A stretch of 58,771 nt of DNA, taken from NCBI GenBank assembly GCA_039908345.1, contig JAMOBD010000011.1:1-58771 (forward strand), given 5' to 3'. Every line of letters starts with the position of its first letter. Positions within the stretch are counted from its first letter, which is position 1. The position numbers and the translations under genes are program-made. The DNA is from Magnetospirillum sp. WYHS-4 (GTDB taxonomy: Bacteria; Pseudomonadota; Alphaproteobacteria; Rhodospirillales; GLO-3). The notes under the pieces were generated by a model that was not told where the DNA came from, did not search any database, and saw only the letters and a list, made by a program, of their open reading frames with translations. Positions 1 through 58,771 of the stretch are shown piece by piece.

Positions 1-75
1 CAACGACAGAGAAAATGTTCCACTACATTTTTCGCCAGGTCCGGATTTCAGGCCAAAAAACCCAATATTTTCAAT

Positions 76-99
76 AGGGGCCTCTCCCAAAACGCCCCT
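76..99 (-). terminator. possible terminator hairpin downstream of the cysteine-cluster gene
   Basis: Six-base arms AGGGGC and GCCCCT enclose a 12-base loop. Read on the minus strand, the hairpin follows the stop codon at 107 and is followed by AT-rich sequence with a T6 run further on. The T run is not immediately adjacent, so the call is weak. Bases 1-75 show no gene. Confidence 0.3.
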
Positions 100-106
100 C
101 CACTGT

Positions 107-739
107 TCAAGTTGGGTCTACCATGACACCCTGAGGCCCTACGAAGCAGACCTCATCATGCTGATCAGGATACTGGGGTGAGAACGGACTGAGATTTACG
201 GAATCTGAGGGGGCCCGGGGGGGGGGGAGGCTCAGGAAGCAGCGATGCCCAACCTCCAGATCGTCGCGTCTAGCTAGCACCGCTTCTTGATGCAGCAGGC
301 CATCGATTTCATCTTGGCTCAGCTGCTTCTCAATTTCCAATGCCATCAGGAGAAGTTCGCCCTTGGTCACGGTATACTGATTGTCTTTGGGGCAGAAATG
401 ATACACCACCCACTGCCGCGGATGAGTGCGTCGGTCCATCAGATAGAAGGGAAACAATCGACAGCCGATCGGTCGATCTTCATATATCGAACAACGGCCC
501 TCGCCTGTTAGCATCGGACAACGGCCGTTTATCGCTGACGGAATGAAGTGCACTCCGTCGAAATCCTGCAGCATCACGCCAAGCGCCTCCATCCTTGCAA
601 CCTCACCGGACAGCACAAAAGCCGAACTGTTCTCGCAGCAGGTGTGGCACCCTTTGCAAATGATTACCCTGCCAACAAGCGTATCAATGGTACGATGGTG
701 TTCGGTCGTCAAAAGTTCTGCTCTTGGAAAAGGGGGCAT
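107..739 (-). CDS. YkgJ-type cysteine-cluster protein with a poly-C tract
   Basis: This 210-residue protein has the cysteine pattern of the YkgJ/CxxCxxCC cluster family, which is thought to bind zinc or an iron-sulfur cluster; the biological role is unknown. Cysteines 28, 31, 34 and 35 lie in CKGCHTCC. A second group lies in GRCPMLTGEGRCSIY and IGCRLFPF, which is the usual family arrangement. The ATG at 739 has a purine-rich stretch just upstream. The last 45 residues are outside the conserved domain and are encoded across an 11-base G run (217-227; C11 on the coding strand). A one-base change there would replace the whole C-terminus. No operon partner is present; the flanking DNA is insertion-sequence debris. 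Confidence 0.75.
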   Translation of the reverse strand: MPPFPRAELLTTEHHRTIDTLVGRVIICKGCHTCCENSSAFVLSGEVARMEALGVMLQDFDGVHFIPSAINGRCPMLTGEGRCSIYEDRPIGCRLFPFYLMDRRTHPRQWVVYHFCPKDNQYTVTKGELLLMALEIEKQLSQDEIDGLLHQEAVLARRDDLEVGHRCFLSLPPPRAPSDSVNLSPFSPQYPDQHDEVCFVGPQGVMVDPT

Positions 740-881
740 AGAGCTGGCGGGATTCGTTTGGACAGGTTTTGGCGGCAGATAAGTGAAAGCTTGCCGGTTG
801 TCGTCGGGTCATGCCGCCGCCTGTGATCATGCAGGGAGGGAGTACCCCGACCGCAATGAAGCCCGGCAGCTGCGGCGAACA

Positions 882-983
882 TCATGCTGCCACCTTCTGT
901 AGTGGGTTGTCAAAATAACCTTGATCGGGCGTCCTGCCGCCACGGCTCGAATACGCCCTTCTGCCGCTGTAGAAGTCGAAGTG
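882..983 (-). pseudogene. C-terminal remnant of an IS3-type transposase (OrfB)
   Basis: In one minus frame ending at 882 the peptide reads HFDFYSGRRAYSSRGGRTPD and then QGYFDNPLQKVAA before the stop. This resembles the C-terminal end of IS3-family integrase-core transposases, which have a FYN-RRPHSSLGGRTPD-YF pattern. Nothing recognisable precedes it upstream, so only about 34 codons survive. The rest of 740-1043, about 300 bases, shows no other gene. Confidence 0.45.
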
Positions 984-1043
984 GCGGCCCGGCGATCCTA
1001 CACCGGGTCCAGGGACTTGATCGAGCGCCGAGTCGGCCGACTA

Positions 1044-1057
1044 GAGCATTTTCCGCT
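1044..1057. repeat. left terminal inverted repeat of the IS630 element
   Basis: GAGCATTTTCCGCT, flanked outside by TA; it pairs with 3389-3402 with two mismatches. Confidence 0.8.
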
Positions 1058-1891
1058 CAATCACGGTCATATCCGGCAGCGGCAAAGTAGTTCAGGCATT
1101 CTGCCGGGGTGAAGAGGTCGATGCCCGTGGCGATGGCTGCCCAAAGGTCATCCTTGGTGCGGGCCGCGACCTTCTTGAGAAAGCTCTTGAGCTTCGAGAA
1201 GGCCATTTCGATCGGGTTGAAATCCGGGCTGTAGGGCGGCAGGAAGAGCAACTTTGCACCCTTTGCCTCGATGGCGGCTCGCACTGCGGCGAGTTTGTGT
1301 GCCGGCAGGTTATCCATGACCACGACGTCGCCCGGCAACAGCGTCGGCGCCAGGACCTGCTCGACATAGGCCAGGAAGGCCGGGCCATTCATGGCACCGT
1401 CCAGGACCATGGGTGCTGTCATGCCGTCCAGCCTGAGAGCGCCGACGAAGGTGGTGGTTTTCCAGTGTCCGTGCGGTATCGGCGCAGGACACCGCTCGCC
1501 ACGGAGCGCTCGACCGCGCAGCCGAGCCATCTTGGTCGAGGCGCCGGTCTCGTCGATGAAGACCAGGCGCTCGGGCACAAGTTCCGGCTGAAGCTCGAAC
1601 CATGCCAGTCGCCGTCGCAGGACGTCAGGCCGCTGCTGCTCGCTTGCGTGCGCTGTTTTTTTTGAACGTCATGCCGTGGCGGTCCAGCAGACGCCATACG
1701 GAGCTGTGGGCAACCCGCAGCCCGTGCGTCGCTTCCAGGTGGGCCACGATCTCCATCAGGGTGATGTCTGGCGTCTTGTCGACCAGGCCCAGGATTTCCC
1801 CGGCATGGGCTTCCATCCGGTGCGAGTGCCGGTCGCCGCCGATGGGCTTGGGATCGGCATGTCCCTCCTGGCGCCAGCGGGTTACCCACTT

Positions 1892-1907
1892 GGAGACCTC
1901 CGGAAAC
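1892..1907. repeat. left terminal inverted repeat of the IS5-family element
   Basis: GGAGACCTCCGGAAAC, preceded by the target duplication ACTT at 1888-1891. Confidence 0.88.
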
Positions 1908-2035
1908 CCTTCATCGTGACGGCTTGAGGGCTGTTTTGGATGGTTTGCCGGGTGAATTCCGAGAGAGTGGCGCTTCTTGGGATGTTTTCGCTGGTCCGGG
2001 GGTGATCGGCATGGCCGATTTTCCGGCTTCCGGCA

Positions 2036-3121
2036 TCATGCGGGCACATTTCTCCTGTCGAGCCAGCACCAACGCTTCATGTTGTAGGCCATGGCGGCCA
2101 GGGTGATGCCGGCTTCGGCCCTGGCCTTGCCGATGGTCCGCACCACGAGGCGCATCGGGCCCTTGAGAACGGCGAAGGGATGCTCGACATGGGCGCGCAC
2201 CGCAGATTTCTTGGCGTTGGCGGCGGCCGTCCGTCGCGACATCGGCTTGCCACGCGGCTTCTTGACGTGAATGCGGCTGACCTTGCCGATGGAGCGCAGG
2301 AAGGTCTCGTTGGCTTCGGAGCGATAGGCGGTGTCCGCCCACACCTCCGAGGCGGTGTTGTTGGGATCGACCAGCCCTTCGCGCAGGCGGGTGCCGTCAT
2401 GGGCGGCGGCATCGGTGACGATGCGGCGCCGGATCACGCCGTGGCGGCGGTCGATCGAGATGTGCGCCTTGTAGCCAAAGGCCGGAATGGCGATGTCGAT
2501 CCGCGGCGTGCCGTCGGCGGCAGGCTTGGCCTTGGCGAATTTGATCGTCCAGCGGGCGTCCACATCCTTCTGTGCTGCCTTTGCCGGCTTGTCGGGCCAG
2601 ATGTCGCGGGCGCTCATGCCGGCCTTGATCGCGTCCTTCTCGCCGTCGGTATTGCGCTGGCGGGGCGCCGCGACCAGGGTGGCGTCGACGATCTGACCCG
2701 ACATGGGCAAGTAGCCGGCGGCGCTGATGTCTTGGTCGAGACGCCCGAACAATCCGTCCAGGGCCCCCTTGGCCGTGATCAGAGCCTCGCGGAAATCCCA
2801 CAGCGTGTTGGCGTCCGGCACCGCGTCGCCGGGACCAAGACCGCAGAACCGCATCCAGCTCAGCCGGTCGCGGACCAGATAGGAGACCTGCTGAAGCGAC
2901 AGACCGTGCAGAGATTGCAGCACCAGCATCTTGAATTTCAGCACCAGGTCGAACCCTGGCCGGCCACCTTTGCCCGGATCACTCCGCCGCACCGCCTTGG
3001 CCAGAACCGGGCGGAAAATCTCGAAATCGACCGTCGCCGAAAGCCTTTCCAGCGGATCGCCCTCGGCCGAAATCTCCGCCAGACGGTGCTCGATGTCCCA
3101 GAAACCAGCCTGACCCTTCAT
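2036..3121 (-). CDS. IS5-family transposase
   Basis: This 361-residue DDE transposase catalyses cut-and-paste movement of the surrounding element. It shows the IS5 layout: an N-terminal region with GKGGRPGFDLVLKFKMLVLQ, a first acidic block at GQIVDATLVAAP, a second at VWADTAYRSE, and a C-terminal EHPFAVLKGPM segment ending in MAYNMKRWCWL. The ATG at 3121 follows AGGGGGCGGAT. An in-frame GTG at 3142 would add seven residues and is less likely. The frame is uninterrupted, in contrast to every other transposase in this stretch. Confidence 0.93.
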   Translation of the reverse strand: MKGQAGFWDIEHRLAEISAEGDPLERLSATVDFEIFRPVLAKAVRRSDPGKGGRPGFDLVLKFKMLVLQSLHGLSLQQVSYLVRDRLSWMRFCGLGPGDAVPDANTLWDFREALITAKGALDGLFGRLDQDISAAGYLPMSGQIVDATLVAAPRQRNTDGEKDAIKAGMSARDIWPDKPAKAAQKDVDARWTIKFAKAKPAADGTPRIDIAIPAFGYKAHISIDRRHGVIRRRIVTDAAAHDGTRLREGLVDPNNTASEVWADTAYRSEANETFLRSIGKVSRIHVKKPRGKPMSRRTAAANAKKSAVRAHVEHPFAVLKGPMRLVVRTIGKARAEAGITLAAMAYNMKRWCWLDRRNVPA

Positions 3122-3177
3122 ATCCGCCCCCTGTCCCGTCACACAGAAAGGGAATCACAAAACCCGAGCCAATGCCA

Positions 3178-3193
3178 GTTTCCGGAGGCGTCC
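3178..3193. repeat. right terminal inverted repeat of the IS5-family element
   Basis: GTTTCCGGAGGCGTCC, followed by the second copy of the target duplication ACTT at 3194-3197. Confidence 0.88.
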
Positions 3194-3388
3194 ACTTGAT
3201 CGCCGTCGAGGCCGCGACACCAAAGCGCTTTGCCGCCGAACGGCAGGATTGCCCATCCGCTACGGCGGCAATCAGGCGCTGGCGCAGGTCTTTCGAAAGA
3301 GGTGCGGTCATGCGAGCTGGCCTCCCTCACCAGCTCACATCTTGAATCAGATTTCCGGCCCTTTGGGAATCCCCCGCGATTCCGTCAG

Positions 3389-3402
3389 AGCGGTCAATGC
3401 TC
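3389..3402. repeat. right terminal inverted repeat of the IS630 element
   Basis: AGCGGTCAATGCTC, complementary to 1044-1057 with two mismatches and followed by TA. Confidence 0.8.
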
Positions 3403-3428
3403 TAGCTAGTCGCCCGTGAAAAACCCGA

Positions 3429-3566
3429 TCAGGCGATCAAACGGACCTGAATCCAAGAAACTCCTGGGGGCCGCAGCCTAAACGAGGCGACGAACAGTAG
3501 GAGCCACCTTGCGAGGAGGCGGAGGTTGTGTCCGACGGCTGTGAGGATGGCATTGACGGCATCGCC
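3429..3566 (-). pseudogene. C-terminal remnant of another IS5-type transposase
   Basis: One minus frame reads GDAVNAILTAVGHNLRLLAR followed by WLLLFVASF, then a stop at 3429. This matches the typical tail of a second IS5 subgroup, which has a GDA-NA-L-AAG-N--LLLRWL pattern. The body of the gene is missing: at 3567 the sequence passes directly into the end of another insertion sequence. It differs from the transposase at 2036-3121. Confidence 0.5.
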
Positions 3567-3585
3567 TTATACCAACATGCATTGA

Positions 3586-4223
3586 TTAGAACCCATGAGC
3601 CCACTGGCGAAGGCCGATGGACATGATCTTCCAGGGCTGGTCGATGAGCTTGTTCCAGGCGTGGCAGCAGTGGTCGAGGATGTCGTCGTAGGACTGGAAG
3701 ACCCGGCTGGATAGCCAGTTGTCGCGGATGAACTGCCAGACGTTTTCGACCGGATTGAGCTCCGGGGGCTTCGGTGGCAAGGGCAGCAGGGTGATGTTGG
3801 GGGGAACCGTCAGGTCGGTGGAGAGATGCCAGCCGGCCTGGTCCAGCAGGATCACGGCGTGGGCGCCGGGGGAAACGTGGGCGGAGATTTCCTTGAGGTG
3901 ACCCCATCTACCGCCGGGATCGGTCCACGCTCGACCTTGTCCGCCAGGGCTTGGCGTTGCTCCGCGTTCAGTTTCGGCCTCTGGCCAGGAGCCTTGCCGT
4001 CCAGCAGGCCCGTTGGACCGGCCGCATTGAAACGGACAACCCAGTCCCGAACCACCTGGAGGCCGCCCCCTCCCAATTCCGCCGCCTCGCTCCGGCTGCC
4101 GCCATCATAGATCGACGCCAGCGCCAACAGACGCCGCGTCTGCTTGGCGTCGCCCGATCTCTTCGCAAGGCGCCGAAGCGCCACCCCATCGTAGTCATTC
4201 CTGAGCGGTACCGGCGCTCCCAT
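3586..4223 (-). pseudogene. IS630-family transposase with internal deletion
   Basis: The 5' part (4223 down to about 3900) is an IS630 N-terminus: MGAPVPLRNDYDG, the helix-turn-helix segment EAAELGGGGLQVVRDWV, then LLDGKAPGQRPKL. It ends at AVDGV. The 3' part (about 3899 to 3586) is the catalytic C-terminus in another frame: VILLDQAGWH, LPPKPPELNPVENVWQF and the family ending PWKIMSIGLRQWAHGF. Roughly 150 residues that normally lie between them are absent, including the first catalytic aspartate. The copy is therefore a deletion derivative and cannot encode an active enzyme. Confidence 0.82.
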
Positions 4224-4259
4224 GGCAACCCCCGGGCATCGCAGGACTTGCCGAGCGCG

Positions 4260-5133
4260 ATGACCAACGCGGTCGGCAAGGCTGTCCAGGAATACAAGGC
4301 CGAGCAACAGGTCGAGCAGGTGAAGGCTCAAGCGGAGGCAGCGGCCAAGGAAGCGACCGAGGCGGCCGCCAAGGCGGCGGCGGAGCCGGACGGACAAGCC
4401 AAGGCAGCCCTGGAAACCGAGGCGGCGGCCAAGGCGGCCGAGGCCGCCGCGGCCAAGGCCCAGCTCGGAGCGGCGACGCAAGACTTGGCCAAGGCCCAGG
4501 CGGCTGGGGGCGGACAAGGCCGCCTCTGGAGAGGTTCAAGAAAAGGCGGCCGAGGCCGAGCCGGGTGTGGTCGAAGGATTCCGGTCTTCTCACTTCGGCA
4601 TGACCGAAGCGGAGGTTCGCCAATCCATCGTCCGCGATTTCGGCATCAAGCCAGAGACTATCCAAAGGGAGGTTCACCCGGTCGAGCAGACAACGATCCT
4701 AGCGGCCACGGTAAAGAACCTGATTCCGGAAAGCGGCGAGGCCGTCGTGGTCTATGTCCTTGGGTACAAGAGCAAGAAACTGACCCAGGTGAACGTCGTT
4801 TGGGCGCGGGATGCGAAGGCGGAGGCGGAGATCGAGAAGCTCAAGGTGGTGACCCTGACGCTGCGGAACTATTTCGCCGCGCGACAGTATCAGCCCGACA
4901 GCATCGTTCGCGATCGAGCACTCTCCGATGGCGGCATCCTCGTCTTCCGGGGCGCGGACGAAAAGGGGCGGGTCGTTACCCTGGTGGCAAGGGACCTCGC
5001 TCCCGTCGAGTCTAAAGGTCAAGCTAAGGGCGATGCAAAGACCGCTGTTCCCCGCCATCCTTCGGTCCAGATATCCTATATCGAAAAGCCGAAGGCCCCC
5101 GACGTATATCAGATCCGGAAGGGGGACTTCTAG
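4260..5133 (+). pseudogene. alanine-rich coiled-coil protein, frameshifted and possibly 5'-truncated
   Basis: From the ATG at 4260 the frame gives a highly charged, alanine-rich coiled coil (EYKAEQQVEQVKAQAEAAAK and onward) up to about 4505. A G5 run at 4506-4510 then breaks the frame. With one G fewer the reading continues through EVQEKAAEAEPG into a globular domain starting VVEGFRSSHFGMTEAEVRQS and ending at 5133. The globular part has alternating hydrophobic strands but I recognise no family. The gene abuts the IS630 remnant, so its original 5' end, perhaps with a signal peptide, may have been lost. A sequencing error in the G run is possible; an undamaged product would then be about 290 residues. 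Confidence 0.6.
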
Positions 5134-5539
5134 GTATTTTGTAGCGTATGAAAAAAGTCGCCAAAATTGATAATATTTATATTTGTGACATATGAAGAAT
5201 AACGAGGAATATGCCGTTACTTTATAACGCAAACATGGCGGCAGTGCCTTATGTTTACTTTAGATGGCCATTTTCATATTTCGCCATTTTCGCTCTTTGC
5301 GGCATTGATAATCGTTCATCCCAATAATTTATTTCATCTGCCAACAGACCCTTGGCCCTCGATCTCGGAACCCTCGCGATCTTGCTGGCGGCCATCCGAG
5401 GCGGAAAAGCAATTGGAGACCGTTCCGGAGGTCATTTGCAGTCATTATGACGCGGTGCAGCCATGCAGAAACCTCGAACTCAGACTTCGACCGGACCAAA
5501 ATTGAGGTCTCGTCGGTTGCGCGCCCCCGCAACCAAATT
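5134..5539. other. AT-rich stretch without a convincing gene
   Basis: This 400-base region is clearly AT-richer than its surroundings (for example around 5160-5190 and 5270-5340). The only open frames are short, have no ribosome binding site and resemble nothing I know. It reads as foreign or decayed DNA between the frameshifted gene and the terminator at 5540. Confidence 0.5.
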
Positions 5540-5571
5540 AGCCCGTAACCTCAAATGGTTACAGGCTTTTT
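5540..5571 (+). terminator. rho-independent terminator, plus strand
   Basis: The arms AGCC-GTAACC and GGTTAC-GGCT (one unpaired base on each side) enclose the loop TCAAAT and run straight into TTTTT. It would end plus-strand transcription from the 4.2-5.5 kb region. Confidence 0.7.
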
Positions 5572-5652
5572 GATTCTGGCGCCCCGCACTGCCATCGCCC
5601 CCGTGGAAGCACTGTGGAAGCAAGAGGGGGCGCAATTCTGCGCAGTCCCTCA

Positions 5653-6819
5653 TCAGCGCAACTCCGTCCCAGCACGCAGTCGGTCGAGATAGCCTTGGTA
5701 GGCGAAGGATCTATCGCGCCGACGGCCGGTGGTCTCGGTAAGGATTCCGGCATCGACCAGGACTTCGATGGCCCGCGTTGCGGTCGGCTTGCTGGCCTCG
5801 ACCAGTTTCATCGCCGACGCGACGGTGACCACAGGGTGGCGGGGAAGGGCCTCGAACAGACGGACCGCAGTGACCGAGGCGGTTCCGCTTTGGAGCACGC
5901 GCGCGCGATCGGCGCCGACCACCGTGAACAGGTCGCGGGCGGACGTCACCGCTTCGTCGGCGATCGTCGCCACGCCGTCGAGAAAGAAGTCGAGCCATCC
6001 CTCCCAGTCGCCGTCGGTGCGGACGGCATCGAGCCGGCGATAGTATTCGGCCTGATGGCGTTTGAAGAACAGGCTGAGATAGAGCAGCGGCTCGCGCAGC
6101 AGGTTCCAGTGCTCCAGCAGCAGCACGATGAGCAGCCGGCCGATGCGGCCATTGCCATCAAGGAAGGGGTGGATGGTCTCGAATTGCACATGGGCGAGGC
6201 CGGCACGCACCAGTTTCGGCAGCGGGTCGTCACCGTGGAGGTACGTTTCCAGGGATCCGAGAAGCTCCGGCAAGACTTGAGGGGGCGGCGGAACGAACAC
6301 GGCGTTGCCGGGCCGACTGCCGCCGATCCAATTCTGGCTGCGGCGCACCTCGCCCGGCTGCTTGGTTGCTCCCCGGACACCGGCCATCAGCCGCCGATGC
6401 GTTTCGCTCAAGAGCCGCATCGACAGGGGGAGCCCCTCTGCGGATGACACCTGGTCGCGGGCGTAGGTGAGTGCGTCCAGGTAGTTGCACACCTCCTCGA
6501 CATCCGCGTTGGGTGGTGCCTGCTCTTCCGCCTCGAAGGCCAGCAGGTCGACGAGCGTGGCCTGGGTGCCTTCGATCTGCGACGACAGCACGGCCTCTTT
6601 GCGCACGAAGGCGTAGATGAACCAGTCCAGCGACGGCACCATCTCGCCGGCAAGCTCAAGCCGGGCCAGGGCATGCTCCGCGTGGCGAAGCCGCTGGCCA
6701 AGCGTTCCATCGAAGTTCAGGGGAGGGGCGGCCGGAGGAAGCGGCACCGGGATGAAGGCCGACACCTCCTCGCCACCAGCGACAACCCGCTCGTACCTGC
6801 CCGTGCTCCGCTCGCCCAT
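5653..6819 (-). CDS. Fic-domain protein (AMP transferase family)
   Basis: Fic enzymes move AMP or another phosphate-containing group from a nucleotide to a target protein hydroxyl. The 388-residue protein has the full active-site motif HPFLDGNGRIGR at 217-228. It also has the class II self-inhibitory motif SSQIEG at 79-84, whose glutamate blocks ATP placement until relieved. The C-terminal third (about 300-388) looks like a winged helix (ASKPTATRAIEVLVDAGILT), as in large stand-alone Fic proteins. The ATG at 6819 follows GGGAAGGG. A strong promoter overlapped by two dyads lies 65-100 bases upstream, so the gene may regulate itself. The target is unknown; no partner antitoxin gene is needed given the internal motif. 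Confidence 0.92.
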   Translation of the reverse strand: MGERSTGRYERVVAGGEEVSAFIPVPLPPAAPPLNFDGTLGQRLRHAEHALARLELAGEMVPSLDWFIYAFVRKEAVLSSQIEGTQATLVDLLAFEAEEQAPPNADVEEVCNYLDALTYARDQVSSAEGLPLSMRLLSETHRRLMAGVRGATKQPGEVRRSQNWIGGSRPGNAVFVPPPPQVLPELLGSLETYLHGDDPLPKLVRAGLAHVQFETIHPFLDGNGRIGRLLIVLLLEHWNLLREPLLYLSLFFKRHQAEYYRRLDAVRTDGDWEGWLDFFLDGVATIADEAVTSARDLFTVVGADRARVLQSGTASVTAVRLFEALPRHPVVTVASAMKLVEASKPTATRAIEVLVDAGILTETTGRRRDRSFAYQGYLDRLRAGTELR

Positions 6820-6884
6820 GATCCCTTCCCACGATGGTCGCCAACCAGAGGCAAGAAACGAGATCGTTCCTTGCGAGCGCCGTT

Positions 6885-6921
6885 AAGAACGTATTCTTTA
6901 CTAGCGTGGCGCGTTAGTCAA
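6885..6921 (-). promoter_or_regulatory. sigma70-like promoter with two overlapping dyads, for the Fic gene
   Basis: On the minus strand TTGACT (6916-6921) and AAGAAT (6893-6898) are separated by exactly 17 bases. A perfect dyad AAGAA-CGTA-TTCTT (6885-6898) covers the -10 box. A 19-base imperfect palindrome ACTAGCGTGGCGCGTTAGT (6900-6918) fills the spacer. Both are good repressor-operator candidates. The predicted leader to the ATG at 6819 is about 67 bases. Confidence 0.6.
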
Positions 6922-6947
6922 GGTTCCGTTCCTAGTGGCGGCATGGC

Positions 6948-7328
6948 CTATCCCCGCGCGACAAACTGGTCGTAGGTGTCCCATTCCTTGGGTTCGTCCA
7001 GATCATCGCCCCATCGCCTGGCCGGCGCATCGTTGGGATAGAGAAGCAAGGAAATCGTCATTTCCGTTCGATTCCCGAAGATCATGAATTCCCTGACGTC
7101 CTCGTCTCCAGGCCAGACACCGCGAGGGTGGACGACATCGGCGTCGATGTCGGAATACCTCTCGGGGTGGGCGGCCAGGGACGCCTCGGGCAGCGGAACA
7201 ACTTCCTGGCGCGCCCGGTAGAAGACACCAGACTTGAGCAGTGGGTCGCTGGAACGGGCCCAATCGATGAAGCCGTCCTTGCCGATGACGATCATCGCCC
7301 GCTTGGCGCCTGTTCCATGTGCGTTCAC
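6948..7328 (-). CDS. hypothetical protein
   Basis: This is a 126-residue acidic protein of no family I recognise. It begins with a possible beta strand (AMIVIGKDGFIDWARSSDPL) and has a central FREFMIFGNRTEMTISLLLY-like strand pair, which suggests a small alpha/beta fold; there is no signal peptide or membrane segment. The start is uncertain: GTG at 7328 or ATG at 7295, neither with a good ribosome binding site. It is codirectional with the Fic gene, but the strong promoter in the 129-base gap makes a shared transcript unnecessary. Confidence 0.55.
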   Translation of the reverse strand: MNAHGTGAKRAMIVIGKDGFIDWARSSDPLLKSGVFYRARQEVVPLPEASLAAHPERYSDIDADVVHPRGVWPGDEDVREFMIFGNRTEMTISLLLYPNDAPARRWGDDLDEPKEWDTYDQFVARG

Positions 7329-7565
7329 GGCGATATGCTAACGCGGAGAGATTGGAAGATCCCATATATATATTTTATGGCTATTACAAAAAGATCGCGC
7401 AATTTCCGTCAATTAGATATTATTCATGTACAAAAATCCCATCCACCTCCCCTCCGTCGGGAACGAACATCTCGTAGGGCGCGCCGCGATCCTCCACCCA
7501 GGACATTCGGCCCCTTTAACGACCGGACCGGACGGGTTAAGCTGGCGTGATTGCTGGAGACGTTC
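7329..7565. other. intergenic boundary at the start of the glycan locus
   Basis: The first half (about 7360-7435) is AT-rich, with a run of alternating TA near 7362-7373; the second half returns to high GC. It must hold the promoter of the four-gene operon beginning at 7566, but no pair of boxes is convincing. Confidence 0.4.
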
Positions 7566-8672
7566 ATGGCCGCCTTGCAGGTACCCTTTCTCGATCTCCG
7601 CGTCCTCGACGAAGGCGAGCGTGCCGACCTGCTGGCAGCCATGGCGGCGGTTCTCGATCATGGCCGCCTCATTCTCGGGCCCGAGGTCCAGGAGCTCGAA
7701 CGCCGGTTCGCAATGGAAATCGGCCGCAGCCATGCCATCGGCGTCGGGTCCGGAACGGATGCCCTGATCCTCGCCCTGAAGGCGCTCGGCATCGGGCCGG
7801 GGGACGAGGTCGTCACCACCCCCCTTTCCTTCGTCGCCACCGCCAACGCCATCGCCCTGGCCGGAGCCCAACCGGTCTTCGCCGATATCGGCGACGATCT
7901 CAATCTCGACGCCGGGACCATCGAGCCCCTGCTGAGCGAACGCACGCGGGCCATCCTCGCCGTCCACTGGGCGGGAACGATCTGCCGAATGGAAGCCATC
8001 CTGCCGATCGCCGCCCGCCATGGCCTCTTCGTCGTCGAGGACTGCGCCCAGTCCTTCGGCGCGACCCGCGGCGGCCGTCCGGCCGGATCGTTCGGCGATG
8101 TCGGCTGCTTCAGCATGAATTCCATGAAGGGACTGGCCTCTCTGGGCGAAGCGGGCATGGTGGCGACCGACCAGGCCTCCCTGCACGAGACGCTCCGCGC
8201 CCTCCGCTACAACGGCATGGTGGACCGCGAGACCTGCAAGTACGTCAGCCACAACGGTCGGCTCCAGACCCTCCAGGCGGCGGCCTTGCTGGTACGGCTG
8301 GACCGCTACCGGGCGCGGCGAGCGGCACGGCGCGCGACGGCCGCCTACTACACGGAACGCCTGGCCGGGGTGGTGGAGACGCCAAGGAGCGATGCCGGCG
8401 CCGAGAGCGCCTACTCCACCTATACCATCCGCACCGACCGCCGCGATGCCCTCAAGGCCTTCCTCGCCGAGCGTGGAATCGAAAGCCAAGTCCAGCACGC
8501 CCCCCTGATGCCGGAACAGGCCCCTTACATCGGATCGCGGGCCCATTTCCCCAATGCCCGGCGCCTGATCGGCAAGGTTCTCTGCCTGCCCGCCAGCGAA
8601 AAGATCTCCCAAGCGCAACGCGAACGGGTGGCCGATGCGGTCCTGGAATTCTTCGGAGCCCGTGGATCATGA
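7566..8672 (+). CDS. DegT/DnrJ/EryC1/StrS sugar aminotransferase
   Basis: This PLP-dependent enzyme of 368 residues would transfer an amino group to a keto-sugar nucleotide. It shows the family order: GVGSGTDALILALKALGIGP, then TTPLSFVATANAI, VVEDCAQSFGA, and the lysine-bearing loop FSMNSMKGLASLGEAGMV, followed by the C-terminal domain. The lysine in NSMKGL is the expected PLP attachment site. The ATG at 7566 follows GGAGA by five bases, better than an upstream TTG. It is the first gene of a four-gene operon with 4-base overlaps. The sugar substrate is not determined; it is distinct from the aminotransferase at 18297. Confidence 0.9.
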   Translation: MAALQVPFLDLRVLDEGERADLLAAMAAVLDHGRLILGPEVQELERRFAMEIGRSHAIGVGSGTDALILALKALGIGPGDEVVTTPLSFVATANAIALAGAQPVFADIGDDLNLDAGTIEPLLSERTRAILAVHWAGTICRMEAILPIAARHGLFVVEDCAQSFGATRGGRPAGSFGDVGCFSMNSMKGLASLGEAGMVATDQASLHETLRALRYNGMVDRETCKYVSHNGRLQTLQAAALLVRLDRYRARRAARRATAAYYTERLAGVVETPRSDAGAESAYSTYTIRTDRRDALKAFLAERGIESQVQHAPLMPEQAPYIGSRAHFPNARRLIGKVLCLPASEKISQAQRERVADAVLEFFGARGS

Positions 8673-9196
8673 CACTGGCCTATGTCCGGATCACCGAGGA
8701 AGTCCTCTATACGACCCTGGCGGGAACCCATGTCGACGAAGCCGATGTCGCGGCCCTGAAGACGATGGCGGCCACCAATGCGCGGCGGCGGATCCGGCTC
8801 TGCGCCCATCCTGGCGTCGAGGATTCCCTGCACCAGATGCTGATCGTCCATGCCCGCGGCAACTACGTGCCACCCCACCGGCATCCGGGAAAGAGCGAAA
8901 GCTACCATATGGTGGAAGGTGACCTGGACGTGGTGATCTTCGACGATGCCGGACGCATCGAAAGCCATTTGACCCTGGGGCCGACGGGCAGCGGCAAGCC
9001 CTTTTTCTACCGACTTTCGGAATCCCGCTTCCATACACTTATACCGCGAAGCGACTGGGTGGTCTTCCATGAAATCACCAACGGCCCTTTCCGGCGCGAG
9101 GAGATGGTCATCGCGCCCTGGGCGCCCGATGACGACGCGCCGGCGGCCGAATTGGAAGCCTATGCCGTCCGGCTATCCAAGGAACTGGCCGGGTGA
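8669..9196 (+). CDS. WbuC-family cupin protein
   Basis: This is a 175-residue cupin-fold protein resembling WbuC, a family found in O-antigen loci whose reaction is not established. The metal-binding cupin motif is visible as YVPPHRHPGKSESYHMVEG (histidines and glutamate), with a second motif in RSDWVVFHEITNGPF. ATG overlaps the preceding stop (ATGA), and the gene ends in GTGA shared with the next gene, so translation is probably coupled throughout. A sugar-epimerising or other tailoring role is inferred from the company of the aminotransferase. Confidence 0.85.
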   Translation: MTLAYVRITEEVLYTTLAGTHVDEADVAALKTMAATNARRRIRLCAHPGVEDSLHQMLIVHARGNYVPPHRHPGKSESYHMVEGDLDVVIFDDAGRIESHLTLGPTGSGKPFFYRLSESRFHTLIPRSDWVVFHEITNGPFRREEMVIAPWAPDDDAPAAELEAYAVRLSKELAG

Positions 9197-10917
9197 ACGA
9201 CTCCACCCCGAACGCCGAGGCTTACCGCCTGTTGCGGCATGCCCGGCAGTTGATGGCCGGCGGGCAGCCGGCGCTGGCCATCCAGATTCTGGACCGGGCG
9301 CGCGGTTTGGCCCCCGACGACATCCAGATCCTGGCGGTCCTGGCAACCACGCTGCTTCTCGACCGGCAGAAGGCCAAGGCGGCGGCGGTGCTGCGCCGTC
9401 TGGCCGAGGGGGGCGATCCGGCATCGCTATTCGGCCTTTGCCGTCCCCTGATGGGGGCGGACGATCCGGAAGGGGCGCTCGCTCTTCTGCGCCGGGCCGA
9501 ATCCGCCGCGGCGCCGTCTCTCTTCTTGGCCCTGGTACGGAAGTCCATCGCCGACGTGACGGCGCTCGGCCATCGCCTGACCAACGCCCGGCGCGAGGAC
9601 CTCGCCCTGGTGGCGTTTCGATACGCCGCCCACGCCATGCCGGAAGATTTCGGAGTTCTCGAAGCGCTGCTGAACCACCAATTGCGCCTGGGCGATCTCG
9701 AAGGGGCTCTCGCCACCGTGACGGGGGCGCCCGCCTTCGCCGACCCGTCGCAAACGCAAGTCTTCGCCCGCTATCGCCATCTCTGCGAATGGATGCGGCG
9801 GGTCTTGGCCGAAACCCCGGAGCGGGCGGCCCGCCTGCTGGCGACCGCGACCGGCAAGCCCCGGATGATCCATGCCACCGTGGCATGGGGAGCCGACTAC
9901 GTACCCCTTTGCGCCCGCCACCTCCGCTGCCTGGCCGCCCCCGGCAACATGCCGGCCCTGGCCCGGCGGTTCGATTTGCGTATCGCCCTCGTCACCACGC
10001 CTCCCGATTACGAGGCGCTACGGGCCACTGGGGCCCTGGACCTGTTCCATGACATCTGTCCCGTCGAGCCCATCTTCATGCCCGTCGAGGTGGTGCAGCG
10101 GGATGAACACCTGAAGCCGACGTTGTTCATGTACTACGCCTTCAGCATGGCGCTGCACGCCGGAATCGACCTGGCCCGGGCCTTGGATGCGGCGATTTCG
10201 CCCCTGGCGGTCGACACCGTATTCGCCGACGGCGCCTATGGGCGTTTGGCCGAACTGGCGGAAGATGGGCATGAGGCCATCTGCATGACCAGCATGATCT
10301 GTCGGCGCGAAACCTTCGTTCCCGAACTGGAGGCCCGCTTCGCCGAACCGAACGGCCCTATTCGCATCAAGGCGCCGGACCTGATGGGCATGATCGCCGA
10401 ACACATGCATGCCATCACCCGATGCGCCTTCGTCAGCCCCGCCAACCGGGATTTCAGTTGTCCGCCCGGCGTGCTGTTCTGGAAGCGCGGCAGGGATGTG
10501 ATCGCCCATGGATTCTGCCTGGACCCGGTCTATATTTCGGCCGGCGCCCTGGCCCGCTACCGGACCTATCGATTCACCAGCGTCGACGGCCATCTGGCCG
10601 CCAACATCTTCCCGAGCCCGGAAGATTGGAAGAAGGTCCGCGTGCTTGCCGATGGTGCCGATTTCGCCATGCTGGCGCTGAGTTCGGTCCAGCAGCCGGC
10701 GGCGACCATCGGCGGCCCGTTCGACCTCGGCCAGGCCCGCCTCTACAAGACGGTCGGGAACCTGATCTCGCCCTTCAACGAATGGACGTTCCGCCATCCC
10801 ATCGTCTTTCGCGACGTCTTCCCGCCCGGTTCGCCCGACGAGTACGACCCGGCCATCGTCGGCGCCATCCTGGAAGACGATGGCATCCCCCTCAGTTCCC
10901 AGCCCGAGGCGACATGA
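9193..10917 (+). CDS. TPR-like protein with unknown C-terminal domain
   Basis: The 574-residue protein begins with helical repeats (about residues 5-190, such as LMAGGQPALAIQILDRARGL) that look like tetratricopeptide repeats. From about residue 220 the sequence changes to an alpha/beta region opening with MIHATVAWGADYVPLCARH and including FADGAYGRLAEL, which could be a nucleotide-sugar binding fold. I recognise no family. There is no signal peptide or membrane segment, so it should be cytoplasmic. GTG at 9193 overlaps the previous stop. TPR domains joined to glycosyltransferase domains occur in flagellin-modifying enzymes, so a protein glycosyltransferase is a plausible but unproven role. Confidence 0.8.
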   Translation: MNDSTPNAEAYRLLRHARQLMAGGQPALAIQILDRARGLAPDDIQILAVLATTLLLDRQKAKAAAVLRRLAEGGDPASLFGLCRPLMGADDPEGALALLRRAESAAAPSLFLALVRKSIADVTALGHRLTNARREDLALVAFRYAAHAMPEDFGVLEALLNHQLRLGDLEGALATVTGAPAFADPSQTQVFARYRHLCEWMRRVLAETPERAARLLATATGKPRMIHATVAWGADYVPLCARHLRCLAAPGNMPALARRFDLRIALVTTPPDYEALRATGALDLFHDICPVEPIFMPVEVVQRDEHLKPTLFMYYAFSMALHAGIDLARALDAAISPLAVDTVFADGAYGRLAELAEDGHEAICMTSMICRRETFVPELEARFAEPNGPIRIKAPDLMGMIAEHMHAITRCAFVSPANRDFSCPPGVLFWKRGRDVIAHGFCLDPVYISAGALARYRTYRFTSVDGHLAANIFPSPEDWKKVRVLADGADFAMLALSSVQQPAATIGGPFDLGQARLYKTVGNLISPFNEWTFRHPIVFRDVFPPGSPDEYDPAIVGAILEDDGIPLSSQPEAT

Positions 10918-12077
10918 ACGATCCGACCCTTCTCGACTACTACGTCCAAAGAAAGATGGACCCGGTTCCCTTGAACCTGGAAACCCCGGAAGCCTTTCGT
11001 CGGCATCGGGAAAAGCGAGGCAATCTCTACGACCGGCATCTGGGGATACCCTTCGGCCTGTTGGAAGGTCGGGACGTGATCGAGTTCGGCTGCAATTCCG
11101 GAGAGAACGCCCTCGTCCTGGCGGAAGCCGGGGCCCGCGTCACCCTGGTGGAACCCAATGTGGCGGCCCATGCCCGCCTGCGCGATCTGTTCGACCGCTT
11201 CGGACTGTCCGAACGCCTGGTTGCCGTCGTCGCGGCCGACATGGCCGGTTTCCGGACGGACCGAACCTACGACCTGGCGATCGCCGAGGGTTTCCTCAAC
11301 ACCCTATCCAACCGGGATGCCATGCTGGGCCGGATGCTGGCGCTCCTGAAACCCCGCGGCCTGGCGGTCGTCTCGTTCGACGACCGCACCGGCGGGATGA
11401 TCGAGATGATGAAGCGGGCGATCCATTGGCAAGCCTGCCGGTTGGCCGGCATCGACGACGTCTTCGCGGCGCCGTCGCTGTCCCTGGCGGGTCGCCTGTT
11501 CGGCGACGATTTCGCCAAACTGAACGCCTCCCGGCCTTTTTCCGCTTGGTGGGAAGACCAGTTGGTCAACCCCTTCGCCCTATCCCTCTGGAGCTTCGAG
11601 GACATCCTGAAGGTCATCGAACCGCTGGGCGGTCGCTTCCGCACCGCGTCCCCGGTTTGGACGCTCCGTGATCGAATGGCTTGGTACAAGGATGTTCCGC
11701 CTCCGCAAACCTGGCGCGAATCGCTCAGGGAGGAATGGCTCGCCGCCCTGCCATTCTTCCTTACCGGGCGGCCCCTGTCCCGTCCCGACCTAAGGGAAGA
11801 GGCGGCAACGATCGTCGGCGACATCGCGGACCTGATTGCCGCCATCGCACGGTTCTCCGGTGGTTATCCCCCCCGCGGCGACCTGCCGGAGATTCCCGGA
11901 CCCCTCGCCGCCTACCTCGACGCCCTGGTTCCCGGACTGGGGATGGAAATGCGCGGGATCGGCGTGCATGACGGCGCCCTGGAGTCCCTCGTCGCCCGCT
12001 ATCATGCCAGCCCCATCTTGCGGGACATCTGGGGATCGCTCTACCACTATCTCTGTTTCGAGAACGCCGGGGCTTGA
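10914..12077 (+). CDS. class I SAM-dependent methyltransferase
   Basis: This 387-residue enzyme has a clear SAM-binding Rossmann core near the N-terminus: DVIEFGCNSGENALVLAEAG (motif I, about 47-66), VTLVEPN (acidic end of strand 2), and DLAIAEGFLNTL (motif IV). The C-terminal 200 residues are an extra helical domain that probably recognises the substrate. ATG overlaps the preceding stop. It converges on the CgeB-like gene with four bases between the stops. O- or N-methylation of the operon's sugar product is inferred from position only. Confidence 0.88.
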   Translation: MNDPTLLDYYVQRKMDPVPLNLETPEAFRRHREKRGNLYDRHLGIPFGLLEGRDVIEFGCNSGENALVLAEAGARVTLVEPNVAAHARLRDLFDRFGLSERLVAVVAADMAGFRTDRTYDLAIAEGFLNTLSNRDAMLGRMLALLKPRGLAVVSFDDRTGGMIEMMKRAIHWQACRLAGIDDVFAAPSLSLAGRLFGDDFAKLNASRPFSAWWEDQLVNPFALSLWSFEDILKVIEPLGGRFRTASPVWTLRDRMAWYKDVPPPQTWRESLREEWLAALPFFLTGRPLSRPDLREEAATIVGDIADLIAAIARFSGGYPPRGDLPEIPGPLAAYLDALVPGLGMEMRGIGVHDGALESLVARYHASPILRDIWGSLYHYLCFENAGA

Positions 12078-12081
12078 GTTT

Positions 12082-13353
12082 TCAGGCAAGCCGGGCGGCG
12101 ATGATTTCGTGGATCTCCGCCGTCCGCCGCACCAGGCTGTGGTCGCGCAGGGTCCGCTCCCGCCCGGCCCGGGCGATGGCTTCGCTTTCCATGGGATGGT
12201 CCAGGAGGTACCGGGCCTTGTCGATGGCTTCGTCGACGGATCGATAGGTCACCACTTCGCGGTCCGCCTCGAACAAATCCGGCATGTTCGCCGCGGCCTC
12301 CGTCATCAGGCAGGTACCCATGGCCGTCGCTTCGAACATCCGCATGTTTCCGGCACAGCCGGTCATGATGTCCACATGCCGATTGAAGGAAATCCGGGAT
12401 CGCGCCAGCAGGTCGTACATCGGCAGCCCGTAGACCGCGTCGTGGCAGCGTTCCGGGAACAGGCTGCGGATGGGAAACCGCACATCCTCGATCCCGTGGC
12501 GGCGTTGCAGCACCATCCGGACCGCGTCGACGGCCATTTCGGCCGGCGCGTCGCGGACCATCGCGCGAAGGGCCTCTGCCATTGCGCCATCCATCCCGAT
12601 CCAGGCGGCAGCCATGTCCTCGTCGGCCCAGACCTCCAACCCCGTCGCGAACATGAGCCTGAGCAGGTCCCAGTAACGGTTCAGGTGTTCCCGGACGTCC
12701 CGGCTGGTGAACCCGGTCTTGCCGACGAAGGTGAAGGCGTGGATCTCCGCATCCCGGTCGCCCGCCGCCCGCCAAGCCGACAGCCTGTCGTCCACGGCCG
12801 GATCGAAGCCGTAGTAAACCATTTCCGCCGCCCGCCCCTGGCGGAGGAACGTTTCGCGGATGGCGGGCGCGCAGGCGATCAGGCAATCGACATGGCGGAC
12901 TTCGTGGCGAGCCATCGGAATTCCGACATAGCCGACCACCAGCTTCAACGACGGAACCTGGTCCCGCAGGTCCTCCGTCAGGATCTGCTGGAAAAAGGGA
13001 TGGTTGGCGCCCTGGAGGTAGAGCACGTCCGGCTTCGTCTCGCGAAGCTGCGCCAAGGCGATCTCGCGCAGGATGCGGCGGGGATCGGCAGGCGTCGGGA
13101 TGTTCCGCCCCATCGCCCATCGGCCTTGCAGGAGCAGAGAATCTCCCACGAAGTCGAAGGTCTCGTTGCCGAGACGCCGCAATTCCCGCGGCACGGTGTC
13201 CGAATAGAGCGGGGAAAGGGCGCAATAGGCTTCGTGGAGAGTTTCATAGGACGCGGTCGCGGAATTGGGCAAGGCGTCCCGGATCATCCGTTCGACGCCC
13301 GCATAGGCCAGGGGAGTGAAGCGGACCAGCCGGTACTGCCGCGACACCGTCAT
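12082..13353 (-). CDS. CgeB-like glycosyltransferase
   Basis: This 423-residue protein belongs to the CgeB-like group of GT4-type glycosyltransferases. It has an N-terminal half with LRETKPDVLYLQG and a strand-helix series. The C-terminal nucleotide-sugar site shows RISFNRHVDIMTGCAGNMRMFEATAMGTCLM, the glutamate-bearing EATAMG motif typical of this fold, followed by DREVVTYRSVDEAID. No membrane segment is present. The ATG at 13353 follows GGGAGG, a strong ribosome binding site. It stands alone on its strand, divergent from the fused dehydrogenase-acetyltransferase at 13516. Confidence 0.82.
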   Translation of the reverse strand: MTVSRQYRLVRFTPLAYAGVERMIRDALPNSATASYETLHEAYCALSPLYSDTVPRELRRLGNETFDFVGDSLLLQGRWAMGRNIPTPADPRRILREIALAQLRETKPDVLYLQGANHPFFQQILTEDLRDQVPSLKLVVGYVGIPMARHEVRHVDCLIACAPAIRETFLRQGRAAEMVYYGFDPAVDDRLSAWRAAGDRDAEIHAFTFVGKTGFTSRDVREHLNRYWDLLRLMFATGLEVWADEDMAAAWIGMDGAMAEALRAMVRDAPAEMAVDAVRMVLQRRHGIEDVRFPIRSLFPERCHDAVYGLPMYDLLARSRISFNRHVDIMTGCAGNMRMFEATAMGTCLMTEAAANMPDLFEADREVVTYRSVDEAIDKARYLLDHPMESEAIARAGRERTLRDHSLVRRTAEIHEIIAARLA

Positions 13354-13515
13354 CGCATCGCCTCCCTTGAACGCCCATCTTCCCAGCCTCGACGCCCGAT
13401 ACTCCCACGGCGAACCGGATTGCGCAACCGGCGCCGCCACGGCGCCTCGGGGCCTGGAATACCGCCGGAGAAACCGATATTCTGGCGGAAGATTGGGAAC
13501 AGGATATCCAAGGCC

Positions 13516-15087
13516 ATGCAAACGCCCCCTCGTCCCCACGTCGCCCTGGTGGGTTGCGGTTATTGGGGAAAGAACATCGCGCGCGTCCTGCACGACGGTG
13601 GCGCCCTGGCGGCCATCGTCGACGCCAACCCCAACACCATGGCCTCCCATGCCGAAAAGTTCGGGGTTCCCGCTCGCGACCTGAAAGCGGTTCTCGCCGA
13701 TCCGGCGATTGCCGCGCTGGCCATCGCCAGCCCGGCCGAGACCCATTTCGGCATCGCCCGCCAGGCCCTCGAAGCCGGCAAGCATTGCTTCGTCGAGAAG
13801 CCGCTGACTCTGCATATCGACGAGGCCGGGGAGCTTTCCCGCCTGGCGGAAGATCGAGGCCGGGTTCTGATGGTGGGACACCTCCTTCGATACCATAGCG
13901 CCTTCACCCGCCTGACCGAATTGGTGCAGGCCGGCACCCTGGGCAAGCTGCGTTACGTCTATTCCTCACGCTTGAACTTCGGCAAGTTCCGGCGAGAGGA
14001 GAACATTCTTTGGAGCTTCGCGCCCCACGACATTTCCATGATTCTGGATTTGTTCGGCACGGAGCCGGTGGAAGTCTTGGCCACCGGCGAGAACTTCCTG
14101 CAAAAGGAGGTCTACGACCTGACATTCACCCATATGCGGTTTCCGGGTGGGGGCAGCGCACACATCTTCGTCAGTTGGCTCCATCCCTTCAAAGAGCAAA
14201 AACTGGTCGTCGTCGGCGACCGAGGCATGATGGTGTTCAACGACGGCGAACCCTGGGACCGCAAGCTTCTGGTCTATTTCCACGAGGTTTCCTGGGATGG
14301 ACAGTATCCGGTGCCCGTACGTACCGAGCCCGTGCCCGAGATTCTGGACCAGGCGGAGCCCCTCGAAACCGAAATCCGCCACTTCCTGGACTGCGTCGCC
14401 ACCGGGGCCGTGCCACGCACGGATGGCCGCGAGGGCCGGCGCGTCCTGAAAGTACTGTGGGCCGCCGAGGAGAGCATCGCCGTCGGCCGCCCCGTCCGTC
14501 CGGGGGGGGCGGAGGGTGCGGGACCGACCATCCATTCCTCCGCCTTCGTCGACCGGGACGCGATCGTCGGCGCGGGTAGCCGGGTCTGGCACAATGTCCA
14601 TCTGTTGCCCGGCACCCGCATCGGCCGTAACTGCGTCCTGGGTCAGAACGTCATGGCCGGACCCGACGTGACCGTCGGCGACGGCTGCAAGATCCAGAAC
14701 AACGTCAGCCTCTACAAGGGCGTCACCCTGGAAGAGGGAGTCTTCTGCGGCCCGTCCTGCGTCTTTACCAATGTGCTTACCCCGCGGGCCAAAGTGGATC
14801 GTCGGTCGGAGTTCCTGCCTACCCTGGTCAAGCGCGGAGCCACCATCGGGGCCAACGCGACCATCCTTTGCGGCGTGACTGTCGGTGAATACGCCTTGGT
14901 CGGGGCCGGGGCCGTGGTCACCCGCGACGTCCCGCCCCATGCCATCGTCCTGGGCAACCCGGCCCGCTTTTCCGGCTTTGCCTGCCGTTGCGGCCACCGG
15001 CTGCCAAAAGGGGAATGGGACCGGGCGTCCTGCCCGGTCTGTGGCCTCGGCTATCGCCGCGAGGGAAAGTTACTGGAAACTCTCTGA
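13516..15087 (+). CDS. fused Gfo/Idh/MocA dehydrogenase and hexapeptide acetyltransferase
   Basis: The 523-residue protein joins two steps of diamino-uronate synthesis. Residues 8-325 are a Gfo/Idh/MocA oxidoreductase (VALVGCGYWGKNIARVL for NAD binding, CFVEKP at 92-96), similar to WbpB/WlbA. Residues about 340-485 are left-handed beta-helix repeats (GRNCVLGQNVMAGPDVTVGD and onward) like the WbpD/WlbB N-acetyltransferase, with GNPARFSG at the end. The last 36 residues add a zinc-ribbon-like CRC...CPVC pair (cysteines 490, 492, 506, 509). Known pathways usually encode the first two as separate proteins. Its last 18 bases overlap the end of the opposing formyltransferase gene. Confidence 0.88.
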   Translation: MQTPPRPHVALVGCGYWGKNIARVLHDGGALAAIVDANPNTMASHAEKFGVPARDLKAVLADPAIAALAIASPAETHFGIARQALEAGKHCFVEKPLTLHIDEAGELSRLAEDRGRVLMVGHLLRYHSAFTRLTELVQAGTLGKLRYVYSSRLNFGKFRREENILWSFAPHDISMILDLFGTEPVEVLATGENFLQKEVYDLTFTHMRFPGGGSAHIFVSWLHPFKEQKLVVVGDRGMMVFNDGEPWDRKLLVYFHEVSWDGQYPVPVRTEPVPEILDQAEPLETEIRHFLDCVATGAVPRTDGREGRRVLKVLWAAEESIAVGRPVRPGGAEGAGPTIHSSAFVDRDAIVGAGSRVWHNVHLLPGTRIGRNCVLGQNVMAGPDVTVGDGCKIQNNVSLYKGVTLEEGVFCGPSCVFTNVLTPRAKVDRRSEFLPTLVKRGATIGANATILCGVTVGEYALVGAGAVVTRDVPPHAIVLGNPARFSGFACRCGHRLPKGEWDRASCPVCGLGYRREGKLLETL

Positions 15088-16029
15088 CCCGTCGATTCGG
15101 TCCCCCGGCACGACCCGCCAAGAGCGGAGTAGCCGTCCCGGCGCCACGGGAATGGCCTTGACGAGGGTCAGGGACCCCTGCCCGGTGGCGAAAGTCGCCG
15201 CATCGCCATCGATGTCCAGCACCGTTCCCGGGGGGCTTCCGCCCGCATCGCCGATCGTCGCCGGGGGCTGGACCCTCAGGAGCGCGTCCTGGCCCCGCCA
15301 GCGTAGCGCGAGGCCAGCGCCCTGCTTCCGCGGGTGATGGAAGGCGCGGATCAAACGCTCGATGTCGCCAGCCGCACGATCCAGGTCGATCCGATCCGAC
15401 AGACACCCCTTGGCGCCATAGGAGGTTCGCGCCAAGTCCTGGACCTCGCCCTCGGGAATCGGGCCGCCCAGCAGGGGCAGGAAGGAGTCGACGAACAGAT
15501 CGGTTGCGACGCGATCCGCCTTGGCGGCGATGGAGTAGCCGGTCTCGTCCGAGGCCAGGGGGAAGTCTCGTCTCGCGAGGATGTTGCCGCCGTCGATCCG
15601 GCCGGCGATGCGATGGAGGATGAGGCCATAGCGATCCAATCCCTGGACGATGGCGCGCTCGTCGATGCTGCCGCCGCGCAGGGGCCATCCCCGGTGAAGG
15701 TTGAGGACGTCCCGCCCCAACGCGGCGACCAGTTCCGGAGAGAATATCCTCGGGAACTGGACCACCACCCCCAGGGTGGGCGACAGGCCCCGCACCTGGG
15801 AAACGAATTCCGGCGCGTCGACGTCGTTGCCGGAAGGCCGGAGAATCGGCAGGCCGGCCCCGGCCGCGAGGTCTTCCAAGGTGCCGTCCTCACCGTGGTG
15901 GTCGTCGGAGACGACCGTAGCGGCCACGGCATGCGGCCCTTGCCGCGTGGCCTTCACGAGTTCGCGGAAACAGGACAGGGTCAGGCCGTACCCGGCGTTG
16001 CGACCGAAGAAGACGATCCGTTCACCCAT
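15070..16029 (-). CDS. formyltransferase (Fmt/ArnA-like)
   Basis: This 319-residue protein of the formyltetrahydrofolate-dependent transferase family carries the conserved asparagine-histidine pair in VLNLHRGWPLRGGS and the aspartate in GRIDGGNIL. The substrate is probably an amino-sugar nucleotide rather than tRNA, given the neighbours and the divergent C-terminus. The C-terminal 80 residues form a small beta domain (LALRWRGQDALLRVQPP) as in Fmt and ArnA. ATG at 16029 overlaps the end of the upstream nucleotidyltransferase-Nudix gene by eight bases, so the two are cotranslated. Confidence 0.85.
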   Translation of the reverse strand: MGERIVFFGRNAGYGLTLSCFRELVKATRQGPHAVAATVVSDDHHGEDGTLEDLAAGAGLPILRPSGNDVDAPEFVSQVRGLSPTLGVVVQFPRIFSPELVAALGRDVLNLHRGWPLRGGSIDERAIVQGLDRYGLILHRIAGRIDGGNILARRDFPLASDETGYSIAAKADRVATDLFVDSFLPLLGGPIPEGEVQDLARTSYGAKGCLSDRIDLDRAAGDIERLIRAFHHPRKQGAGLALRWRGQDALLRVQPPATIGDAGGSPPGTVLDIDGDAATFATGQGSLTLVKAIPVAPGRLLRSWRVVPGDRIDGSESFQ

Positions 16030-17158
16030 CCGGTCCGCTCCCCAGGTACCCCAGAAGCGTTTCGCGATCATCCGGTCGGATTCGCAGGTCCGGAATCTCC
16101 TGCGGCCGGAAAAAGGCCATCCCGGCTCCTTCCTGGAGAGTAAGCCGCTCCAGCCCCGCCGTTACGCGGCCGACGAAGGCCCATTCCCGCTTGCCCTCAT
16201 GCACGAACCGGCGCAAGGCGCCAAAACAGTCCAGATCGTAGCCGATCTCTTCCCGTACCTCGCGGCGAATCGCTTCGGCCGGCGTTTCGCCGGGTTCCGC
16301 GCTGCCGCCGAACAGGGCCCAATGTCCCGGATAGCGGATGCCGGGCTTGTCGTCCCGCTTGTGCAGCAGGAAGCGCCCATCGCCGCCCACGAGAACGATG
16401 CTGACCCCCGTTCCTCCCCCGGCGGCCCCCCATGACTCCCCATGGCGCCGGTAGGCGTCGACGTCTTCCGACGAAGTGAAGTCGTCCCGGCCGCTCCCGA
16501 GAAGATGGGCGAGAAAGGGCCCGGCGTCGCGGAGGCTCGATACATAGCGGGTAAAAGGTTGTTCGTCCGACAGTCCCTCGAAATCAGGCAGGCCGCACAG
16601 GGCTTCCGGAGACAGGAAGATCACCCCGGAGGACCAGAGCGGCAAGGGGCCGGGACGCCCCCCGGCCCCGACCGAGAAAAGGTTCGTTTCCAGAAGAACG
16701 CCGTCGAAGGCGTCGTAGGCGCTCCGGTGGGAGCGGCCGGTCGGCGCGACGGTCACGCACTGCAACGCGCGCGGGGATCGGGCGAGGAAGCGATCGCGGG
16801 CTTGGCGCAAGTCCGAGAGGTCGCGATAAAGGGAGTCGGGACAATGGACGACCAGCGGCCCGGAGATCAGGGGACGCGCCACGGCGATGGCATGGGCCAA
16901 CCCCAGAAGCGGGCTTTGGCGGACCGTCCGGACGGGAACGGCGCAGGCCATCGCCGCGAGTGCTCGTTCGACCAGCCGCGCCTCGTGTCCGGTCACGACC
17001 ACGATTTCCGCCACCCCCAGGCCAACCAAGGTTTCGAGGGCATGGGCCAGCAACGGCCGTCCCTCGATCTCGACCAGAGGCTTGGGCAACCCCTCGAATG
17101 GCGATCCCATCCGGGTTCCCCGCCCCGCCGCTGGGATCAGGCCCACGAGACCGTTCAT
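16022..17158 (-). CDS. sugar nucleotidyltransferase fused to a Nudix hydrolase
   Basis: The first 240 of 378 residues are a GT-A-fold nucleotidyltransferase: the pyrophosphorylase signature IPAAGRGTRMG at 8-18, LPKPLVEI at 24-31 and VVHCPDS at 103-109. From about 250 a complete Nudix domain follows. Its box matches GX5EX7REUXEEXGU at 285-307 (G285, E291, R299, E300, E303, E304, G306). The N-terminal part would charge a sugar phosphate with a nucleotide; the C-terminal part would hydrolyse a nucleoside diphosphate derivative, perhaps of the GDP-mannose hydrolase kind. One polypeptide making and breaking such bonds is unusual. Start is ATG at 17158, divergent from the gene at 17258. Confidence 0.87.
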   Translation of the reverse strand: MNGLVGLIPAAGRGTRMGSPFEGLPKPLVEIEGRPLLAHALETLVGLGVAEIVVVTGHEARLVERALAAMACAVPVRTVRQSPLLGLAHAIAVARPLISGPLVVHCPDSLYRDLSDLRQARDRFLARSPRALQCVTVAPTGRSHRSAYDAFDGVLLETNLFSVGAGGRPGPLPLWSSGVIFLSPEALCGLPDFEGLSDEQPFTRYVSSLRDAGPFLAHLLGSGRDDFTSSEDVDAYRRHGESWGAAGGGTGVSIVLVGGDGRFLLHKRDDKPGIRYPGHWALFGGSAEPGETPAEAIRREVREEIGYDLDCFGALRRFVHEGKREWAFVGRVTAGLERLTLQEGAGMAFFRPQEIPDLRIRPDDRETLLGYLGSGPDG

Positions 17159-17257
17159 GCCGCCGCGCCTCCGAAATGCAGGTCCATTCGTCTCGACGAT
17201 TCGCTCAGGTTAGAGTATTCTCCACCGACTCCGGAAGAATTTTGGAGGAGGACAAGA

Positions 17258-18331
17258 ATGTCAACGACCCTCGGCTTCGCCCTCGTCGGCTGCGGGCGGA
17301 TCGCCGCCAAGCATGCCGACATCCTCTCCGCCCACAAGATCAAGAACGCCCGGTTGGCCGCCGTCTGCGACATCGTGCCCGAACGGGCCCGCGCCATGGA
17401 AAAGAAGCATGGCGTTCCCTCCTATACCGACATGCACGACATGATGCGCCGCGAGGGCGGCAACGTCGACGTGATCTCCATCCTGACGCCCAGCGGCCAC
17501 CACGCCGCCCATACCCTGGAACTGGCGCCCTACGGCAAGCACATCGTGGTCGAAAAGCCGATGGCCCTGGCCCTGGACGATGCCGACGCCATGATCCGGG
17601 CCTGCGACCACGCGGGAATCAAGCTGTTCGTCGTCAAGCAGAACCGCCACAACCTGCCGGTCGTGAAGCTCCGCGAGGCCATGGACGCCGGACGCTTCGG
17701 CCGGATCGTCATGGGAACCGTGCGGGTGCGCTGGTGCCGGACCCAGGCCTATTACGACATGGATTCATGGCGCGGAACCTGGGGCGAGGACGGTGGCGTG
17801 TTCGCCAACCAGGCCAGCCATCACGTGGACCTCCTGCAGTGGTTCCTGGGGGAACCGGAAAGCGTCTTCGCCATGTCGCGCCGTGCGCTGGTGGATATCG
17901 AGGCCGAGGACACGGGCGTGGCGCTGATCCGCTTCCGCAGCGGCGCCCTGGGAGTCATCGAAGCCACGACGGCGACGCGCCCCAAAGACCTGGAAGGTTC
18001 CCTCAGCATCCTGGGAGAACGCGGCACCGTGGAGATCGGCGGGTTTGCGGTCAACGAGATGAAAACCTGGAACTTCTCCGATCCCGTTCCCGAGGACGTC
18101 GACATCCTGGCCCGGTTCCGCGAAAATCCCCCCGACGTCTACGGCTTCGGGCATGTCGCTTTTCTCAACTCGGTGGTGAAGAGCGTGGGCAAGCGGGCGG
18201 TGTCGCTGGTCGGCGGGCTGGAAGGGCGCAAGTCTCTGGAACTGATCCAGGCCATCTACGAATCCATCGCCACCGGCCAGGAGATCGCGTTGCGCTTCAG
18301 GCCCCGGCGGAACCGGCTGGGAGTGCACTGA
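17258..18331 (+). CDS. Gfo/Idh/MocA dehydrogenase, WbpB/WlbA-like
   Basis: This 357-residue NAD-dependent oxidoreductase probably oxidises C3 of UDP-N-acetylglucosaminuronate, giving the keto sugar that the aminotransferase at 18297 would use. It shows FALVGCGRIAAKHADIL at the N-terminus, IVVEKPMAL with the catalytic lysine near residue 100, and GVFANQASHHVDLLQWFLG containing the conserved aspartate-histidine region. Near the C-terminus the stretch PPDVYGFGHVAFLNSV resembles WlbA. ATG at 17258 follows GGAGGAGGAC, one of the best ribosome binding sites here. The 3' end overlaps the opposing aminotransferase gene by 35 bases. Confidence 0.87.
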   Translation: MSTTLGFALVGCGRIAAKHADILSAHKIKNARLAAVCDIVPERARAMEKKHGVPSYTDMHDMMRREGGNVDVISILTPSGHHAAHTLELAPYGKHIVVEKPMALALDDADAMIRACDHAGIKLFVVKQNRHNLPVVKLREAMDAGRFGRIVMGTVRVRWCRTQAYYDMDSWRGTWGEDGGVFANQASHHVDLLQWFLGEPESVFAMSRRALVDIEAEDTGVALIRFRSGALGVIEATTATRPKDLEGSLSILGERGTVEIGGFAVNEMKTWNFSDPVPEDVDILARFRENPPDVYGFGHVAFLNSVVKSVGKRAVSLVGGLEGRKSLELIQAIYESIATGQEIALRFRPRRNRLGVH

Positions 18332-19448
18332 CCGCTTCCCGCAAGGCGGCGACGACCCGATCCTGGCGGGCGTCGTCCAGGTAGGCGTGCATGGGCAGGG
18401 ACAGCACGTTCCGACACCGCCGCTCCGCTTCCGGCGCCCCCCCGGGCGCGACGGGAAATCCCAGATAGCCGGCCTGACGATGCAGGGGGATCGGATAGTG
18501 GATCATGGTCGGGATGCCGCGCTTGCCCAATTCCGCGGCGATCCGCTCGCGCTCGGGGACGAAGGCCACGAACTGGGCCCAGACCGATAGCGCTCCCGGC
18601 CGCAGCGTCGGCAGTTCGACCGTTCCCGCCAGTTCTTGCGCGTAACGGGCAGCGATGCGGTTCCGCGCCACGATTTCGTCGGGAAAGATGACGAGCTTTT
18701 CCAGCAGGACCGCCGCTTGAAGGGTGTCGAGCCGGCTGTTCATTCCGATGCGGACGTTATCGTACTTGTGGGTCCCCTTGCCGTGCAGGCGCAGGGATCG
18801 GACCGAATCGGCCAAGCCATCGTCGTCCGTCAGGACGGCTCCGCCATCGCCGAAGCAGCCGAGGGGCTTGGCGGGAAAGAAGCTGACGGCCGTATGGCGG
18901 GCCAACCGTCCCACCGGGACGCCATCCAGACTGGCGCCGAAGCTTTGGGCCGCGTCGGCCACCAGATCCAGTCCGTGGCGCTCGGCCACCGCAAGCAGGG
19001 CGGCATAGTCGGCCGGCTGGCCGTAAAGGTCCACCGGCATGACGACCCGCGGCTTGAGCCCGAGCCGGCGGGCTTCGGCGATCGCCGCTTCCAGGCTGGC
19101 GGCATCCATGTCGAGCGTGTCGGGACGGACGTCGACGAACACCGGCGTGGCCCCTATCCGGGGTGCCGTTTCGGCGGTGGCGACGAAACTGAGCGCGGGA
19201 ACGAAGACCGCATCCCCCGGCCCGACTCCCAGGCCCAACAGAACCAGCAGCAGGGCATCGGTGCCGCTGCCGCAGGCCACCGCATGGCGCGCGCCGCAGA
19301 AGCCGGCGAGACGGCGTTCCAGTTCCGCCACTTCCTTCCCCATGATGAAGTCGCCACGTTCCAGCACCCGCCGAAGGGCCAGATCGATGGCATCGCCCAG
19401 GCGATGGCGTTGGGCTTGCAGGTCGATGAACGGAAAGTCTTCGGTCAT
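18297..19448 (-). CDS. DegT-type aminotransferase, WbpE/WlbC-like
   Basis: This 383-residue PLP enzyme is probably the 3-aminotransferase acting on the UDP-3-keto-GlcNAcA made by WbpB-like enzymes. The PLP lysine is in SFFPAKPLGCFGDGGAV. Also present are ACGSGTDALLLVLLGLG, PALSFVATAET, VDLYGQPADY (typical of WbpE relatives) and LVADAAQSFGA. ATG at 19448 lies four bases after the stop of the radical-SAM gene; a longer start at 19505 would overlap that gene by 50 bases. It is the last gene of the minus-strand run that begins at 22313. Confidence 0.88.
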   Translation of the reverse strand: MTEDFPFIDLQAQRHRLGDAIDLALRRVLERGDFIMGKEVAELERRLAGFCGARHAVACGSGTDALLLVLLGLGVGPGDAVFVPALSFVATAETAPRIGATPVFVDVRPDTLDMDAASLEAAIAEARRLGLKPRVVMPVDLYGQPADYAALLAVAERHGLDLVADAAQSFGASLDGVPVGRLARHTAVSFFPAKPLGCFGDGGAVLTDDDGLADSVRSLRLHGKGTHKYDNVRIGMNSRLDTLQAAVLLEKLVIFPDEIVARNRIAARYAQELAGTVELPTLRPGALSVWAQFVAFVPERERIAAELGKRGIPTMIHYPIPLHRQAGYLGFPVAPGGAPEAERRCRNVLSLPMHAYLDDARQDRVVAALREAVSALPAGSAGA

Positions 19449-19452
19449 GCCG

Positions 19453-20640
19453 TCAGTCTCGTGCCGTTTCCCGGTATCGCACGGGGTCCATGGTGTAGTG
19501 GTCACTGTAGAACGTCTGTACCCGGCGATACAGGTGCTTGCCGAACCAGATATCGCGTTCGCGGTGTTTCGACAGCTCGCGAAACTTGTATTCGCAGCCG
19601 TGGCAAATGGTGCCGGGCTCGTTCTCGAACTGCCGACGGACGATCTCCCGATAATGGGGCGAGTTCCAGACTTCCTCGATCCGCACCTTGCCCATGTCCT
19701 CCTTCTGCGAGAAGAACCAGTCGCGGCAGCAGATGGCGTAGGCCTGCAGATCAGACCTCACGGCCAGATGATTCCGCAGGAATTCGCAGCCGAACTTCTC
19801 GGGCGCGTCGTCGGGAAAAAGCTCCGGATGGAGGAGCGAAGCGCGATCCCAGACCGTACCCCCCTGGCCGGTCTTGTCCTGCAGGGTCGACCCCTGAACC
19901 ACCACCTGCCAAAGCCCCTTGCGGCACCAATAGTCGATGAACCGGTCGCATTCCTCTCGCGGCTGGCGGACCCGGCTGAGATCGGTGGAAAGGCGGATCG
20001 GATTGCCTCGCTTGCGGTTTTCCTCGATGAAGCGGCAGAGCGCGGCGTGCACGCGGTCGTAGTCGACGCCCACGCGCTGGCTTTCGCAGCTTTCCTTGAA
20101 TCCGTCCAGCGACACCTGGACGTAGAAGTCGGCGCCCTTCCGCTCCGCCAGATCCAGCAGCCGGTCGACATTCCGGTCGGTCAGCGCCGTCCCGTTGGTA
20201 TTGAAGGCCAAGGTCCGCGCCCCCTTGTCGAGGGCGTAGCCGATCATGTCGAAAATGCGCTTGTTCAGCAGCGGCTCGCCCCAGGACGCCGGGCCGATGG
20301 AGGTCTTCGACATGTCGGGGACGGAATCGATCAAACGCTTCCAGTTCTCGAAACTCATGGTGCCGTGGTGTTTGTCGCCCTGCAGGGATTCGTATCCCTC
20401 GCCGTACATGGGGCACATGGTGCATTTCAGATTGCATTCGTCGGAAATCGAGACGTTGACCGACGGCGGATAGGCGGGCCGGCTGGCCAGGAACCGCCGA
20501 AGATCGAAGCGGGAATCGGCTGCGGACGGAATCCGCAGGACCTCGCCCTTGGCCGCCCGCGCGTTCAGCGCCTCGGCCCGTCGGTCGGCCCACCAAGCCT
20601 CGTCGTGTTCTTCCATCGCTTCGGACGCTTTGGAACCCAT
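19453..20640 (-). CDS. radical SAM protein with SPASM-type C-terminus
   Basis: The 395-residue protein has the radical SAM cluster CNLKCTMC (cysteines 69, 73, 76) after SVNVSISDE. A C-terminal set of cysteines (FGCEF, AICCRDW, TICHGCEY) should bind auxiliary iron-sulfur clusters as in SPASM proteins. The middle has the barrel features TLAFNTNGTAL and DFYVQVSLDG. ATG at 20640 follows GGAGGCG. It lies 41 bases downstream of the B12-type radical SAM gene and directly upstream of the aminotransferase. In glycan loci such enzymes may carry out dehydration, epimerisation or peptide modification; the substrate here is unknown. Confidence 0.88.
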   Translation of the reverse strand: MGSKASEAMEEHDEAWWADRRAEALNARAAKGEVLRIPSAADSRFDLRRFLASRPAYPPSVNVSISDECNLKCTMCPMYGEGYESLQGDKHHGTMSFENWKRLIDSVPDMSKTSIGPASWGEPLLNKRIFDMIGYALDKGARTLAFNTNGTALTDRNVDRLLDLAERKGADFYVQVSLDGFKESCESQRVGVDYDRVHAALCRFIEENRKRGNPIRLSTDLSRVRQPREECDRFIDYWCRKGLWQVVVQGSTLQDKTGQGGTVWDRASLLHPELFPDDAPEKFGCEFLRNHLAVRSDLQAYAICCRDWFFSQKEDMGKVRIEEVWNSPHYREIVRRQFENEPGTICHGCEYKFRELSKHRERDIWFGKHLYRRVQTFYSDHYTMDPVRYRETARD

Positions 20641-20681
20641 GGCATCGCCTCCATCCGCCGGAATCTCGCTCGACAACCGCG

Positions 20682-22313
20682 TCAGGTTGCCACCTGTTCG
20701 GAACGGCCCTCGGCACTCCACTGAGGCTCGGCCTTCTGGTGTTCGCTCTTGTGAACGTCTTCGAGCCAGATCGGCCGGTACGTATATTCATGATGAAGGG
20801 GCTTTGGAAACGCCGGCATTCCAGCGCCCCTTTCCGCCGCCAAGCGTTCCGCGTTCCGCTTGGCGTGGGTGATCCAGGGACGATGCCAGAAAGGATCGGT
20901 ATTGCCCATCAACAATTGCCTCTCCCGCCGCTTGGCCATCTGGGGGGCCCCGTACACTTCCTGGAGAAAGCGGGCATGCCAGTATTCGAGCGCCGCCGAA
21001 CTCAGGGTCGCCGTCTCGACGAGCGCGGCTCCCCACCGCCGATGAAGGCTCCAATAGGCATGCCAATCCATGGCTTGGTGAAGCTCCGGATAGTGGGCAG
21101 GGTGACTCAGCCACAAGCCGCGTCCCGCATGGGCGTCCCGATAGACTTCCTGGCCAGGATAAGGGGTCAGGATATTGACGCCGACTTCGTCCAGGTTCAG
21201 TTCGAGCGCGAAATCGATCGAGTCCCGGATGGTTTCCTCGCTCTCGAACGGATGTCCGATGATGAAGGAGCCGCGCTTCGTGATGCCAAGCTCCTCGAAC
21301 ATGGCGTAGGCGGTCCTGTAATCATCCAGGGTGCAGCCCTTCTTCATCGCCTTCATGATGTCCGAGTTGCCCGACTCGATCCCCATCGTGATCCGGTTGA
21401 AGCCGGCTTCCTTCATTCGAACGAGAAGCGCGATGTCGCATATCGTCGAGGCACGGGTCAGGCAATAGAACCCCACCGCTTCCGGAATCCGGCCTTTTCG
21501 CTTGAGGTGAATAATTCCGTCGCACAAGGCCATGATACGGTCTTTTTCGATGGTCAGGGTGTCATCGTAGAAGATGAACATCCTGGCCCCATGCCGCTCC
21601 ACGCAATTGAGGATCTCCTCGATAACCCTCTCTATCGAACGGCAGGCCAAGCGTGTTTGCCGGCTCGTACAGAAGTTGCATCCGAAGGGACAGCCGCGAG
21701 CGGTTTGGAGGCCATCGGCCTGAACCAGTCCCACGGACGGATCGACCAACTGGTAGCCCTTCATCCTCACCGCATTCCGATCGGGAAAGAAGGAATCGAG
21801 TTCCCCGCCGGTCAGCCGCTGCGGCGCCTTCAGAAGGCGTGGAAACCGGAGATCCCAGACAAACCGATCCAGAACATCTCCGTCCGCCAGGGCACGCATG
21901 GGCTTTTCGCCCTCCCAAATCACGCCGTAGTCCACGAACGGGGCCAGATCGTCGATGGTATGCTGGGGCAAGGCGGTGATATGCGCCCCCCCGAACACCG
22001 TCGTCGTAGCGGGGCAACGCTCCTTGACCCGGCGAATGATATCGCGGGCGAAGGGATATTCGGGGCTCGTCGACGTGATGCCGACAATATCCGGATTGCT
22101 TTTCAACGCCATCTCGACCGTCGATTCAGCATCAAGATGTTCGCGCTCTCCGTCGATAATTTCCGCTTTGTGGCCACCATCCATCAAGTATCCGGCAATA
22201 CTTAAGAGCCCGAGCGGGGGCATATATTCCATCACATCGTCCCTGTCTATCTTGTATGTCTTCTCGTAGATGTATGACGAGTACGATGGGCGTATCAGAG
22301 AAATTCTTGCCAT
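20682..22313 (-). CDS. radical SAM protein with N-terminal B12-binding-like domain
   Basis: The 543-residue protein has an N-terminal alpha/beta domain (about 1-150, with PPLGLLSIAGYLMDGGHKAEIID and DIVGITSTS) as in B12-binding radical SAM enzymes. I do not see the DxHxxG histidine motif, so cobalamin may bind base-off or not at all. The cluster motif is CPFGCNFC (208, 212, 215), followed by the barrel (MGIESGNSDIMKAMKKG). The last 130 residues are an unassigned helical extension rich in tryptophan and histidine. It is first in a minus-strand operon; the ATG at 22313 is preceded by a large dyad (22348-22401). Methylation or ring rearrangement of a sugar is possible. Confidence 0.87.
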   Translation of the reverse strand: MARISLIRPSYSSYIYEKTYKIDRDDVMEYMPPLGLLSIAGYLMDGGHKAEIIDGEREHLDAESTVEMALKSNPDIVGITSTSPEYPFARDIIRRVKERCPATTTVFGGAHITALPQHTIDDLAPFVDYGVIWEGEKPMRALADGDVLDRFVWDLRFPRLLKAPQRLTGGELDSFFPDRNAVRMKGYQLVDPSVGLVQADGLQTARGCPFGCNFCTSRQTRLACRSIERVIEEILNCVERHGARMFIFYDDTLTIEKDRIMALCDGIIHLKRKGRIPEAVGFYCLTRASTICDIALLVRMKEAGFNRITMGIESGNSDIMKAMKKGCTLDDYRTAYAMFEELGITKRGSFIIGHPFESEETIRDSIDFALELNLDEVGVNILTPYPGQEVYRDAHAGRGLWLSHPAHYPELHQAMDWHAYWSLHRRWGAALVETATLSSAALEYWHARFLQEVYGAPQMAKRRERQLLMGNTDPFWHRPWITHAKRNAERLAAERGAGMPAFPKPLHHEYTYRPIWLEDVHKSEHQKAEPQWSAEGRSEQVAT

Positions 22314-22347
22314 TACATTACTTTCGCGGCAGAATGTAGCTTACTTA

Positions 22348-22401
22348 TTGAACAGGTGGCAGCCTATCTCCAAATATGCCATTCGCCACCTGGATGTTCA
22401 A
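22348..22401. repeat. large imperfect inverted repeat upstream of the radical SAM operon
   Basis: The left arm TTGAACAGGTGGC (22348-22360) pairs with the right arm GCCACCT-GGAT-GTTCAA (22385-22401), which has a three to four base bulge; the 24-base spacer is AT-rich. It sits 35-88 bases upstream of the ATG at 22313 and could be an operator, an attenuator or the footprint of a small element. Confidence 0.55.
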
Positions 22402-22437
22402 CCACTATCGGCCACCCCTATCGGTCGGGTCCGGGCC

Positions 22438-23724
22438 TCAGCTCGATGGCGGCCACCGCTCGGCGAACTCGCGCATTTCCGGATGCAAGACCGGGATATC
22501 GCCCAGCAACGGATAGAGCGTCCCGCATTGCCCGCAGCCCAGGGTCCGTTCCCTTCCCGGCACGCCGGCCAGCGGGGGGCGGTCCGGACAGACCGGGCAG
22601 GCCAGGGCCACGGGCCGGGGCAGGCCTTGTCCCGGCTTCCGCGCGACCATGAAGAACTCCGCGCCCCGCCCGCCATCGGCACCGATCCAGGTTGCTTCCG
22701 CCACCTTGCGCAGGCCTTTCCGCAATCCGAAGGGCATCGGCTCCCCGGCAGGGGCCGAAACGCCGCCCCGGTTCAGCAGCCACTTCTCGAGGAGCAGGAT
22801 GGGTTCGAGGATGACGACCATCCATTCGGGAACGAACTCGATGTAATATTCGACCTCCAACCCCGCCTGCCGTGCGACGGCGTGCCAGCCTTCGCGGTCG
22901 AAGAAACTGTCGATGCCCTGGTGCCAGCGGGCGAAGCGGGCGCCGGTGGAGTCCAGACGGAAGGCCAGACTGGCATCTCGGAACTTGTCGGTGAATCCGG
23001 AGAAGACCGCCCGTCCGCCCGGCGCCAGGACGCGCGCGACCTCCGCCAGGGCCGGCGCCGCGCCACGCTGGCAGTCGTCGATGGTATGAACCATGGCGAC
23101 CGTCTTCAGGCAGGCATCGGCGAAGGGAAGCGCATAGACGTCGCCACTGACCAGGAACGACGAGCAGCCCTCCCGCTTGGCCTCTAGAAGCGCCAAGGGC
23201 GCCAGATCGAAGCCGATGTCGATGGTGCCGGGGGTGAAGACCAAACGCGAATGACGGCCCGCCTGGAACCCGATTTCCATCGCCGGGCCTTCCAGGGCGG
23301 CCCGGGCGCGGAACAAGTAGGTCTCCGCCGCCTTGAATAGCGTCAGCATGGGGCGACCGCGCCAGTTGTCGTCGGCCAGAAGATGGTCGAACATCCGGCC
23401 GGTCTCCCGGCGGGCCAGGAAATCCGTGTCCGCCGGCTTCCAGGTCGTGGCCAGGGCCGCCATGGAATGCAGGAGCGTCGCGTAGGTTTCCTGACGTCGC
23501 GTGAACCCGCGCCCGCGGCTCATGCCCGGCACGAGCTTCCCGGGATGGCCGATCACCGAACGCAAGGCGTTCGTCGTGGCCGGGTCGCGGCATTCGTCGA
23601 TGAGTTCGACGATGGCCCGTCCGGTCTGGGCGCGCGACAGTTTGAAATGACTGGAATACAGCTGGAACAACTGGGCATAGGTCGAAAAGTCGTATCCGTC
23701 GCTTCTTTTCCGGTCGTAGGCCAT
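22438..23724 (-). CDS. SAM-dependent methyltransferase with zinc-ribbon tail
   Basis: This 428-residue protein has a class I methyltransferase core in the middle: AMEIGFQAGRHSRL (motif I), IDIGFDLAPLAL, VSGDVYALPFADACLKTVAMVHTID (motif IV) and VLAPGGRAVFSG. The C-terminal 60 residues hold CPVC and CGQCGTLYPLLGDIPVL, a Trm112-like zinc ribbon. The N-terminal 140 residues are helical and unassigned. ATG at 23724 lies nine bases after the stop of the deacetylase-like gene. It is the final gene of the operon that starts with the AsnB-type gene at 29433. Confidence 0.85.
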   Translation of the reverse strand: MAYDRKRSDGYDFSTYAQLFQLYSSHFKLSRAQTGRAIVELIDECRDPATTNALRSVIGHPGKLVPGMSRGRGFTRRQETYATLLHSMAALATTWKPADTDFLARRETGRMFDHLLADDNWRGRPMLTLFKAAETYLFRARAALEGPAMEIGFQAGRHSRLVFTPGTIDIGFDLAPLALLEAKREGCSSFLVSGDVYALPFADACLKTVAMVHTIDDCQRGAAPALAEVARVLAPGGRAVFSGFTDKFRDASLAFRLDSTGARFARWHQGIDSFFDREGWHAVARQAGLEVEYYIEFVPEWMVVILEPILLLEKWLLNRGGVSAPAGEPMPFGLRKGLRKVAEATWIGADGGRGAEFFMVARKPGQGLPRPVALACPVCPDRPPLAGVPGRERTLGCGQCGTLYPLLGDIPVLHPEMREFAERWPPSS

Positions 23725-23733
23725 GGTCCACCG

Positions 23734-25449
23734 TCACCTTATTCCGGACAACCGGTATTCGGGTTCCGCCCGCCGGATCGCCACCCCGGCCGGCCCGTCG
23801 AGACGGGGAGGTCGGTCGGGGTGAAGGGCAAGCGTCCAAATGGCGTCCCCCTGGCGAAGAGTGAAGGACATGGGGCCGCGCGGGGCGGGGAGGATCAAGT
23901 CCCCGCCATCCCGGCTTGCCCGGATTCCGGCCCGTTCCGTCCACCAGTCGAAAAAGGCCTCGGCGGTGACGCACCAAGCCCCGGCCCGCCGGGCCGCCCC
24001 CAGGGTCGCCTCGAAGGTCGGCCAATGGGGCCCGTAGAAATCCGTCGAGCCGAAAGATCTCGGGTGAATGCCGGCCGCCATCGCGCCCCCCACCCGGGCG
24101 GTGGCGCCGACGATGGTCTCGATGGTCTCGGTGGGGTCGTGGGAATTTCCGTTGGTCAGCACGCCGTCCCAAAGCGGCGTCGGAACGAAGATCACCTCGC
24201 TGGACCGCCGTTGGCCGTGGTTGTAGCCGCGCACCGGGCCGGCGGCCGCCAGGCGGAACCCGGAAGCGTCCAGGTAGGCCGGGCTGGTATCCATGCCCAG
24301 GCCGGCCCGCTCGAGCAGATCGGCGAAGGTCGCCAGATTCAGCTTGAGGAAATGGTGCCGTCCGGTCCGCGGCCGGCGCCCGACCGCCCCGTCCAGGATT
24401 TCGGCCTGCAAGGCGATGTCTTCGGGATGACCTTCGGAACTGAAGGCCCCGTATTGCAGGCCGATCTCGTGGCCGCGCGCCATCATGTCGCGGAAGTGGG
24501 CCGTGTAGCGGGGCATTTTCAGGATGTCGTAATTGGGATCGTAGATCTTCTGGCGCAGTCGCCACAGCCAGCCCGTTTCCGCCTTCGAGCGGTAGGGGAC
24601 ATAGATGTTGAAGCTGCCCCGCAGGCCCTGGTCCTCGAGCCACCGCGCCACCCGGGGGATACGGTCGTAGGGACCCGGCTTGAACAGGTTCAGTCCTTCC
24701 CGCCACCCCGTCCGCAGGGCCGCCCGCCAATTCCGGCCGGGCGCCTTCAGTTGATTGACGACCCGCCGCCGGACGCCATGGGCCTGCTTGGCGCGTTCCA
24801 GAAGGTCCTTGCCGTAGGTGTCGAAGTCCAAGGCGACCAGGAAACTCATGGTGAAGCCGGGGGGCGCGCGGTCGACGGTCAGGAACGGCCGGCCGGCCGA
24901 GGCGAAGGTCTCCGCCAGCCGGTCCTTGAACCACAGGGCGAGCAGATCGACGGCCGGCACGTCCAGGGGCGGCGGCGTGGTCCGGACGGACCAGGAATCT
25001 ATGCGCTCGGCACGGCGGGCCGCATCGATTTCCCACCGGGCCGTGGAAAGCTGGTGCACCGCCAGGAACAGGTCGAACGGCCAGGCGTCGCCCGTGTCGC
25101 CCCCTACGAAGGCGGCGGCCGGAAGCGTCACCGTTTCCCCCGACGGGAGACCATGGACGCGGGGTTCCCATTCGCCGTCCCCGCCGGCCAGGGGAATATC
25201 CAGGCAGGCCGCGCCGGGGCGGGGCATCCGCTTCAGGTCTTGCGGCGGCAGGTAGCGCAGGACGACGGCGTCCGGCGGCAAGTCGGCAAGGCTGTCCGTG
25301 GACATCCTTCGACCGCCGAAGGCCAGCCCGGCCGTCTCCCACAGGACGGCCAGGCCGTGGGCGGCCTCGGGCGAGAGGGCGTCACAGAGCAGAACGATCA
25401 TCGGATCGCCCGTTTCCCAGGGGGCGAAGGCATGGCGTGGGGGGGTCAT
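23734..25449 (-). CDS. polysaccharide-deacetylase-like protein, possibly inactive
   Basis: This 571-residue protein has the layout of NodB-type deacetylases from about residue 200: FLVALDFDTYGKDLLERAK in the place of the first metal motif, and GHEIGLQYGAFSSEG where active relatives have a histidine pair. Its neighbour at 26201 keeps SHDVDA and GLHPS, so this paralogue seems to have lost metal ligands. The N-terminal 190 residues are unassigned, and the C-terminal 60 form a small beta domain. ATG at 25449 overlaps the formyltransferase stop (ATGA). It may bind glycan without cleaving it, or use other ligands. Confidence 0.75.
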   Translation of the reverse strand: MTPPRHAFAPWETGDPMIVLLCDALSPEAAHGLAVLWETAGLAFGGRRMSTDSLADLPPDAVVLRYLPPQDLKRMPRPGAACLDIPLAGGDGEWEPRVHGLPSGETVTLPAAAFVGGDTGDAWPFDLFLAVHQLSTARWEIDAARRAERIDSWSVRTTPPPLDVPAVDLLALWFKDRLAETFASAGRPFLTVDRAPPGFTMSFLVALDFDTYGKDLLERAKQAHGVRRRVVNQLKAPGRNWRAALRTGWREGLNLFKPGPYDRIPRVARWLEDQGLRGSFNIYVPYRSKAETGWLWRLRQKIYDPNYDILKMPRYTAHFRDMMARGHEIGLQYGAFSSEGHPEDIALQAEILDGAVGRRPRTGRHHFLKLNLATFADLLERAGLGMDTSPAYLDASGFRLAAAGPVRGYNHGQRRSSEVIFVPTPLWDGVLTNGNSHDPTETIETIVGATARVGGAMAAGIHPRSFGSTDFYGPHWPTFEATLGAARRAGAWCVTAEAFFDWWTERAGIRASRDGGDLILPAPRGPMSFTLRQGDAIWTLALHPDRPPRLDGPAGVAIRRAEPEYRLSGIR

Positions 25450-26204
25450 GGGGTCCGGGACCTCCAGGTCATGCGGCCGACCTTCAGGCCGCGCCGATGG
25501 AACTCGGCCGCTTCGTCCAATGTCGGCAAGGGGCGATAGGGCCGTTGGGGCATGGGCTCGCCCGGGCGTTGGCCCTCGGCAAGCCGATCCACCACCTCCA
25601 GCACCAGGTCGACGGCCTCCCGGTTCAACGCCGCCATGATGTCCAGCATGGCCAGGCCGGTGCCGTCGATCAGGCGCTTGCCGGCCAGGTCGCCGGCATC
25701 GATGGTCTCGACCATGAAATGCGCCGAAACGCCGAAACTTGTCCGGCCGTCCATCATCGCCCAGTAGGTCGGCAGGTAGGAACGGTAGTCCGGCAAATCG
25801 CCCAGGTGGATGTTGAGAACCCCATGGCGCGGCAAGGCCAGAGTTTCCGCCTTGAAGAATTCGGACTGGTTGTTGATTACGAGATCGGCGCCCATTTCCC
25901 TGATATGGGTACGGAATTCCGCGCCGTTAACCGATGGGAAGCCGCGCCAAGTTACCCCGGTGTCCCGCAATAGGCCATTGATACCGGCCCGGGCATAGAG
26001 GAACGAGGCAAGGGCGCCTTGCAAGACATTGCCCCATCCGAGGAGGCGCAACAGGACCCGGACCTTGCGGGGAGTCCGCCGCGCGCCGGCCCGGATGGCC
26101 GCCAGTTCCACCGCATGCCCCCGCGCCTTCAGACGGGGCAACAGATCCCGGAAATAGGAATCCTGGGAAAAGGCGCCGTGCGCCGTGCAGAAGACGATCT
26201 TCAT
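25446..26204 (-). CDS. sugar N-formyltransferase
   Basis: This 252-residue member of the formyltetrahydrofolate-dependent transferases has the catalytic triad region GVLNIHLGDLPDYRSYLPTYW (asparagine and histidine) and VETIDAGDLAG (aspartate). It is shorter than tRNA formyltransferase and lacks its C-terminal barrel, as do several sugar N-formyltransferases. The start is fixed by ATGA overlap with the stop of the deacetylase-like gene upstream, and its own stop overlaps the next ATG. Deacetylase followed by formyltransferase suggests an acetamido group being exchanged for a formamido group; this is inference. Confidence 0.83.
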   Translation of the reverse strand: MKIVFCTAHGAFSQDSYFRDLLPRLKARGHAVELAAIRAGARRTPRKVRVLLRLLGWGNVLQGALASFLYARAGINGLLRDTGVTWRGFPSVNGAEFRTHIREMGADLVINNQSEFFKAETLALPRHGVLNIHLGDLPDYRSYLPTYWAMMDGRTSFGVSAHFMVETIDAGDLAGKRLIDGTGLAMLDIMAALNREAVDLVLEVVDRLAEGQRPGEPMPQRPYRPLPTLDEAAEFHRRGLKVGRMTWRSRTP

Positions 26205-27538
26205 CCGCCGTCCTCCCCCGCTTTCCTCGGCAATAGCGAAAGGAGGGTCCGGAATCCGTCGTCCCATCCATAGTCCGGGCCGAAGACGTGGGAATGCCAG
26301 ATGCAGGAGCACTCGCCACCGGTCTCGACGACCTCCTTGACCCAGCCGGCCAGGGCCAGCGGTCTTTCGCTCCCGGTCATCGGCCGGTAGTCGTAGAATT
26401 GGGAATCCATGAAGACGAAGGGCAGGACGGCCAGATCGAGCGCCCGCCCCGCCCGATCGTCCCAAGGCCGGAACAGCAGCGCCGCTCCGGCCCGAAAGCC
26501 CGGCCGGTCATTGAAACCGAGTGTGGAATCCTCGCGGAAGCCCGCCTGTTCCTGGGCCTTCCAGGAATCGGCCCATGAGAACATCAGCCAATGCTGGCGA
26601 CAGGCCGTGACGGGCCCGCCCAGGACTCCTTCCAGACGCTCCCGCTGCATCGCCAGTTCGGCGGCCGAGCGATAGGAGGCAGCCGAGGGATGAAGCCCGA
26701 TCTCCCAACCTTCGGCCTGCAGGACCCGCAGGCTGTCCACCAGTTCCCGGCTCGCCGGCGCAGCGATGTCGTAGCCCGGATCGATCAGCCACGTGACCGG
26801 GTTCCGCCATCCCCCCGGCAAGCCCGCGAACACATGGATGCGACTCCGCAACCCTTGCGCCTTCTCCAACTCGCAGATCCGCGCTAGACCGGCGTAGTCG
26901 GCCGACGACCAGGCGAATCTCGCCGCATCGGCCAGGGCCCCCCAGGCCTTGCCGCCCCGAAGCCGCCCCGCATGGCGAACCGCGTTGAAGAGATGGAAGG
27001 CCGTCCGCTTGCCCCGGATGGCAACCGTCTTCCGGATCGCATCCACGTCATGGCTCAGGTGCAACCGGCCCTCGGGCGCGGGCCCTAAGCCCCCGCCCCC
27101 GGACTCCCGCAGGGCCCAGGCCCGGAGAAACAGGGCGATCCGGTTCACCCAGGCTCGCTGCCAAATGCGCGGATCGATCCCCGTCAGACGCACACTGTAG
27201 GAATGCACGGGTCCATGGCGGCGCTCGTATTGCCGCTCGGCCTCCCCATGAAGATACCAGGCGATGGCCGACAGCCAGTCCGTGCTCCTCCAGCGATGTT
27301 CCTGCTCGCCGGCCCCGGCCAGCGCTTCGGGAACCAGGAGGTTCCCCCCGTCCACTCCCAGATGTTCCGCCCAGGGCGGCAGGGCAACGTCGGCGAGGGC
27401 GCAGTCTCCGTCGCGGGGCCAGGACAGGGCGGGAATATCCATCGCCAAGGGAAAATCCGGTGCCGCCGGAAAGTACCGGCGCCCCACCTCGCCCAGGTAA
27501 TGAAGAATTCGGGAAGGGCGGCGGGACGGGGCGTTCAT
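26201..27538 (-). CDS. polysaccharide deacetylase family protein
   Basis: The 445-residue protein has NodB-like motifs: LHLSHDVDAIRKTVAIRGKR (histidine and two aspartates, first metal motif) near residue 165, and WEIGLHPSAASYRS near 285, with a late histidine in CIWHSHVFG. The N-terminal 150 residues are unassigned. Such enzymes remove N-acetyl groups from sugars with a bound metal. There is no signal peptide, so a cytoplasmic lipid-linked or nucleotide-linked substrate is likely. Start ATG at 27538 overlaps the stop of the AsnB-type gene; the stop overlaps the formyltransferase start. Confidence 0.8.
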   Translation of the reverse strand: MNAPSRRPSRILHYLGEVGRRYFPAAPDFPLAMDIPALSWPRDGDCALADVALPPWAEHLGVDGGNLLVPEALAGAGEQEHRWRSTDWLSAIAWYLHGEAERQYERRHGPVHSYSVRLTGIDPRIWQRAWVNRIALFLRAWALRESGGGGLGPAPEGRLHLSHDVDAIRKTVAIRGKRTAFHLFNAVRHAGRLRGGKAWGALADAARFAWSSADYAGLARICELEKAQGLRSRIHVFAGLPGGWRNPVTWLIDPGYDIAAPASRELVDSLRVLQAEGWEIGLHPSAASYRSAAELAMQRERLEGVLGGPVTACRQHWLMFSWADSWKAQEQAGFREDSTLGFNDRPGFRAGAALLFRPWDDRAGRALDLAVLPFVFMDSQFYDYRPMTGSERPLALAGWVKEVVETGGECSCIWHSHVFGPDYGWDDGFRTLLSLLPRKAGEDGG

Positions 27539-29433
27539 CGGCAGTCCAGGAACTCGCGGAACCAGAGTTCCAGACACAGGATGCCCCAGGTCTGGCGGAA
27601 TCCCCCGGAATCCGTGGCAATCGCCGCATCCAGCCCTTCCCGCTTCCACAGCCCCCTTTCCCGGCAGGAACGGCTGTTCAACAGGTCGCAAACGAACTCG
27701 CGAACCGGCCCCGCGGCCATCCAGGGCCCGAGCGGAACCGGAAAACCCATCTTGTCGCGGCGATCGAGAACCTCGGGAACGACTCGGCCCCGAAAGGCAC
27801 GGCGCAGCAAGCGCTTGGAGTCGCCACCGCCGAACTTGAAGCGGGGCGGAAGCCGGGTGGCGATGTCGACCACCTCGATATCGATCAGCGGAACACGGAC
27901 CTCGAGCCCGTGAGCCATGCTGACCCGGTCCTCCACCTGCAGCAGGGCCGGCAGGGAATTGGCGAGATCGAAGCGGACCATGTGGTTGATGTAGGACCCC
28001 AGGGGCTGTCCATCGAAGATCGCGGCGAAGCGGGAGAATACCGCTTCCCGGTCCGCCGCCGACACGACGTCCGGATCAAGGACGGCCTCGGCCTGGGCGA
28101 AGCGATTGATGAGCCGGAAATAGCGGGCGCCCATGGCGTCGAACAGGCCATCCTGCCAGAACTGCCGCAGCAGGGGCACGTAGTCCTTGATCATCGGCAG
28201 GCTGGCGATCACGTTTTCCAAGGTCACCAGATAGTGCCCGCTCTCCTGGGTGCCGTAGATGGCGCCCTTCAGGGCCTGTTCCAGATAGGCGATCAGATAG
28301 CGGGCATAGCCGCCGAACAGTTCGTCGCCTCCCTGCCCCCCCAGCAGGACGGTCACGCTTTCGGCCGCCGCCTTGTTGACCATGTATTGCGGAAAGACGC
28401 CCGGACCGGCGACCGGTTCATCCAGCAGACGGACCAGGGTAGGCATCAAGGCCACGAATTCGGCCGCGGTCGGCACGACGTCGTGATAGACGGCCCCAAG
28501 GGACTCCGCCACCCGTCGCGCGTACCGGCTTTCGTCGTAGGCCGGCCCCTCGGCGAAGCGCCCGCAGAAGACCTCGATCGGCCGTTCCGAGGCCTGGGCG
28601 GCCAGGGTGGCGACGACGGAGGTATCCAGTCCCCCCGAAAGATGGGTTCCCAGCCGCACGTCGCTCCGCAGGTTCCGGCGGATGCTGCGTTCCAGGGCGT
28701 TCGTCAGCGCCTCCAGCGCCTCGTCCTCCGCCATCGCTTCGCCGCCGGAGAAATCTGGCGCCCAATAACGTCGCGTTTCCAGGATTTCGCCGCCTCGCCC
28801 GCGCACGGCCGTTCCCGGCTCGACCTTGCGCACGCCCCCGAACAGGGTCCGATCCTCCAGGCAATATTGGAAGGTCAGGTACTCCCCCAGGGCCATGGGG
28901 TCCAGGCGGGCTTCGAGGGCCGGGTGGGCGAGCAGGGCCTTGATTTCCGAGCCCGCCAGCAAGATGTCCCCCACCGGAGCCAGATAGAGGGGCTTGACGC
29001 CCAACTGGTCGCGAACCGCCCACCACTCGCCGCTCGCCCGGTCCACCCAGAGAAAGGCGAACATGCCGTTCAGACGGGGAAAGGCGGCGGCGCCGTCGGC
29101 GGCCAGCATCTCGAGCAGGACTTCGGTGTCGGAGGTGCCGCGGAAGCTGTGTCCGCGCCCCGCCAATTCGGCCCGCAAATCGAGATAGTTGGAGATGAAC
29201 CCGTTGAAGACGATCAGGTGGCGGCCGTCGGCCGTCGCCATGGGCTGGGCCCCGCCATCGGAGAGATCGATGATGCTCAGCCGGCGGTGCCCGAGGCAGA
29301 ACCCCGGACCAGACGCCATCCCGGACCCGTTGGGCCCCCGGTGGGCTATCGCTTCCAGCATGGCGGCGACGATTCCCCGGAACGCGTCGCCGGAAGCGTC
29401 GTTCGCCGCGAATACGCCTACCAGTCCGCACAT
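27535..29433 (-). CDS. AsnB-type glutamine amidotransferase
   Basis: This 632-residue enzyme has an N-terminal glutaminase domain with the nucleophile as Cys2 (MCGLVGVF), which fixes the start at 29433 rather than an upstream ATG at 29466. The synthetase domain follows with the ATP pyrophosphatase loop HLSGGLDTSVVA and GGQGGDELFGGY. The family makes asparagine, but homologues such as WbpS in O-antigen loci are thought to amidate uronic acids to uronamides. That fits a locus making diamino-uronates. It is first in a coupled operon asnB-like, deacetylase, formyltransferase, deacetylase-like, methyltransferase. Confidence 0.9.
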   Translation of the reverse strand: MCGLVGVFAANDASGDAFRGIVAAMLEAIAHRGPNGSGMASGPGFCLGHRRLSIIDLSDGGAQPMATADGRHLIVFNGFISNYLDLRAELAGRGHSFRGTSDTEVLLEMLAADGAAAFPRLNGMFAFLWVDRASGEWWAVRDQLGVKPLYLAPVGDILLAGSEIKALLAHPALEARLDPMALGEYLTFQYCLEDRTLFGGVRKVEPGTAVRGRGGEILETRRYWAPDFSGGEAMAEDEALEALTNALERSIRRNLRSDVRLGTHLSGGLDTSVVATLAAQASERPIEVFCGRFAEGPAYDESRYARRVAESLGAVYHDVVPTAAEFVALMPTLVRLLDEPVAGPGVFPQYMVNKAAAESVTVLLGGQGGDELFGGYARYLIAYLEQALKGAIYGTQESGHYLVTLENVIASLPMIKDYVPLLRQFWQDGLFDAMGARYFRLINRFAQAEAVLDPDVVSAADREAVFSRFAAIFDGQPLGSYINHMVRFDLANSLPALLQVEDRVSMAHGLEVRVPLIDIEVVDIATRLPPRFKFGGGDSKRLLRRAFRGRVVPEVLDRRDKMGFPVPLGPWMAAGPVREFVCDLLNSRSCRERGLWKREGLDAAIATDSGGFRQTWGILCLELWFREFLDCR

Positions 29434-29651
29434 GGCGTCGATCCAACTCGTTCCCGTATCGGCCATCGGCCAATACCATGTATCACCAAGTCAACCCGAC
29501 GGATCGCTAAAAATCCGTATCCGTCGTCACGAATCCGCAAGCCGGCGGTGCGTCGGCCGCCCGACTGCGGTATCCTTCCCGGCTTGAACGAAGTCCCCAC
29601 CCTTGCCATCTAACCTGGGCGAAGGGTGGCGAAGCGAAGGCAAGGCAATCG

Positions 29652-30815
29652 ATGAACCAGCTATCGCTGTTCTGGAGACGGCTTTTCACCACCCGGCGAC
29701 ATGCGGGATCGGGGGACAACAATACCCTGGGGCGGCTGATTCGCCAGGGTTCGGCCTATTATCTGGCTCGCGACGGTCGGGCACGGCCGCCCATGACGAT
29801 CTTTCTGACGGTGAACGGCCATTGCAATCTGCGCTGCCGCATGTGCGACATCGGCCTGCAGAACCGCGAGTCCATGTTCTACCACAACCTGCGCGGCGAA
29901 AGCGGCAGCGACTTCCCCATCGACCGCTACCGATCCCTGATCGACGAGGTGGCCTCGTTCAAGCCCCTTCTAGGCGTCACGACGACCGAGCCGCTTCTTT
30001 ACAAGCCCATGTTCGAGGCCGTGGATTATGCCCGCCATCGCGGCCTGGACACCAACATCACGACCAATGGACTGCGGGTTGGGGAACGCATCGACGAGAT
30101 CATGGATTCCGGCCTTTACCGTCTGTCCGTGTCCTTGGACGGGCCTCCGGCAATCCACGACCACATGCGCGGTCTGGCCGGCTGCTACGACCGCGTCGTG
30201 GACGGGCTGCGACAGGTCGCGGAACGGAAGCGCGCGCGGGGCCTGGATCGGCCGCACCTGATGGTCAATTCCTTCATCACCGACGAGAATCACGCTCACA
30301 TCGTCGATTTCGTCGCCGGGCTGCCGCTCCAGGACATCGACATCGTCAATATCAAGCTGATGGCCTTCTTCACCCGGGAGATGGTCGAGCGGCACAACGC
30401 CGTCTTCGGCGACCGGTACCCGGCGACGTCGACCTGCTTCCCCGACGACTTCAATCCGGCCAATCTGGATCTCGATGCGGTTTGCCGGCAAGTCGCCGAG
30501 GTGAAGGCTCGCTTCGGCGACAAGGTCGCCTTCCATTTCGAACCCGACGCGAACATGCTTCGCCGCTACTATTACCAGCCGGCCGAGTTCATGGACGGCA
30601 CCAAATGCGTCGTTCCCTGGTTCGTAGCCCAGATCACCAACGACGGCGACTTGGCCGTCTTGACGCGATGCTACGATCTGCGACTCGGAAACATCATGGA
30701 ACAGCCGTTCCTGGACGTCTGGAACGGCGAAAAGATGCGCGGTTTCCGTAGGGATCTGCGAAAGCACGGCCGGTTCCCCGGATGCGCCCGGTGCGACGGC
30801 GTCTTGTACAGGTAA
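29652..30815 (+). CDS. radical SAM/SPASM protein, first of a tandem pair
   Basis: This 387-residue protein has CNLRCRMC (cysteines 58, 62, 65) after the strand PPMTIFLTVNGH. C-terminal cysteines (TKCVVPW, TRCYD, GCARCDG) should bind an auxiliary cluster. It is clearly paralogous to the next gene: both have QGSAYYL/NGAAYYL-RDGRARPP just before the cluster, GLQNR after it, and the RHNAVFGD segment. ATG at 29652 follows purine-rich AAGGCAA. The divergent AsnB-type operon starts 218 bases away. Substrate unknown. Confidence 0.87.
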   Translation: MNQLSLFWRRLFTTRRHAGSGDNNTLGRLIRQGSAYYLARDGRARPPMTIFLTVNGHCNLRCRMCDIGLQNRESMFYHNLRGESGSDFPIDRYRSLIDEVASFKPLLGVTTTEPLLYKPMFEAVDYARHRGLDTNITTNGLRVGERIDEIMDSGLYRLSVSLDGPPAIHDHMRGLAGCYDRVVDGLRQVAERKRARGLDRPHLMVNSFITDENHAHIVDFVAGLPLQDIDIVNIKLMAFFTREMVERHNAVFGDRYPATSTCFPDDFNPANLDLDAVCRQVAEVKARFGDKVAFHFEPDANMLRRYYYQPAEFMDGTKCVVPWFVAQITNDGDLAVLTRCYDLRLGNIMEQPFLDVWNGEKMRGFRRDLRKHGRFPGCARCDGVLYR

Positions 30816-30826
30816 GGGTAGGGCCG

Positions 30827-32005
30827 ATGAACCTGAAGACCTTGACCAAGAATATCCGGGTCCTGGCGGAACGCGGCTTCGGTATCCAGAAATACCCGAC
30901 CGCCCACAAGAACGCCCACATCCTGCGCCTGCTCGCCAACGGCGCCGCCTATTACCTGAACCGGGACGGCCGCGCCCGGCCGCCCGTGTCCGTCTTTATC
31001 CATGTCAACAACCACTGCAACCTCAAATGCCGGTTTTGCGACTACGGGCTGCAGAACCGCGACAGCATGTTCTTCCAGAACCTGGCGGGCGGCCACGCCG
31101 CCAACATGCCCATCGAGGATTTCAAGCGCATCGTCGACGAAGTCAAGGGCTTCACCCCTTTCGTCAGCATTCCCGCCACCGAACCCCTGCTCTACGGCCC
31201 GTTGCCGGAAGCGATCGCCTACATCCGCCGGAACGGCCTTCATTGTTCCATCAACACCAACGCCGTCACCTTGGAAAAGCGGGCCGAGGATCTGGTCGAA
31301 GCGGGTCTGACCAAGATCGTCGTCTCCGTCGACGGCCCGAAGGACGTCCACGACTTGGTGCGAGGCGTTCCCGGCGTGTTCGAGAAGGTCGTGGCCGGCG
31401 TGAACCGGCTGGCCGAGGTCAAGCGCGCCAAGGGAGTCGACCACCCGGACATCTACATCAACTACGTGATCGGCGACCAGAACTACGCCACCCTCGAAGA
31501 CTGCGTCGCCAGCCTGCCCATGGAAGCCATCCGGCAGGTGGATTTCCGGGTGATGTTCTACTGCACGGAAGACTTGGCGGCCCGCCACAATGCCGTGTTC
31601 GGCGACAAGTATCACGCCACCGAGGCCTGCCTCAGCGACACGGCCGACCTGGCCTCCATCGATACCGATCTCCTGTGGGATCAAGTCCACCGCTTGACGG
31701 CGAGGACCGAGGGCAAGTGCAAGTTCTTCTTCCGCCACGGCCGCCGCGATCTCCACACCTACTTCAACGAGCCGGGAACTTTCCTGGACGACACCCGGTG
31801 CGTGGTGGCCTGGTTCGCCATGCAGATTTCCACCGACGGCACCCTGGCGCCTCTGCAGCGGTGCTACCACAATACCTTCGGGAACATTCTCGAACGCGGC
31901 TTCGAGGGATGCTGGAACGGCCCGGAATACCGGGCCTTCCGGCAAGACCTGCAAAGGAACGGACGGTTCACCGCCTGCGCCCGGTGCGAGGGCGTCAACT
32001 TCTGA
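30827..32005 (+). CDS. radical SAM/SPASM protein, second of a tandem pair
   Basis: This 392-residue paralogue of the preceding gene has CNLKCRFC (64, 68, 71) and the same C-terminal cysteine pattern (TRCVVAW, QRCYHN, ACARCEG). The ATG at 30827 lies 11 bases after the previous stop behind AAGGGTAGGG. A product from an upstream ATG at 30782 would overlap the first gene by 34 bases and is less likely. Two recent paralogues side by side suggest that they act on related substrates or as a heterodimer. Confidence 0.87.
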   Translation: MNLKTLTKNIRVLAERGFGIQKYPTAHKNAHILRLLANGAAYYLNRDGRARPPVSVFIHVNNHCNLKCRFCDYGLQNRDSMFFQNLAGGHAANMPIEDFKRIVDEVKGFTPFVSIPATEPLLYGPLPEAIAYIRRNGLHCSINTNAVTLEKRAEDLVEAGLTKIVVSVDGPKDVHDLVRGVPGVFEKVVAGVNRLAEVKRAKGVDHPDIYINYVIGDQNYATLEDCVASLPMEAIRQVDFRVMFYCTEDLAARHNAVFGDKYHATEACLSDTADLASIDTDLLWDQVHRLTARTEGKCKFFFRHGRRDLHTYFNEPGTFLDDTRCVVAWFAMQISTDGTLAPLQRCYHNTFGNILERGFEGCWNGPEYRAFRQDLQRNGRFTACARCEGVNF

Positions 32006-32015
32006 GGAACACCCC

Positions 32016-33551
32016 ATGTCCGGCAACGACGTGCTGAGGGGATTGGAGGCGGCGGAACACGTCAAGCCGTCCTTCGCCGAGGCGAAGCGGCCGCTGACCG
32101 CCGTTTTGATCCTGCCCCCCGACTGGGGCGCGGTCGGGTCCCTGGTGGCCAGGTATTCGGAAAGCGGAGGCATCGGGTTCAAGCCGCCGCAAGGCATTCT
32201 TTACGTCGCGACGGCCCTGCATGCCTTCTCCCCGCACCGGGCCCACGTCATCGACGCGCTGGCCGAAGGACTGTCGTTCGAGGCCCTGGCCCGTCGGGTG
32301 GCGGAACTGCGTCCCGACGTGGTGGGCATCTCCGCCTGGACCGACTGGTGGTGGCCCGCCTGGAGAACCGGGGAGGCGATCAAGCGGTCCCTGCCCGACA
32401 CCCATCTCGTCTACGGCGGGCCGCACCTGGGCATCTATCCGCAGGAAACCCTGGATCATCCCTTCGTCGATTCGGTCATCGTAGGCGACGGGGAAATGCC
32501 CTTTCTCTACCTGTGCAACATGTTGGCCAACGGTATCAAGGACCCGGACTTCCCCGGCCTTCATTTCAAGGAACACGGCATCAAACCGCCGCCGGGAACC
32601 TTCTTCATCCAGAAGGACCTGGATGCGCTTCCCCATCCGGATCGGCGCCTGCTGCCGATCCGGAATTATTCGTCCGTTCTGGCCAAGAGCGCCTACGTGA
32701 CGACCATGATCACCAGCCGCGGATGTCCGCACCAGTGCACCTTCTGCAAGCTTAATTTCCAGAAAACCCTGTCGCGCTCGGCCGAAAGCGTGGCCGCCGA
32801 ATTCGCCGAGATCCAGGCCCTGGGCATCCACGAGGTCGAGATCTACGACGACACCTTCACCAGTTCCCGAAAGCGCGTCGAAGCCATCTGCACCCAGTTG
32901 ATCGCGAACGGCAACAGAGTGGAGTGGGCCATCCGCGACCGGGTCAACAACGCCGATCCAGAGCTGTTGGCGCTCATGCGTCGCGCCGGGTGCCGACGGG
33001 TCCACTACGGGGTGGAATCGGGCAGCCAGGCGGTCCTGGACCTGATGCGCAAGCACACCACGCCGGACAAGGCCCGGCAAGCCATCCGCGCGGCCAAGGA
33101 CGCGGGCCTGACGGTGTTGGCCTTCTTCATGCTGGGCAACGTCGGCGAGACTCAGGACGACATGCGGACCACCATCGACTTCGCCGTCGAACTGGACCCG
33201 GACTTCGCCGAATTCTCGATCACCATTCCTTACCCGGGGACCGAGATGTACCGGCAATGCCTGGCCGACGGCACCATCCAGAGCGACTATTGGGCGGCCT
33301 TCGCCCGTCGGCCGGAAGAAAATTTCCGGCCGCCGCGCCTGGTCGAAAGCCATGCCACCCGCGAGCAACTGGTCGCCATGCGGAACCGGGCGGTACGGAA
33401 ATTCTACTTGCGGCCCAAGTATCTGTGGAAAGCGCTGAGGGAGGTTTCGAGCCTGGGCGAGCTGACGCGTAAGGCCCTGATGGGGTTGCGCCTGGTCAAT
33501 TCGGCCTACACCCCGTTCAGCCCCTATTCGCGGCGTGACCAGGAACCCTGA
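32016..33551 (+). CDS. B12-binding-type radical SAM protein
   Basis: The 511-residue protein has an N-terminal alpha/beta domain (about 28-170, TAVLILPPDWGAV, DVVGISAWTD, VYGGPHLGIYP) and the radical SAM cluster CPHQCTFC (237, 241, 244). These are followed by the barrel with HYGVESGSQAVLDLMRKHT and FFMLGNVGET, the usual order in the B12-binding branch. A DxHxxG motif is not evident. ATG at 32016 is 10 bases after the tandem SPASM pair, so three radical SAM genes form one operon. It ends convergent with the GT2 gene, one base apart. Confidence 0.87.
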   Translation: MSGNDVLRGLEAAEHVKPSFAEAKRPLTAVLILPPDWGAVGSLVARYSESGGIGFKPPQGILYVATALHAFSPHRAHVIDALAEGLSFEALARRVAELRPDVVGISAWTDWWWPAWRTGEAIKRSLPDTHLVYGGPHLGIYPQETLDHPFVDSVIVGDGEMPFLYLCNMLANGIKDPDFPGLHFKEHGIKPPPGTFFIQKDLDALPHPDRRLLPIRNYSSVLAKSAYVTTMITSRGCPHQCTFCKLNFQKTLSRSAESVAAEFAEIQALGIHEVEIYDDTFTSSRKRVEAICTQLIANGNRVEWAIRDRVNNADPELLALMRRAGCRRVHYGVESGSQAVLDLMRKHTTPDKARQAIRAAKDAGLTVLAFFMLGNVGETQDDMRTTIDFAVELDPDFAEFSITIPYPGTEMYRQCLADGTIQSDYWAAFARRPEENFRPPRLVESHATREQLVAMRNRAVRKFYLRPKYLWKALREVSSLGELTRKALMGLRLVNSAYTPFSPYSRRDQEP

Positions 33552-33552
33552 A

Positions 33553-34347
33553 TCACCCCCACTTGCGCCAACGCCACCCGCCGAAAGGCCAGTAGTACAG
33601 GATCACCATCACCATGTAGCCCAGGGTGGTGACCGAACTGACCATCTTGCTTTGGGTCTGGCGATGATCGTAGCGCAGGGTGAAAGGGGCTTCGCCGATA
33701 CGTGCCCCGATCAGATGAAGCTTGACCAGCTTCTCCAGAGTCCCCGTGAATCCCAGGCCCTTGAGCTGGATGAAGGAATTTCCGTAAACCGCGATGGCCT
33801 TCTGGACGATCCGGGCGCGATAGGCCCGGTAGCCGCAGGAGTAATCCCTTACGCCGGGGATCGGAAAGAAGAAGCCCATGAAATAGCGGGCACATTGGGT
33901 GAGCAGCATCCGATGGGCATTCAGGCCCTTCTGCCCGCCTCCCGGCGCGAAGCGCGAGGCGATGACCACATCGTAGCCGTGGGACAGTTCGATCAGCAGG
34001 CGCGTCGTGTAGTGCGAGCCATGGGTTTCATCGCAATCCATGCGGATGATCGCATCGTCGGGATCGGCGATTTCGGCGGCGCGCTCGAACAGGTCCCGCG
34101 CCGTTTCCCCCAGGCCACGATTGATCTTGTGGGGGATGACCTCCAATGTCGGAACCTCGGCCTGCAACTCGGCAAGGGCCTCGCCGGTGCCGTCCCGCGA
34201 ACCATCGTCGCAGACGAGAATGACGTGCCGCCATCCCATCTTCGTCGACAATTCATGCAGGTTCCGCACCACGGGCCGTATCGCCGCCTCCTCGTTGTAG
34301 GCCGGCAGGATGAAGATCACCCGAGAGTCCTGGATCGATTTCGCCAT
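33553..34347 (-). CDS. family 2 glycosyltransferase
   Basis: This 264-residue GT-A-fold transferase shows FILPAYNEEAAIRPVVRNL, VCDDGSRDGTGEAL, and the metal-binding DxD in IIRMDCDETHGSHY, as in dolichol or undecaprenyl phosphate mannosyltransferase relatives. The C-terminus has a hydrophobic segment, YMVMVILYYWPFGGW, that may lie on the membrane. It probably loads a sugar onto a polyprenyl phosphate. The ATG at 34347 follows AGGA. It lies 20 bases after the large membrane protein gene, and a lipid-linked donor feeding that protein is an attractive idea. Confidence 0.88.
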   Translation of the reverse strand: MAKSIQDSRVIFILPAYNEEAAIRPVVRNLHELSTKMGWRHVILVCDDGSRDGTGEALAELQAEVPTLEVIPHKINRGLGETARDLFERAAEIADPDDAIIRMDCDETHGSHYTTRLLIELSHGYDVVIASRFAPGGGQKGLNAHRMLLTQCARYFMGFFFPIPGVRDYSCGYRAYRARIVQKAIAVYGNSFIQLKGLGFTGTLEKLVKLHLIGARIGEAPFTLRYDHRQTQSKMVSSVTTLGYMVMVILYYWPFGGWRWRKWG

Positions 34348-34367
34348 TCCGCATTCCTGTCCCTGGG

Positions 34368-36734
34368 TTACGTCGTGAACGGCGGGAACCGGAACCGCAG
34401 TTCCAAGGGGCCATCGATTTCCGCCGTCACCTGCATGAAGGTCAAGCTCTTGTCCGCGAAGGGCTTCACTGGGTCGATCCGCAAGGGCCGTCCGTCCTGG
34501 GTCGCCCGGAAATAGCGGTGATGCCGGTAGCGGACGACATAGGTTCTTCCGGCCGCCGCCGTCCAGGCGAGCAGATTGCGGCCATGCCGCGAGTCCGCCA
34601 CGCCCTGGACGACTTCGTAATCTCCATCCCGTTCCGGCGCCCGCAGAAGGATCAATTGGGTCTTCGGGGGCATGTTCACCACATCGAGATGATCGCGTTC
34701 CCCCAGGATGGCGCTGGCCGCCACGCTCCAGCCTTCCCCGAGCATGACGTCGTGGGTCCGCCGGGTATGCGCGAGAAGAAAGCGGACCCCCAGCCGCCGG
34801 CAAAGGTCGTCGATCTGGCGACCGGTCATCCGCATGCCGTTGATCTGGGACAACGGGAACTCGACCATGTCCCCGGCCGTGGTGACCGCGTGATCGTCGT
34901 TGACCAGTTCCAGTCCGCGCCGGGAGAGGGATTCCCAGAGAATGGTGTAAAGGGCCCGGAGAGGCGGGTTCTCGAAGCGGACATGTCCGCTCGTTTCCCC
35001 CATGAGACGGGAATGGGGCGGCATGGCGTCGGCAAGAAGATCGAGCGATGGCATCAAGGGGGCCCGGTAGTCCCTGAAATAGGAACGCGGGAAGTGAGTC
35101 AGTTGCGCCCGGCAGGCCTCGTAGGCTGCCGGCCAGTCGATGGCGCGCCACGACGTTCCGCCCAGCAGCGGCAGAAGCCCGTCGGAGGCCGGGTGCCCGA
35201 TATAGCTCGTCCGCGGCCGGAGGATCATCGCCAGCGCCACGGCCAGCGTCCAAAGGCCGCCCTGGGCCGCGGCAAGGGCCCAGAAGGCGGCAAAGGCAGC
35301 CAGATCGAAAGTCAGTTGATCGTTGATCTTCCAGAGCCTGTCGTTGACCAGGTACAAGCCGGTCACCGTGGCTCCGAGAACGGCGAATGGCAGTACCGGC
35401 AACCCTTCCAGGCCGGCCGCTACCGTGCAGGCGATCATGGGCAGGACGAAAGGAATTTCGTCGTTGAGCAGGGAGGCTTGGTCGGCGGCGCTACGAAAAC
35501 TCTGGCCCTTGACGATGCCGCCGGAGACGTCCTTCAAATGGAGGGAAAGGGCGATCCGCCCGAGGATCAGCCCGATCCCCACCGCGGCACCGGCCAGGAA
35601 GGAACCGATGGAAGCGCCGAGGCCTTCCAGGCCGCTCGCCAGGATCATGTGGGCCAGCGTCGCCGGAGCGAGAATAGCCCCCCCCAGGACCGCCACCGGC
35701 ACGCTGGCGATGGCCAGTCCCGACCACAGCAATCCCGCCGCCAGGTCGTGCCCGCCGAACAGCAGGAAGGCGACGATTCCGATGGTCGGCCACCAGAGCA
35801 GTTCGGGCTTGCCGAACTGCAGATAACCCACGCCGAACATCGGACTTCCCGCCAACACCCAGGCATAGAGCGCCAGCCAGGGCAGGGCCGGATATCCCGG
35901 CCCGCCGGCGGCGGCGAGGCCCAGGGGAACGAGAACGGCGAGCAGCAGGCTGGCGGCCGCGTAGAGCCTGTCGCCCAGGAAGGCGTAGAGCCGATAAGTG
36001 AAGGAACTGATGAAATAGAGGTCGGCGAGGACGAGGCCGAAGCACCATTCGAAGGCATAGCCGAACCGCCCATGGTTCCTGAGGGTGCGGGCGAGCCGGC
36101 GGTAATAGGGACGGAACCAGGTATCTTCCTCGGTGAAGCCTGCCAGCGGACCCGTTGCCCCGGCCGCGCCTTTTGCCCGGGCCGCCGGATGGCGTCCGGC
36201 CAAGAGGGCGACCAGGCGGGCCACGCTGCGCGGTGTCCTCAGGATCAGGGTCCAGGCATAGACGCCGGTCAGCAGCGTCCAGACTCCCAACAACGGCACT
36301 CCCCAGGCGAGGCTTCGTTCGATCATCCGGCGCAGGACAGGGCGTCGCAGGCGGCCCAGGGCAAGGGCCTTGAGCTTGTCCAGATCGGCGCCGGACCCGC
36401 CCGACTGGCGGCAATCCTCGATGACCAGCAAGGCCTCCACGTTGCGGCCCCGCTGCAGCAGGACGCCGGCCAGATTGGCCGCCGCCTCCCCGCTGTTGGG
36501 GACCGCCTTCACGACTTGCCGGAAGGCATCCGCGGCCTGGGAATGGCGGCCGCCCTTGGCGAGGGCTACACCCCGCAAGTAGTCGGCGGTAATCCTGAGA
36601 CCGGCGGGCAGATCCGGATCTTCCCCCAGACTCATCGCCAGGCCGACGGCTTCGTCGATCCGGTTCGCCTCGATGGCGGCCCTCAGGCGCTCCAAGACCT
36701 CGGCCGGATTCTCCCCGTCGCCCCGCTCCGCCAT
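34368..36734 (-). CDS. TPR-containing multi-pass membrane protein of unknown function
   Basis: This 788-residue protein starts with helical repeats (about 10-125, such as HSQAADAFRQVVKAVPNSGEA). About a dozen hydrophobic segments between about 135 and 500 follow (LLGVWTLLTGVYAWTLIL, YAAASLLLAVLVPLGLAAAG and others). It ends in a soluble domain of about 250 residues with RAIDWPAAYEACR and MTGRQIDDLCRRLGVRFLLAH. The topology resembles GT-C glycosyltransferases with periplasmic C-terminal domains, but I see no family motif. Next to a polyprenyl-type GT2 it could use the lipid-linked sugar. Start is ATG at 36734 behind GGAG, or ATG at 36749. Confidence 0.75.
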   Translation of the reverse strand: MAERGDGENPAEVLERLRAAIEANRIDEAVGLAMSLGEDPDLPAGLRITADYLRGVALAKGGRHSQAADAFRQVVKAVPNSGEAAANLAGVLLQRGRNVEALLVIEDCRQSGGSGADLDKLKALALGRLRRPVLRRMIERSLAWGVPLLGVWTLLTGVYAWTLILRTPRSVARLVALLAGRHPAARAKGAAGATGPLAGFTEEDTWFRPYYRRLARTLRNHGRFGYAFEWCFGLVLADLYFISSFTYRLYAFLGDRLYAAASLLLAVLVPLGLAAAGGPGYPALPWLALYAWVLAGSPMFGVGYLQFGKPELLWWPTIGIVAFLLFGGHDLAAGLLWSGLAIASVPVAVLGGAILAPATLAHMILASGLEGLGASIGSFLAGAAVGIGLILGRIALSLHLKDVSGGIVKGQSFRSAADQASLLNDEIPFVLPMIACTVAAGLEGLPVLPFAVLGATVTGLYLVNDRLWKINDQLTFDLAAFAAFWALAAAQGGLWTLAVALAMILRPRTSYIGHPASDGLLPLLGGTSWRAIDWPAAYEACRAQLTHFPRSYFRDYRAPLMPSLDLLADAMPPHSRLMGETSGHVRFENPPLRALYTILWESLSRRGLELVNDDHAVTTAGDMVEFPLSQINGMRMTGRQIDDLCRRLGVRFLLAHTRRTHDVMLGEGWSVAASAILGERDHLDVVNMPPKTQLILLRAPERDGDYEVVQGVADSRHGRNLLAWTAAAGRTYVVRYRHHRYFRATQDGRPLRIDPVKPFADKSLTFMQVTAEIDGPLELRFRFPPFTT

Positions 36735-36856
36735 GAGATTCCGCTCCATTGGCCCCGTCCCCAGCCTGCGTGACCACCCATGCCTTGTCAACAAGACCTG
36801 CCGACGTCTTCCCGGGAATTCTTTGTCGGTTGGGTCGCTGTGGTGTAAGAAGGGGA

Positions 36857-37912
36857 ATGCCTTACCAAATCGTCACGGTGGTCGGAGCCCGGCCGCAACT
36901 CGTGAAGGCCGCGGCGGTTTCGGCGGTCTTGGCCTCCGAGGAAGACATCCGGGAAACGCTCATCCACACCGGCCAGCATTTCTCGCCGGAAATGAGCGGC
37001 CGGTTCCTGGAAGAACTCGAACTGCCCCGGCCCGCCGTCAACCTCGGCATCGGCGGCGGAACCCACGGTGCCATGACGGCCGCGATGCTGGCGGCCCTGG
37101 AAAGCGAGTTCGTCGCCCGGGAGCCGGACCTGGTTCTTGTCTATGGCGATACCAACTCGACTCTGGCGGCGGCCCTCGCGGCATCCAAGCTGGGTATTCC
37201 GATCGCCCATGTGGAAGCGGGCCCGCGCAGCTACAACGACCGCCATCCCGAGGAAATCAACCGGCGCCTGACCGACCACCTGGGCCGACTTCTGCTCTGC
37301 CCGACCGAACTGGCCCGCCTCAACCTGGTGCGCGAAGGACTGGCGGAAAGGGCCGTGGTGGTCGGCGACGTCATGCTGGACATGGTCGTCAAATGGCGAT
37401 CTCGGGCCGTCGCTCCCGCCATGACGGGGCCCTTCGTCCTGGCCACCTTGCACCGCCCGGGAAACGTGGACGACGGCCAGGCGCTCCGGGCCAACCTGGA
37501 GGCGCTGGGGACTTGCCCCCTGCCCGTTCTGCTGCCTATCCATCCCCGCACCGAGGCCGCGTTGGCCCGCCTCGACTGGCAGCCGCCGACATCCCTGCGG
37601 ATCGTGGCACCGCTCGGCTATTTCGAGATCCTGGGCGCGCTCCAAGCCGCCGCCTTCGTAGTCAGCGATTCCGGAGGCCTCGGCAAGGAAGCCTTCTTCT
37701 TCGGCAAGCGGTGCCTGACCTTGCTGCCCGAGCCGGTGTGGCCGGAACTCGGGGAGGTCGGGGCCGTTCAGGTGGTTTCCTCCCCGGCCGATCTGCCTCG
37801 CTGGTGGTCTTGGGCGCAAGAAGACTGGACTCCCGGCGGTCAGCCGTTCGGCGACGGCAAGGCCGCCCAGCGGATCGTCCGTATCCTGCGGGAATTCCTG
37901 GCCGGAGCCTGA
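36857..37912 (+). CDS. UDP-GlcNAc 2-epimerase family, WbpI-like
   Basis: The 351-residue enzyme opens with VTVVGARPQLVKAAAVSAVL. The GARPQ-(F/L)-(I/V)KAA form is typical of epimerases for diacetamido-uronates (WbpI-like), whereas WecB usually has GTRPEAIK. Other conserved segments are ETLIHTGQHFS, LVLVYGDTNSTLAAALAA, IAHVEAGPRSYNDRHPEEINRRLTDHL, LATLHRPGNVDD and VVSDSGGLGKEAFFFGKRCLTL. It would convert the gluco to the manno configuration at C2. ATG at 36857 follows AAGGGGA. It stands alone, convergent with the acetyltransferase gene. Confidence 0.88.
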   Translation: MPYQIVTVVGARPQLVKAAAVSAVLASEEDIRETLIHTGQHFSPEMSGRFLEELELPRPAVNLGIGGGTHGAMTAAMLAALESEFVAREPDLVLVYGDTNSTLAAALAASKLGIPIAHVEAGPRSYNDRHPEEINRRLTDHLGRLLLCPTELARLNLVREGLAERAVVVGDVMLDMVVKWRSRAVAPAMTGPFVLATLHRPGNVDDGQALRANLEALGTCPLPVLLPIHPRTEAALARLDWQPPTSLRIVAPLGYFEILGALQAAAFVVSDSGGLGKEAFFFGKRCLTLLPEPVWPELGEVGAVQVVSSPADLPRWWSWAQEDWTPGGQPFGDGKAAQRIVRILREFLAGA

Positions 37913-37921
37913 AAGCCCTCC

Positions 37922-38467
37922 TCAGCGCCGACCGTCGACCGCCCCCGTCACGCGAGCGGGAATCCCGGTGACGATGGTTCCGGCAGGTACATCCCGGGTC
38001 ACCACCGCCCCGGCGCCGACCACGGCGCGTTCACCGACGGTCACGCCGGGCAGAAGGATCGCTCCGGCCCCGATCCAGGCGTCGGCCCCGACCTGGACGG
38101 GCGCCATCCGGGCCAGACCGGCGATCTCGCCCAGACGGGAATTGTTGGGGTGGGACACGGCGATCAGGATGGCCCGCGGCGACAAGGTCGCCCGCTCGCC
38201 GATTCGAATCATTCCGGGAATGAAGTCGTCCAGAAAGGTGACGTCCATGTTGATGTGCGCCCCGGTATCAAGCCGCAGGCCGGACCAGCGGAAAAGAACC
38301 CGGCGGACCGATGGACAGAAACAGTGGTTGGCGACCAGGCGCAGGAACGACGCCCAGGCGGCGAAGGCGACGAATCGCATCCGCGAACCGTGCGCGCGGA
38401 TCGCCGCTTCGTCGCCCCGGGTCAATCCCAGGACATCTTCCGGGTCCTTGCCGTCGAGTTCAGCCAT
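37922..38467 (-). CDS. hexapeptide-repeat acetyltransferase
   Basis: This 181-residue member of the left-handed beta-helix acyltransferases has repeats after residue 75: GAHINMDVTFLDDF, GERATLSPRAILIAVSHP (with the histidine expected in the active site), VQVGADAWIGAGAILLPGVTVGERAVVGAGAVVTRDVPAGTIVTGIPAR. The maltose or galactoside acetyltransferase subgroup fits best. It may O- or N-acetylate a sugar of the locus. ATG at 38467 follows GAGGAG, and the GNAT gene ends eight bases upstream, so they share a transcript. Confidence 0.87.
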   Translation of the reverse strand: MAELDGKDPEDVLGLTRGDEAAIRAHGSRMRFVAFAAWASFLRLVANHCFCPSVRRVLFRWSGLRLDTGAHINMDVTFLDDFIPGMIRIGERATLSPRAILIAVSHPNNSRLGEIAGLARMAPVQVGADAWIGAGAILLPGVTVGERAVVGAGAVVTRDVPAGTIVTGIPARVTGAVDGRR

Positions 38468-38475
38468 GGAACTCC

Positions 38476-39513
38476 TCAGCCATATCGGGCCACGACCAAC
38501 CGGCTCGCCCACTCGTAGACCGGAAAGGGCAACCGGCTCACCGCACCGCGAACCAGCCTATAGACTGGACTCGAATTGTCCAGGGGATCGGCGGCGCGGA
38601 GAGGCGACGACCAGTACTCGCTGAGCGGAAGGACTTGTGCCCCCCACTTGCGCTTGAAGGACAGCAGGGAAGTCTGGCGCGGGGAATCCGCCCCGAAATC
38701 GAAGACCGCCTTGCCGAGCGAACAGGCGGTCTCGATGGCGGTCCAGACCAGCAGGTCGTTGGCCCGTGTCTTGGCGGTTCCGGGCAGCGATGCGGCGTAG
38801 CCGTCCAGGGCGGTGTCCCGCTCGAACAGGAGCAGGAGGCCGGCAACGGGCCGGCCGTCCACCTCGGCCAGCAGGAGCCGCCCCAGTCCCGGCGCCACGA
38901 AGTGCCGATGCAAGGCGTCGAAGAAGGCCGGGGGAAAGACCGGTACGCCCAGCCGGCGCCGGGTGGAGGCGAACAGAGACCGGAATATCTCCATGTCGGC
39001 GGCCGATTCGCCGATGCGGACGGCCACTCCTTGACGACGGGCCTGTTTGACGGGGCCTTGGGCATTGTTGTCCAACGCGCGCCAGAGAGCCTCCGGACCC
39101 GGCGTCAGGTCCAGGCGCGACGTCAGCCAGTGCCGCGCCTCCGTCATCCCGTCGGGGGGGACGGGAAGAGGTTCGCCCTGCCTTATCTGCAGATCGCGGC
39201 CCAGCCGATCCGCCAAGGCCCGAGCCTCCCGCAGCAGGGGCGTTCCGTCGATCCCGTCCGCGAGAAGAAGACCGCCCCGGTCGCGGAACGGCGCCGACGT
39301 CAGCTTCCGCCCGGCGGGAACGTCGAACATTGGCAGCCCCCCCACGAGGGTACCTTCCGGGTCGACAAGCGCCAGCCCGTGGGATTCGTACCCGAAGGTC
39401 TCGCGAACCAGCGAGAACCATGCCGCCCGATGGGCCAGATGGGCCCCCGGATGCCCGGCGGCGAAGGAGTCCCAGGCCTCGATACGATCCGGGTTCAGCG
39501 CGACGATCTTCAC
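38476..39513 (-). CDS. FemAB/CelD-type GNAT acyltransferase
   Basis: This 345-residue protein has the double GNAT-like fold of the FemAB and CelD/BcsL group: AHLAHRAAWFSLVRETFGYESHGLAL near the N-terminus, and RLLLAEVDGRPVAGLLLLFERDTALDGYAASLPGTAKTRANDLLVWTAIETA in the second domain, followed by FDFGADSPRQTSLLSFKRKWGAQV. Relatives in exopolysaccharide loci are thought to transfer acyl or aminoacyl groups. The start is GTG at 39513, directly behind GGAAAGGAGGG. The divergent methyltransferase starts 298 bases away across a hairpin-rich spacer. Confidence 0.8.
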   Translation of the reverse strand: MKIVALNPDRIEAWDSFAAGHPGAHLAHRAAWFSLVRETFGYESHGLALVDPEGTLVGGLPMFDVPAGRKLTSAPFRDRGGLLLADGIDGTPLLREARALADRLGRDLQIRQGEPLPVPPDGMTEARHWLTSRLDLTPGPEALWRALDNNAQGPVKQARRQGVAVRIGESAADMEIFRSLFASTRRRLGVPVFPPAFFDALHRHFVAPGLGRLLLAEVDGRPVAGLLLLFERDTALDGYAASLPGTAKTRANDLLVWTAIETACSLGKAVFDFGADSPRQTSLLSFKRKWGAQVLPLSEYWSSPLRAADPLDNSSPVYRLVRGAVSRLPFPVYEWASRLVVARYG

Positions 39514-39616
39514 GTCGCCCTCCTTTCCAAAGGGGGCCTTGCCGGGCGACGCGGCCGAAAAATGCACGGCCGGCCACAGGGCGACGAGGATAGGCCAGGC
39601 CCGGCGGATTTGCCCA

Positions 39617-39645
39617 GAGCAATTCCGGCCTTGACGGAATTGCTC
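39617..39645. repeat. perfect 11-base inverted repeat in divergent spacer
   Basis: GAGCAATTCCG and CGGAATTGCTC enclose a 7-base loop, with no T run on either strand. It lies about 100 bases upstream of the GNAT start and looks like an operator or structured leader. Confidence 0.55.
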
Positions 39646-39686
39646 ATCGCTCCGCCCGGAGGGCGGGCGGCCAAAAGCAATAACAA

Positions 39687-39716
39687 GAGCCGATTCCGTC
39701 ATCCCTGGATCGGCTC
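39687..39716. repeat. second inverted repeat in the same spacer
   Basis: GAGCCGAT and ATCGGCTC pair around TCC-GTCATCCCT-GG, giving about 10 pairs with one bulged T. Together with the repeat at 39617-39645 it makes this 298-base spacer unusually structured. It lies about 95 bases upstream of the ATG at 39812. Confidence 0.45.
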
Positions 39717-39811
39717 AAGCCCCCGTTCCGGCTTCCGGGGCCGTGACTTTCCCGCCCGGCCGTCATAGTCTTCGGCCCAGCACGCTGCCTGGAGAAGAAG
39801 GACCCCGTGGG

Positions 39812-40531
39812 ATGGATCGGCTCGATGATGTCGCCCGGCAAGGCTACGACCATCTGACCTTGCAGAATCGGATGTCGTCCTTCGTCATCCATCGCTGCCT
39901 TCCTTTCGTCTTGGGTCCCAGGGTGTTGAGCCTGGGCTATGCCAAGGACGACTGGCCGGAGAGTCTGGCCGGCCTTGGTCACCGCGTCGACATTGTGGAA
40001 GGGGCCGCCAGTCACGTCGAGCATGCCCGCGCGCGCTTCCGGGACCGGGACGGCATTCGGGTAATCCATTCCACCTTCGAAGCCTTCGTCGCCGATACCC
40101 GCTACGATACCGTGGTCGCGGGCGGCGTGGTCGAGATGGTGGCGGACCCGCGAAGTCTGCTGACGAAGACCCGGAAGCTTGCCCAGCCGGCCGGACGCAT
40201 GATCCTCACCACGGCCAACGCCCTGTCCCTGCACCGGCGGGTGGGCGTCGCCCTGGGGATCGAGTCCTCGCCCTACGACTTGAATGAACGGGCGAAACGC
40301 ACCGAGACCCGTCAGTTGTTCGACCAAGCCGGCCTGCGGGCCCTTCTCGACGCGACGGGATGGGCGGTCCAGGAACTGTTCGGATGCATCCTCAAGCCCT
40401 TCGCCGAAGCCCAGATGCGGGACTGGGACAACCGGATGCTGGAGGTCCTGGCCCTGTCGGGCGACATGGTGGAAGCCGACCTTTGCAAGGAGCTGGTCGC
40501 CGTCTGCACGCCGGCCGCCCCCAGGACCTGA
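39812..40531 (+). CDS. class I methyltransferase, divergent SAM motif
   Basis: This 239-residue protein follows the class I methyltransferase order: VLSLGYAKDDWPESLAGLG in place of motif I (glycine-poor), VDIVEGA at strand 2, YDTVVAGGVVEMVADP at strand 4, and LAQPAGRMILTTANALSLH at strand 5. The poor glycine loop makes SAM binding less sure. ATG at 39812 lies behind GGAGAAGAAGGA at a rather long distance. It is the last gene of the glycan locus, convergent with the XRE regulator. A similar protein is often found in O-antigen loci. Confidence 0.75.
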   Translation: MDRLDDVARQGYDHLTLQNRMSSFVIHRCLPFVLGPRVLSLGYAKDDWPESLAGLGHRVDIVEGAASHVEHARARFRDRDGIRVIHSTFEAFVADTRYDTVVAGGVVEMVADPRSLLTKTRKLAQPAGRMILTTANALSLHRRVGVALGIESSPYDLNERAKRTETRQLFDQAGLRALLDATGWAVQELFGCILKPFAEAQMRDWDNRMLEVLALSGDMVEADLCKELVAVCTPAAPRT

Positions 40532-40549
40532 AGAACCGGACATCTGGAG

Positions 40550-40585
40550 AGAAAAGGAAAACACCCCGGCCATGGGCGGCCGGGG
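40550..40585 (-). terminator. terminator of the XRE regulator gene
   Basis: A perfect 8-base stem CCCCGGCC / GGCCGGGG (40564-40571 and 40578-40585) with loop ATGGGC is followed on the minus strand by TGTTTTCCTTTTC. It lies ten bases after the stop codon at 40595. Confidence 0.75.
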
Positions 40586-40594
40586 CGTCGAAGA

Positions 40595-41104
40595 TCAGAG
40601 GGAAGGCTCATCCTCGCCCGCATCGGCGATGGCAACCGACTTGGTCAACTCGAAGAGCCGTTTGCGGATGGCCGGATTGGTGATCTTGTAGTAGGCGCGA
40701 ACCAGTTCCAGGGTCTCGCGCCGGGCCATGGGGTCGGGTTCCAGGGCCTGCTGTACCACGTCGTCGAAACCGGAGGTGCGCCGCTTCTCGGCGTCCTTGA
40801 TGTGGTCCGGCATGTCGTCGAAGAAGAAGGACACGGGCACGTCCAGGATCTTGCTGAACTCCCACAGCCGGCTGGCGCCGACGCGGTTGGCACCGCGCTC
40901 GTACTTCTGGATCTGCTGGAAGGTGAGGCCGACCGCCTCGCCCAGTTTCTCCTGGCTCATCCCCAGCAGGGTGCGACGCAGGCGTACCCGGGAACCGACG
41001 TGCATGTCGATGGGACGCGGCGTCCCGATGGGCTGGCCGTCCTCCCGGATTCCGGGAGCGCGGGACCGCTTCCGTTTGCGGCCAGTCGTCTGAGGTTTCT
41101 TCAT
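40595..41104 (-). CDS. XRE-family transcriptional regulator
   Basis: This 169-residue DNA-binding protein has a Cro/CI-type helix-turn-helix at about 36-90 (VRLRRTLLGMSQEKLGEAVG, TFQQIQKYERGANRVGASRL) and a basic N-terminal tail (KKPQTTGRKRKRSR). The C-terminal helices include the FELTKSV pattern seen in the alphaproteobacterial regulator found beside lnt and metK. ATG at 41104 is preferred over GTG at 41113. It has its own promoter (41165-41193) and terminator. In many relatives metK follows; here the glycan locus does. Confidence 0.9.
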   Translation of the reverse strand: MKKPQTTGRKRKRSRAPGIREDGQPIGTPRPIDMHVGSRVRLRRTLLGMSQEKLGEAVGLTFQQIQKYERGANRVGASRLWEFSKILDVPVSFFFDDMPDHIKDAEKRRTSGFDDVVQQALEPDPMARRETLELVRAYYKITNPAIRKRLFELTKSVAIADAGEDEPSL

Positions 41105-41140
41105 GTTCACCACGATTCACGCTAGAGGTTTCGGAGGGCC

Positions 41141-41157
41141 GCATGAAAAACACATGC
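41141..41157. repeat. inverted repeat in the leader of the XRE gene
   Basis: GCATG and CATGC are separated by AAAAACA. It falls between the predicted -10 box and the start codon, where an autoregulatory operator would sit. Confidence 0.4.
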
Positions 41158-41164
41158 TCAACCC

Positions 41165-41193
41165 ACGATAGGGGCTTGCTTCCTTGCGGTCAA
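41165..41193 (-). promoter_or_regulatory. sigma70-like promoter of the XRE gene
   Basis: On the minus strand TTGACC (41188-41193) and TATCGT (41165-41170) are separated by 17 bases; the ATG is 61 bases downstream of the -10 box. Confidence 0.5.
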
Positions 41194-41246
41194 TATGGGT
41201 TCGCCTTCCGGCCGTATTCAAGGTTGTCCGGTCGCCAAATCGCGCA

Positions 41247-42806
41247 TCAAGATGTCCGCCGCCGGCCCCGCCAAGCCACCAGAAGCCCCAAAGCGCCCCA
41301 GGCCAATGCGAGCAAAGCGGGAATGGCATCCCCGTAGCGGGCGTAGGGCGGAACGTCGGCGGGCGCGTCGGGCAGGGGACCATCGACGATTCCCGTCTCC
41401 GCCAACCCCAGAATCGTCCGCACCCGACCGTAGGCATCGACGATTCCCGAGATGCCGCCGTTGGCCACCCGCACCAGAGGCAGGCCTTCCTCGACGGCGC
41501 GCAGGCGGCTGGCGACGAAATGCTGATAGGGGCCCGAGGACCGGCCGTACCAACTGTCGTTGGTCAGGTTGAGCAGCCAGCGCGGCCGGTCTTCCCGGCT
41601 GGCCACGGCGCCGGGAAAGATCACCTCGTAGCAAATCAGGGGGCTGACGGGCGGCAGGCCGGGAATGCGCAAGGTGGCGATGCCGGGGCCGGCCGAGAAG
41701 TCGCCGCCCGTCCCCTGGGCCAGCTTGCCGATGGGCAACAGCCCGCGCAGGGGCACGTATTCGCCGAAAGGCACCAGATGGGCCTTGTCGTAGGTCGCCA
41801 CCACCTCGCCCTTGCGGTCCAGGGCATGCAGGCTGTTGAAGACCTGTCGCTGCCCGTCCGGGCCGACATCTCCGCGCGGGGCGCCCACCACCACCAGCCC
41901 CCCTTCCGGCGCCGCCAAGCCCACGGCCTTCAAGACGCGGGGCTCGCTGGTCAGGAAGAAGGGCACCATGGTCTCGCCCCAGATCACGTGGGTCGGCTGG
42001 GTCTCGCTCGGATTCCGGCTCAGTTCCACTTGGCGGGCGACGTGATGGCCGCGCAATTCGCGGGCCCATTTTTCCTTCTGCGGGATGTTGGGCTGGACGA
42101 GCCGCAGGCGGACGTCGGGAACCACCGCCGTCCCGGCTTCCGCCAGGCGGAAGGCGCCGGCCACCGTGAGGCCCGCCAGAACCGCCAGGGGGCCGGCGAC
42201 GGCCAGCCAGCCGCGATGGCCGCCCCAGCCCTTGTCGGCCATTACCGCCGGCATGGCGGCGAGCGACACCGTCACCAGCCCCAGGCCGTAGGTGCCGATC
42301 CAGGCCGCCGGCTGCAGAAAGGCGTCGGCGAAGGCCCAGACCGACCCCAGCAGGTTCCAGGGAAAGCCGCTGAAGGCCCAGGAGCGAACCCATTCCATCG
42401 CCGTCCAGGCGGCGGCGAAGACCAGGATGCGGCCCGGCCCCGTGCCCGGCACCAGGCGCAATGCCAGGGCGGCGACGGCCGGAAACAAGGCCTGGACGGC
42501 GGCGAGGCCCAGCACGCCCAGGGGCGCCAGCCATTCGTAGCCGCGGGAATCGTTGAAGAAGGCGATGCCTACCCAGTAAAGCCCTGCGATGAAGAAGCCC
42601 CAGCCCCACCACCAGCCCATATAGAACGCCTGGCGAGGCCGGTCCGCCGCCTCGGCCAACCAGACCAGGCCGACGAAAGAGGGAAGCAAGGCCGGCAGAA
42701 CATAGGTGGGCGGCAGGGCCAAAGCCGCCAAGGCTCCCAGGGCCAAGGCCATTCCCCGCCGCGGCCAGCCGCGCAGTTGCCGGAGTCGCGCCCTCAGAGA
42801 TTCCAT
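41247..42806 (-). CDS. lnt: apolipoprotein N-acyltransferase
   Basis: This 519-residue inner-membrane enzyme adds the third acyl chain to the N-terminal cysteine of lipoproteins. The N-terminal half has about six hydrophobic segments (residues 20-215) and the rest is a periplasmic nitrilase-like domain. The Glu-Lys-Cys triad is visible: E278 in WGETM, K341 in YDKAHLVPFGEY, C392 in ICYEVIFP. A last hydrophobic helix (PALLALAWGALGLLVAW) closes the protein. It starts six bases after the corC-like stop and ends the fur-miaB-phoH-ybeY-corC-lnt run. Confidence 0.95.
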   Translation of the reverse strand: MESLRARLRQLRGWPRRGMALALGALAALALPPTYVLPALLPSFVGLVWLAEAADRPRQAFYMGWWWGWGFFIAGLYWVGIAFFNDSRGYEWLAPLGVLGLAAVQALFPAVAALALRLVPGTGPGRILVFAAAWTAMEWVRSWAFSGFPWNLLGSVWAFADAFLQPAAWIGTYGLGLVTVSLAAMPAVMADKGWGGHRGWLAVAGPLAVLAGLTVAGAFRLAEAGTAVVPDVRLRLVQPNIPQKEKWARELRGHHVARQVELSRNPSETQPTHVIWGETMVPFFLTSEPRVLKAVGLAAPEGGLVVVGAPRGDVGPDGQRQVFNSLHALDRKGEVVATYDKAHLVPFGEYVPLRGLLPIGKLAQGTGGDFSAGPGIATLRIPGLPPVSPLICYEVIFPGAVASREDRPRWLLNLTNDSWYGRSSGPYQHFVASRLRAVEEGLPLVRVANGGISGIVDAYGRVRTILGLAETGIVDGPLPDAPADVPPYARYGDAIPALLALAWGALGLLVAWRGRRRTS

Positions 42807-42812
42807 GACGCC

Positions 42813-43724
42813 TTATTCCTGCCCTTCGTTCCGGGGCGCCGGCAGGCGGATGCGCAGGCGCTTGACCCGGCGGGGGTCGGCGTCCAGCACCTGGAATTCG
42901 AGACCCGAAGGGTGGCTGACCAGTTCGCCCCGGATGGGAACCCGTCCCGCGACCGCGAAGACCAAGCCGCCCAGGGTGTCGATGTCCTGGCGTTCCTCCT
43001 CGGAGAATACGGGCCCGGCCAAGTCCTCCATGGCTTCCAGGGTGACGCGGGCGTCGGCGTCGACGGTGCCATCCGGCCGGCGGGTCCATTGCACCTCGCC
43101 GTCCTCGTCGTGCTCGTCCTCGATCTCGCCGACGATTTCCTCGACCAAGTCCTCGATGGTCACCAGGCCGTCGATGCCGCCGTATTCGTCGACCACCAGC
43201 GCCATGTGGATGCGGCTGACCCGCATTTCCAGCAGCAATTCCAGCACCCGCATGGAAGGCGGCACGAACAGGATGTCGCGCTTGACCTGATCGAGGTCGA
43301 ATTCCTCGTCGCGACCACGCCAAGCCAACAGGTCGCGGATATGGACCATGCCCAGGGCGTCGTCCAGGGTCTCACGATAGATGGGCAGGCGCGAATGCGC
43401 TTCGCGGGTGACGATGGCGACCAATTCGGCCAAGGAGGCCCCGGCCTCCACGGCTACGATGTCGGCGCGCGGAATCATCACGTCCTCGACCGACAGGTTG
43501 CGCAGGTCCAGGATGTTGGCGAGCAGGGAACGTTCGTCCGGGCTGAGAGCCGCCTCGCCTTCCTCCTGGGCCTCGATCAACCCCTCGATGACCTCGAGCG
43601 CCGAGGCTTCGCCGTTGCGCGGCTTGACTAGGCGCTTCAACCAACCGCCCAACGACTTCCCGCCGGAGGGTTTCGGGGGAGCCCCGGCTTCGCGGGGCGC
43701 CGTACTGTCGGATGGGTCGTTCAT
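42813..43724 (-). CDS. CorC/HlyC-family CBS-domain protein
   Basis: This 303-residue protein has the CorC layout: an N-terminal helical part with SPDERSLLANILDLRNLSVEDVMIPRADI, two CBS domains (about 70-195), then the CorC_HlyC domain ending RLRIRLPAP. The family is linked to magnesium or cobalt efflux and to heat-shock proteins in the ybeY operon. No membrane domain is present, as in E. coli CorC (YbeX). The start is fixed by the ATGA overlap with ybeY. Confidence 0.9.
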   Translation of the reverse strand: MNDPSDSTAPREAGAPPKPSGGKSLGGWLKRLVKPRNGEASALEVIEGLIEAQEEGEAALSPDERSLLANILDLRNLSVEDVMIPRADIVAVEAGASLAELVAIVTREAHSRLPIYRETLDDALGMVHIRDLLAWRGRDEEFDLDQVKRDILFVPPSMRVLELLLEMRVSRIHMALVVDEYGGIDGLVTIEDLVEEIVGEIEDEHDEDGEVQWTRRPDGTVDADARVTLEAMEDLAGPVFSEEERQDIDTLGGLVFAVAGRVPIRGELVSHPSGLEFQVLDADPRRVKRLRIRLPAPRNEGQE

Positions 43725-44224
43725 GCGAATCCTTCGGGCTCGCGGTAGGGATCGGGAATGCCGAGGGCCGCCAGGACCCGGCATTCCAGGTCCTCCATGG
43801 CGGCGGCTTCCCTCTCTCCCCTCTCGTGGTCGTGGCCCATGAGATGCAGGATACCATGGACCACCAGATGACTGAAATGGTCGGCGAGCGGCTTGCCTTC
43901 GACTTCGGCCTCGGCGGCAAGCACGCCAAGCGCGATCGCCACGTCGCCCAGCGGCACCGCGGCGCCCTCGGGCAGGTCCTCGCCGTCCCAGGCGGGGAAG
44001 GACAGCACGTTGGTCGGCTTGTCCTGGCCCCGGTAGTCCCGATTCAGCGCACGCACGGCGGTATCGTCCGTGAGCAGCAGCCCGGCCTCGCAGGGGCGGG
44101 CCGGATGGGGGACGGCGGCGAAGGCGGCAAGGGCGGCGCGCCTGGCCAAGGCGTCCGCATCGGGCAGGCGGCGTTCCCAGTCCTCGTTTTCGATCATCAC
44201 GGCCAGGTCGAAAAAGTCAGTCAT
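43721..44224 (-). CDS. ybeY: endoribonuclease YbeY
   Basis: This 167-residue zinc-dependent RNase acts in 16S rRNA 3'-end maturation and ribosome quality control. The metal site HGILHLMGHDH is complete (histidines 123, 127 and 133). The N-terminal LNRDYRGQDKPTNVLSFP is highly conserved. ATG at 44224 overlaps the phoH stop by eight bases, and its stop overlaps the corC start, so all three are translationally coupled. Confidence 0.95.
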   Translation of the reverse strand: MTDFFDLAVMIENEDWERRLPDADALARRAALAAFAAVPHPARPCEAGLLLTDDTAVRALNRDYRGQDKPTNVLSFPAWDGEDLPEGAAVPLGDVAIALGVLAAEAEVEGKPLADHFSHLVVHGILHLMGHDHERGEREAAAMEDLECRVLAALGIPDPYREPEGFA

Positions 44225-45208
44225 CGGAAGATTCGTAGCGGGCGGCGGAACGGCGGTGGCGTTCGACCGAATCGTAAGCCCTGACGATACGGGTTACCAG
44301 CGGATGGCGTACCACGTCGGCATCGGTGAATTCGACAAAGCGCAGGCCTTCCACTCCTTCCAGCACGTCCAGGGCGTCGCGGAGACCGGAGCGGATGCCG
44401 CGCGGCAGGTCGACCTGGCTCAGGTCCCCGGTCACCACCATGCGGGCGTTGTTGCCCAGGCGGGTGAGGAACATCTTCATCTGCACGGCGGTGGTGTTCT
44501 GCGCCTCGTCCAGGATGACGAAGGCGTTCGCCAGGGTACGGCCGCGCATGAAGGCCAGCGGCGCCACCTCGATCTCGTCCAGTTCCATGCGCTTGGCCAC
44601 CTGGCCGTTGGGCATCATGTCGTGCAGGGCGTCGTAGAGAGGCCTGAGATAGGGATCGACCTTCTCGCGCATATCGCCGGGCAGGAAGCCCAACTGCTCC
44701 CCGGCCTCGACCGCCGGGCGGGTTAGAATGATGCGGTCGACCTCGCCCTTCATCAGGAATTCGACCGCCTTGGCAACCGCCAGGTAGGTCTTGCCGGTGC
44801 CGGCCGGGCCCAAGCCGAAGACCATGTCGCAGTCGTCGATGGCCTTCAGGTAAGCTGCTTGGTTGGGCGTGCGGGCCGAGACGCTGCGCTTGCGGGTATG
44901 CACCGTCAGGTCGGCGTCGGCCACCGAGTAGCCGGCGGCCTGGGCCATGCGGACCGCCGCCTCCACTTCCTCGCGGTCAAGGTCCAGACCCTTGCGCAAG
45001 CGGGCATAGAGTCCTTCCAGGACCTGGATGGCATCATCGACGGCGGAAGCGGGCCCGGTCACCGAGAGCCGGTTGCCACGGGACGCGATACTGACGCCCA
45101 GGCGCTGTTCGATCAGGGCCAGGTGGCTGTTGTGGCCGCCGTAAAGCTGCTGCGCCAGGCCGTTGTCGGCGAAGGACAGGCTGGAGGTGCGCGCGGCGGC
45201 GGCCCGTT

Positions 45209-45212
<4 letters not shown>
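44217..45212 (-). CDS. phoH: PhoH-like ATPase (YbeZ)
   Basis: This 331-residue protein has an N-terminal KH-like part ([20 protein letters not shown]) and an ATPase domain with the P-loop [11 protein letters not shown] and Walker [11 protein letters not shown]. It acts with YbeY in RNA metabolism. The best start is TTG at 45212, whose last two bases form part of the miaB stop (TTGA) and which lies behind GGAAAGGGC; another TTG lies at 45218. The much longer frame upstream is only the antisense-free shadow of miaB and should not be annotated. Confidence 0.92.
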
Positions 45213-46558
<1,346 letters not shown>

Positions 46559-46562
46559 GGGA

Positions 46563-46985
46563 TCACTTCTTGGAATCGAGAGGCACACCGTAAAGTTCCA
46601 GGCGGTGACCGATCAGCCGGAACCCGTATTCGCGTGCGATCTTCTCCTGCAGGGACTCGATCTCGGTGCTGGTGAATTCGATCACCTTGCCCGACTGGAT
46701 ATCGATCAGGTGGTCGTGATGTTCCTCGGAGGCCTCCTCGTAGCGCGAGCGGCCGTCGCCGAAGTCGTGGCGAGACAGGATGGCGGCTTCCTCGAGCAGC
46801 CGCACCGTGCGATAGACGGTGGCGATGCTGATCTTGGGATCGCGCTTGACCGAACGGCGGTAGACCTCTTCCACATCCGGATGGTCGTGGGCCTCGGACA
46901 GCACGGCGGCGATGACCCGGCGCTGGCCGGTCATCTTCATACCCTTGTCGAGGCAAAGCTTCTCGATTCGCGACGGCGCCGCCAT
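46563..46985 (-). CDS. fur: Fur-family metal-responsive regulator
   Basis: This 140-residue repressor has a winged-helix N-terminus ([41 protein letters not shown]) and a metal-binding dimerisation domain with [18 protein letters not shown]. It lacks the C-terminal cysteine pairs of classical zinc-structured Fur, as is usual for alphaproteobacterial Fur/Mur. ATG at 46985 follows GGAGGGG. It is the first gene of the operon through lnt; the miaB start is four bases beyond its stop. Confidence 0.92.
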
Positions 46986-47045
46986 ACCCCCTCCATGCCC
47001 ATGCGGGCAACGATTCGCCGGAGGATGATAGCCCATCGGTCCCGG

Positions 47046-47080
47046 CAAGAAAAGGCGCCGCCGTCGTCGGACGGCGCCTT
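47046..47080 (-). terminator. rho-independent terminator of mucR
   Basis: AAGGCGCCG and CGGCGCCTT (47052-47060 and 47072-47080) form a nine-pair stem, followed on the minus strand by TTTTCTTG. It lies 12 bases beyond the mucR stop. Confidence 0.85.
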
Positions 47081-47091
47081 GGCGGCCGGCC

Positions 47092-47487
47092 CTAGCGCCG
47101 GCCTTTGGTGCCGAGGCCGATCTTCTTGGCCAGTTCGCTGCGGCGTTCCGCGTAGTTGGGCGCCACCATCGGGTAGTCGGACCCCAGGCCCCAACGTTCC
47201 CGGTACTCCTCGGGCGTCATGTTGTAGGCAGTCATCAGATGCCGCTTCAGCATCTTCAGCTTCTTGCCGTCTTCCAGGCAGATCAGGTAGTCGGGAAAGA
47301 TGGAGCGCTTGACCGGCACGGCGGGCTTCGGCCGTTCCGGTTCGGCGGCCGTTGTGCCGACCTCGGTCAACGTCCTATATACGGACTGGATGAGCTGCGG
47401 CACGTCGGCCGGCTGGACGTTGTTGTTGCTCAGGTGGGCGGAAACAATCTCGGTGGTCAATTCGAGGAGTTCGATCTTGTCGGTCAT
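47092..47487 (-). CDS. mucR: MucR/Ros-type zinc-finger regulator
   Basis: This 131-residue transcription regulator belongs to the Ros/MucR family, which controls exopolysaccharide, motility and virulence genes in alphaproteobacteria by binding AT-rich DNA. The conserved core is SIFPDYLICLEDGKKLKMLK, RHLMTAYNMTPEEYRERWGL, and APNYAERRSELAKKIGLG. The finger has one cysteine and histidines rather than two cysteines, as in many MucR proteins. ATG at 47487; promoter at 47519-47547. It is a good candidate regulator of the glycan locus 7 kb away. Confidence 0.93.
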   Translation of the reverse strand: MTDKIELLELTTEIVSAHLSNNNVQPADVPQLIQSVYRTLTEVGTTAAEPERPKPAVPVKRSIFPDYLICLEDGKKLKMLKRHLMTAYNMTPEEYRERWGLGSDYPMVAPNYAERRSELAKKIGLGTKGRR

Positions 47488-47518
47488 TTCTTCTATCCCT
47501 GGGATGGAGGGTGCCGAC

Positions 47519-47547
47519 CTTATAAGTAGAAAGTTTGGGCAAGGCAA
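47519..47547 (-). promoter_or_regulatory. sigma70-like promoter of mucR
   Basis: On the minus strand TTGCCT (47542-47547) and TATAAG (47519-47524) are 17 bases apart, with a predicted leader of about 25 bases before the ATG at 47487. Confidence 0.55.
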
Positions 47548-47555
47548 GAAGTTCG

Positions 47556-47834
47556 ATGGATGATACCAACAATAAGGCCGGCGATGGTGCGAGAGACTTC
47601 TTCCTGGACATCACCGGGGAGGTCTGTCCATTGACTTTCGTGCGCACCAAGCTGTTGCTGGAAAAGATGGTTCCCGGCCAAACCGCCGAGATACACCTGA
47701 AGGGCAAGGAACCTTTGCTCAACGTGCCCCGTTCGGTGAAGGACCACGGCCACGAGGTGATGTCCCTCGCCCCGCTCGACGGCGGTGCCGAGGTGCCGGA
47801 TACCGTGCACCGCCTGGTCATCCGCAAGACGTGA
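47556..47834 (+). CDS. TusA-like sulfur-carrier protein
   Basis: This 92-residue protein of the TusA/SirA family has the active-site region ITGEVCPLTFVRTKLLLEKM, with the sulfur-carrying cysteine in CPLTFVRTK. The family relays persulfide sulfur for tRNA thiolation or cofactor synthesis. ATG at 47556, divergent from mucR and sharing its 68-base spacer. Its last 17 bases overlap the end of rimI on the other strand. Whether it is true TusA or a paralogue cannot be told from the sequence. Confidence 0.85.
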   Translation: MDDTNNKAGDGARDFFLDITGEVCPLTFVRTKLLLEKMVPGQTAEIHLKGKEPLLNVPRSVKDHGHEVMSLAPLDGGAEVPDTVHRLVIRKT

Positions 47835-48252
47835 CCAGGACCAGGGCATCGACCGCCGGGCCGCCGGGACGGGCGTAGTAGCCCTTGCGCCGGCCCGCCT
47901 CCCGAAAGCCCAGCGATTCGTAGAGAACACGGGCGGCGGGATTGTCGGCGGCGACTTCCAGGAACATCGTCGCGGCGCCTCGCCTCGCCGCTTCCGCCCG
48001 GGCCGCCTCCACCAGGGTCCGGCCGAGGCCTGCCCGTCTTCGTTCCGGCAGGACGGCCAAGGTGATGATTTCCGCCTCGTCAGCCGCTTGGCGGCAGAGG
48101 ATGAAGCCTCCGTCGGCAGCCAGAAGGGCGAAGGCGCCGGGCATGGCCAGCAAGTCGCGAAAGGCCGACTCCGGCCAGCCGTCGGAGAAACAGGGGGCGT
48201 GCAGCGCCGCCAGCAGAGCGGCATGGGCCAAGCCGGCTGGTTGGACGTTCAT
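47818..48252 (-). CDS. rimI: ribosomal protein S18 alanine N-acetyltransferase
   Basis: This 144-residue GNAT enzyme has the acetyl-CoA loop LPERRRAGLGRTLVEAA and the motif FLEVAADNPAARVLYESLGFREAGRRKGYY, typical of RimI. Its partnership with tsaB immediately upstream (ATGA overlap) is the common bacterial arrangement. It acetylates the N-terminal alanine of S18. Confidence 0.9.
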   Translation of the reverse strand: MNVQPAGLAHAALLAALHAPCFSDGWPESAFRDLLAMPGAFALLAADGGFILCRQAADEAEIITLAVLPERRRAGLGRTLVEAARAEAARRGAATMFLEVAADNPAARVLYESLGFREAGRRKGYYARPGGPAVDALVLVTSCG

Positions 48253-48905
48253 GGGGCGGGCGGCATAGAGACGTCGGGCGGCCGCAAATAGAGCGGAGCG
48301 GGAGGCGGAGCGGTCGCGCCCGGCCGCCAGCGGGCCGCCGCCAGCGCGGCGACGATGGCCGCGTCGGGTTCGCCGGGAACCGCGAGGAATACGGCTTCAG
48401 GGTACAAGGACCGGACGCGTTCCGCCGCGTCTCCCGCCACCCGCAAGGGGCCCGGAGGAAGATGGGCCGGCAGGTTCTCGGGCGGCACGGCCATGGGCTC
48501 GGACAGGGGCGAGCCGTCGGCGGCGAAGACCTGGACGTAGAGATCGGCGCGTTTGGTCTCCAGCGCCACCAGCAGGGGCGAGGCTCCAAGTCCGGCGGCG
48601 GCGGCCACCGCCTCCAGGGTACCGATTCCGAGGCAAGGCCGATTCGCAGCCAGCGCCATACCGCGCGCCGTCGCCAGGCCGATGCGCAGGCCGGTGAAGG
48701 CGCCGGGCCCTACCGTGACCGCCAGCAGGTCGATGTCGGGCCAGTCGATCCCGGCTTCCGCCAGAACGGCCAGGATCATGGGCACCAGGGCTTCGGACTG
48801 GCCGCGCGGCATGGATTCGAAGCGCCGCGACAGAATCCGGCCATCGCGCCAGAGGGCGGCGGAACAGGCTGTGGTGGCGGTGTCGAAGGCAAGTACGGTC
48901 GTCAT
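48249..48905 (-). CDS. tsaB: tRNA t6A37 biosynthesis protein TsaB
   Basis: This 218-residue ASKHA-fold protein starts MTTVLAFDTATTACSAALW and has VTVGPGAFTGLRIGLATARGMALA, the TsaB signature. It supports TsaD in making threonylcarbamoyladenosine in tRNA. The ATG at 48905 is chosen; one at 48917 is also possible. Its stop overlaps the rimI start. Confidence 0.92.
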   Translation of the reverse strand: MTTVLAFDTATTACSAALWRDGRILSRRFESMPRGQSEALVPMILAVLAEAGIDWPDIDLLAVTVGPGAFTGLRIGLATARGMALAANRPCLGIGTLEAVAAAAGLGASPLLVALETKRADLYVQVFAADGSPLSEPMAVPPENLPAHLPPGPLRVAGDAAERVRSLYPEAVFLAVPGEPDAAIVAALAAARWRPGATAPPPAPLYLRPPDVSMPPAP

Positions 48906-48946
48906 GAGAGATTCCATTTCGGCGGCCCATCCTTATACTGCCCTTC

Positions 48947-49507
48947 ATGCCGCTTGTCGAAATCACTCCCGCGAGCCACGGCGTCCTGTTGGACATCGCC
49001 TATGCCAGGCCGGACAATTTTACCGGCCGGGCGGTCTACGGGCGCGCCGCCTGCTACCTGAACCCGGCCGCCGTGCCTCTGCTCGGCGAAGCCGTCCGTC
49101 TGGCCGCCGTGCAGGGGCTGCGCATCCGGATCTTCGATGCCTTCCGGCCGGCCGAGGCGCAGTGGGTACTGTGGAACCACTGTCCCGACCCCGACTTCCT
49201 CGCCGACCCGCGCCGGGGTTCGCCCCATTCGCGGGGCGCCGCCGTCGACCTGACCCTGGTGGACGCCGAAGGACGCGACCTGCCCATGGGCACGCCCTTC
49301 GATCTCTTTTCCTCGCTGTCCCACCATGGCAACGGGGACATCCCCATGGAGGCCCAGCGCAACCGCCTTCTGCTGATGGGCCTGATGACGACGGCGGGCT
49401 GGGATTTCTACCGGAAGGAATGGTGGCATTACCAGATGTTCGATAGCCGGCGTTTCCCGGTTCTGTCCGACAGCGTCCTGCCCGAACCCATGATGCCGCG
49501 GCCATGA
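48947..49507 (+). CDS. D-alanyl-D-alanine dipeptidase (VanX/DdpX type)
   Basis: This 186-residue zinc metallopeptidase has the VanX signature: R67 in DAFRPAEAQ, the zinc ligands H94 and D101 in SPHSRGAAVD, E158 as the catalytic base and H161 as the third ligand in KEWWHY. Chromosomal members recycle D-Ala-D-Ala from peptidoglycan. No signal peptide is evident. ATG at 48947; the stop overlaps the start of the transporter gene. Confidence 0.92.
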   Translation: MPLVEITPASHGVLLDIAYARPDNFTGRAVYGRAACYLNPAAVPLLGEAVRLAAVQGLRIRIFDAFRPAEAQWVLWNHCPDPDFLADPRRGSPHSRGAAVDLTLVDAEGRDLPMGTPFDLFSSLSHHGNGDIPMEAQRNRLLLMGLMTTAGWDFYRKEWWHYQMFDSRRFPVLSDSVLPEPMMPRP

Positions 49508-50727
49508 TCCCGGCGGTCTTCCTCCTCGTCTACCTGGGAATGGCCCTGGGCCGGGTGCCGGGGCTGAAGATCGACCGCACGGGAATCGCCTTGTTCGGCG
49601 TCGCCCTGCTGATGGCGGCGGGAGAGGTCGACGTGGCGGGCATCGGCCGGGCGGTGGACGGTCCGACCCTGGTTCTGCTTTTCGCCCTGATGATCCTGTC
49701 GTCCCAGTTCGCCGGGTCCGGGTTCTATGACCTTTGCGCGCGCCGCATCACCCTGGCGCGTGCCAGCCCTACGGCCCTGCTGGGCCTCACCGTCGCCATC
49801 GCCGGCGGCCTGTCGGCCCTGCTGGCCAACGATATCGTCGTCTTCGCCATGACGCCCCTGCTCTGCCGCGGCCTGGCGGCGCGCGGCCTCGATCCGCGGC
49901 CTTTCCTGGTCGGGTTGGCGGGGGGCAGCAACGCCGGCTCGGCGGCGACCGTCATCGGCAATCCCCAGAACATCCTGATCGGCCAGGTGGGAGGCCTGGA
50001 TTTCTGGAAATTCCTGGCCGTCTGCGGCGTTCCGGCCCTGCTCGCCATGGGGCTGGTGTTCGTTGCCGTGCGCCTGGCCTGGCGCGAGGCGCTGGCGGCC
50101 CCGGCCATCCAGCCCGACCCGGCCGGGCCGATACCCCTGAACCGCTGGCAGACCGCCAAGGGGGTGATCGCCACCTTGCTGCTGATCGCCCTCTTCACCA
50201 CCCCCCTGCCCCGCGAAGTGGGAGCGTTGGCGCTGGCCGCCCTGCTGCTCGCCAGCCGCCGCATGGCCAGCCGCGACATGATCGGGGCCGTGGATTGGCA
50301 CCTGCTTCTGCTCTTCGCCTGCCTGTTCACCGTGACCGCCGCGTTCGCGGACACCGGCCTCGCCCAGCAAGGCATGGATTGGCTGCGCGCCCACGGCCTA
50401 TTGCCAGGCAGCTTGGCCGTCATGGCGCCCCTGGCGCTGGTCCTGAGCAACGGCATCGGCAACGTACCGGCGGTGATTCTCATCCTTGCCGTCTGGCCGG
50501 ACGCGCCGGAGGGGACGCTTTACGGCCTCGCCCTGTTGTCGACCCTGGCCGGCAATCTCCTGCTGGTCGGCAGCCTGGCCAATCTGATCGTCGCCGAACG
50601 GGCCCAGGCGTCTGGTGTCGCACTGAGCTTCGCCGACTTCGCCCGTGCGGGGGTGCCGATGACGCTGGCCTCCCTGGCGTTGGCCGCTCTTTGGCTGGGT
50701 CTTGGCGGCTGGATGCCATTCTTTTGA
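49504..50727 (+). CDS. ArsB/NhaD-superfamily ion transporter
   Basis: This 407-residue inner-membrane protein has about eleven hydrophobic segments. The paired conserved hairpins are LLANDIVVFAMTPLL with GGSNAGSAATVIGNPQNILIG, and ALVLSNGIGNVPAVILIL with LAGNLLLVGSLANLIVAE. This is the inverted repeat of ArsB/NhaD and SLC13-like carriers. The substrate (anion, arsenite or sodium/proton) cannot be told. ATG at 49504 overlaps the dipeptidase stop, so the two are coupled. Confidence 0.87.
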   Translation: MIPAVFLLVYLGMALGRVPGLKIDRTGIALFGVALLMAAGEVDVAGIGRAVDGPTLVLLFALMILSSQFAGSGFYDLCARRITLARASPTALLGLTVAIAGGLSALLANDIVVFAMTPLLCRGLAARGLDPRPFLVGLAGGSNAGSAATVIGNPQNILIGQVGGLDFWKFLAVCGVPALLAMGLVFVAVRLAWREALAAPAIQPDPAGPIPLNRWQTAKGVIATLLLIALFTTPLPREVGALALAALLLASRRMASRDMIGAVDWHLLLLFACLFTVTAAFADTGLAQQGMDWLRAHGLLPGSLAVMAPLALVLSNGIGNVPAVILILAVWPDAPEGTLYGLALLSTLAGNLLLVGSLANLIVAERAQASGVALSFADFARAGVPMTLASLALAALWLGLGGWMPFF

Positions 50728-50744
50728 CGAATCTTGAATTTTTT

Positions 50745-50782
50745 CAATGCGGCCACGGCTCGGCTTTCCTACAATGCGGCCA
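50745..50782 (+). repeat. 11-base direct repeat upstream of glgB
   Basis: CAATGCGGCCA occurs at 50745-50755 and 50772-50782, 27 bases apart, in the 100-base spacer before glgB. It could be a tandem regulator-binding site; no convincing -10 box was found beside it. Confidence 0.4.
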
Positions 50783-50828
50783 GTGACTATCAGGGCAGCC
50801 GGGTTCGACCCTGGCGGGAAGGGTTTCG

Positions 50829-53057
50829 ATGAACGCCGCTTCCAGGAAAAAGAAGCCATCCCCGGACGAGGCCGGATTCGCGGCCCTGGCGGCGGCCGAG
50901 CACGGCGATCCCTTCGGTTTCCTGGGCATGCACGAAGCGCCCGGCGACAGCTTGGTCGTGCGCGCCTTCATTCCCGGCGCCGAAGCCCTGGTGGTGGTTG
51001 AGGTAGGCAGCGGCCAAGCCATCGGCGCCATGCAGCGCCTGCATCCGGACGGCGGCTTTCTGCTGACCATTCCCTATCGCAAGGACCGCTTCCCCTACCG
51101 CTTGCGGGCTACCTGGGGCGACAGGGCGGTCGAATTCGACGATCCATACCGCTTCGCGCCCTTCCTGGGCGAACTGGACCTCTACCTGCTGGCCGAGGGG
51201 ACCCACCTGGAAAGCTGGAAGCGCCTGGGCGCCCACCCCATGACACTGGAAGGCGTGGGCGGGGTGAACTTCGCGGTCTGGGCTCCCAACGCCCGGCGGG
51301 TGAGCGTGGTCGGCGACTTCAACGGCTGGGACGGCCGGCGCCATCCCATGCGCAAGCACCCGAGTTGCGGCGTCTGGGAGATCTTCATTCCCGGCGCCAG
51401 GGCCGGCGCATTCTACAAGTTCGAACTCAAGGGCCCCGAGGGCAACCTGCTGCCCCTCAAGACCGATCCCTATGGATTCCGCTGCGAGCAGCCGCCCCGG
51501 TCGGCCTGCATCGTCGAAGAGCCGAACGGCTATTCCTGGAACGATCAGGCCTGGATGGCGGGACGGGAAGGCAGCCACGGCACGCGCCGTCCCATGTCCA
51601 TCTACGAGGTGCACCTGGGCTCCTGGCGCCGCCGCCCCGAGGAGGGCAACCGCTTCCTCAGCTACCGCGAACTGGCCGACGAACTGGTGCCCTACGTGCG
51701 CGACATGGGCTTTACCCATATCGAACTGCTGCCGGTCAGCGAGTTTCCCTTCGACGGGTCCTGGGGCTACCAGCCCATCGGCCTGTTCGCCCCGACCAGC
51801 CGGTTCGGCTCGCCGGCCGACTTCCGCCACTTCGTCGACGCCTGCCACCAGGCCGGCGTGGGCGTCATCCTGGACTGGGTGCCCGGCCACTTCCCCGAGG
51901 ACGAGCACGGCCTGGGCCGGTTCGACGGCACCCATCTCTACGAGCATGCCGACCCTCGCCAGGGCCGCCACATGGACTGGGGTACCCTGATCTACAACTT
52001 CGGCCGTGGCGAGGTCGCCAACTACCTGCTCAGCAATGCGCTGTTCTGGTTGGACCGCTACCATATCGACGGCCTGCGCGTGGATGCGGTGGCCTCCATG
52101 CTTTACCTCGACTACAGCCGCGAGCATGGCCAGTGGGTTCCCAACCGCCACGGCGGCAACGAGAACCTGGAAGCCATCGCCTTCCTGAAGCGGCTGAACG
52201 AGCTTGTGTACAGCCGTCATCCAGGCGCCTTCACGGTGGCCGAGGAATCCACCGCCTGGCCGATGGTCTCCCGGCCCACCTATATCGGCGGCTTGGGTTT
52301 TGGCTACAAGTGGAACATGGGCTGGATGCACGACACGCTCCGCTACGTCTCCAAGGAGCCCATCCACCGCACCTATCATCACGACGACCTGACCTTCGGG
52401 CTGCTCTACGCCTTTCACGAAAACTTCGTGCTGCCCCTGTCCCACGACGAGGTGGTCCACGGAAAGGGCTCGCTGATCGGCCGCATGCCGGGCGACCGCT
52501 GGCAGCGCTGCGCCAACCTCCGGGCCTATTTCTCCTTCATGTTCGTCCATCCGGGCAAGAAGCTGCTGTTCATGGGCGGCGAGTTCGGCCAGGAAAAGGA
52601 GTGGGACCACAACCACAGCCTGGACTGGCACCTGCTGGATGACCCGTTCCACGAGGGCATCCGGTGTTGCCTGCGCGACCTGAACCGGCTGTACCGGTCC
52701 CAGCCCGCCCTGCACGAACTGGACTTCGATGGCGCCGGCTTTCAATGGATCGATTGCACCGACCATGCCAGCAGCGTGGTGGCCTTCATCCGGCGGGCCC
52801 AGGATTCGAACGACTTCGTGGTCGTGGTCTGCAACTTCACTCCGGTAGTGCGCCAAGGCTACCGGATCGGCGTGCCGGAAGGCGGCGACTATCTGGAGAT
52901 ATTCAATTCGGATGCCGGGCTCTACGGCGGCAGCAACGTCGGCAACGGAGGCCGTCTGGCGGCCGGTCCGGTCGGGATGCACGGGCATACCCAGTCGCTG
53001 GACCTGACCCTGCCGCCCCTGGCGGCCCTGGTCCTGAAGCCGGCGCGCGGAGCCTGA
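50829..53057 (+). CDS. glgB: 1,4-alpha-glucan branching enzyme
   Basis: This 742-residue GH13 enzyme makes alpha-1,6 branches in glycogen. It has both N-terminal modules: an N1 domain (about 20-120) and a carbohydrate-binding module with [24 protein letters not shown]. The catalytic barrel has nucleophile D419 in GLRVDAV, acid E472 in AEEST, and D540 in [13 protein letters not shown] at 50829 follows GGGAAGGG. glgX starts five bases after its stop, making an operon with malQ. Confidence 0.96.
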
Positions 53058-53062
53058 CCGGC

Positions 53063-55267
53063 ATGCGGCACGCGCGCATCGTCTGGCCCGGAAAACCCTA
53101 CCCGCTGGGCGCCGCCTGGGACGGCAAGGGCGTGAACTTCGCGCTGTTTTCCGCCAACGCCGAGCGGGTCGAGCTTTGCCTGTTCGACGAAAAGGGCCGG
53201 CGCGAACTGGACCGCATTCCGCTACCCGAGTACACCGACCAAGTCTGGCACGGCTACCTGCCGGGCGTCGGTCCGGGATTGCGTTACGGCTATCGGGTGC
53301 ACGGCCCCTACGACCCGGAACGCGGCCACCGTTTCAATCCCTACAAGCTGCTGATCGACCCCTATGCCAAGAAGCTGGCCGGAGCCTTGGAATGGAGCCG
53401 CGCCAACTTCGGCTACCGTCCCGACGGGCAACGCGCCGACCTGTCCATGAGCCGGGCCGACAACGCCCGCTACGTGCCCAAGAGCGTGGTCATCGAATCG
53501 TCCTACAACTGGCGCGGCGACCAGCCGCCCGACGTACCCTGGCAGCAGACCCTGATCTACGAGCTGCACGTCAAGGGAATGACGCGCCTTCATCCCGGCG
53601 TCGAGCACAATCTGCGCGGCACCTGCGCCGGTTTGGCCACCAAGCCGGTGCTCGACCACTTGAAGAGCCTGGGAGTCACCTCGGTCGAGTTGTTGCCCGT
53701 CCATCCGGTGGTCGACGAAACCCATCTGGTGGAACGCGGCCTGCGCAACTACTGGGGATACAATCCGTTCAACTTCTTCGCCCCCAATCCCTTGTTCCTG
53801 GCGACCGGCGAGATCAACGAATTCAAGCAGATGGTCCGGCACTTCCACGACGCCGGCATCCAGGTCCTTCTCGACGTGGTCTACAACCACACGGGCGAGG
53901 GCGACCACATGGGGCCGACCCTCAGCTTCCGCGGCATCGACAATGCCAGCTACTACCGACTTCATCCGGACCAGCCGCGCTTCTACATGGACGATACCGG
54001 TTGCGGCAACACCCTGAACCTGGGCCATCCCCGTGTTCTCCAGATGGTGATGGATTCGTTGCGCTACTGGGTGGAGGAGATGCATGTCGACGGCTTCCGC
54101 TTCGACCTCACCCCCGCGCTCTGCCGCCCCAACGGGCACTTCGACCCGGCCAGCCCGTTCCTGGCGGCGGCCCGACAGGACCCGGTGCTGTCTCGGGTCA
54201 AGTTGATCGCGGAACCCTGGGATCTGGGACCCGACGGCTACCAGTTGGGTCGCTTTCCGCCCGGCTGGTCGGAATGGAACGACCAGTACCGGGACACCGT
54301 GCGACGTTTCTGGAAAGGCCAGGGGGGCCTGATCGGCGACATGGCCTTTTCCCTGACCGGAACCTCCAACCGCTTCGAACACGGCGGCCGGCGGCCGCGC
54401 GCCAGCATCAACTTCATCACCGCCCATGACGGCTTCACCCTGGAAGATCTGGTCAGCTACGAGCGCAAGCACAACGAAGCCAACCTGGAAGACAACCGCG
54501 ACGGCACCAACCATAATCTGAGCTGGAACTGCGGCATCGAAGGATCGGCCGCCGACCATGGCATCCGCGCCCTGCGCCAGCGCCAGAAACGCAATTTCAT
54601 CGCCACCCTCCTGCTTTCCGAAGGCGTGCCGATGCTGACGGCGGGCGATGAGATGGGGCGGTCCCAGCACGGCAACAACAACGCCTATTGCCAGGACAAC
54701 GAGGTCAGTTGGGTGAAGTGGGCCAATCTGCGCGAGGAGGACAAGGAGTTTCTCGAGTTCGTCCGCATTCTATCGCGCATCCGTCGCGACCATCCGGTTT
54801 TCCGCCGGCCACGCTTCTTCCACGGGCGCCACATCGCCAATTCCGCGGTCAAGGACATCACGTGGCTGTCCCCGGACGGACGGGAAATCCAGAGCGGCGA
54901 GTGGCACCTGCCGTTCGCCCGCTGCTTCGGCTTCCACATGGGCGGCGATACGGGCGAATATTTCAACCGGGCCGGCGAGCGGGAGGTCGATGACCGGTTC
55001 ATCGTCCTGCTCAACGGCCACTTCGAGCCGGTGCCCTTCCGCCTGCCCGACGCCTCGCTGGGCGAACGCTGGAAGGTCCTGGTGGACACCGCCCTGGATC
55101 TGGCTTCGGACAGCGTCGAGAACGGTGGCCTGGACTACCGCCCCCGCGAGGTATATCCCTTGCAAGGAAGGGCTTTGGCGCTCTTGATCCATTGCAAGGA
55201 TGGCGAGGGCGACGGAGCCGGCGGAATGCCGCAAAAGACGTTTCCGTTCGACGCCGACAAGGCGTAG
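53063..55267 (+). CDS. glgX: glycogen debranching enzyme
   Basis: This 734-residue GH13 isoamylase-type enzyme cuts alpha-1,6 branches. The N-terminal CBM48 domain is visible in NFALFSANAERVELCLFDEKG. The catalytic residues are D348 in GFRFDL, E384 in IAEPWD and D456 in AHDGFT. It is longer than E. coli GlgX (657) and in the range of TreX-like enzymes. The ATG at 53063 is five bases after glgB; a longer frame upstream is a shadow of glgB. Confidence 0.95.
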   Translation: MRHARIVWPGKPYPLGAAWDGKGVNFALFSANAERVELCLFDEKGRRELDRIPLPEYTDQVWHGYLPGVGPGLRYGYRVHGPYDPERGHRFNPYKLLIDPYAKKLAGALEWSRANFGYRPDGQRADLSMSRADNARYVPKSVVIESSYNWRGDQPPDVPWQQTLIYELHVKGMTRLHPGVEHNLRGTCAGLATKPVLDHLKSLGVTSVELLPVHPVVDETHLVERGLRNYWGYNPFNFFAPNPLFLATGEINEFKQMVRHFHDAGIQVLLDVVYNHTGEGDHMGPTLSFRGIDNASYYRLHPDQPRFYMDDTGCGNTLNLGHPRVLQMVMDSLRYWVEEMHVDGFRFDLTPALCRPNGHFDPASPFLAAARQDPVLSRVKLIAEPWDLGPDGYQLGRFPPGWSEWNDQYRDTVRRFWKGQGGLIGDMAFSLTGTSNRFEHGGRRPRASINFITAHDGFTLEDLVSYERKHNEANLEDNRDGTNHNLSWNCGIEGSAADHGIRALRQRQKRNFIATLLLSEGVPMLTAGDEMGRSQHGNNNAYCQDNEVSWVKWANLREEDKEFLEFVRILSRIRRDHPVFRRPRFFHGRHIANSAVKDITWLSPDGREIQSGEWHLPFARCFGFHMGGDTGEYFNRAGEREVDDRFIVLLNGHFEPVPFRLPDASLGERWKVLVDTALDLASDSVENGGLDYRPREVYPLQGRALALLIHCKDGEGDGAGGMPQKTFPFDADKA

Positions 55268-55293
55268 CGAGAGAGAGGCGGGGATTCCGGGCC

Positions 55294-57456
55294 ATGACCG
55301 ACAACACCAATCTCCTCGACCGGCTGGCTGACCTGGTGGGCATCAGGCCCTCCTACCACGACATTTACGGCGGCTTCCACGAGACCACGGCGGAAGCCAA
55401 GCAGGCCATCCTGGAGGCCATGGGCTACGCGGTCGGCGACGAGGCCGCCCGCGCCGCGACCCTGACAGCCCTCGAGGAACGCCCCTGGCGTAACTGGCTG
55501 GAGGCCACGACGGTGGCGCGTCGGCCGACGGCACCATCGGTGGCGCTTTCCCTGCCGTCGGCCGACCGCGACCGGACCCTGCGCTGGGAACTGGCGCTGG
55601 AAGACGGATCGGTCCGCTTAGGCGAGTTCGTCCCCCATCAATTGGCGCTCGAAGACGCGCGCCGGATCAATGGCACCTGGATGGAACGCCGCCGACTGGT
55701 GCTGCCGGGCGATCTTCCGCACGGCTATCATGAACTAGCCGTCGACGATGGTAGGCACCGGTCGACCGGGCGGCTGATCGTGGCACCCGGGCGATGCTAC
55801 GTGCCCGACTGGATGGATCGCGGCGTGCGCCACTGGGGTTTGGCCTGCCATCTCTATTCCTTGCGCCGCGGCGACGACTGGGGTGTTGGGGATTTCTCTG
55901 CCCTGCGACAGCTCTGCCAAGCCGGCGCGAGCCTGGGCGCGGCGGCGGTGGGGATCAATCCGCTGCACAAGCTTTTCCTCGATTGGCCCGAGCATGCCAG
56001 CCCCTACTCGCCCTGCAGCCGACTGTTCCTCAACCCCCTATATATCGACGTGACGGCCATCCCGGGATTTCGCGACTGCTCCAACGCCATGGGCCGGGCG
56101 TCCCAGGACGAGTTCATGCGCCGGGTCGCCGAGGCCCGCGCCAAGGATCACGTGGACTACACCGCGGTGGCGGCGCTGAAGCTGGAGATGCTGGAAAACC
56201 TGCATGCCTGCTTCTCCAGCCGGTCGGTACAGGAACGCAAGGAATACACGGCCTTCCGCAAGACGGGCGGAGAGATTCTGAACCGATTCGTGCTTTATCA
56301 AGGTCTGCGCGAGCGGTTTCGCGGCCAACCCTGGAGCCAATGGCCGGAATGCTATCGTCGGCCCGACTCGCACGAGTCGCGGAACTTCGCCCGCGAACAG
56401 GAAGCCCGCCTCGATTTCCATGCTTGGCTGCAATGGCTGGCCGAAACCCAGTTGGCGGCGGCGGCCGACAACGGCATGACGGTAGGGCTCTACCGCGACT
56501 TGGCGGTGGGGGCCGATCCCAACGGCGCCGACGCCTGGATGGAACCCGGACTGACCGCCCGCGACTATCGCTTCGGAGCGCCGCCCGACGCCTTCAACCC
56601 CCTGGGGCAGGATTGGGGCATGCCACCCCCGCATCCGGTGGCGATGAAGGAGACCGGCTACGAATCCTTCGCCCGCATGCTGCGCGCCAACATGCGCCAT
56701 GCCGGGGCCTTACGTATCGACCACGCCATGAGCCTTCTGCATCTTTACTGGATCCGGCCCGGCGACAAGGCCAGCAAGGGAGCCTACGTCAAGTATCCCT
56801 TCGACGATCTGCTGGGTGTCCTGGCCCTGGAAAGCCAGCGCAACCGTTGCCTGGTCGTGGGCGAGGATCTGGGAACGGTGCCCGACGGCTTTCGCGCCCG
56901 CATGGAACATGAGGGCGTATTGTCCTACCGGCTATTCTATTTCGAACGGTGGGAGAGCGGCTTGTTCAAGCGGCCCGAGACCTATCCCGCCCTGGCGCTC
57001 GCCACCGCCACCACTCACGATCTGCCAACCGTGGCCGGGCATTGGCGGGGCGCCGACCTGGAGTTGCGGCGCCGGCTACGGCTGTTCAAAAGCGAGGAGA
57101 CGCTCGCCGCCGACTTCCGGGCCCGGGAAACGGAGCGGGAAGTGCTGCTGGCGGCGCTACGCGACCAGGGGCTCCAACCGGATGGCCTGTCGCTCTCACC
57201 CGACCTGGACGAGGACCGGCTGCGCGCTCTTACGGTGGCGGTGGAAAGATTCCTCGCCCGCAGTCCGGCCCGGCTTCTGATGCTGAACCTGGACGACCTG
57301 CTGATCGAAGCCGACCAACTCAACCTGCCCGGCACCATCGCGGAATACCCCAATTGGCGCCGCCGGCTGAAGGCCACGGTCCGCGAATTCGCCGCCGCCC
57401 CCTACGTCCGGTCCGTTATCCGCGAGGTGGTGCGGGAACGCGGCGAGCCTTCCTGA
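55294..57456 (+). CDS. malQ: 4-alpha-glucanotransferase
   Basis: This 720-residue GH77 amylomaltase rearranges the malto-oligosaccharides left by debranching. It has a proteobacterial N-terminal extension of about 165 residues before the barrel starts at HWGLACHLYSLR. Catalytic residues are D476 in LRIDHAMS, E524 in VGEDLGTVP and D576 in TTHDLPT. ATG at 55294 is 26 bases after glgX. A strong hairpin follows the stop. Confidence 0.95.
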   Translation: MTDNTNLLDRLADLVGIRPSYHDIYGGFHETTAEAKQAILEAMGYAVGDEAARAATLTALEERPWRNWLEATTVARRPTAPSVALSLPSADRDRTLRWELALEDGSVRLGEFVPHQLALEDARRINGTWMERRRLVLPGDLPHGYHELAVDDGRHRSTGRLIVAPGRCYVPDWMDRGVRHWGLACHLYSLRRGDDWGVGDFSALRQLCQAGASLGAAAVGINPLHKLFLDWPEHASPYSPCSRLFLNPLYIDVTAIPGFRDCSNAMGRASQDEFMRRVAEARAKDHVDYTAVAALKLEMLENLHACFSSRSVQERKEYTAFRKTGGEILNRFVLYQGLRERFRGQPWSQWPECYRRPDSHESRNFAREQEARLDFHAWLQWLAETQLAAAADNGMTVGLYRDLAVGADPNGADAWMEPGLTARDYRFGAPPDAFNPLGQDWGMPPPHPVAMKETGYESFARMLRANMRHAGALRIDHAMSLLHLYWIRPGDKASKGAYVKYPFDDLLGVLALESQRNRCLVVGEDLGTVPDGFRARMEHEGVLSYRLFYFERWESGLFKRPETYPALALATATTHDLPTVAGHWRGADLELRRRLRLFKSEETLAADFRARETEREVLLAALRDQGLQPDGLSLSPDLDEDRLRALTVAVERFLARSPARLLMLNLDDLLIEADQLNLPGTIAEYPNWRRRLKATVREFAAAPYVRSVIREVVRERGEPS

Positions 57457-57464
57457 AGCGACAA

Positions 57465-57490
57465 GGGCCGGCCCCGCGAGGGACCGGCCC
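57465..57490. terminator. hairpin between convergent malQ and cytochrome genes
   Basis: GGGCCGG (57465-57471) pairs with CCGGCCC (57484-57490). The T tracts are poor on both strands (CTGTTAT; TTGTC), so it may serve both genes only weakly. Confidence 0.6.
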
Positions 57491-57517
57491 CTGTTATCGC
57501 CCGATAGAGAACGCCGC

Positions 57518-58081
57518 CTATTCTTCCATGCCCGCCGGCAGGCTGTGGGCGATGCCCTTGTGGCAGTCGATACAGGTCTTGCCCGCCTCGACGCCCTTGG
57601 AATGGCGGCTGGCCGCCTTCTTTTCCTGCTTTTCCAGGTCCATGGCCTCGAAAGAGTGGCAGTTGCGGCACTCGTGCGAGTCGCTGGCCTTCATGGAATT
57701 CCAGACGTTCTTGGCCAGCTGCAGGCGCTTGGCCTCGAACTTCTCCTTGGTGTTCACCGAACCCAGGATCTTGTGATAGACCTCGTTGGAGGCCTGTATC
57801 TTGCGAGCCAGCTTGGGCACCCATTCCTTGGGTACGTGGCAGTCCGCGCAGGTCACCCGCACGCCCGTGCGGTTCTTGTAATGGACGGTCTTCTTGTACT
57901 CCTGGTACACCAGCTGATCCATCTCGTGGCACGAGACGCAAAAGCCCAGCGTGTTCGTATATTCCATGAAGGTGTTGAAGCCACCCCAGAAAATGATGCC
58001 GGCGATGCCGCCGACCGCGAAGATGCCGCCCCAAGCCTTGCTGCTGGGCGACCAAAACCAGTTCCACAGACGCGATATCAC
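57518..58081 (-). CDS. NapC/NirT-family tetraheme cytochrome c
   Basis: This 187-residue quinol-oxidising cytochrome is anchored by one N-terminal helix (GGIFAVGGIAGIIFWGGF, about 18-35) with the rest in the periplasm. Four CxxCH heme sites are at 48-52, 78-82, 138-142 and 170-174. The spacing and length match NapC/NirT, which passes electrons to nitrate, nitrite or TMAO reductases. No reductase gene is adjacent. Start is GTG at 58081 behind GAGAGGGGG. Confidence 0.93.
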   Translation of the reverse strand: MISRLWNWFWSPSSKAWGGIFAVGGIAGIIFWGGFNTFMEYTNTLGFCVSCHEMDQLVYQEYKKTVHYKNRTGVRVTCADCHVPKEWVPKLARKIQASNEVYHKILGSVNTKEKFEAKRLQLAKNVWNSMKASDSHECRNCHSFEAMDLEKQEKKAASRHSKGVEAGKTCIDCHKGIAHSLPAGMEE

Positions 58082-58188
58082 GATGAAAACCCCCTCTCCC
58101 GGTTCAGGTTTCCGAAGCCGATTCCTTCCGAAGGCGGCGTTACAGTATGCGAAGCGGCCGGCGGCGGCAAGTCCGCCGGAACACCCCT

Positions 58189-58771
58189 TTACCGGAACGG
58201 CGGCGGATCGAGCAGGGCGGGGGGCAGTTCCATCAGCCGCGGCCCGTCGGTCCAGAGCAGGAAACAGCGCAGATTCCGGCCCGGATAGACCCGCGAGAGC
58301 AGCGCGCGGTAGGCCGCCATCTGCCCCAGATAGAGGCGGGCCACCTCCTCGGGGCGCTCCGGCGGCGGCCGGTTGGTCTTGTAGTCGACCACCAGCACCT
58401 CCGAATCGCGGATCGCCAGCCGGTCCACCTGAGCCGAGATGGCGCGCCCGCCCACCAGTCCGACCAGCGGCACCTCGGCCCGGCTGCCCGGTCCGAACAA
58501 GGGGGCGGCATCCGGATGGTCGAGCACCGCCAGCACTTCGGCGGCCAGGGCCGCCTGTTCCCCTTCGGGCAGGCGGTGGACGGGGCGGGCCAGATAGGCG
58601 CGGGCGGCCCCGGCGCGCCTTGCGGGCGCCAGATCGGGCAGGGTCTGGAGCAGGCGATGTACCAGCCGGCCACGCCGGAAGCGGGCATCGTCGTCCCCTT
58701 CCAGGGGCGGGCGCACGGGGGGTTCCTCCTCGTCCGGCCGCGAGGGCGCGAGAGGCCGGGGCGGCGTCGGT
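58189..58771 (-). CDS. addA: ATP-dependent helicase/nuclease subunit A, C-terminal part
   Basis: The frame is open to the window edge, so only the last about 194 codons are present. The nuclease domain of the RecB family is visible: RFRRGRLVHRLLQTLPDL, then AISAQVDRLAIRDSEVLVVDYKTNRPPPERP, which carries the catalytic aspartate and lysine, and YLGQMAAYRALLSRVYPG. This matches alphaproteobacterial AddA, which with AddB resects double-strand breaks. The true start lies beyond 58771. Confidence 0.9.
   Translation of the reverse strand, partial: PTPPRPLAPSRPDEEEPPVRPPLEGDDDARFRRGRLVHRLLQTLPDLAPARRAGAARAYLARPVHRLPEGEQAALAAEVLAVLDHPDAAPLFGPGSRAEVPLVGLVGGRAISAQVDRLAIRDSEVLVVDYKTNRPPPERPEEVARLYLGQMAAYRALLSRVYPGRNLRCFLLWTDGPRLMELPPALLDPPPFR

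Follow-up and report, generated by a model that had tools for sequence, protein, structure and literature searches.

The locus examined here seems to produce an unusual amino-sugar acid destined for the cell surface, and it carries five radical SAM genes among genes for glycan synthesis. The window, which is the whole 58,771-nucleotide stretch of Magnetospirillum sp. WYHS-4 DNA that was analysed, holds these five genes within 14,099 bp, each with one intact CxxxCxxC motif. The explanation that we favour, with moderate confidence, is that the locus makes an amidated, deacetylated and re-acylated diamino-uronic-acid surface glycan and that the five radical SAM enzymes modify sugar carbons.

Radical SAM genes and their glycan setting

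Radical_SAM (PF04055) was above the Pfam cut-off in all five proteins (rS1, rB1, rS2, rS3 and rB2), the SPASM domain in the products of the genes at 19453, 29652 and 30827, and the B12-binding domain in those at 20682 and 32016, which confirmed the five enzymes named in an earlier sequence-only reading. The whole genome (3.65 Mb) contains 43 PF04055 matches. Finding five in 14,099 bp at one place has a Poisson P of 9e-7, and a comparable five-gene stretch arose in 22 of 20,000 random genome-wide placements of the 43 matches; the density at the locus is not due to chance. Further groups of radical SAM genes were observed in the same genome, four within ~9 kb on contig C30 and five at 58-82 kb on contig C1, and such clustering is therefore a habit of this genome. 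In a second island, NeuB is flanked by two radical SAM genes, and a GT2-like gene was seen by eye with the C30 group. RNA families and tRNAs were searched for in the window and none was found.

The surrounding genes bore out the earlier view that this is a glycan locus, as they include a GT2 enzyme, a glycosyltransferase-like protein, two DegT proteins, Gfo/MocA enzymes, a WecB-type epimerase, AsnB and formyltransferases. The features are listed below.

7551..8672, +, DegT2, DegT-family aminotransferase (PF01041 5e-92; PseC model below cut-off)
9193..10917, +, TPR protein (PF14559 only)
10914..12077, +, MT3, SAM methyltransferase (PF13489 1e-13)
12082..13896, -, glycosyltransferase-like protein (PF13524 3e-27, residues 483-596)
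13516..15087, +, fused Gfo/MocA oxidoreductase and hexapeptide acyltransferase, WbpB+WbpD-like (PF01408, PF22725, PF00132)
15070..16071, -, fmtA, formyltransferase (PF00551 3e-11)
16022..17158, -, nucleotidyltransferase and NUDIX (PF12804, PF00293)
17258..18331, +, Gfo/Idh/MocA oxidoreductase (PF02894, PF01408)
18297..19448, -, DegT1, DegT-family aminotransferase, end of the asnB run (PF01041 1e-97)
19453..20640, -, rS1, radical SAM with C-terminal SPASM/twitch region (PF04055 and PF13186 above cut-off; CxxxCxxC)
20682..22313, -, rB1, radical SAM with B12-binding domain (PF02310 2e-21, PF04055 3e-18)
22438..23724, -, MT1, SAM methyltransferase (PF08241 8e-8)
23734..25449, -, dacB, divergent VimE-like deacetylase relative (NF053580 36.2 bits, cut-off 440)
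25446..26204, -, fmtB, formyltransferase (PF00551 5e-9)
26201..27538, -, dacA, VimE-like deacetylase (NF053580 46.2 bits, cut-off 440)
27535..29433, -, asnB, AsnB-type amidotransferase, WbpS-like, head of the run (TIGR01536 437 bits, above cut-off)
29652..30815, +, rS2, radical SAM/twitch (PF04055, PF13186; closest fold BlsE)
30827..32005, +, rS3, rS2 paralog at 44% (PF04055, PF13186)
32016..33551, +, rB2, radical SAM with B12-binding domain (PF04055, PF02310; closest fold AprD4)
33553..34347, -, glycosyltransferase family 2 (PF00535 4e-17)
34368..36749, -, TPR protein with long hydrophobic stretches, a membrane protein by eye (PF14559 above cut-off)
36749..37912, +, non-hydrolysing UDP-GlcNAc 2-epimerase, WecB family, possibly with a WbpI-like role (TIGR00236 229 bits, above cut-off)
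37922..38512, -, hexapeptide acyltransferase (PF00132)
38476..39702, -, FemAB-like acyl/aminoacyl transferase, VimA-like (PF13480; TIGR03019 151.1 bits, cut-off 260.35)

The genes asnB-dacA-fmtB-dacB-MT1-rB1-rS1-DegT1 form a single minus-strand run: 4-bp overlaps join the first four, and the gaps after that are 9, 124, 41 and 4 bp. This corrects the earlier picture of two modules surrounding an AsnB operon: module A (rB1-rS1) does not flank the asnB unit but belongs to it by gene layout, and module B (rS2-rS3-rB2) runs divergently from it. The start of rS1 was set at the ATG at 20640, with the frame staying open to 20721. The upstream part of the frame at 12082..13896 overlaps the next gene, so its true start is probably further downstream. 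The deacetylases had been described as NodB-like; neither matched Pfam at 1e-3, and a weak match to the NCBIfam VimE model was obtained instead. In the alignment, dacA shares HDVD and GLHxS stretches with its relatives, and dacB is without the His that comes after G-L/I in the dacA group.

Relationships and folds of the five enzymes

Likeness between the two modules turned out weak. The sole close paralog pair among the five is rS2 and rS3 (44% identity across 382 aa), and the other pairs reach 30-31%: rB1 and rB2 share 31% across 377 aa, and rS1 shares 30% with rS2 across 165 aa and 30% with rS3 across 183 aa. A tree of the SPASM pair, which the sequence-only reading had recommended, placed rS3 as sister to rS2 with support 97/96, and among the 26 rows sampled the pair is read as a duplication within this lineage.

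The SPASM label holds to the extent that PF13186 is above its cut-off in three proteins. However, rS1, rS2 and rS3 have just four auxiliary Cys each, the pattern of a single auxiliary cluster, which we take to be twitch as distinct from SPASM. These residues are C319, C340, C378 and C381 in rS2, the same in rS3, and C312, C331/332, C373 and C376 in rS1. Of the 26 alignment rows, 14 have Cys in the C340 column and all 26 have it in the other three auxiliary columns.

Structure comparison was performed on AF2 models of rS2 (pLDDT 89) and rB2 (pLDDT 83). The closest fold to rS2 was BlsE (PDB 7vob; VIA Z 25.4, 3.0 A over 294 residues, 20% identity), with the peptide enzymes SkfB (Z 23.7), SuiB (22.1), ChlB (21.4) and anSME (20.5) close behind, which counts against a sugar substrate; the Foldseek E-value ranking put SkfB first. 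The rS2-family profile had a sugar enzyme as its top solved structure, with BlsE first by profile E-value. The closest fold to rB2 was AprD4 (PDB 6fd2; VIA Z 31.9, 2.5 A over 409 residues, 22% identity), followed by OxsB (Z 27.3), MgmA (27.1), CysS (26.0) and TsrM (26.0). By sequence, the nearest solved relatives were BlsE for rS3, DesII for rS1 (phmmer 2e-5) and AprD4 for both rB1 (phmmer 5e-21) and rB2; for rB1 the AprD4 relationship is one of sequence, the fold comparison covering rB2. Since these nearest relatives by sequence and fold are sugar enzymes, a sugar substrate is favoured, although a common radical SAM fold says little on substrate.

The likenesses to BlsE and AprD4 do not extend to an equivalog assignment. 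The BlsE model TIGR04466 gave 42.7 bits for rS2 and 62.5 bits for rS3 against a cut-off of 400, and the AprD4 model NF033070 gave 116 bits for rB2 and 86.4 bits for rB1 against 500. No radical SAM model reached its cut-off among the best 25 NCBIfam matches listed per protein. As for a class B (B12-dependent) radical SAM methylase, PF02310 is above cut-off in both rB1 and rB2, a domain that, given the AprD4-like fold of rB2, need not imply cobalamin use. BlsE is a cytosylglucuronate decarboxylase whose substrate, going by the name, is a glucuronic-acid nucleoside, and AprD4 is a radical 1,2-diol dehydratase. Antibiotics are the main known setting for radical chemistry on sugars, and BlsE, AprD4, DesII and BtrN are enzymes of secondary-metabolite pathways.

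Neighbourhoods of rS2-family relatives

Relatives of rS2 were compared across 80 loci (L005-L084) in stretches of up to ~22 kb, with kinds assigned by best match; L005-L045 were resolved gene by gene, and L046-L084 as counts with at most four radical SAM matches each. All five kinds occurred together in none of the 80, and a conserved five-enzyme, two-module system was rejected. Among 288 other genomes of the class, rS1 had no match at E 1e-30 and rB1 none at E 1e-50, strict thresholds that leave room for remote relatives. A phage link of rS2 (3 partial matches in phage records) and a plasmid link of rS3 (46 plasmid records, every one <60% identity) were likewise rejected.

The recurring element is the company of the single rS2-type gene. 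AsnB was present in 5/10 closest loci versus 3/70 others (Fisher p 5e-4), the VimE-like deacetylase dacA in 3/10 versus 0/70 (p 1.5e-3) and FemAB in 4/10 versus 0/70 (p 1.3e-4), p-values that are merely indicative because the split was chosen post hoc, stretch lengths are unequal and L006 and L007 are near relatives. The three genes co-occur in L005, L006 and L007, the last a Rhizobiaceae locus, and L005 also carries Polysacc_synt_2, a UDP-sugar dehydrogenase and GT2, as well as homologs of the fused Gfo/MocA-hexapeptide protein as split genes. The window's glycan markers are all missing from three (L008, L012 and L014) of the ten closest loci, and among the 50 least similar loci four hold at least two marker kinds. 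L092 has an rB2 relative (45%) together with a DegT, an epimerase and a relative of dacA, and a dacA relative stands in G241 without any other window-gene match in a 20-kb stretch. A pooled Pfam scan of 111 frames from L005, L007, L008 and L010-L013, which had no control set and was not used as a test, gave 12 Radical_SAM, 5 DegT, 4 Asn_synthase, 4 Glycos_transf_1, 3 Glycos_transf_2 and 3 WbmS-like deacetylase matches.

An unnamed protein of ~540 aa, here called U, is present in six of the ten closest loci. It is immediately next to the rS gene in L005, L008, L009 and L013, and is one gene away, with femAB between, in L006 and L007. The eight tree rows with femAB or U in the locus are set apart from the other rows by a branch (support 76/92) that is present in 78% of bootstrap trees. 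U had no PDB match up to E 1; of four members scanned, a single one matched Alginate_lyase, below threshold (E 0.006). A search of the present genome did not find it; as a control, the search succeeded in 4/9 genomes, all four being sources of query-alignment rows, with misses in this genome, G218 and those of L010, L011 and L012. The older arrangement probably consisted of one rS2-type enzyme alongside AsnB, dacA, FemAB and U. The tandem rS2/rS3 and the extra radical SAM enzymes seem to have been added in this lineage, from whose locus U looks to have been lost or always absent.

Proposed pathway and comparison with known systems

Gene content and layout, the recurring company of rS2 and the fold likenesses of rS2 and rB2 are observed; from them we infer a pathway, a substrate and the assignment of reactions to enzymes. 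The locus would make and assemble, in the Wbp/Vim manner, a surface glycan with a 2,3-diamino-2,3-dideoxy uronic acid, which would be amidated, deacetylated and then re-acylated with a formyl or aminoacyl group. The five radical SAM enzymes probably act on the carbon skeleton of this acid, its uronamide or neighbouring sugars, at a nucleotide-sugar or lipid-linked stage. Judging by the AprD4-like fold of rB2 and the B12-binding domain in both, rB1 and rB2 could catalyse dehydration/deoxygenation or C-methylation, and rS1, rS2 and rS3, being BlsE/DesII/BtrN-like with one auxiliary cluster, could catalyse decarboxylation, oxidation or epimerisation. Glycan genes flank the radical SAM genes on both sides and share a gene run with them, which supports this explanation; the missed Wbp/Vim-type cut-offs given below, the absence of U and the three close loci lacking glycan markers count against it. 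The earlier suggestion of radical chemistry on a sugar is favoured by the solved relatives and by the AsnB, FemAB and deacetylase genes beside rS2 relatives.

A small secreted molecule of aminoglycoside, nucleoside or peptide type, with the glycan genes as shared or coincidental neighbours, is an unlikely product: the characterised relatives from secondary metabolism and the C30 group with its GT2-like gene would suit it, yet GT2, WecB epimerase, FemAB and AsnB are the usual stock of loci for surface glycans, L005 keeps the same company, and the two gaps read beside the radical SAM genes (185-218 bp and 124 bp) gave no convincing small ORF for the precursor peptide of a RiPP maturase system. 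Modification of a nonulosonic acid or flagellin glycan, in place of a diamino-uronic acid, is quite unlikely, though the earlier reading allowed for it. PseC is the best-scoring model for both DegT1 and DegT2, and NeuB does sit between radical SAM genes in the second island; nevertheless, the PseC and LegC scores are under their cut-offs, the window ORFs that were scanned (a part of them) gave no NeuB match, and the fused Gfo-hexapeptide protein and AsnB suit uronic acids better. It is very doubtful that the enzymes act on an aminoacyl group attached to the diamino-uronamide by the FemAB/VimA-type transferase and not on the sugar ring, an idea encouraged by the FemAB neighbourhoods, by the peptide enzymes near rS2 and by VimA, likewise a TIGR03019 (femAB family) match that presumably adds Ser or Gly to a Wbp sugar (PMC7468200), since BlsE tops both the Z and the profile E-value rankings and the window's FemAB is putative, below its cut-off and ~8 kb from rS2. 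We hold equally doubtful a surface-glycan system shared across phyla in which radical SAM enzymes rebuild a diamino-uronamide; in its boldest form, the rS2-family twitch enzyme would work on the FemAB-attached amino acid and so bring peptide-style radical chemistry to a glycan.

Returning to the diamino-uronic-acid glycan, the locus suggests that radical chemistry may serve some bacteria in making their surface sugars. If true, the link of radical SAM genes to AsnB/FemAB-type glycan genes in four phyla would point to surface-sugar structures missed by current monosaccharide catalogues. It also provides enzyme-substrate pairs that can be tested, rS2 with AsnB, FemAB and U, as well as a means of reading unexplained radical SAM genes within glycan loci. 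Searches of the open literature, with subscription journals mostly outside, found no paper on radical SAM with FemAB and PEP-CTERM, or on radical SAM with cytosylglucuronate decarboxylase. An exosortase link was rejected, with no PF09721 match in the genome (control positive in 1/14 named genomes).

That glycan loci usually have few or no radical SAM genes was an overstatement. A plasmid block of Brachyspira hyodysenteriae has six among rfb, epimerase and glycosyltransferase genes (PMC4267127) and is a precedent for many such genes in one glycan locus; unlike the window, the part of its table that was covered lists no AsnB, FemAB or VimE-like gene. The best place on these plasmids matches rS3 at 20.8%.

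Also among the closest known systems is the Wbp/Vim linking-sugar pathway of Porphyromonas gingivalis, in which WbpS, VimE and VimA act on a Wbp sugar (PMC7468200) and whose product is a 2-N-aminoacyl 3-N-acetyl glucuronamide. The window shares with it an AsnB-type amidotransferase, a VimE-like deacetylase, a FemAB-type transferase and, for making a diamino-uronic acid, Gfo/DegT/hexapeptide enzymes. The WbpB, WbpD and WbpE families are present at family level (the PF01408+PF00132 fusion, a second Gfo/MocA and DegT twice). The window's AsnB is homologous to WbpS but scores 411.0 bits against the TIGR03108 cut-off of 816.9, and the AsnB, VimE-like and FemAB-like proteins are all under the curated cut-offs (TIGR03108, NF053580 and TIGR03019). 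PF03721, the family of the UDP-GlcNAc 6-dehydrogenase WbpA, has no match on the window's contig and three in the genome, of which one, on contig C1, is 48% identical to the L005 enzyme. In the main text of PMC7468200, 'radical' appears once, for a chemical scavenger. What the window has beyond the Wbp/Vim system is five radical SAM enzymes and two formyltransferases.

Clustering and layout of the radical SAM genes

The five radical SAM (rSAM) genes proposed by the sequence-only reading were upheld by Pfam domain matches and the CxxxCxxC motif. Three are of the SPASM type (rS1, rS2 and rS3) and two of the B12-binding type (rB1 and rB2). The genome (3.65 Mb, 172 contigs) holds 43 PF04055 matches, and five rSAM genes were observed in 14,099 bp against 0.17 expected. 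A stretch this dense anywhere arose in 22 of 20,000 random placements of these matches; the clustering is real and beyond chance. The window, which is an entire contig, has the following gene content.

Gene content of the window (predicted starts for the minus-strand run)
13516-15087, fused Gfo/MocA-hexapeptide protein (Pfam)
18297-19448, minus, DegT1, DegT-family aminotransferase
19453-20640, minus, rS1
20682-22313, minus, rB1
22438-23724, minus, MT1, SAM methyltransferase
23734-25449, minus, dacB, VimE-like deacetylase relative
25446-26204, minus, fmtB, formyltransferase
26201-27538, minus, dacA, VimE-like deacetylase relative
27535-29433, minus, asnB, AsnB-type amidotransferase
29652-33551, strand opposite to the asnB run, module B (rS2, rS3, rB2)
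33553-34347, GT2, glycan neighbour of the rSAM genes
near the rSAM genes, WecB epimerase (score over the model cut-off)
near the rSAM genes (Pfam), FemAB protein and hexapeptide protein; second Gfo/MocA protein; DegT2 and GT-like protein; second formyltransferase and NTP-transferase/NUDIX protein
from ~41 kb onward (Pfam), LNT, CorC, YbeY, PhoH, UPF0004/Radical_SAM (MiaB-type) and FUR genes

Module A (rB1 and rS1) had been described as flanking the amidotransferase operon, but the layout puts it inside the AsnB unit, because the first four genes of the run (asnB, dacA, fmtB and dacB) successively overlap by 4 bp. Module B diverges from this run at a 218-bp gap. The MiaB-type gene, the sixth rSAM gene of the window, is a housekeeping gene as judged by its family. 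At one contig end, transposase-type frames and a Fic protein (1057-4517 and 5653-6819) possibly mark an island edge.

Further rSAM groups were observed in the same genome. Contig C30 (G000:C30:1-14000, L096; 112-10461) carries four matches in about 9-10 kb, three with CxxxCxxC and one without, and a GT2-like gene seen by eye; it is possibly another radical-sugar or natural-product cluster. Contig C1 has five PF04055 matches at 58-82 kb; in G000:C1:60000-79999 (L098), at 10739-14009, a NeuB gene is flanked by two rSAM genes; one belongs to the SPASM type according to Pfam and shares 34% identity with rS1, and the second resembles rS3.

Kinship and folds of the five enzymes

The two modules, previously called similar, are alike in type but are not copies. 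Only the paralogs rS2 and rS3 are close (44% identity over 382 aa), while rS1 shares 30% with them over only 165-183 common aa, and the identity between rB1 and rB2 is 31% over 377 aa. The tree that had been suggested for the SPASM pair placed rS2 and rS3 as sisters (97/96, 26 rows); the tandem pair therefore appears to be a duplication in this lineage, among the rows sampled. Each of rS1, rS2 and rS3 has one set of four extra Cys.

Fold comparison covered the rB2 and rS2 models. The rB2 model (pLDDT 83) best matched AprD4 (Z 31.9, 2.5 Å over 409 residues), followed by OxsB (27.3), MgmA (27.1), CysS (26.0) and TsrM (26.0). The rS2 model (pLDDT 89) best matched BlsE (Z 25.4, 3.0 Å over 294 residues), followed by SkfB (23.7), DesII (23.6) and SuiB (22.1), with BtrN at 18.0; by Foldseek E-value, SkfB ranked ahead of BlsE. 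Sequence searches returned AprD4 first for rB1 and rB2, BlsE first for rS3 and the rS-family profile, and DesII, then BtrN, for rS1. By these matches, sugar enzymes head the sequence lists, with peptide enzymes close behind for rS2.

Relatives and their neighbourhoods

Genes like rS3 are rare; of the order's 149 other genomes, two had one (E 1e-20). Among 288 other genomes of the class, rB2 relatives were found in four (E 1e-50) and dacA relatives in two (E 1e-20), with none for rB1 (E 1e-50) or rS1 (E 1e-30). In G218, an rB2 relative (45%) and a dacA relative (37%) lie <8 kb apart, alongside epimerase, DegT and GT genes; G241, the other genome with a dacA relative, has a weaker one, with no further window-gene match nearby.

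Four rS rows, used as queries against named genomes, yielded 80 loci, which were ranked by closeness and counted for window-gene relatives in the fetched stretches.

Loci with each feature (10 closest; next 20; last 50)
asnB relatives: 5; 1; 2
dacA relatives: 3; 0; 0
femAB (FemAB-like transferase) relatives: 4; 0; 0
at least one glycan marker: 7; 5; 12
at least two glycan marker kinds: 6; 0; 4
at least two rSAM matches: 2; 5; 9

The Fisher values for the ten closest against the other 70 (asnB 5e-4, dacA 1.5e-3, femAB 1.3e-4) are indicative, since the split was chosen post hoc, stretch lengths are unequal and L006 and L007 are near relatives. No glycan markers occurred in the fetched stretches of L008, L012 and L014, all among the ten closest.

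A ~540-aa protein with no Pfam family over threshold, here protein U, is the immediate neighbour of the rS gene in L005, L008, L009 and L013; in L006 and L007 femAB separates the two.

Protein U
L005, 8310-9986
L006, 7114-8763
L007, 7122-8744
L008, 308-1936
L009, 751-2358
L013, 1454-3046

In L100, a remotely related protein (20%) lies next to an rB2 relative. A search of the window's own genome found no protein U. A weak, sub-threshold Alginate_lyase match in one of four members scanned would fit a uronic-acid role. All eight tree rows whose loci hold femAB or U form one side of a branch (76/92, 26-row tree); the window aside, they span Cyanobacteriota, Acidobacteriota, Bdellovibrionota and Pseudomonadota, and this spread suggests transfer between phyla.

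A SPASM-SPASM-B12 triplet also occurs in Candidatus Magnetominusculus (L011, Nitrospirota) as rS1-like, rS2-like and rB2-like genes, the first and third confirmed by Pfam, with GT1, ATP-grasp, AsnB-like and DegT genes. Its rS relative is sister (100/100) to that of Rhodospirillaceae NORP116 (L010/L094, Pseudomonadota), which again suggests transfer between phyla.

Proposed chemistry and comparison with known glycan loci

The gene content is an observation, and we infer both the substrate and each individual reaction. Gfo, DegT and hexapeptide enzymes would make a diamino-uronic acid, which AsnB would amidate, dacA deacetylate, and fmtB formylate or FemAB aminoacylate. The rSAM enzymes would alter sugar ring carbons, rB1 and rB2 by deoxygenation or C-methylation and rS1-rS3 by oxidation, decarboxylation or epimerisation. 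In the alignment, HD(V/I)D and a His following G(L/I) (GLHPS in dacA) are conserved across dacA and its four aligned relatives; we take these to be metal-binding deacetylase motifs. The His kept in all five is missing from dacB (23734-25449), which may therefore be inactive or altered.

The sequence-only reading stated that surface-glycan loci usually have few or no rSAM genes, but a Brachyspira plasmid glycan block has six in the table of PMC4267127, so many rSAM genes in one such locus are not new. In mainly open-access literature, mostly below full-text depth, we found no link of rSAM genes with AsnB/FemAB/VimE-type loci.

In the Wbp/Vim pathway, as outlined in PMC7468200, Wbp-made 2,3-di-N-acetylglucuronic acid is amidated by WbpS (an AsnB protein with relatives in TIGR03108) and deacetylated by VimE, a putative deacetylase; VimA, which also matches TIGR03019 FemAB, presumably adds Ser or Gly. 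The window likewise encodes proteins related to WbpS, to VimE and to the femAB family, and in L005 the genes for such proteins are accompanied by a UDP-sugar dehydrogenase, Polysacc_synt_2, a GT2 and split WbpB/WbpD-like genes. The window's counterparts, however, all fall below the three curated cut-offs (AsnB, VimE-like and FemAB models), and the locus is therefore not classed as Wbp/Vim, although it may work like that pathway. The rSAM cluster is partly explained. On our reading it belongs to a glycan locus resembling Wbp/Vim, which was built up from a smaller unit found repeatedly in different phyla and has been enlarged by rSAM enzymes of the sugar type.
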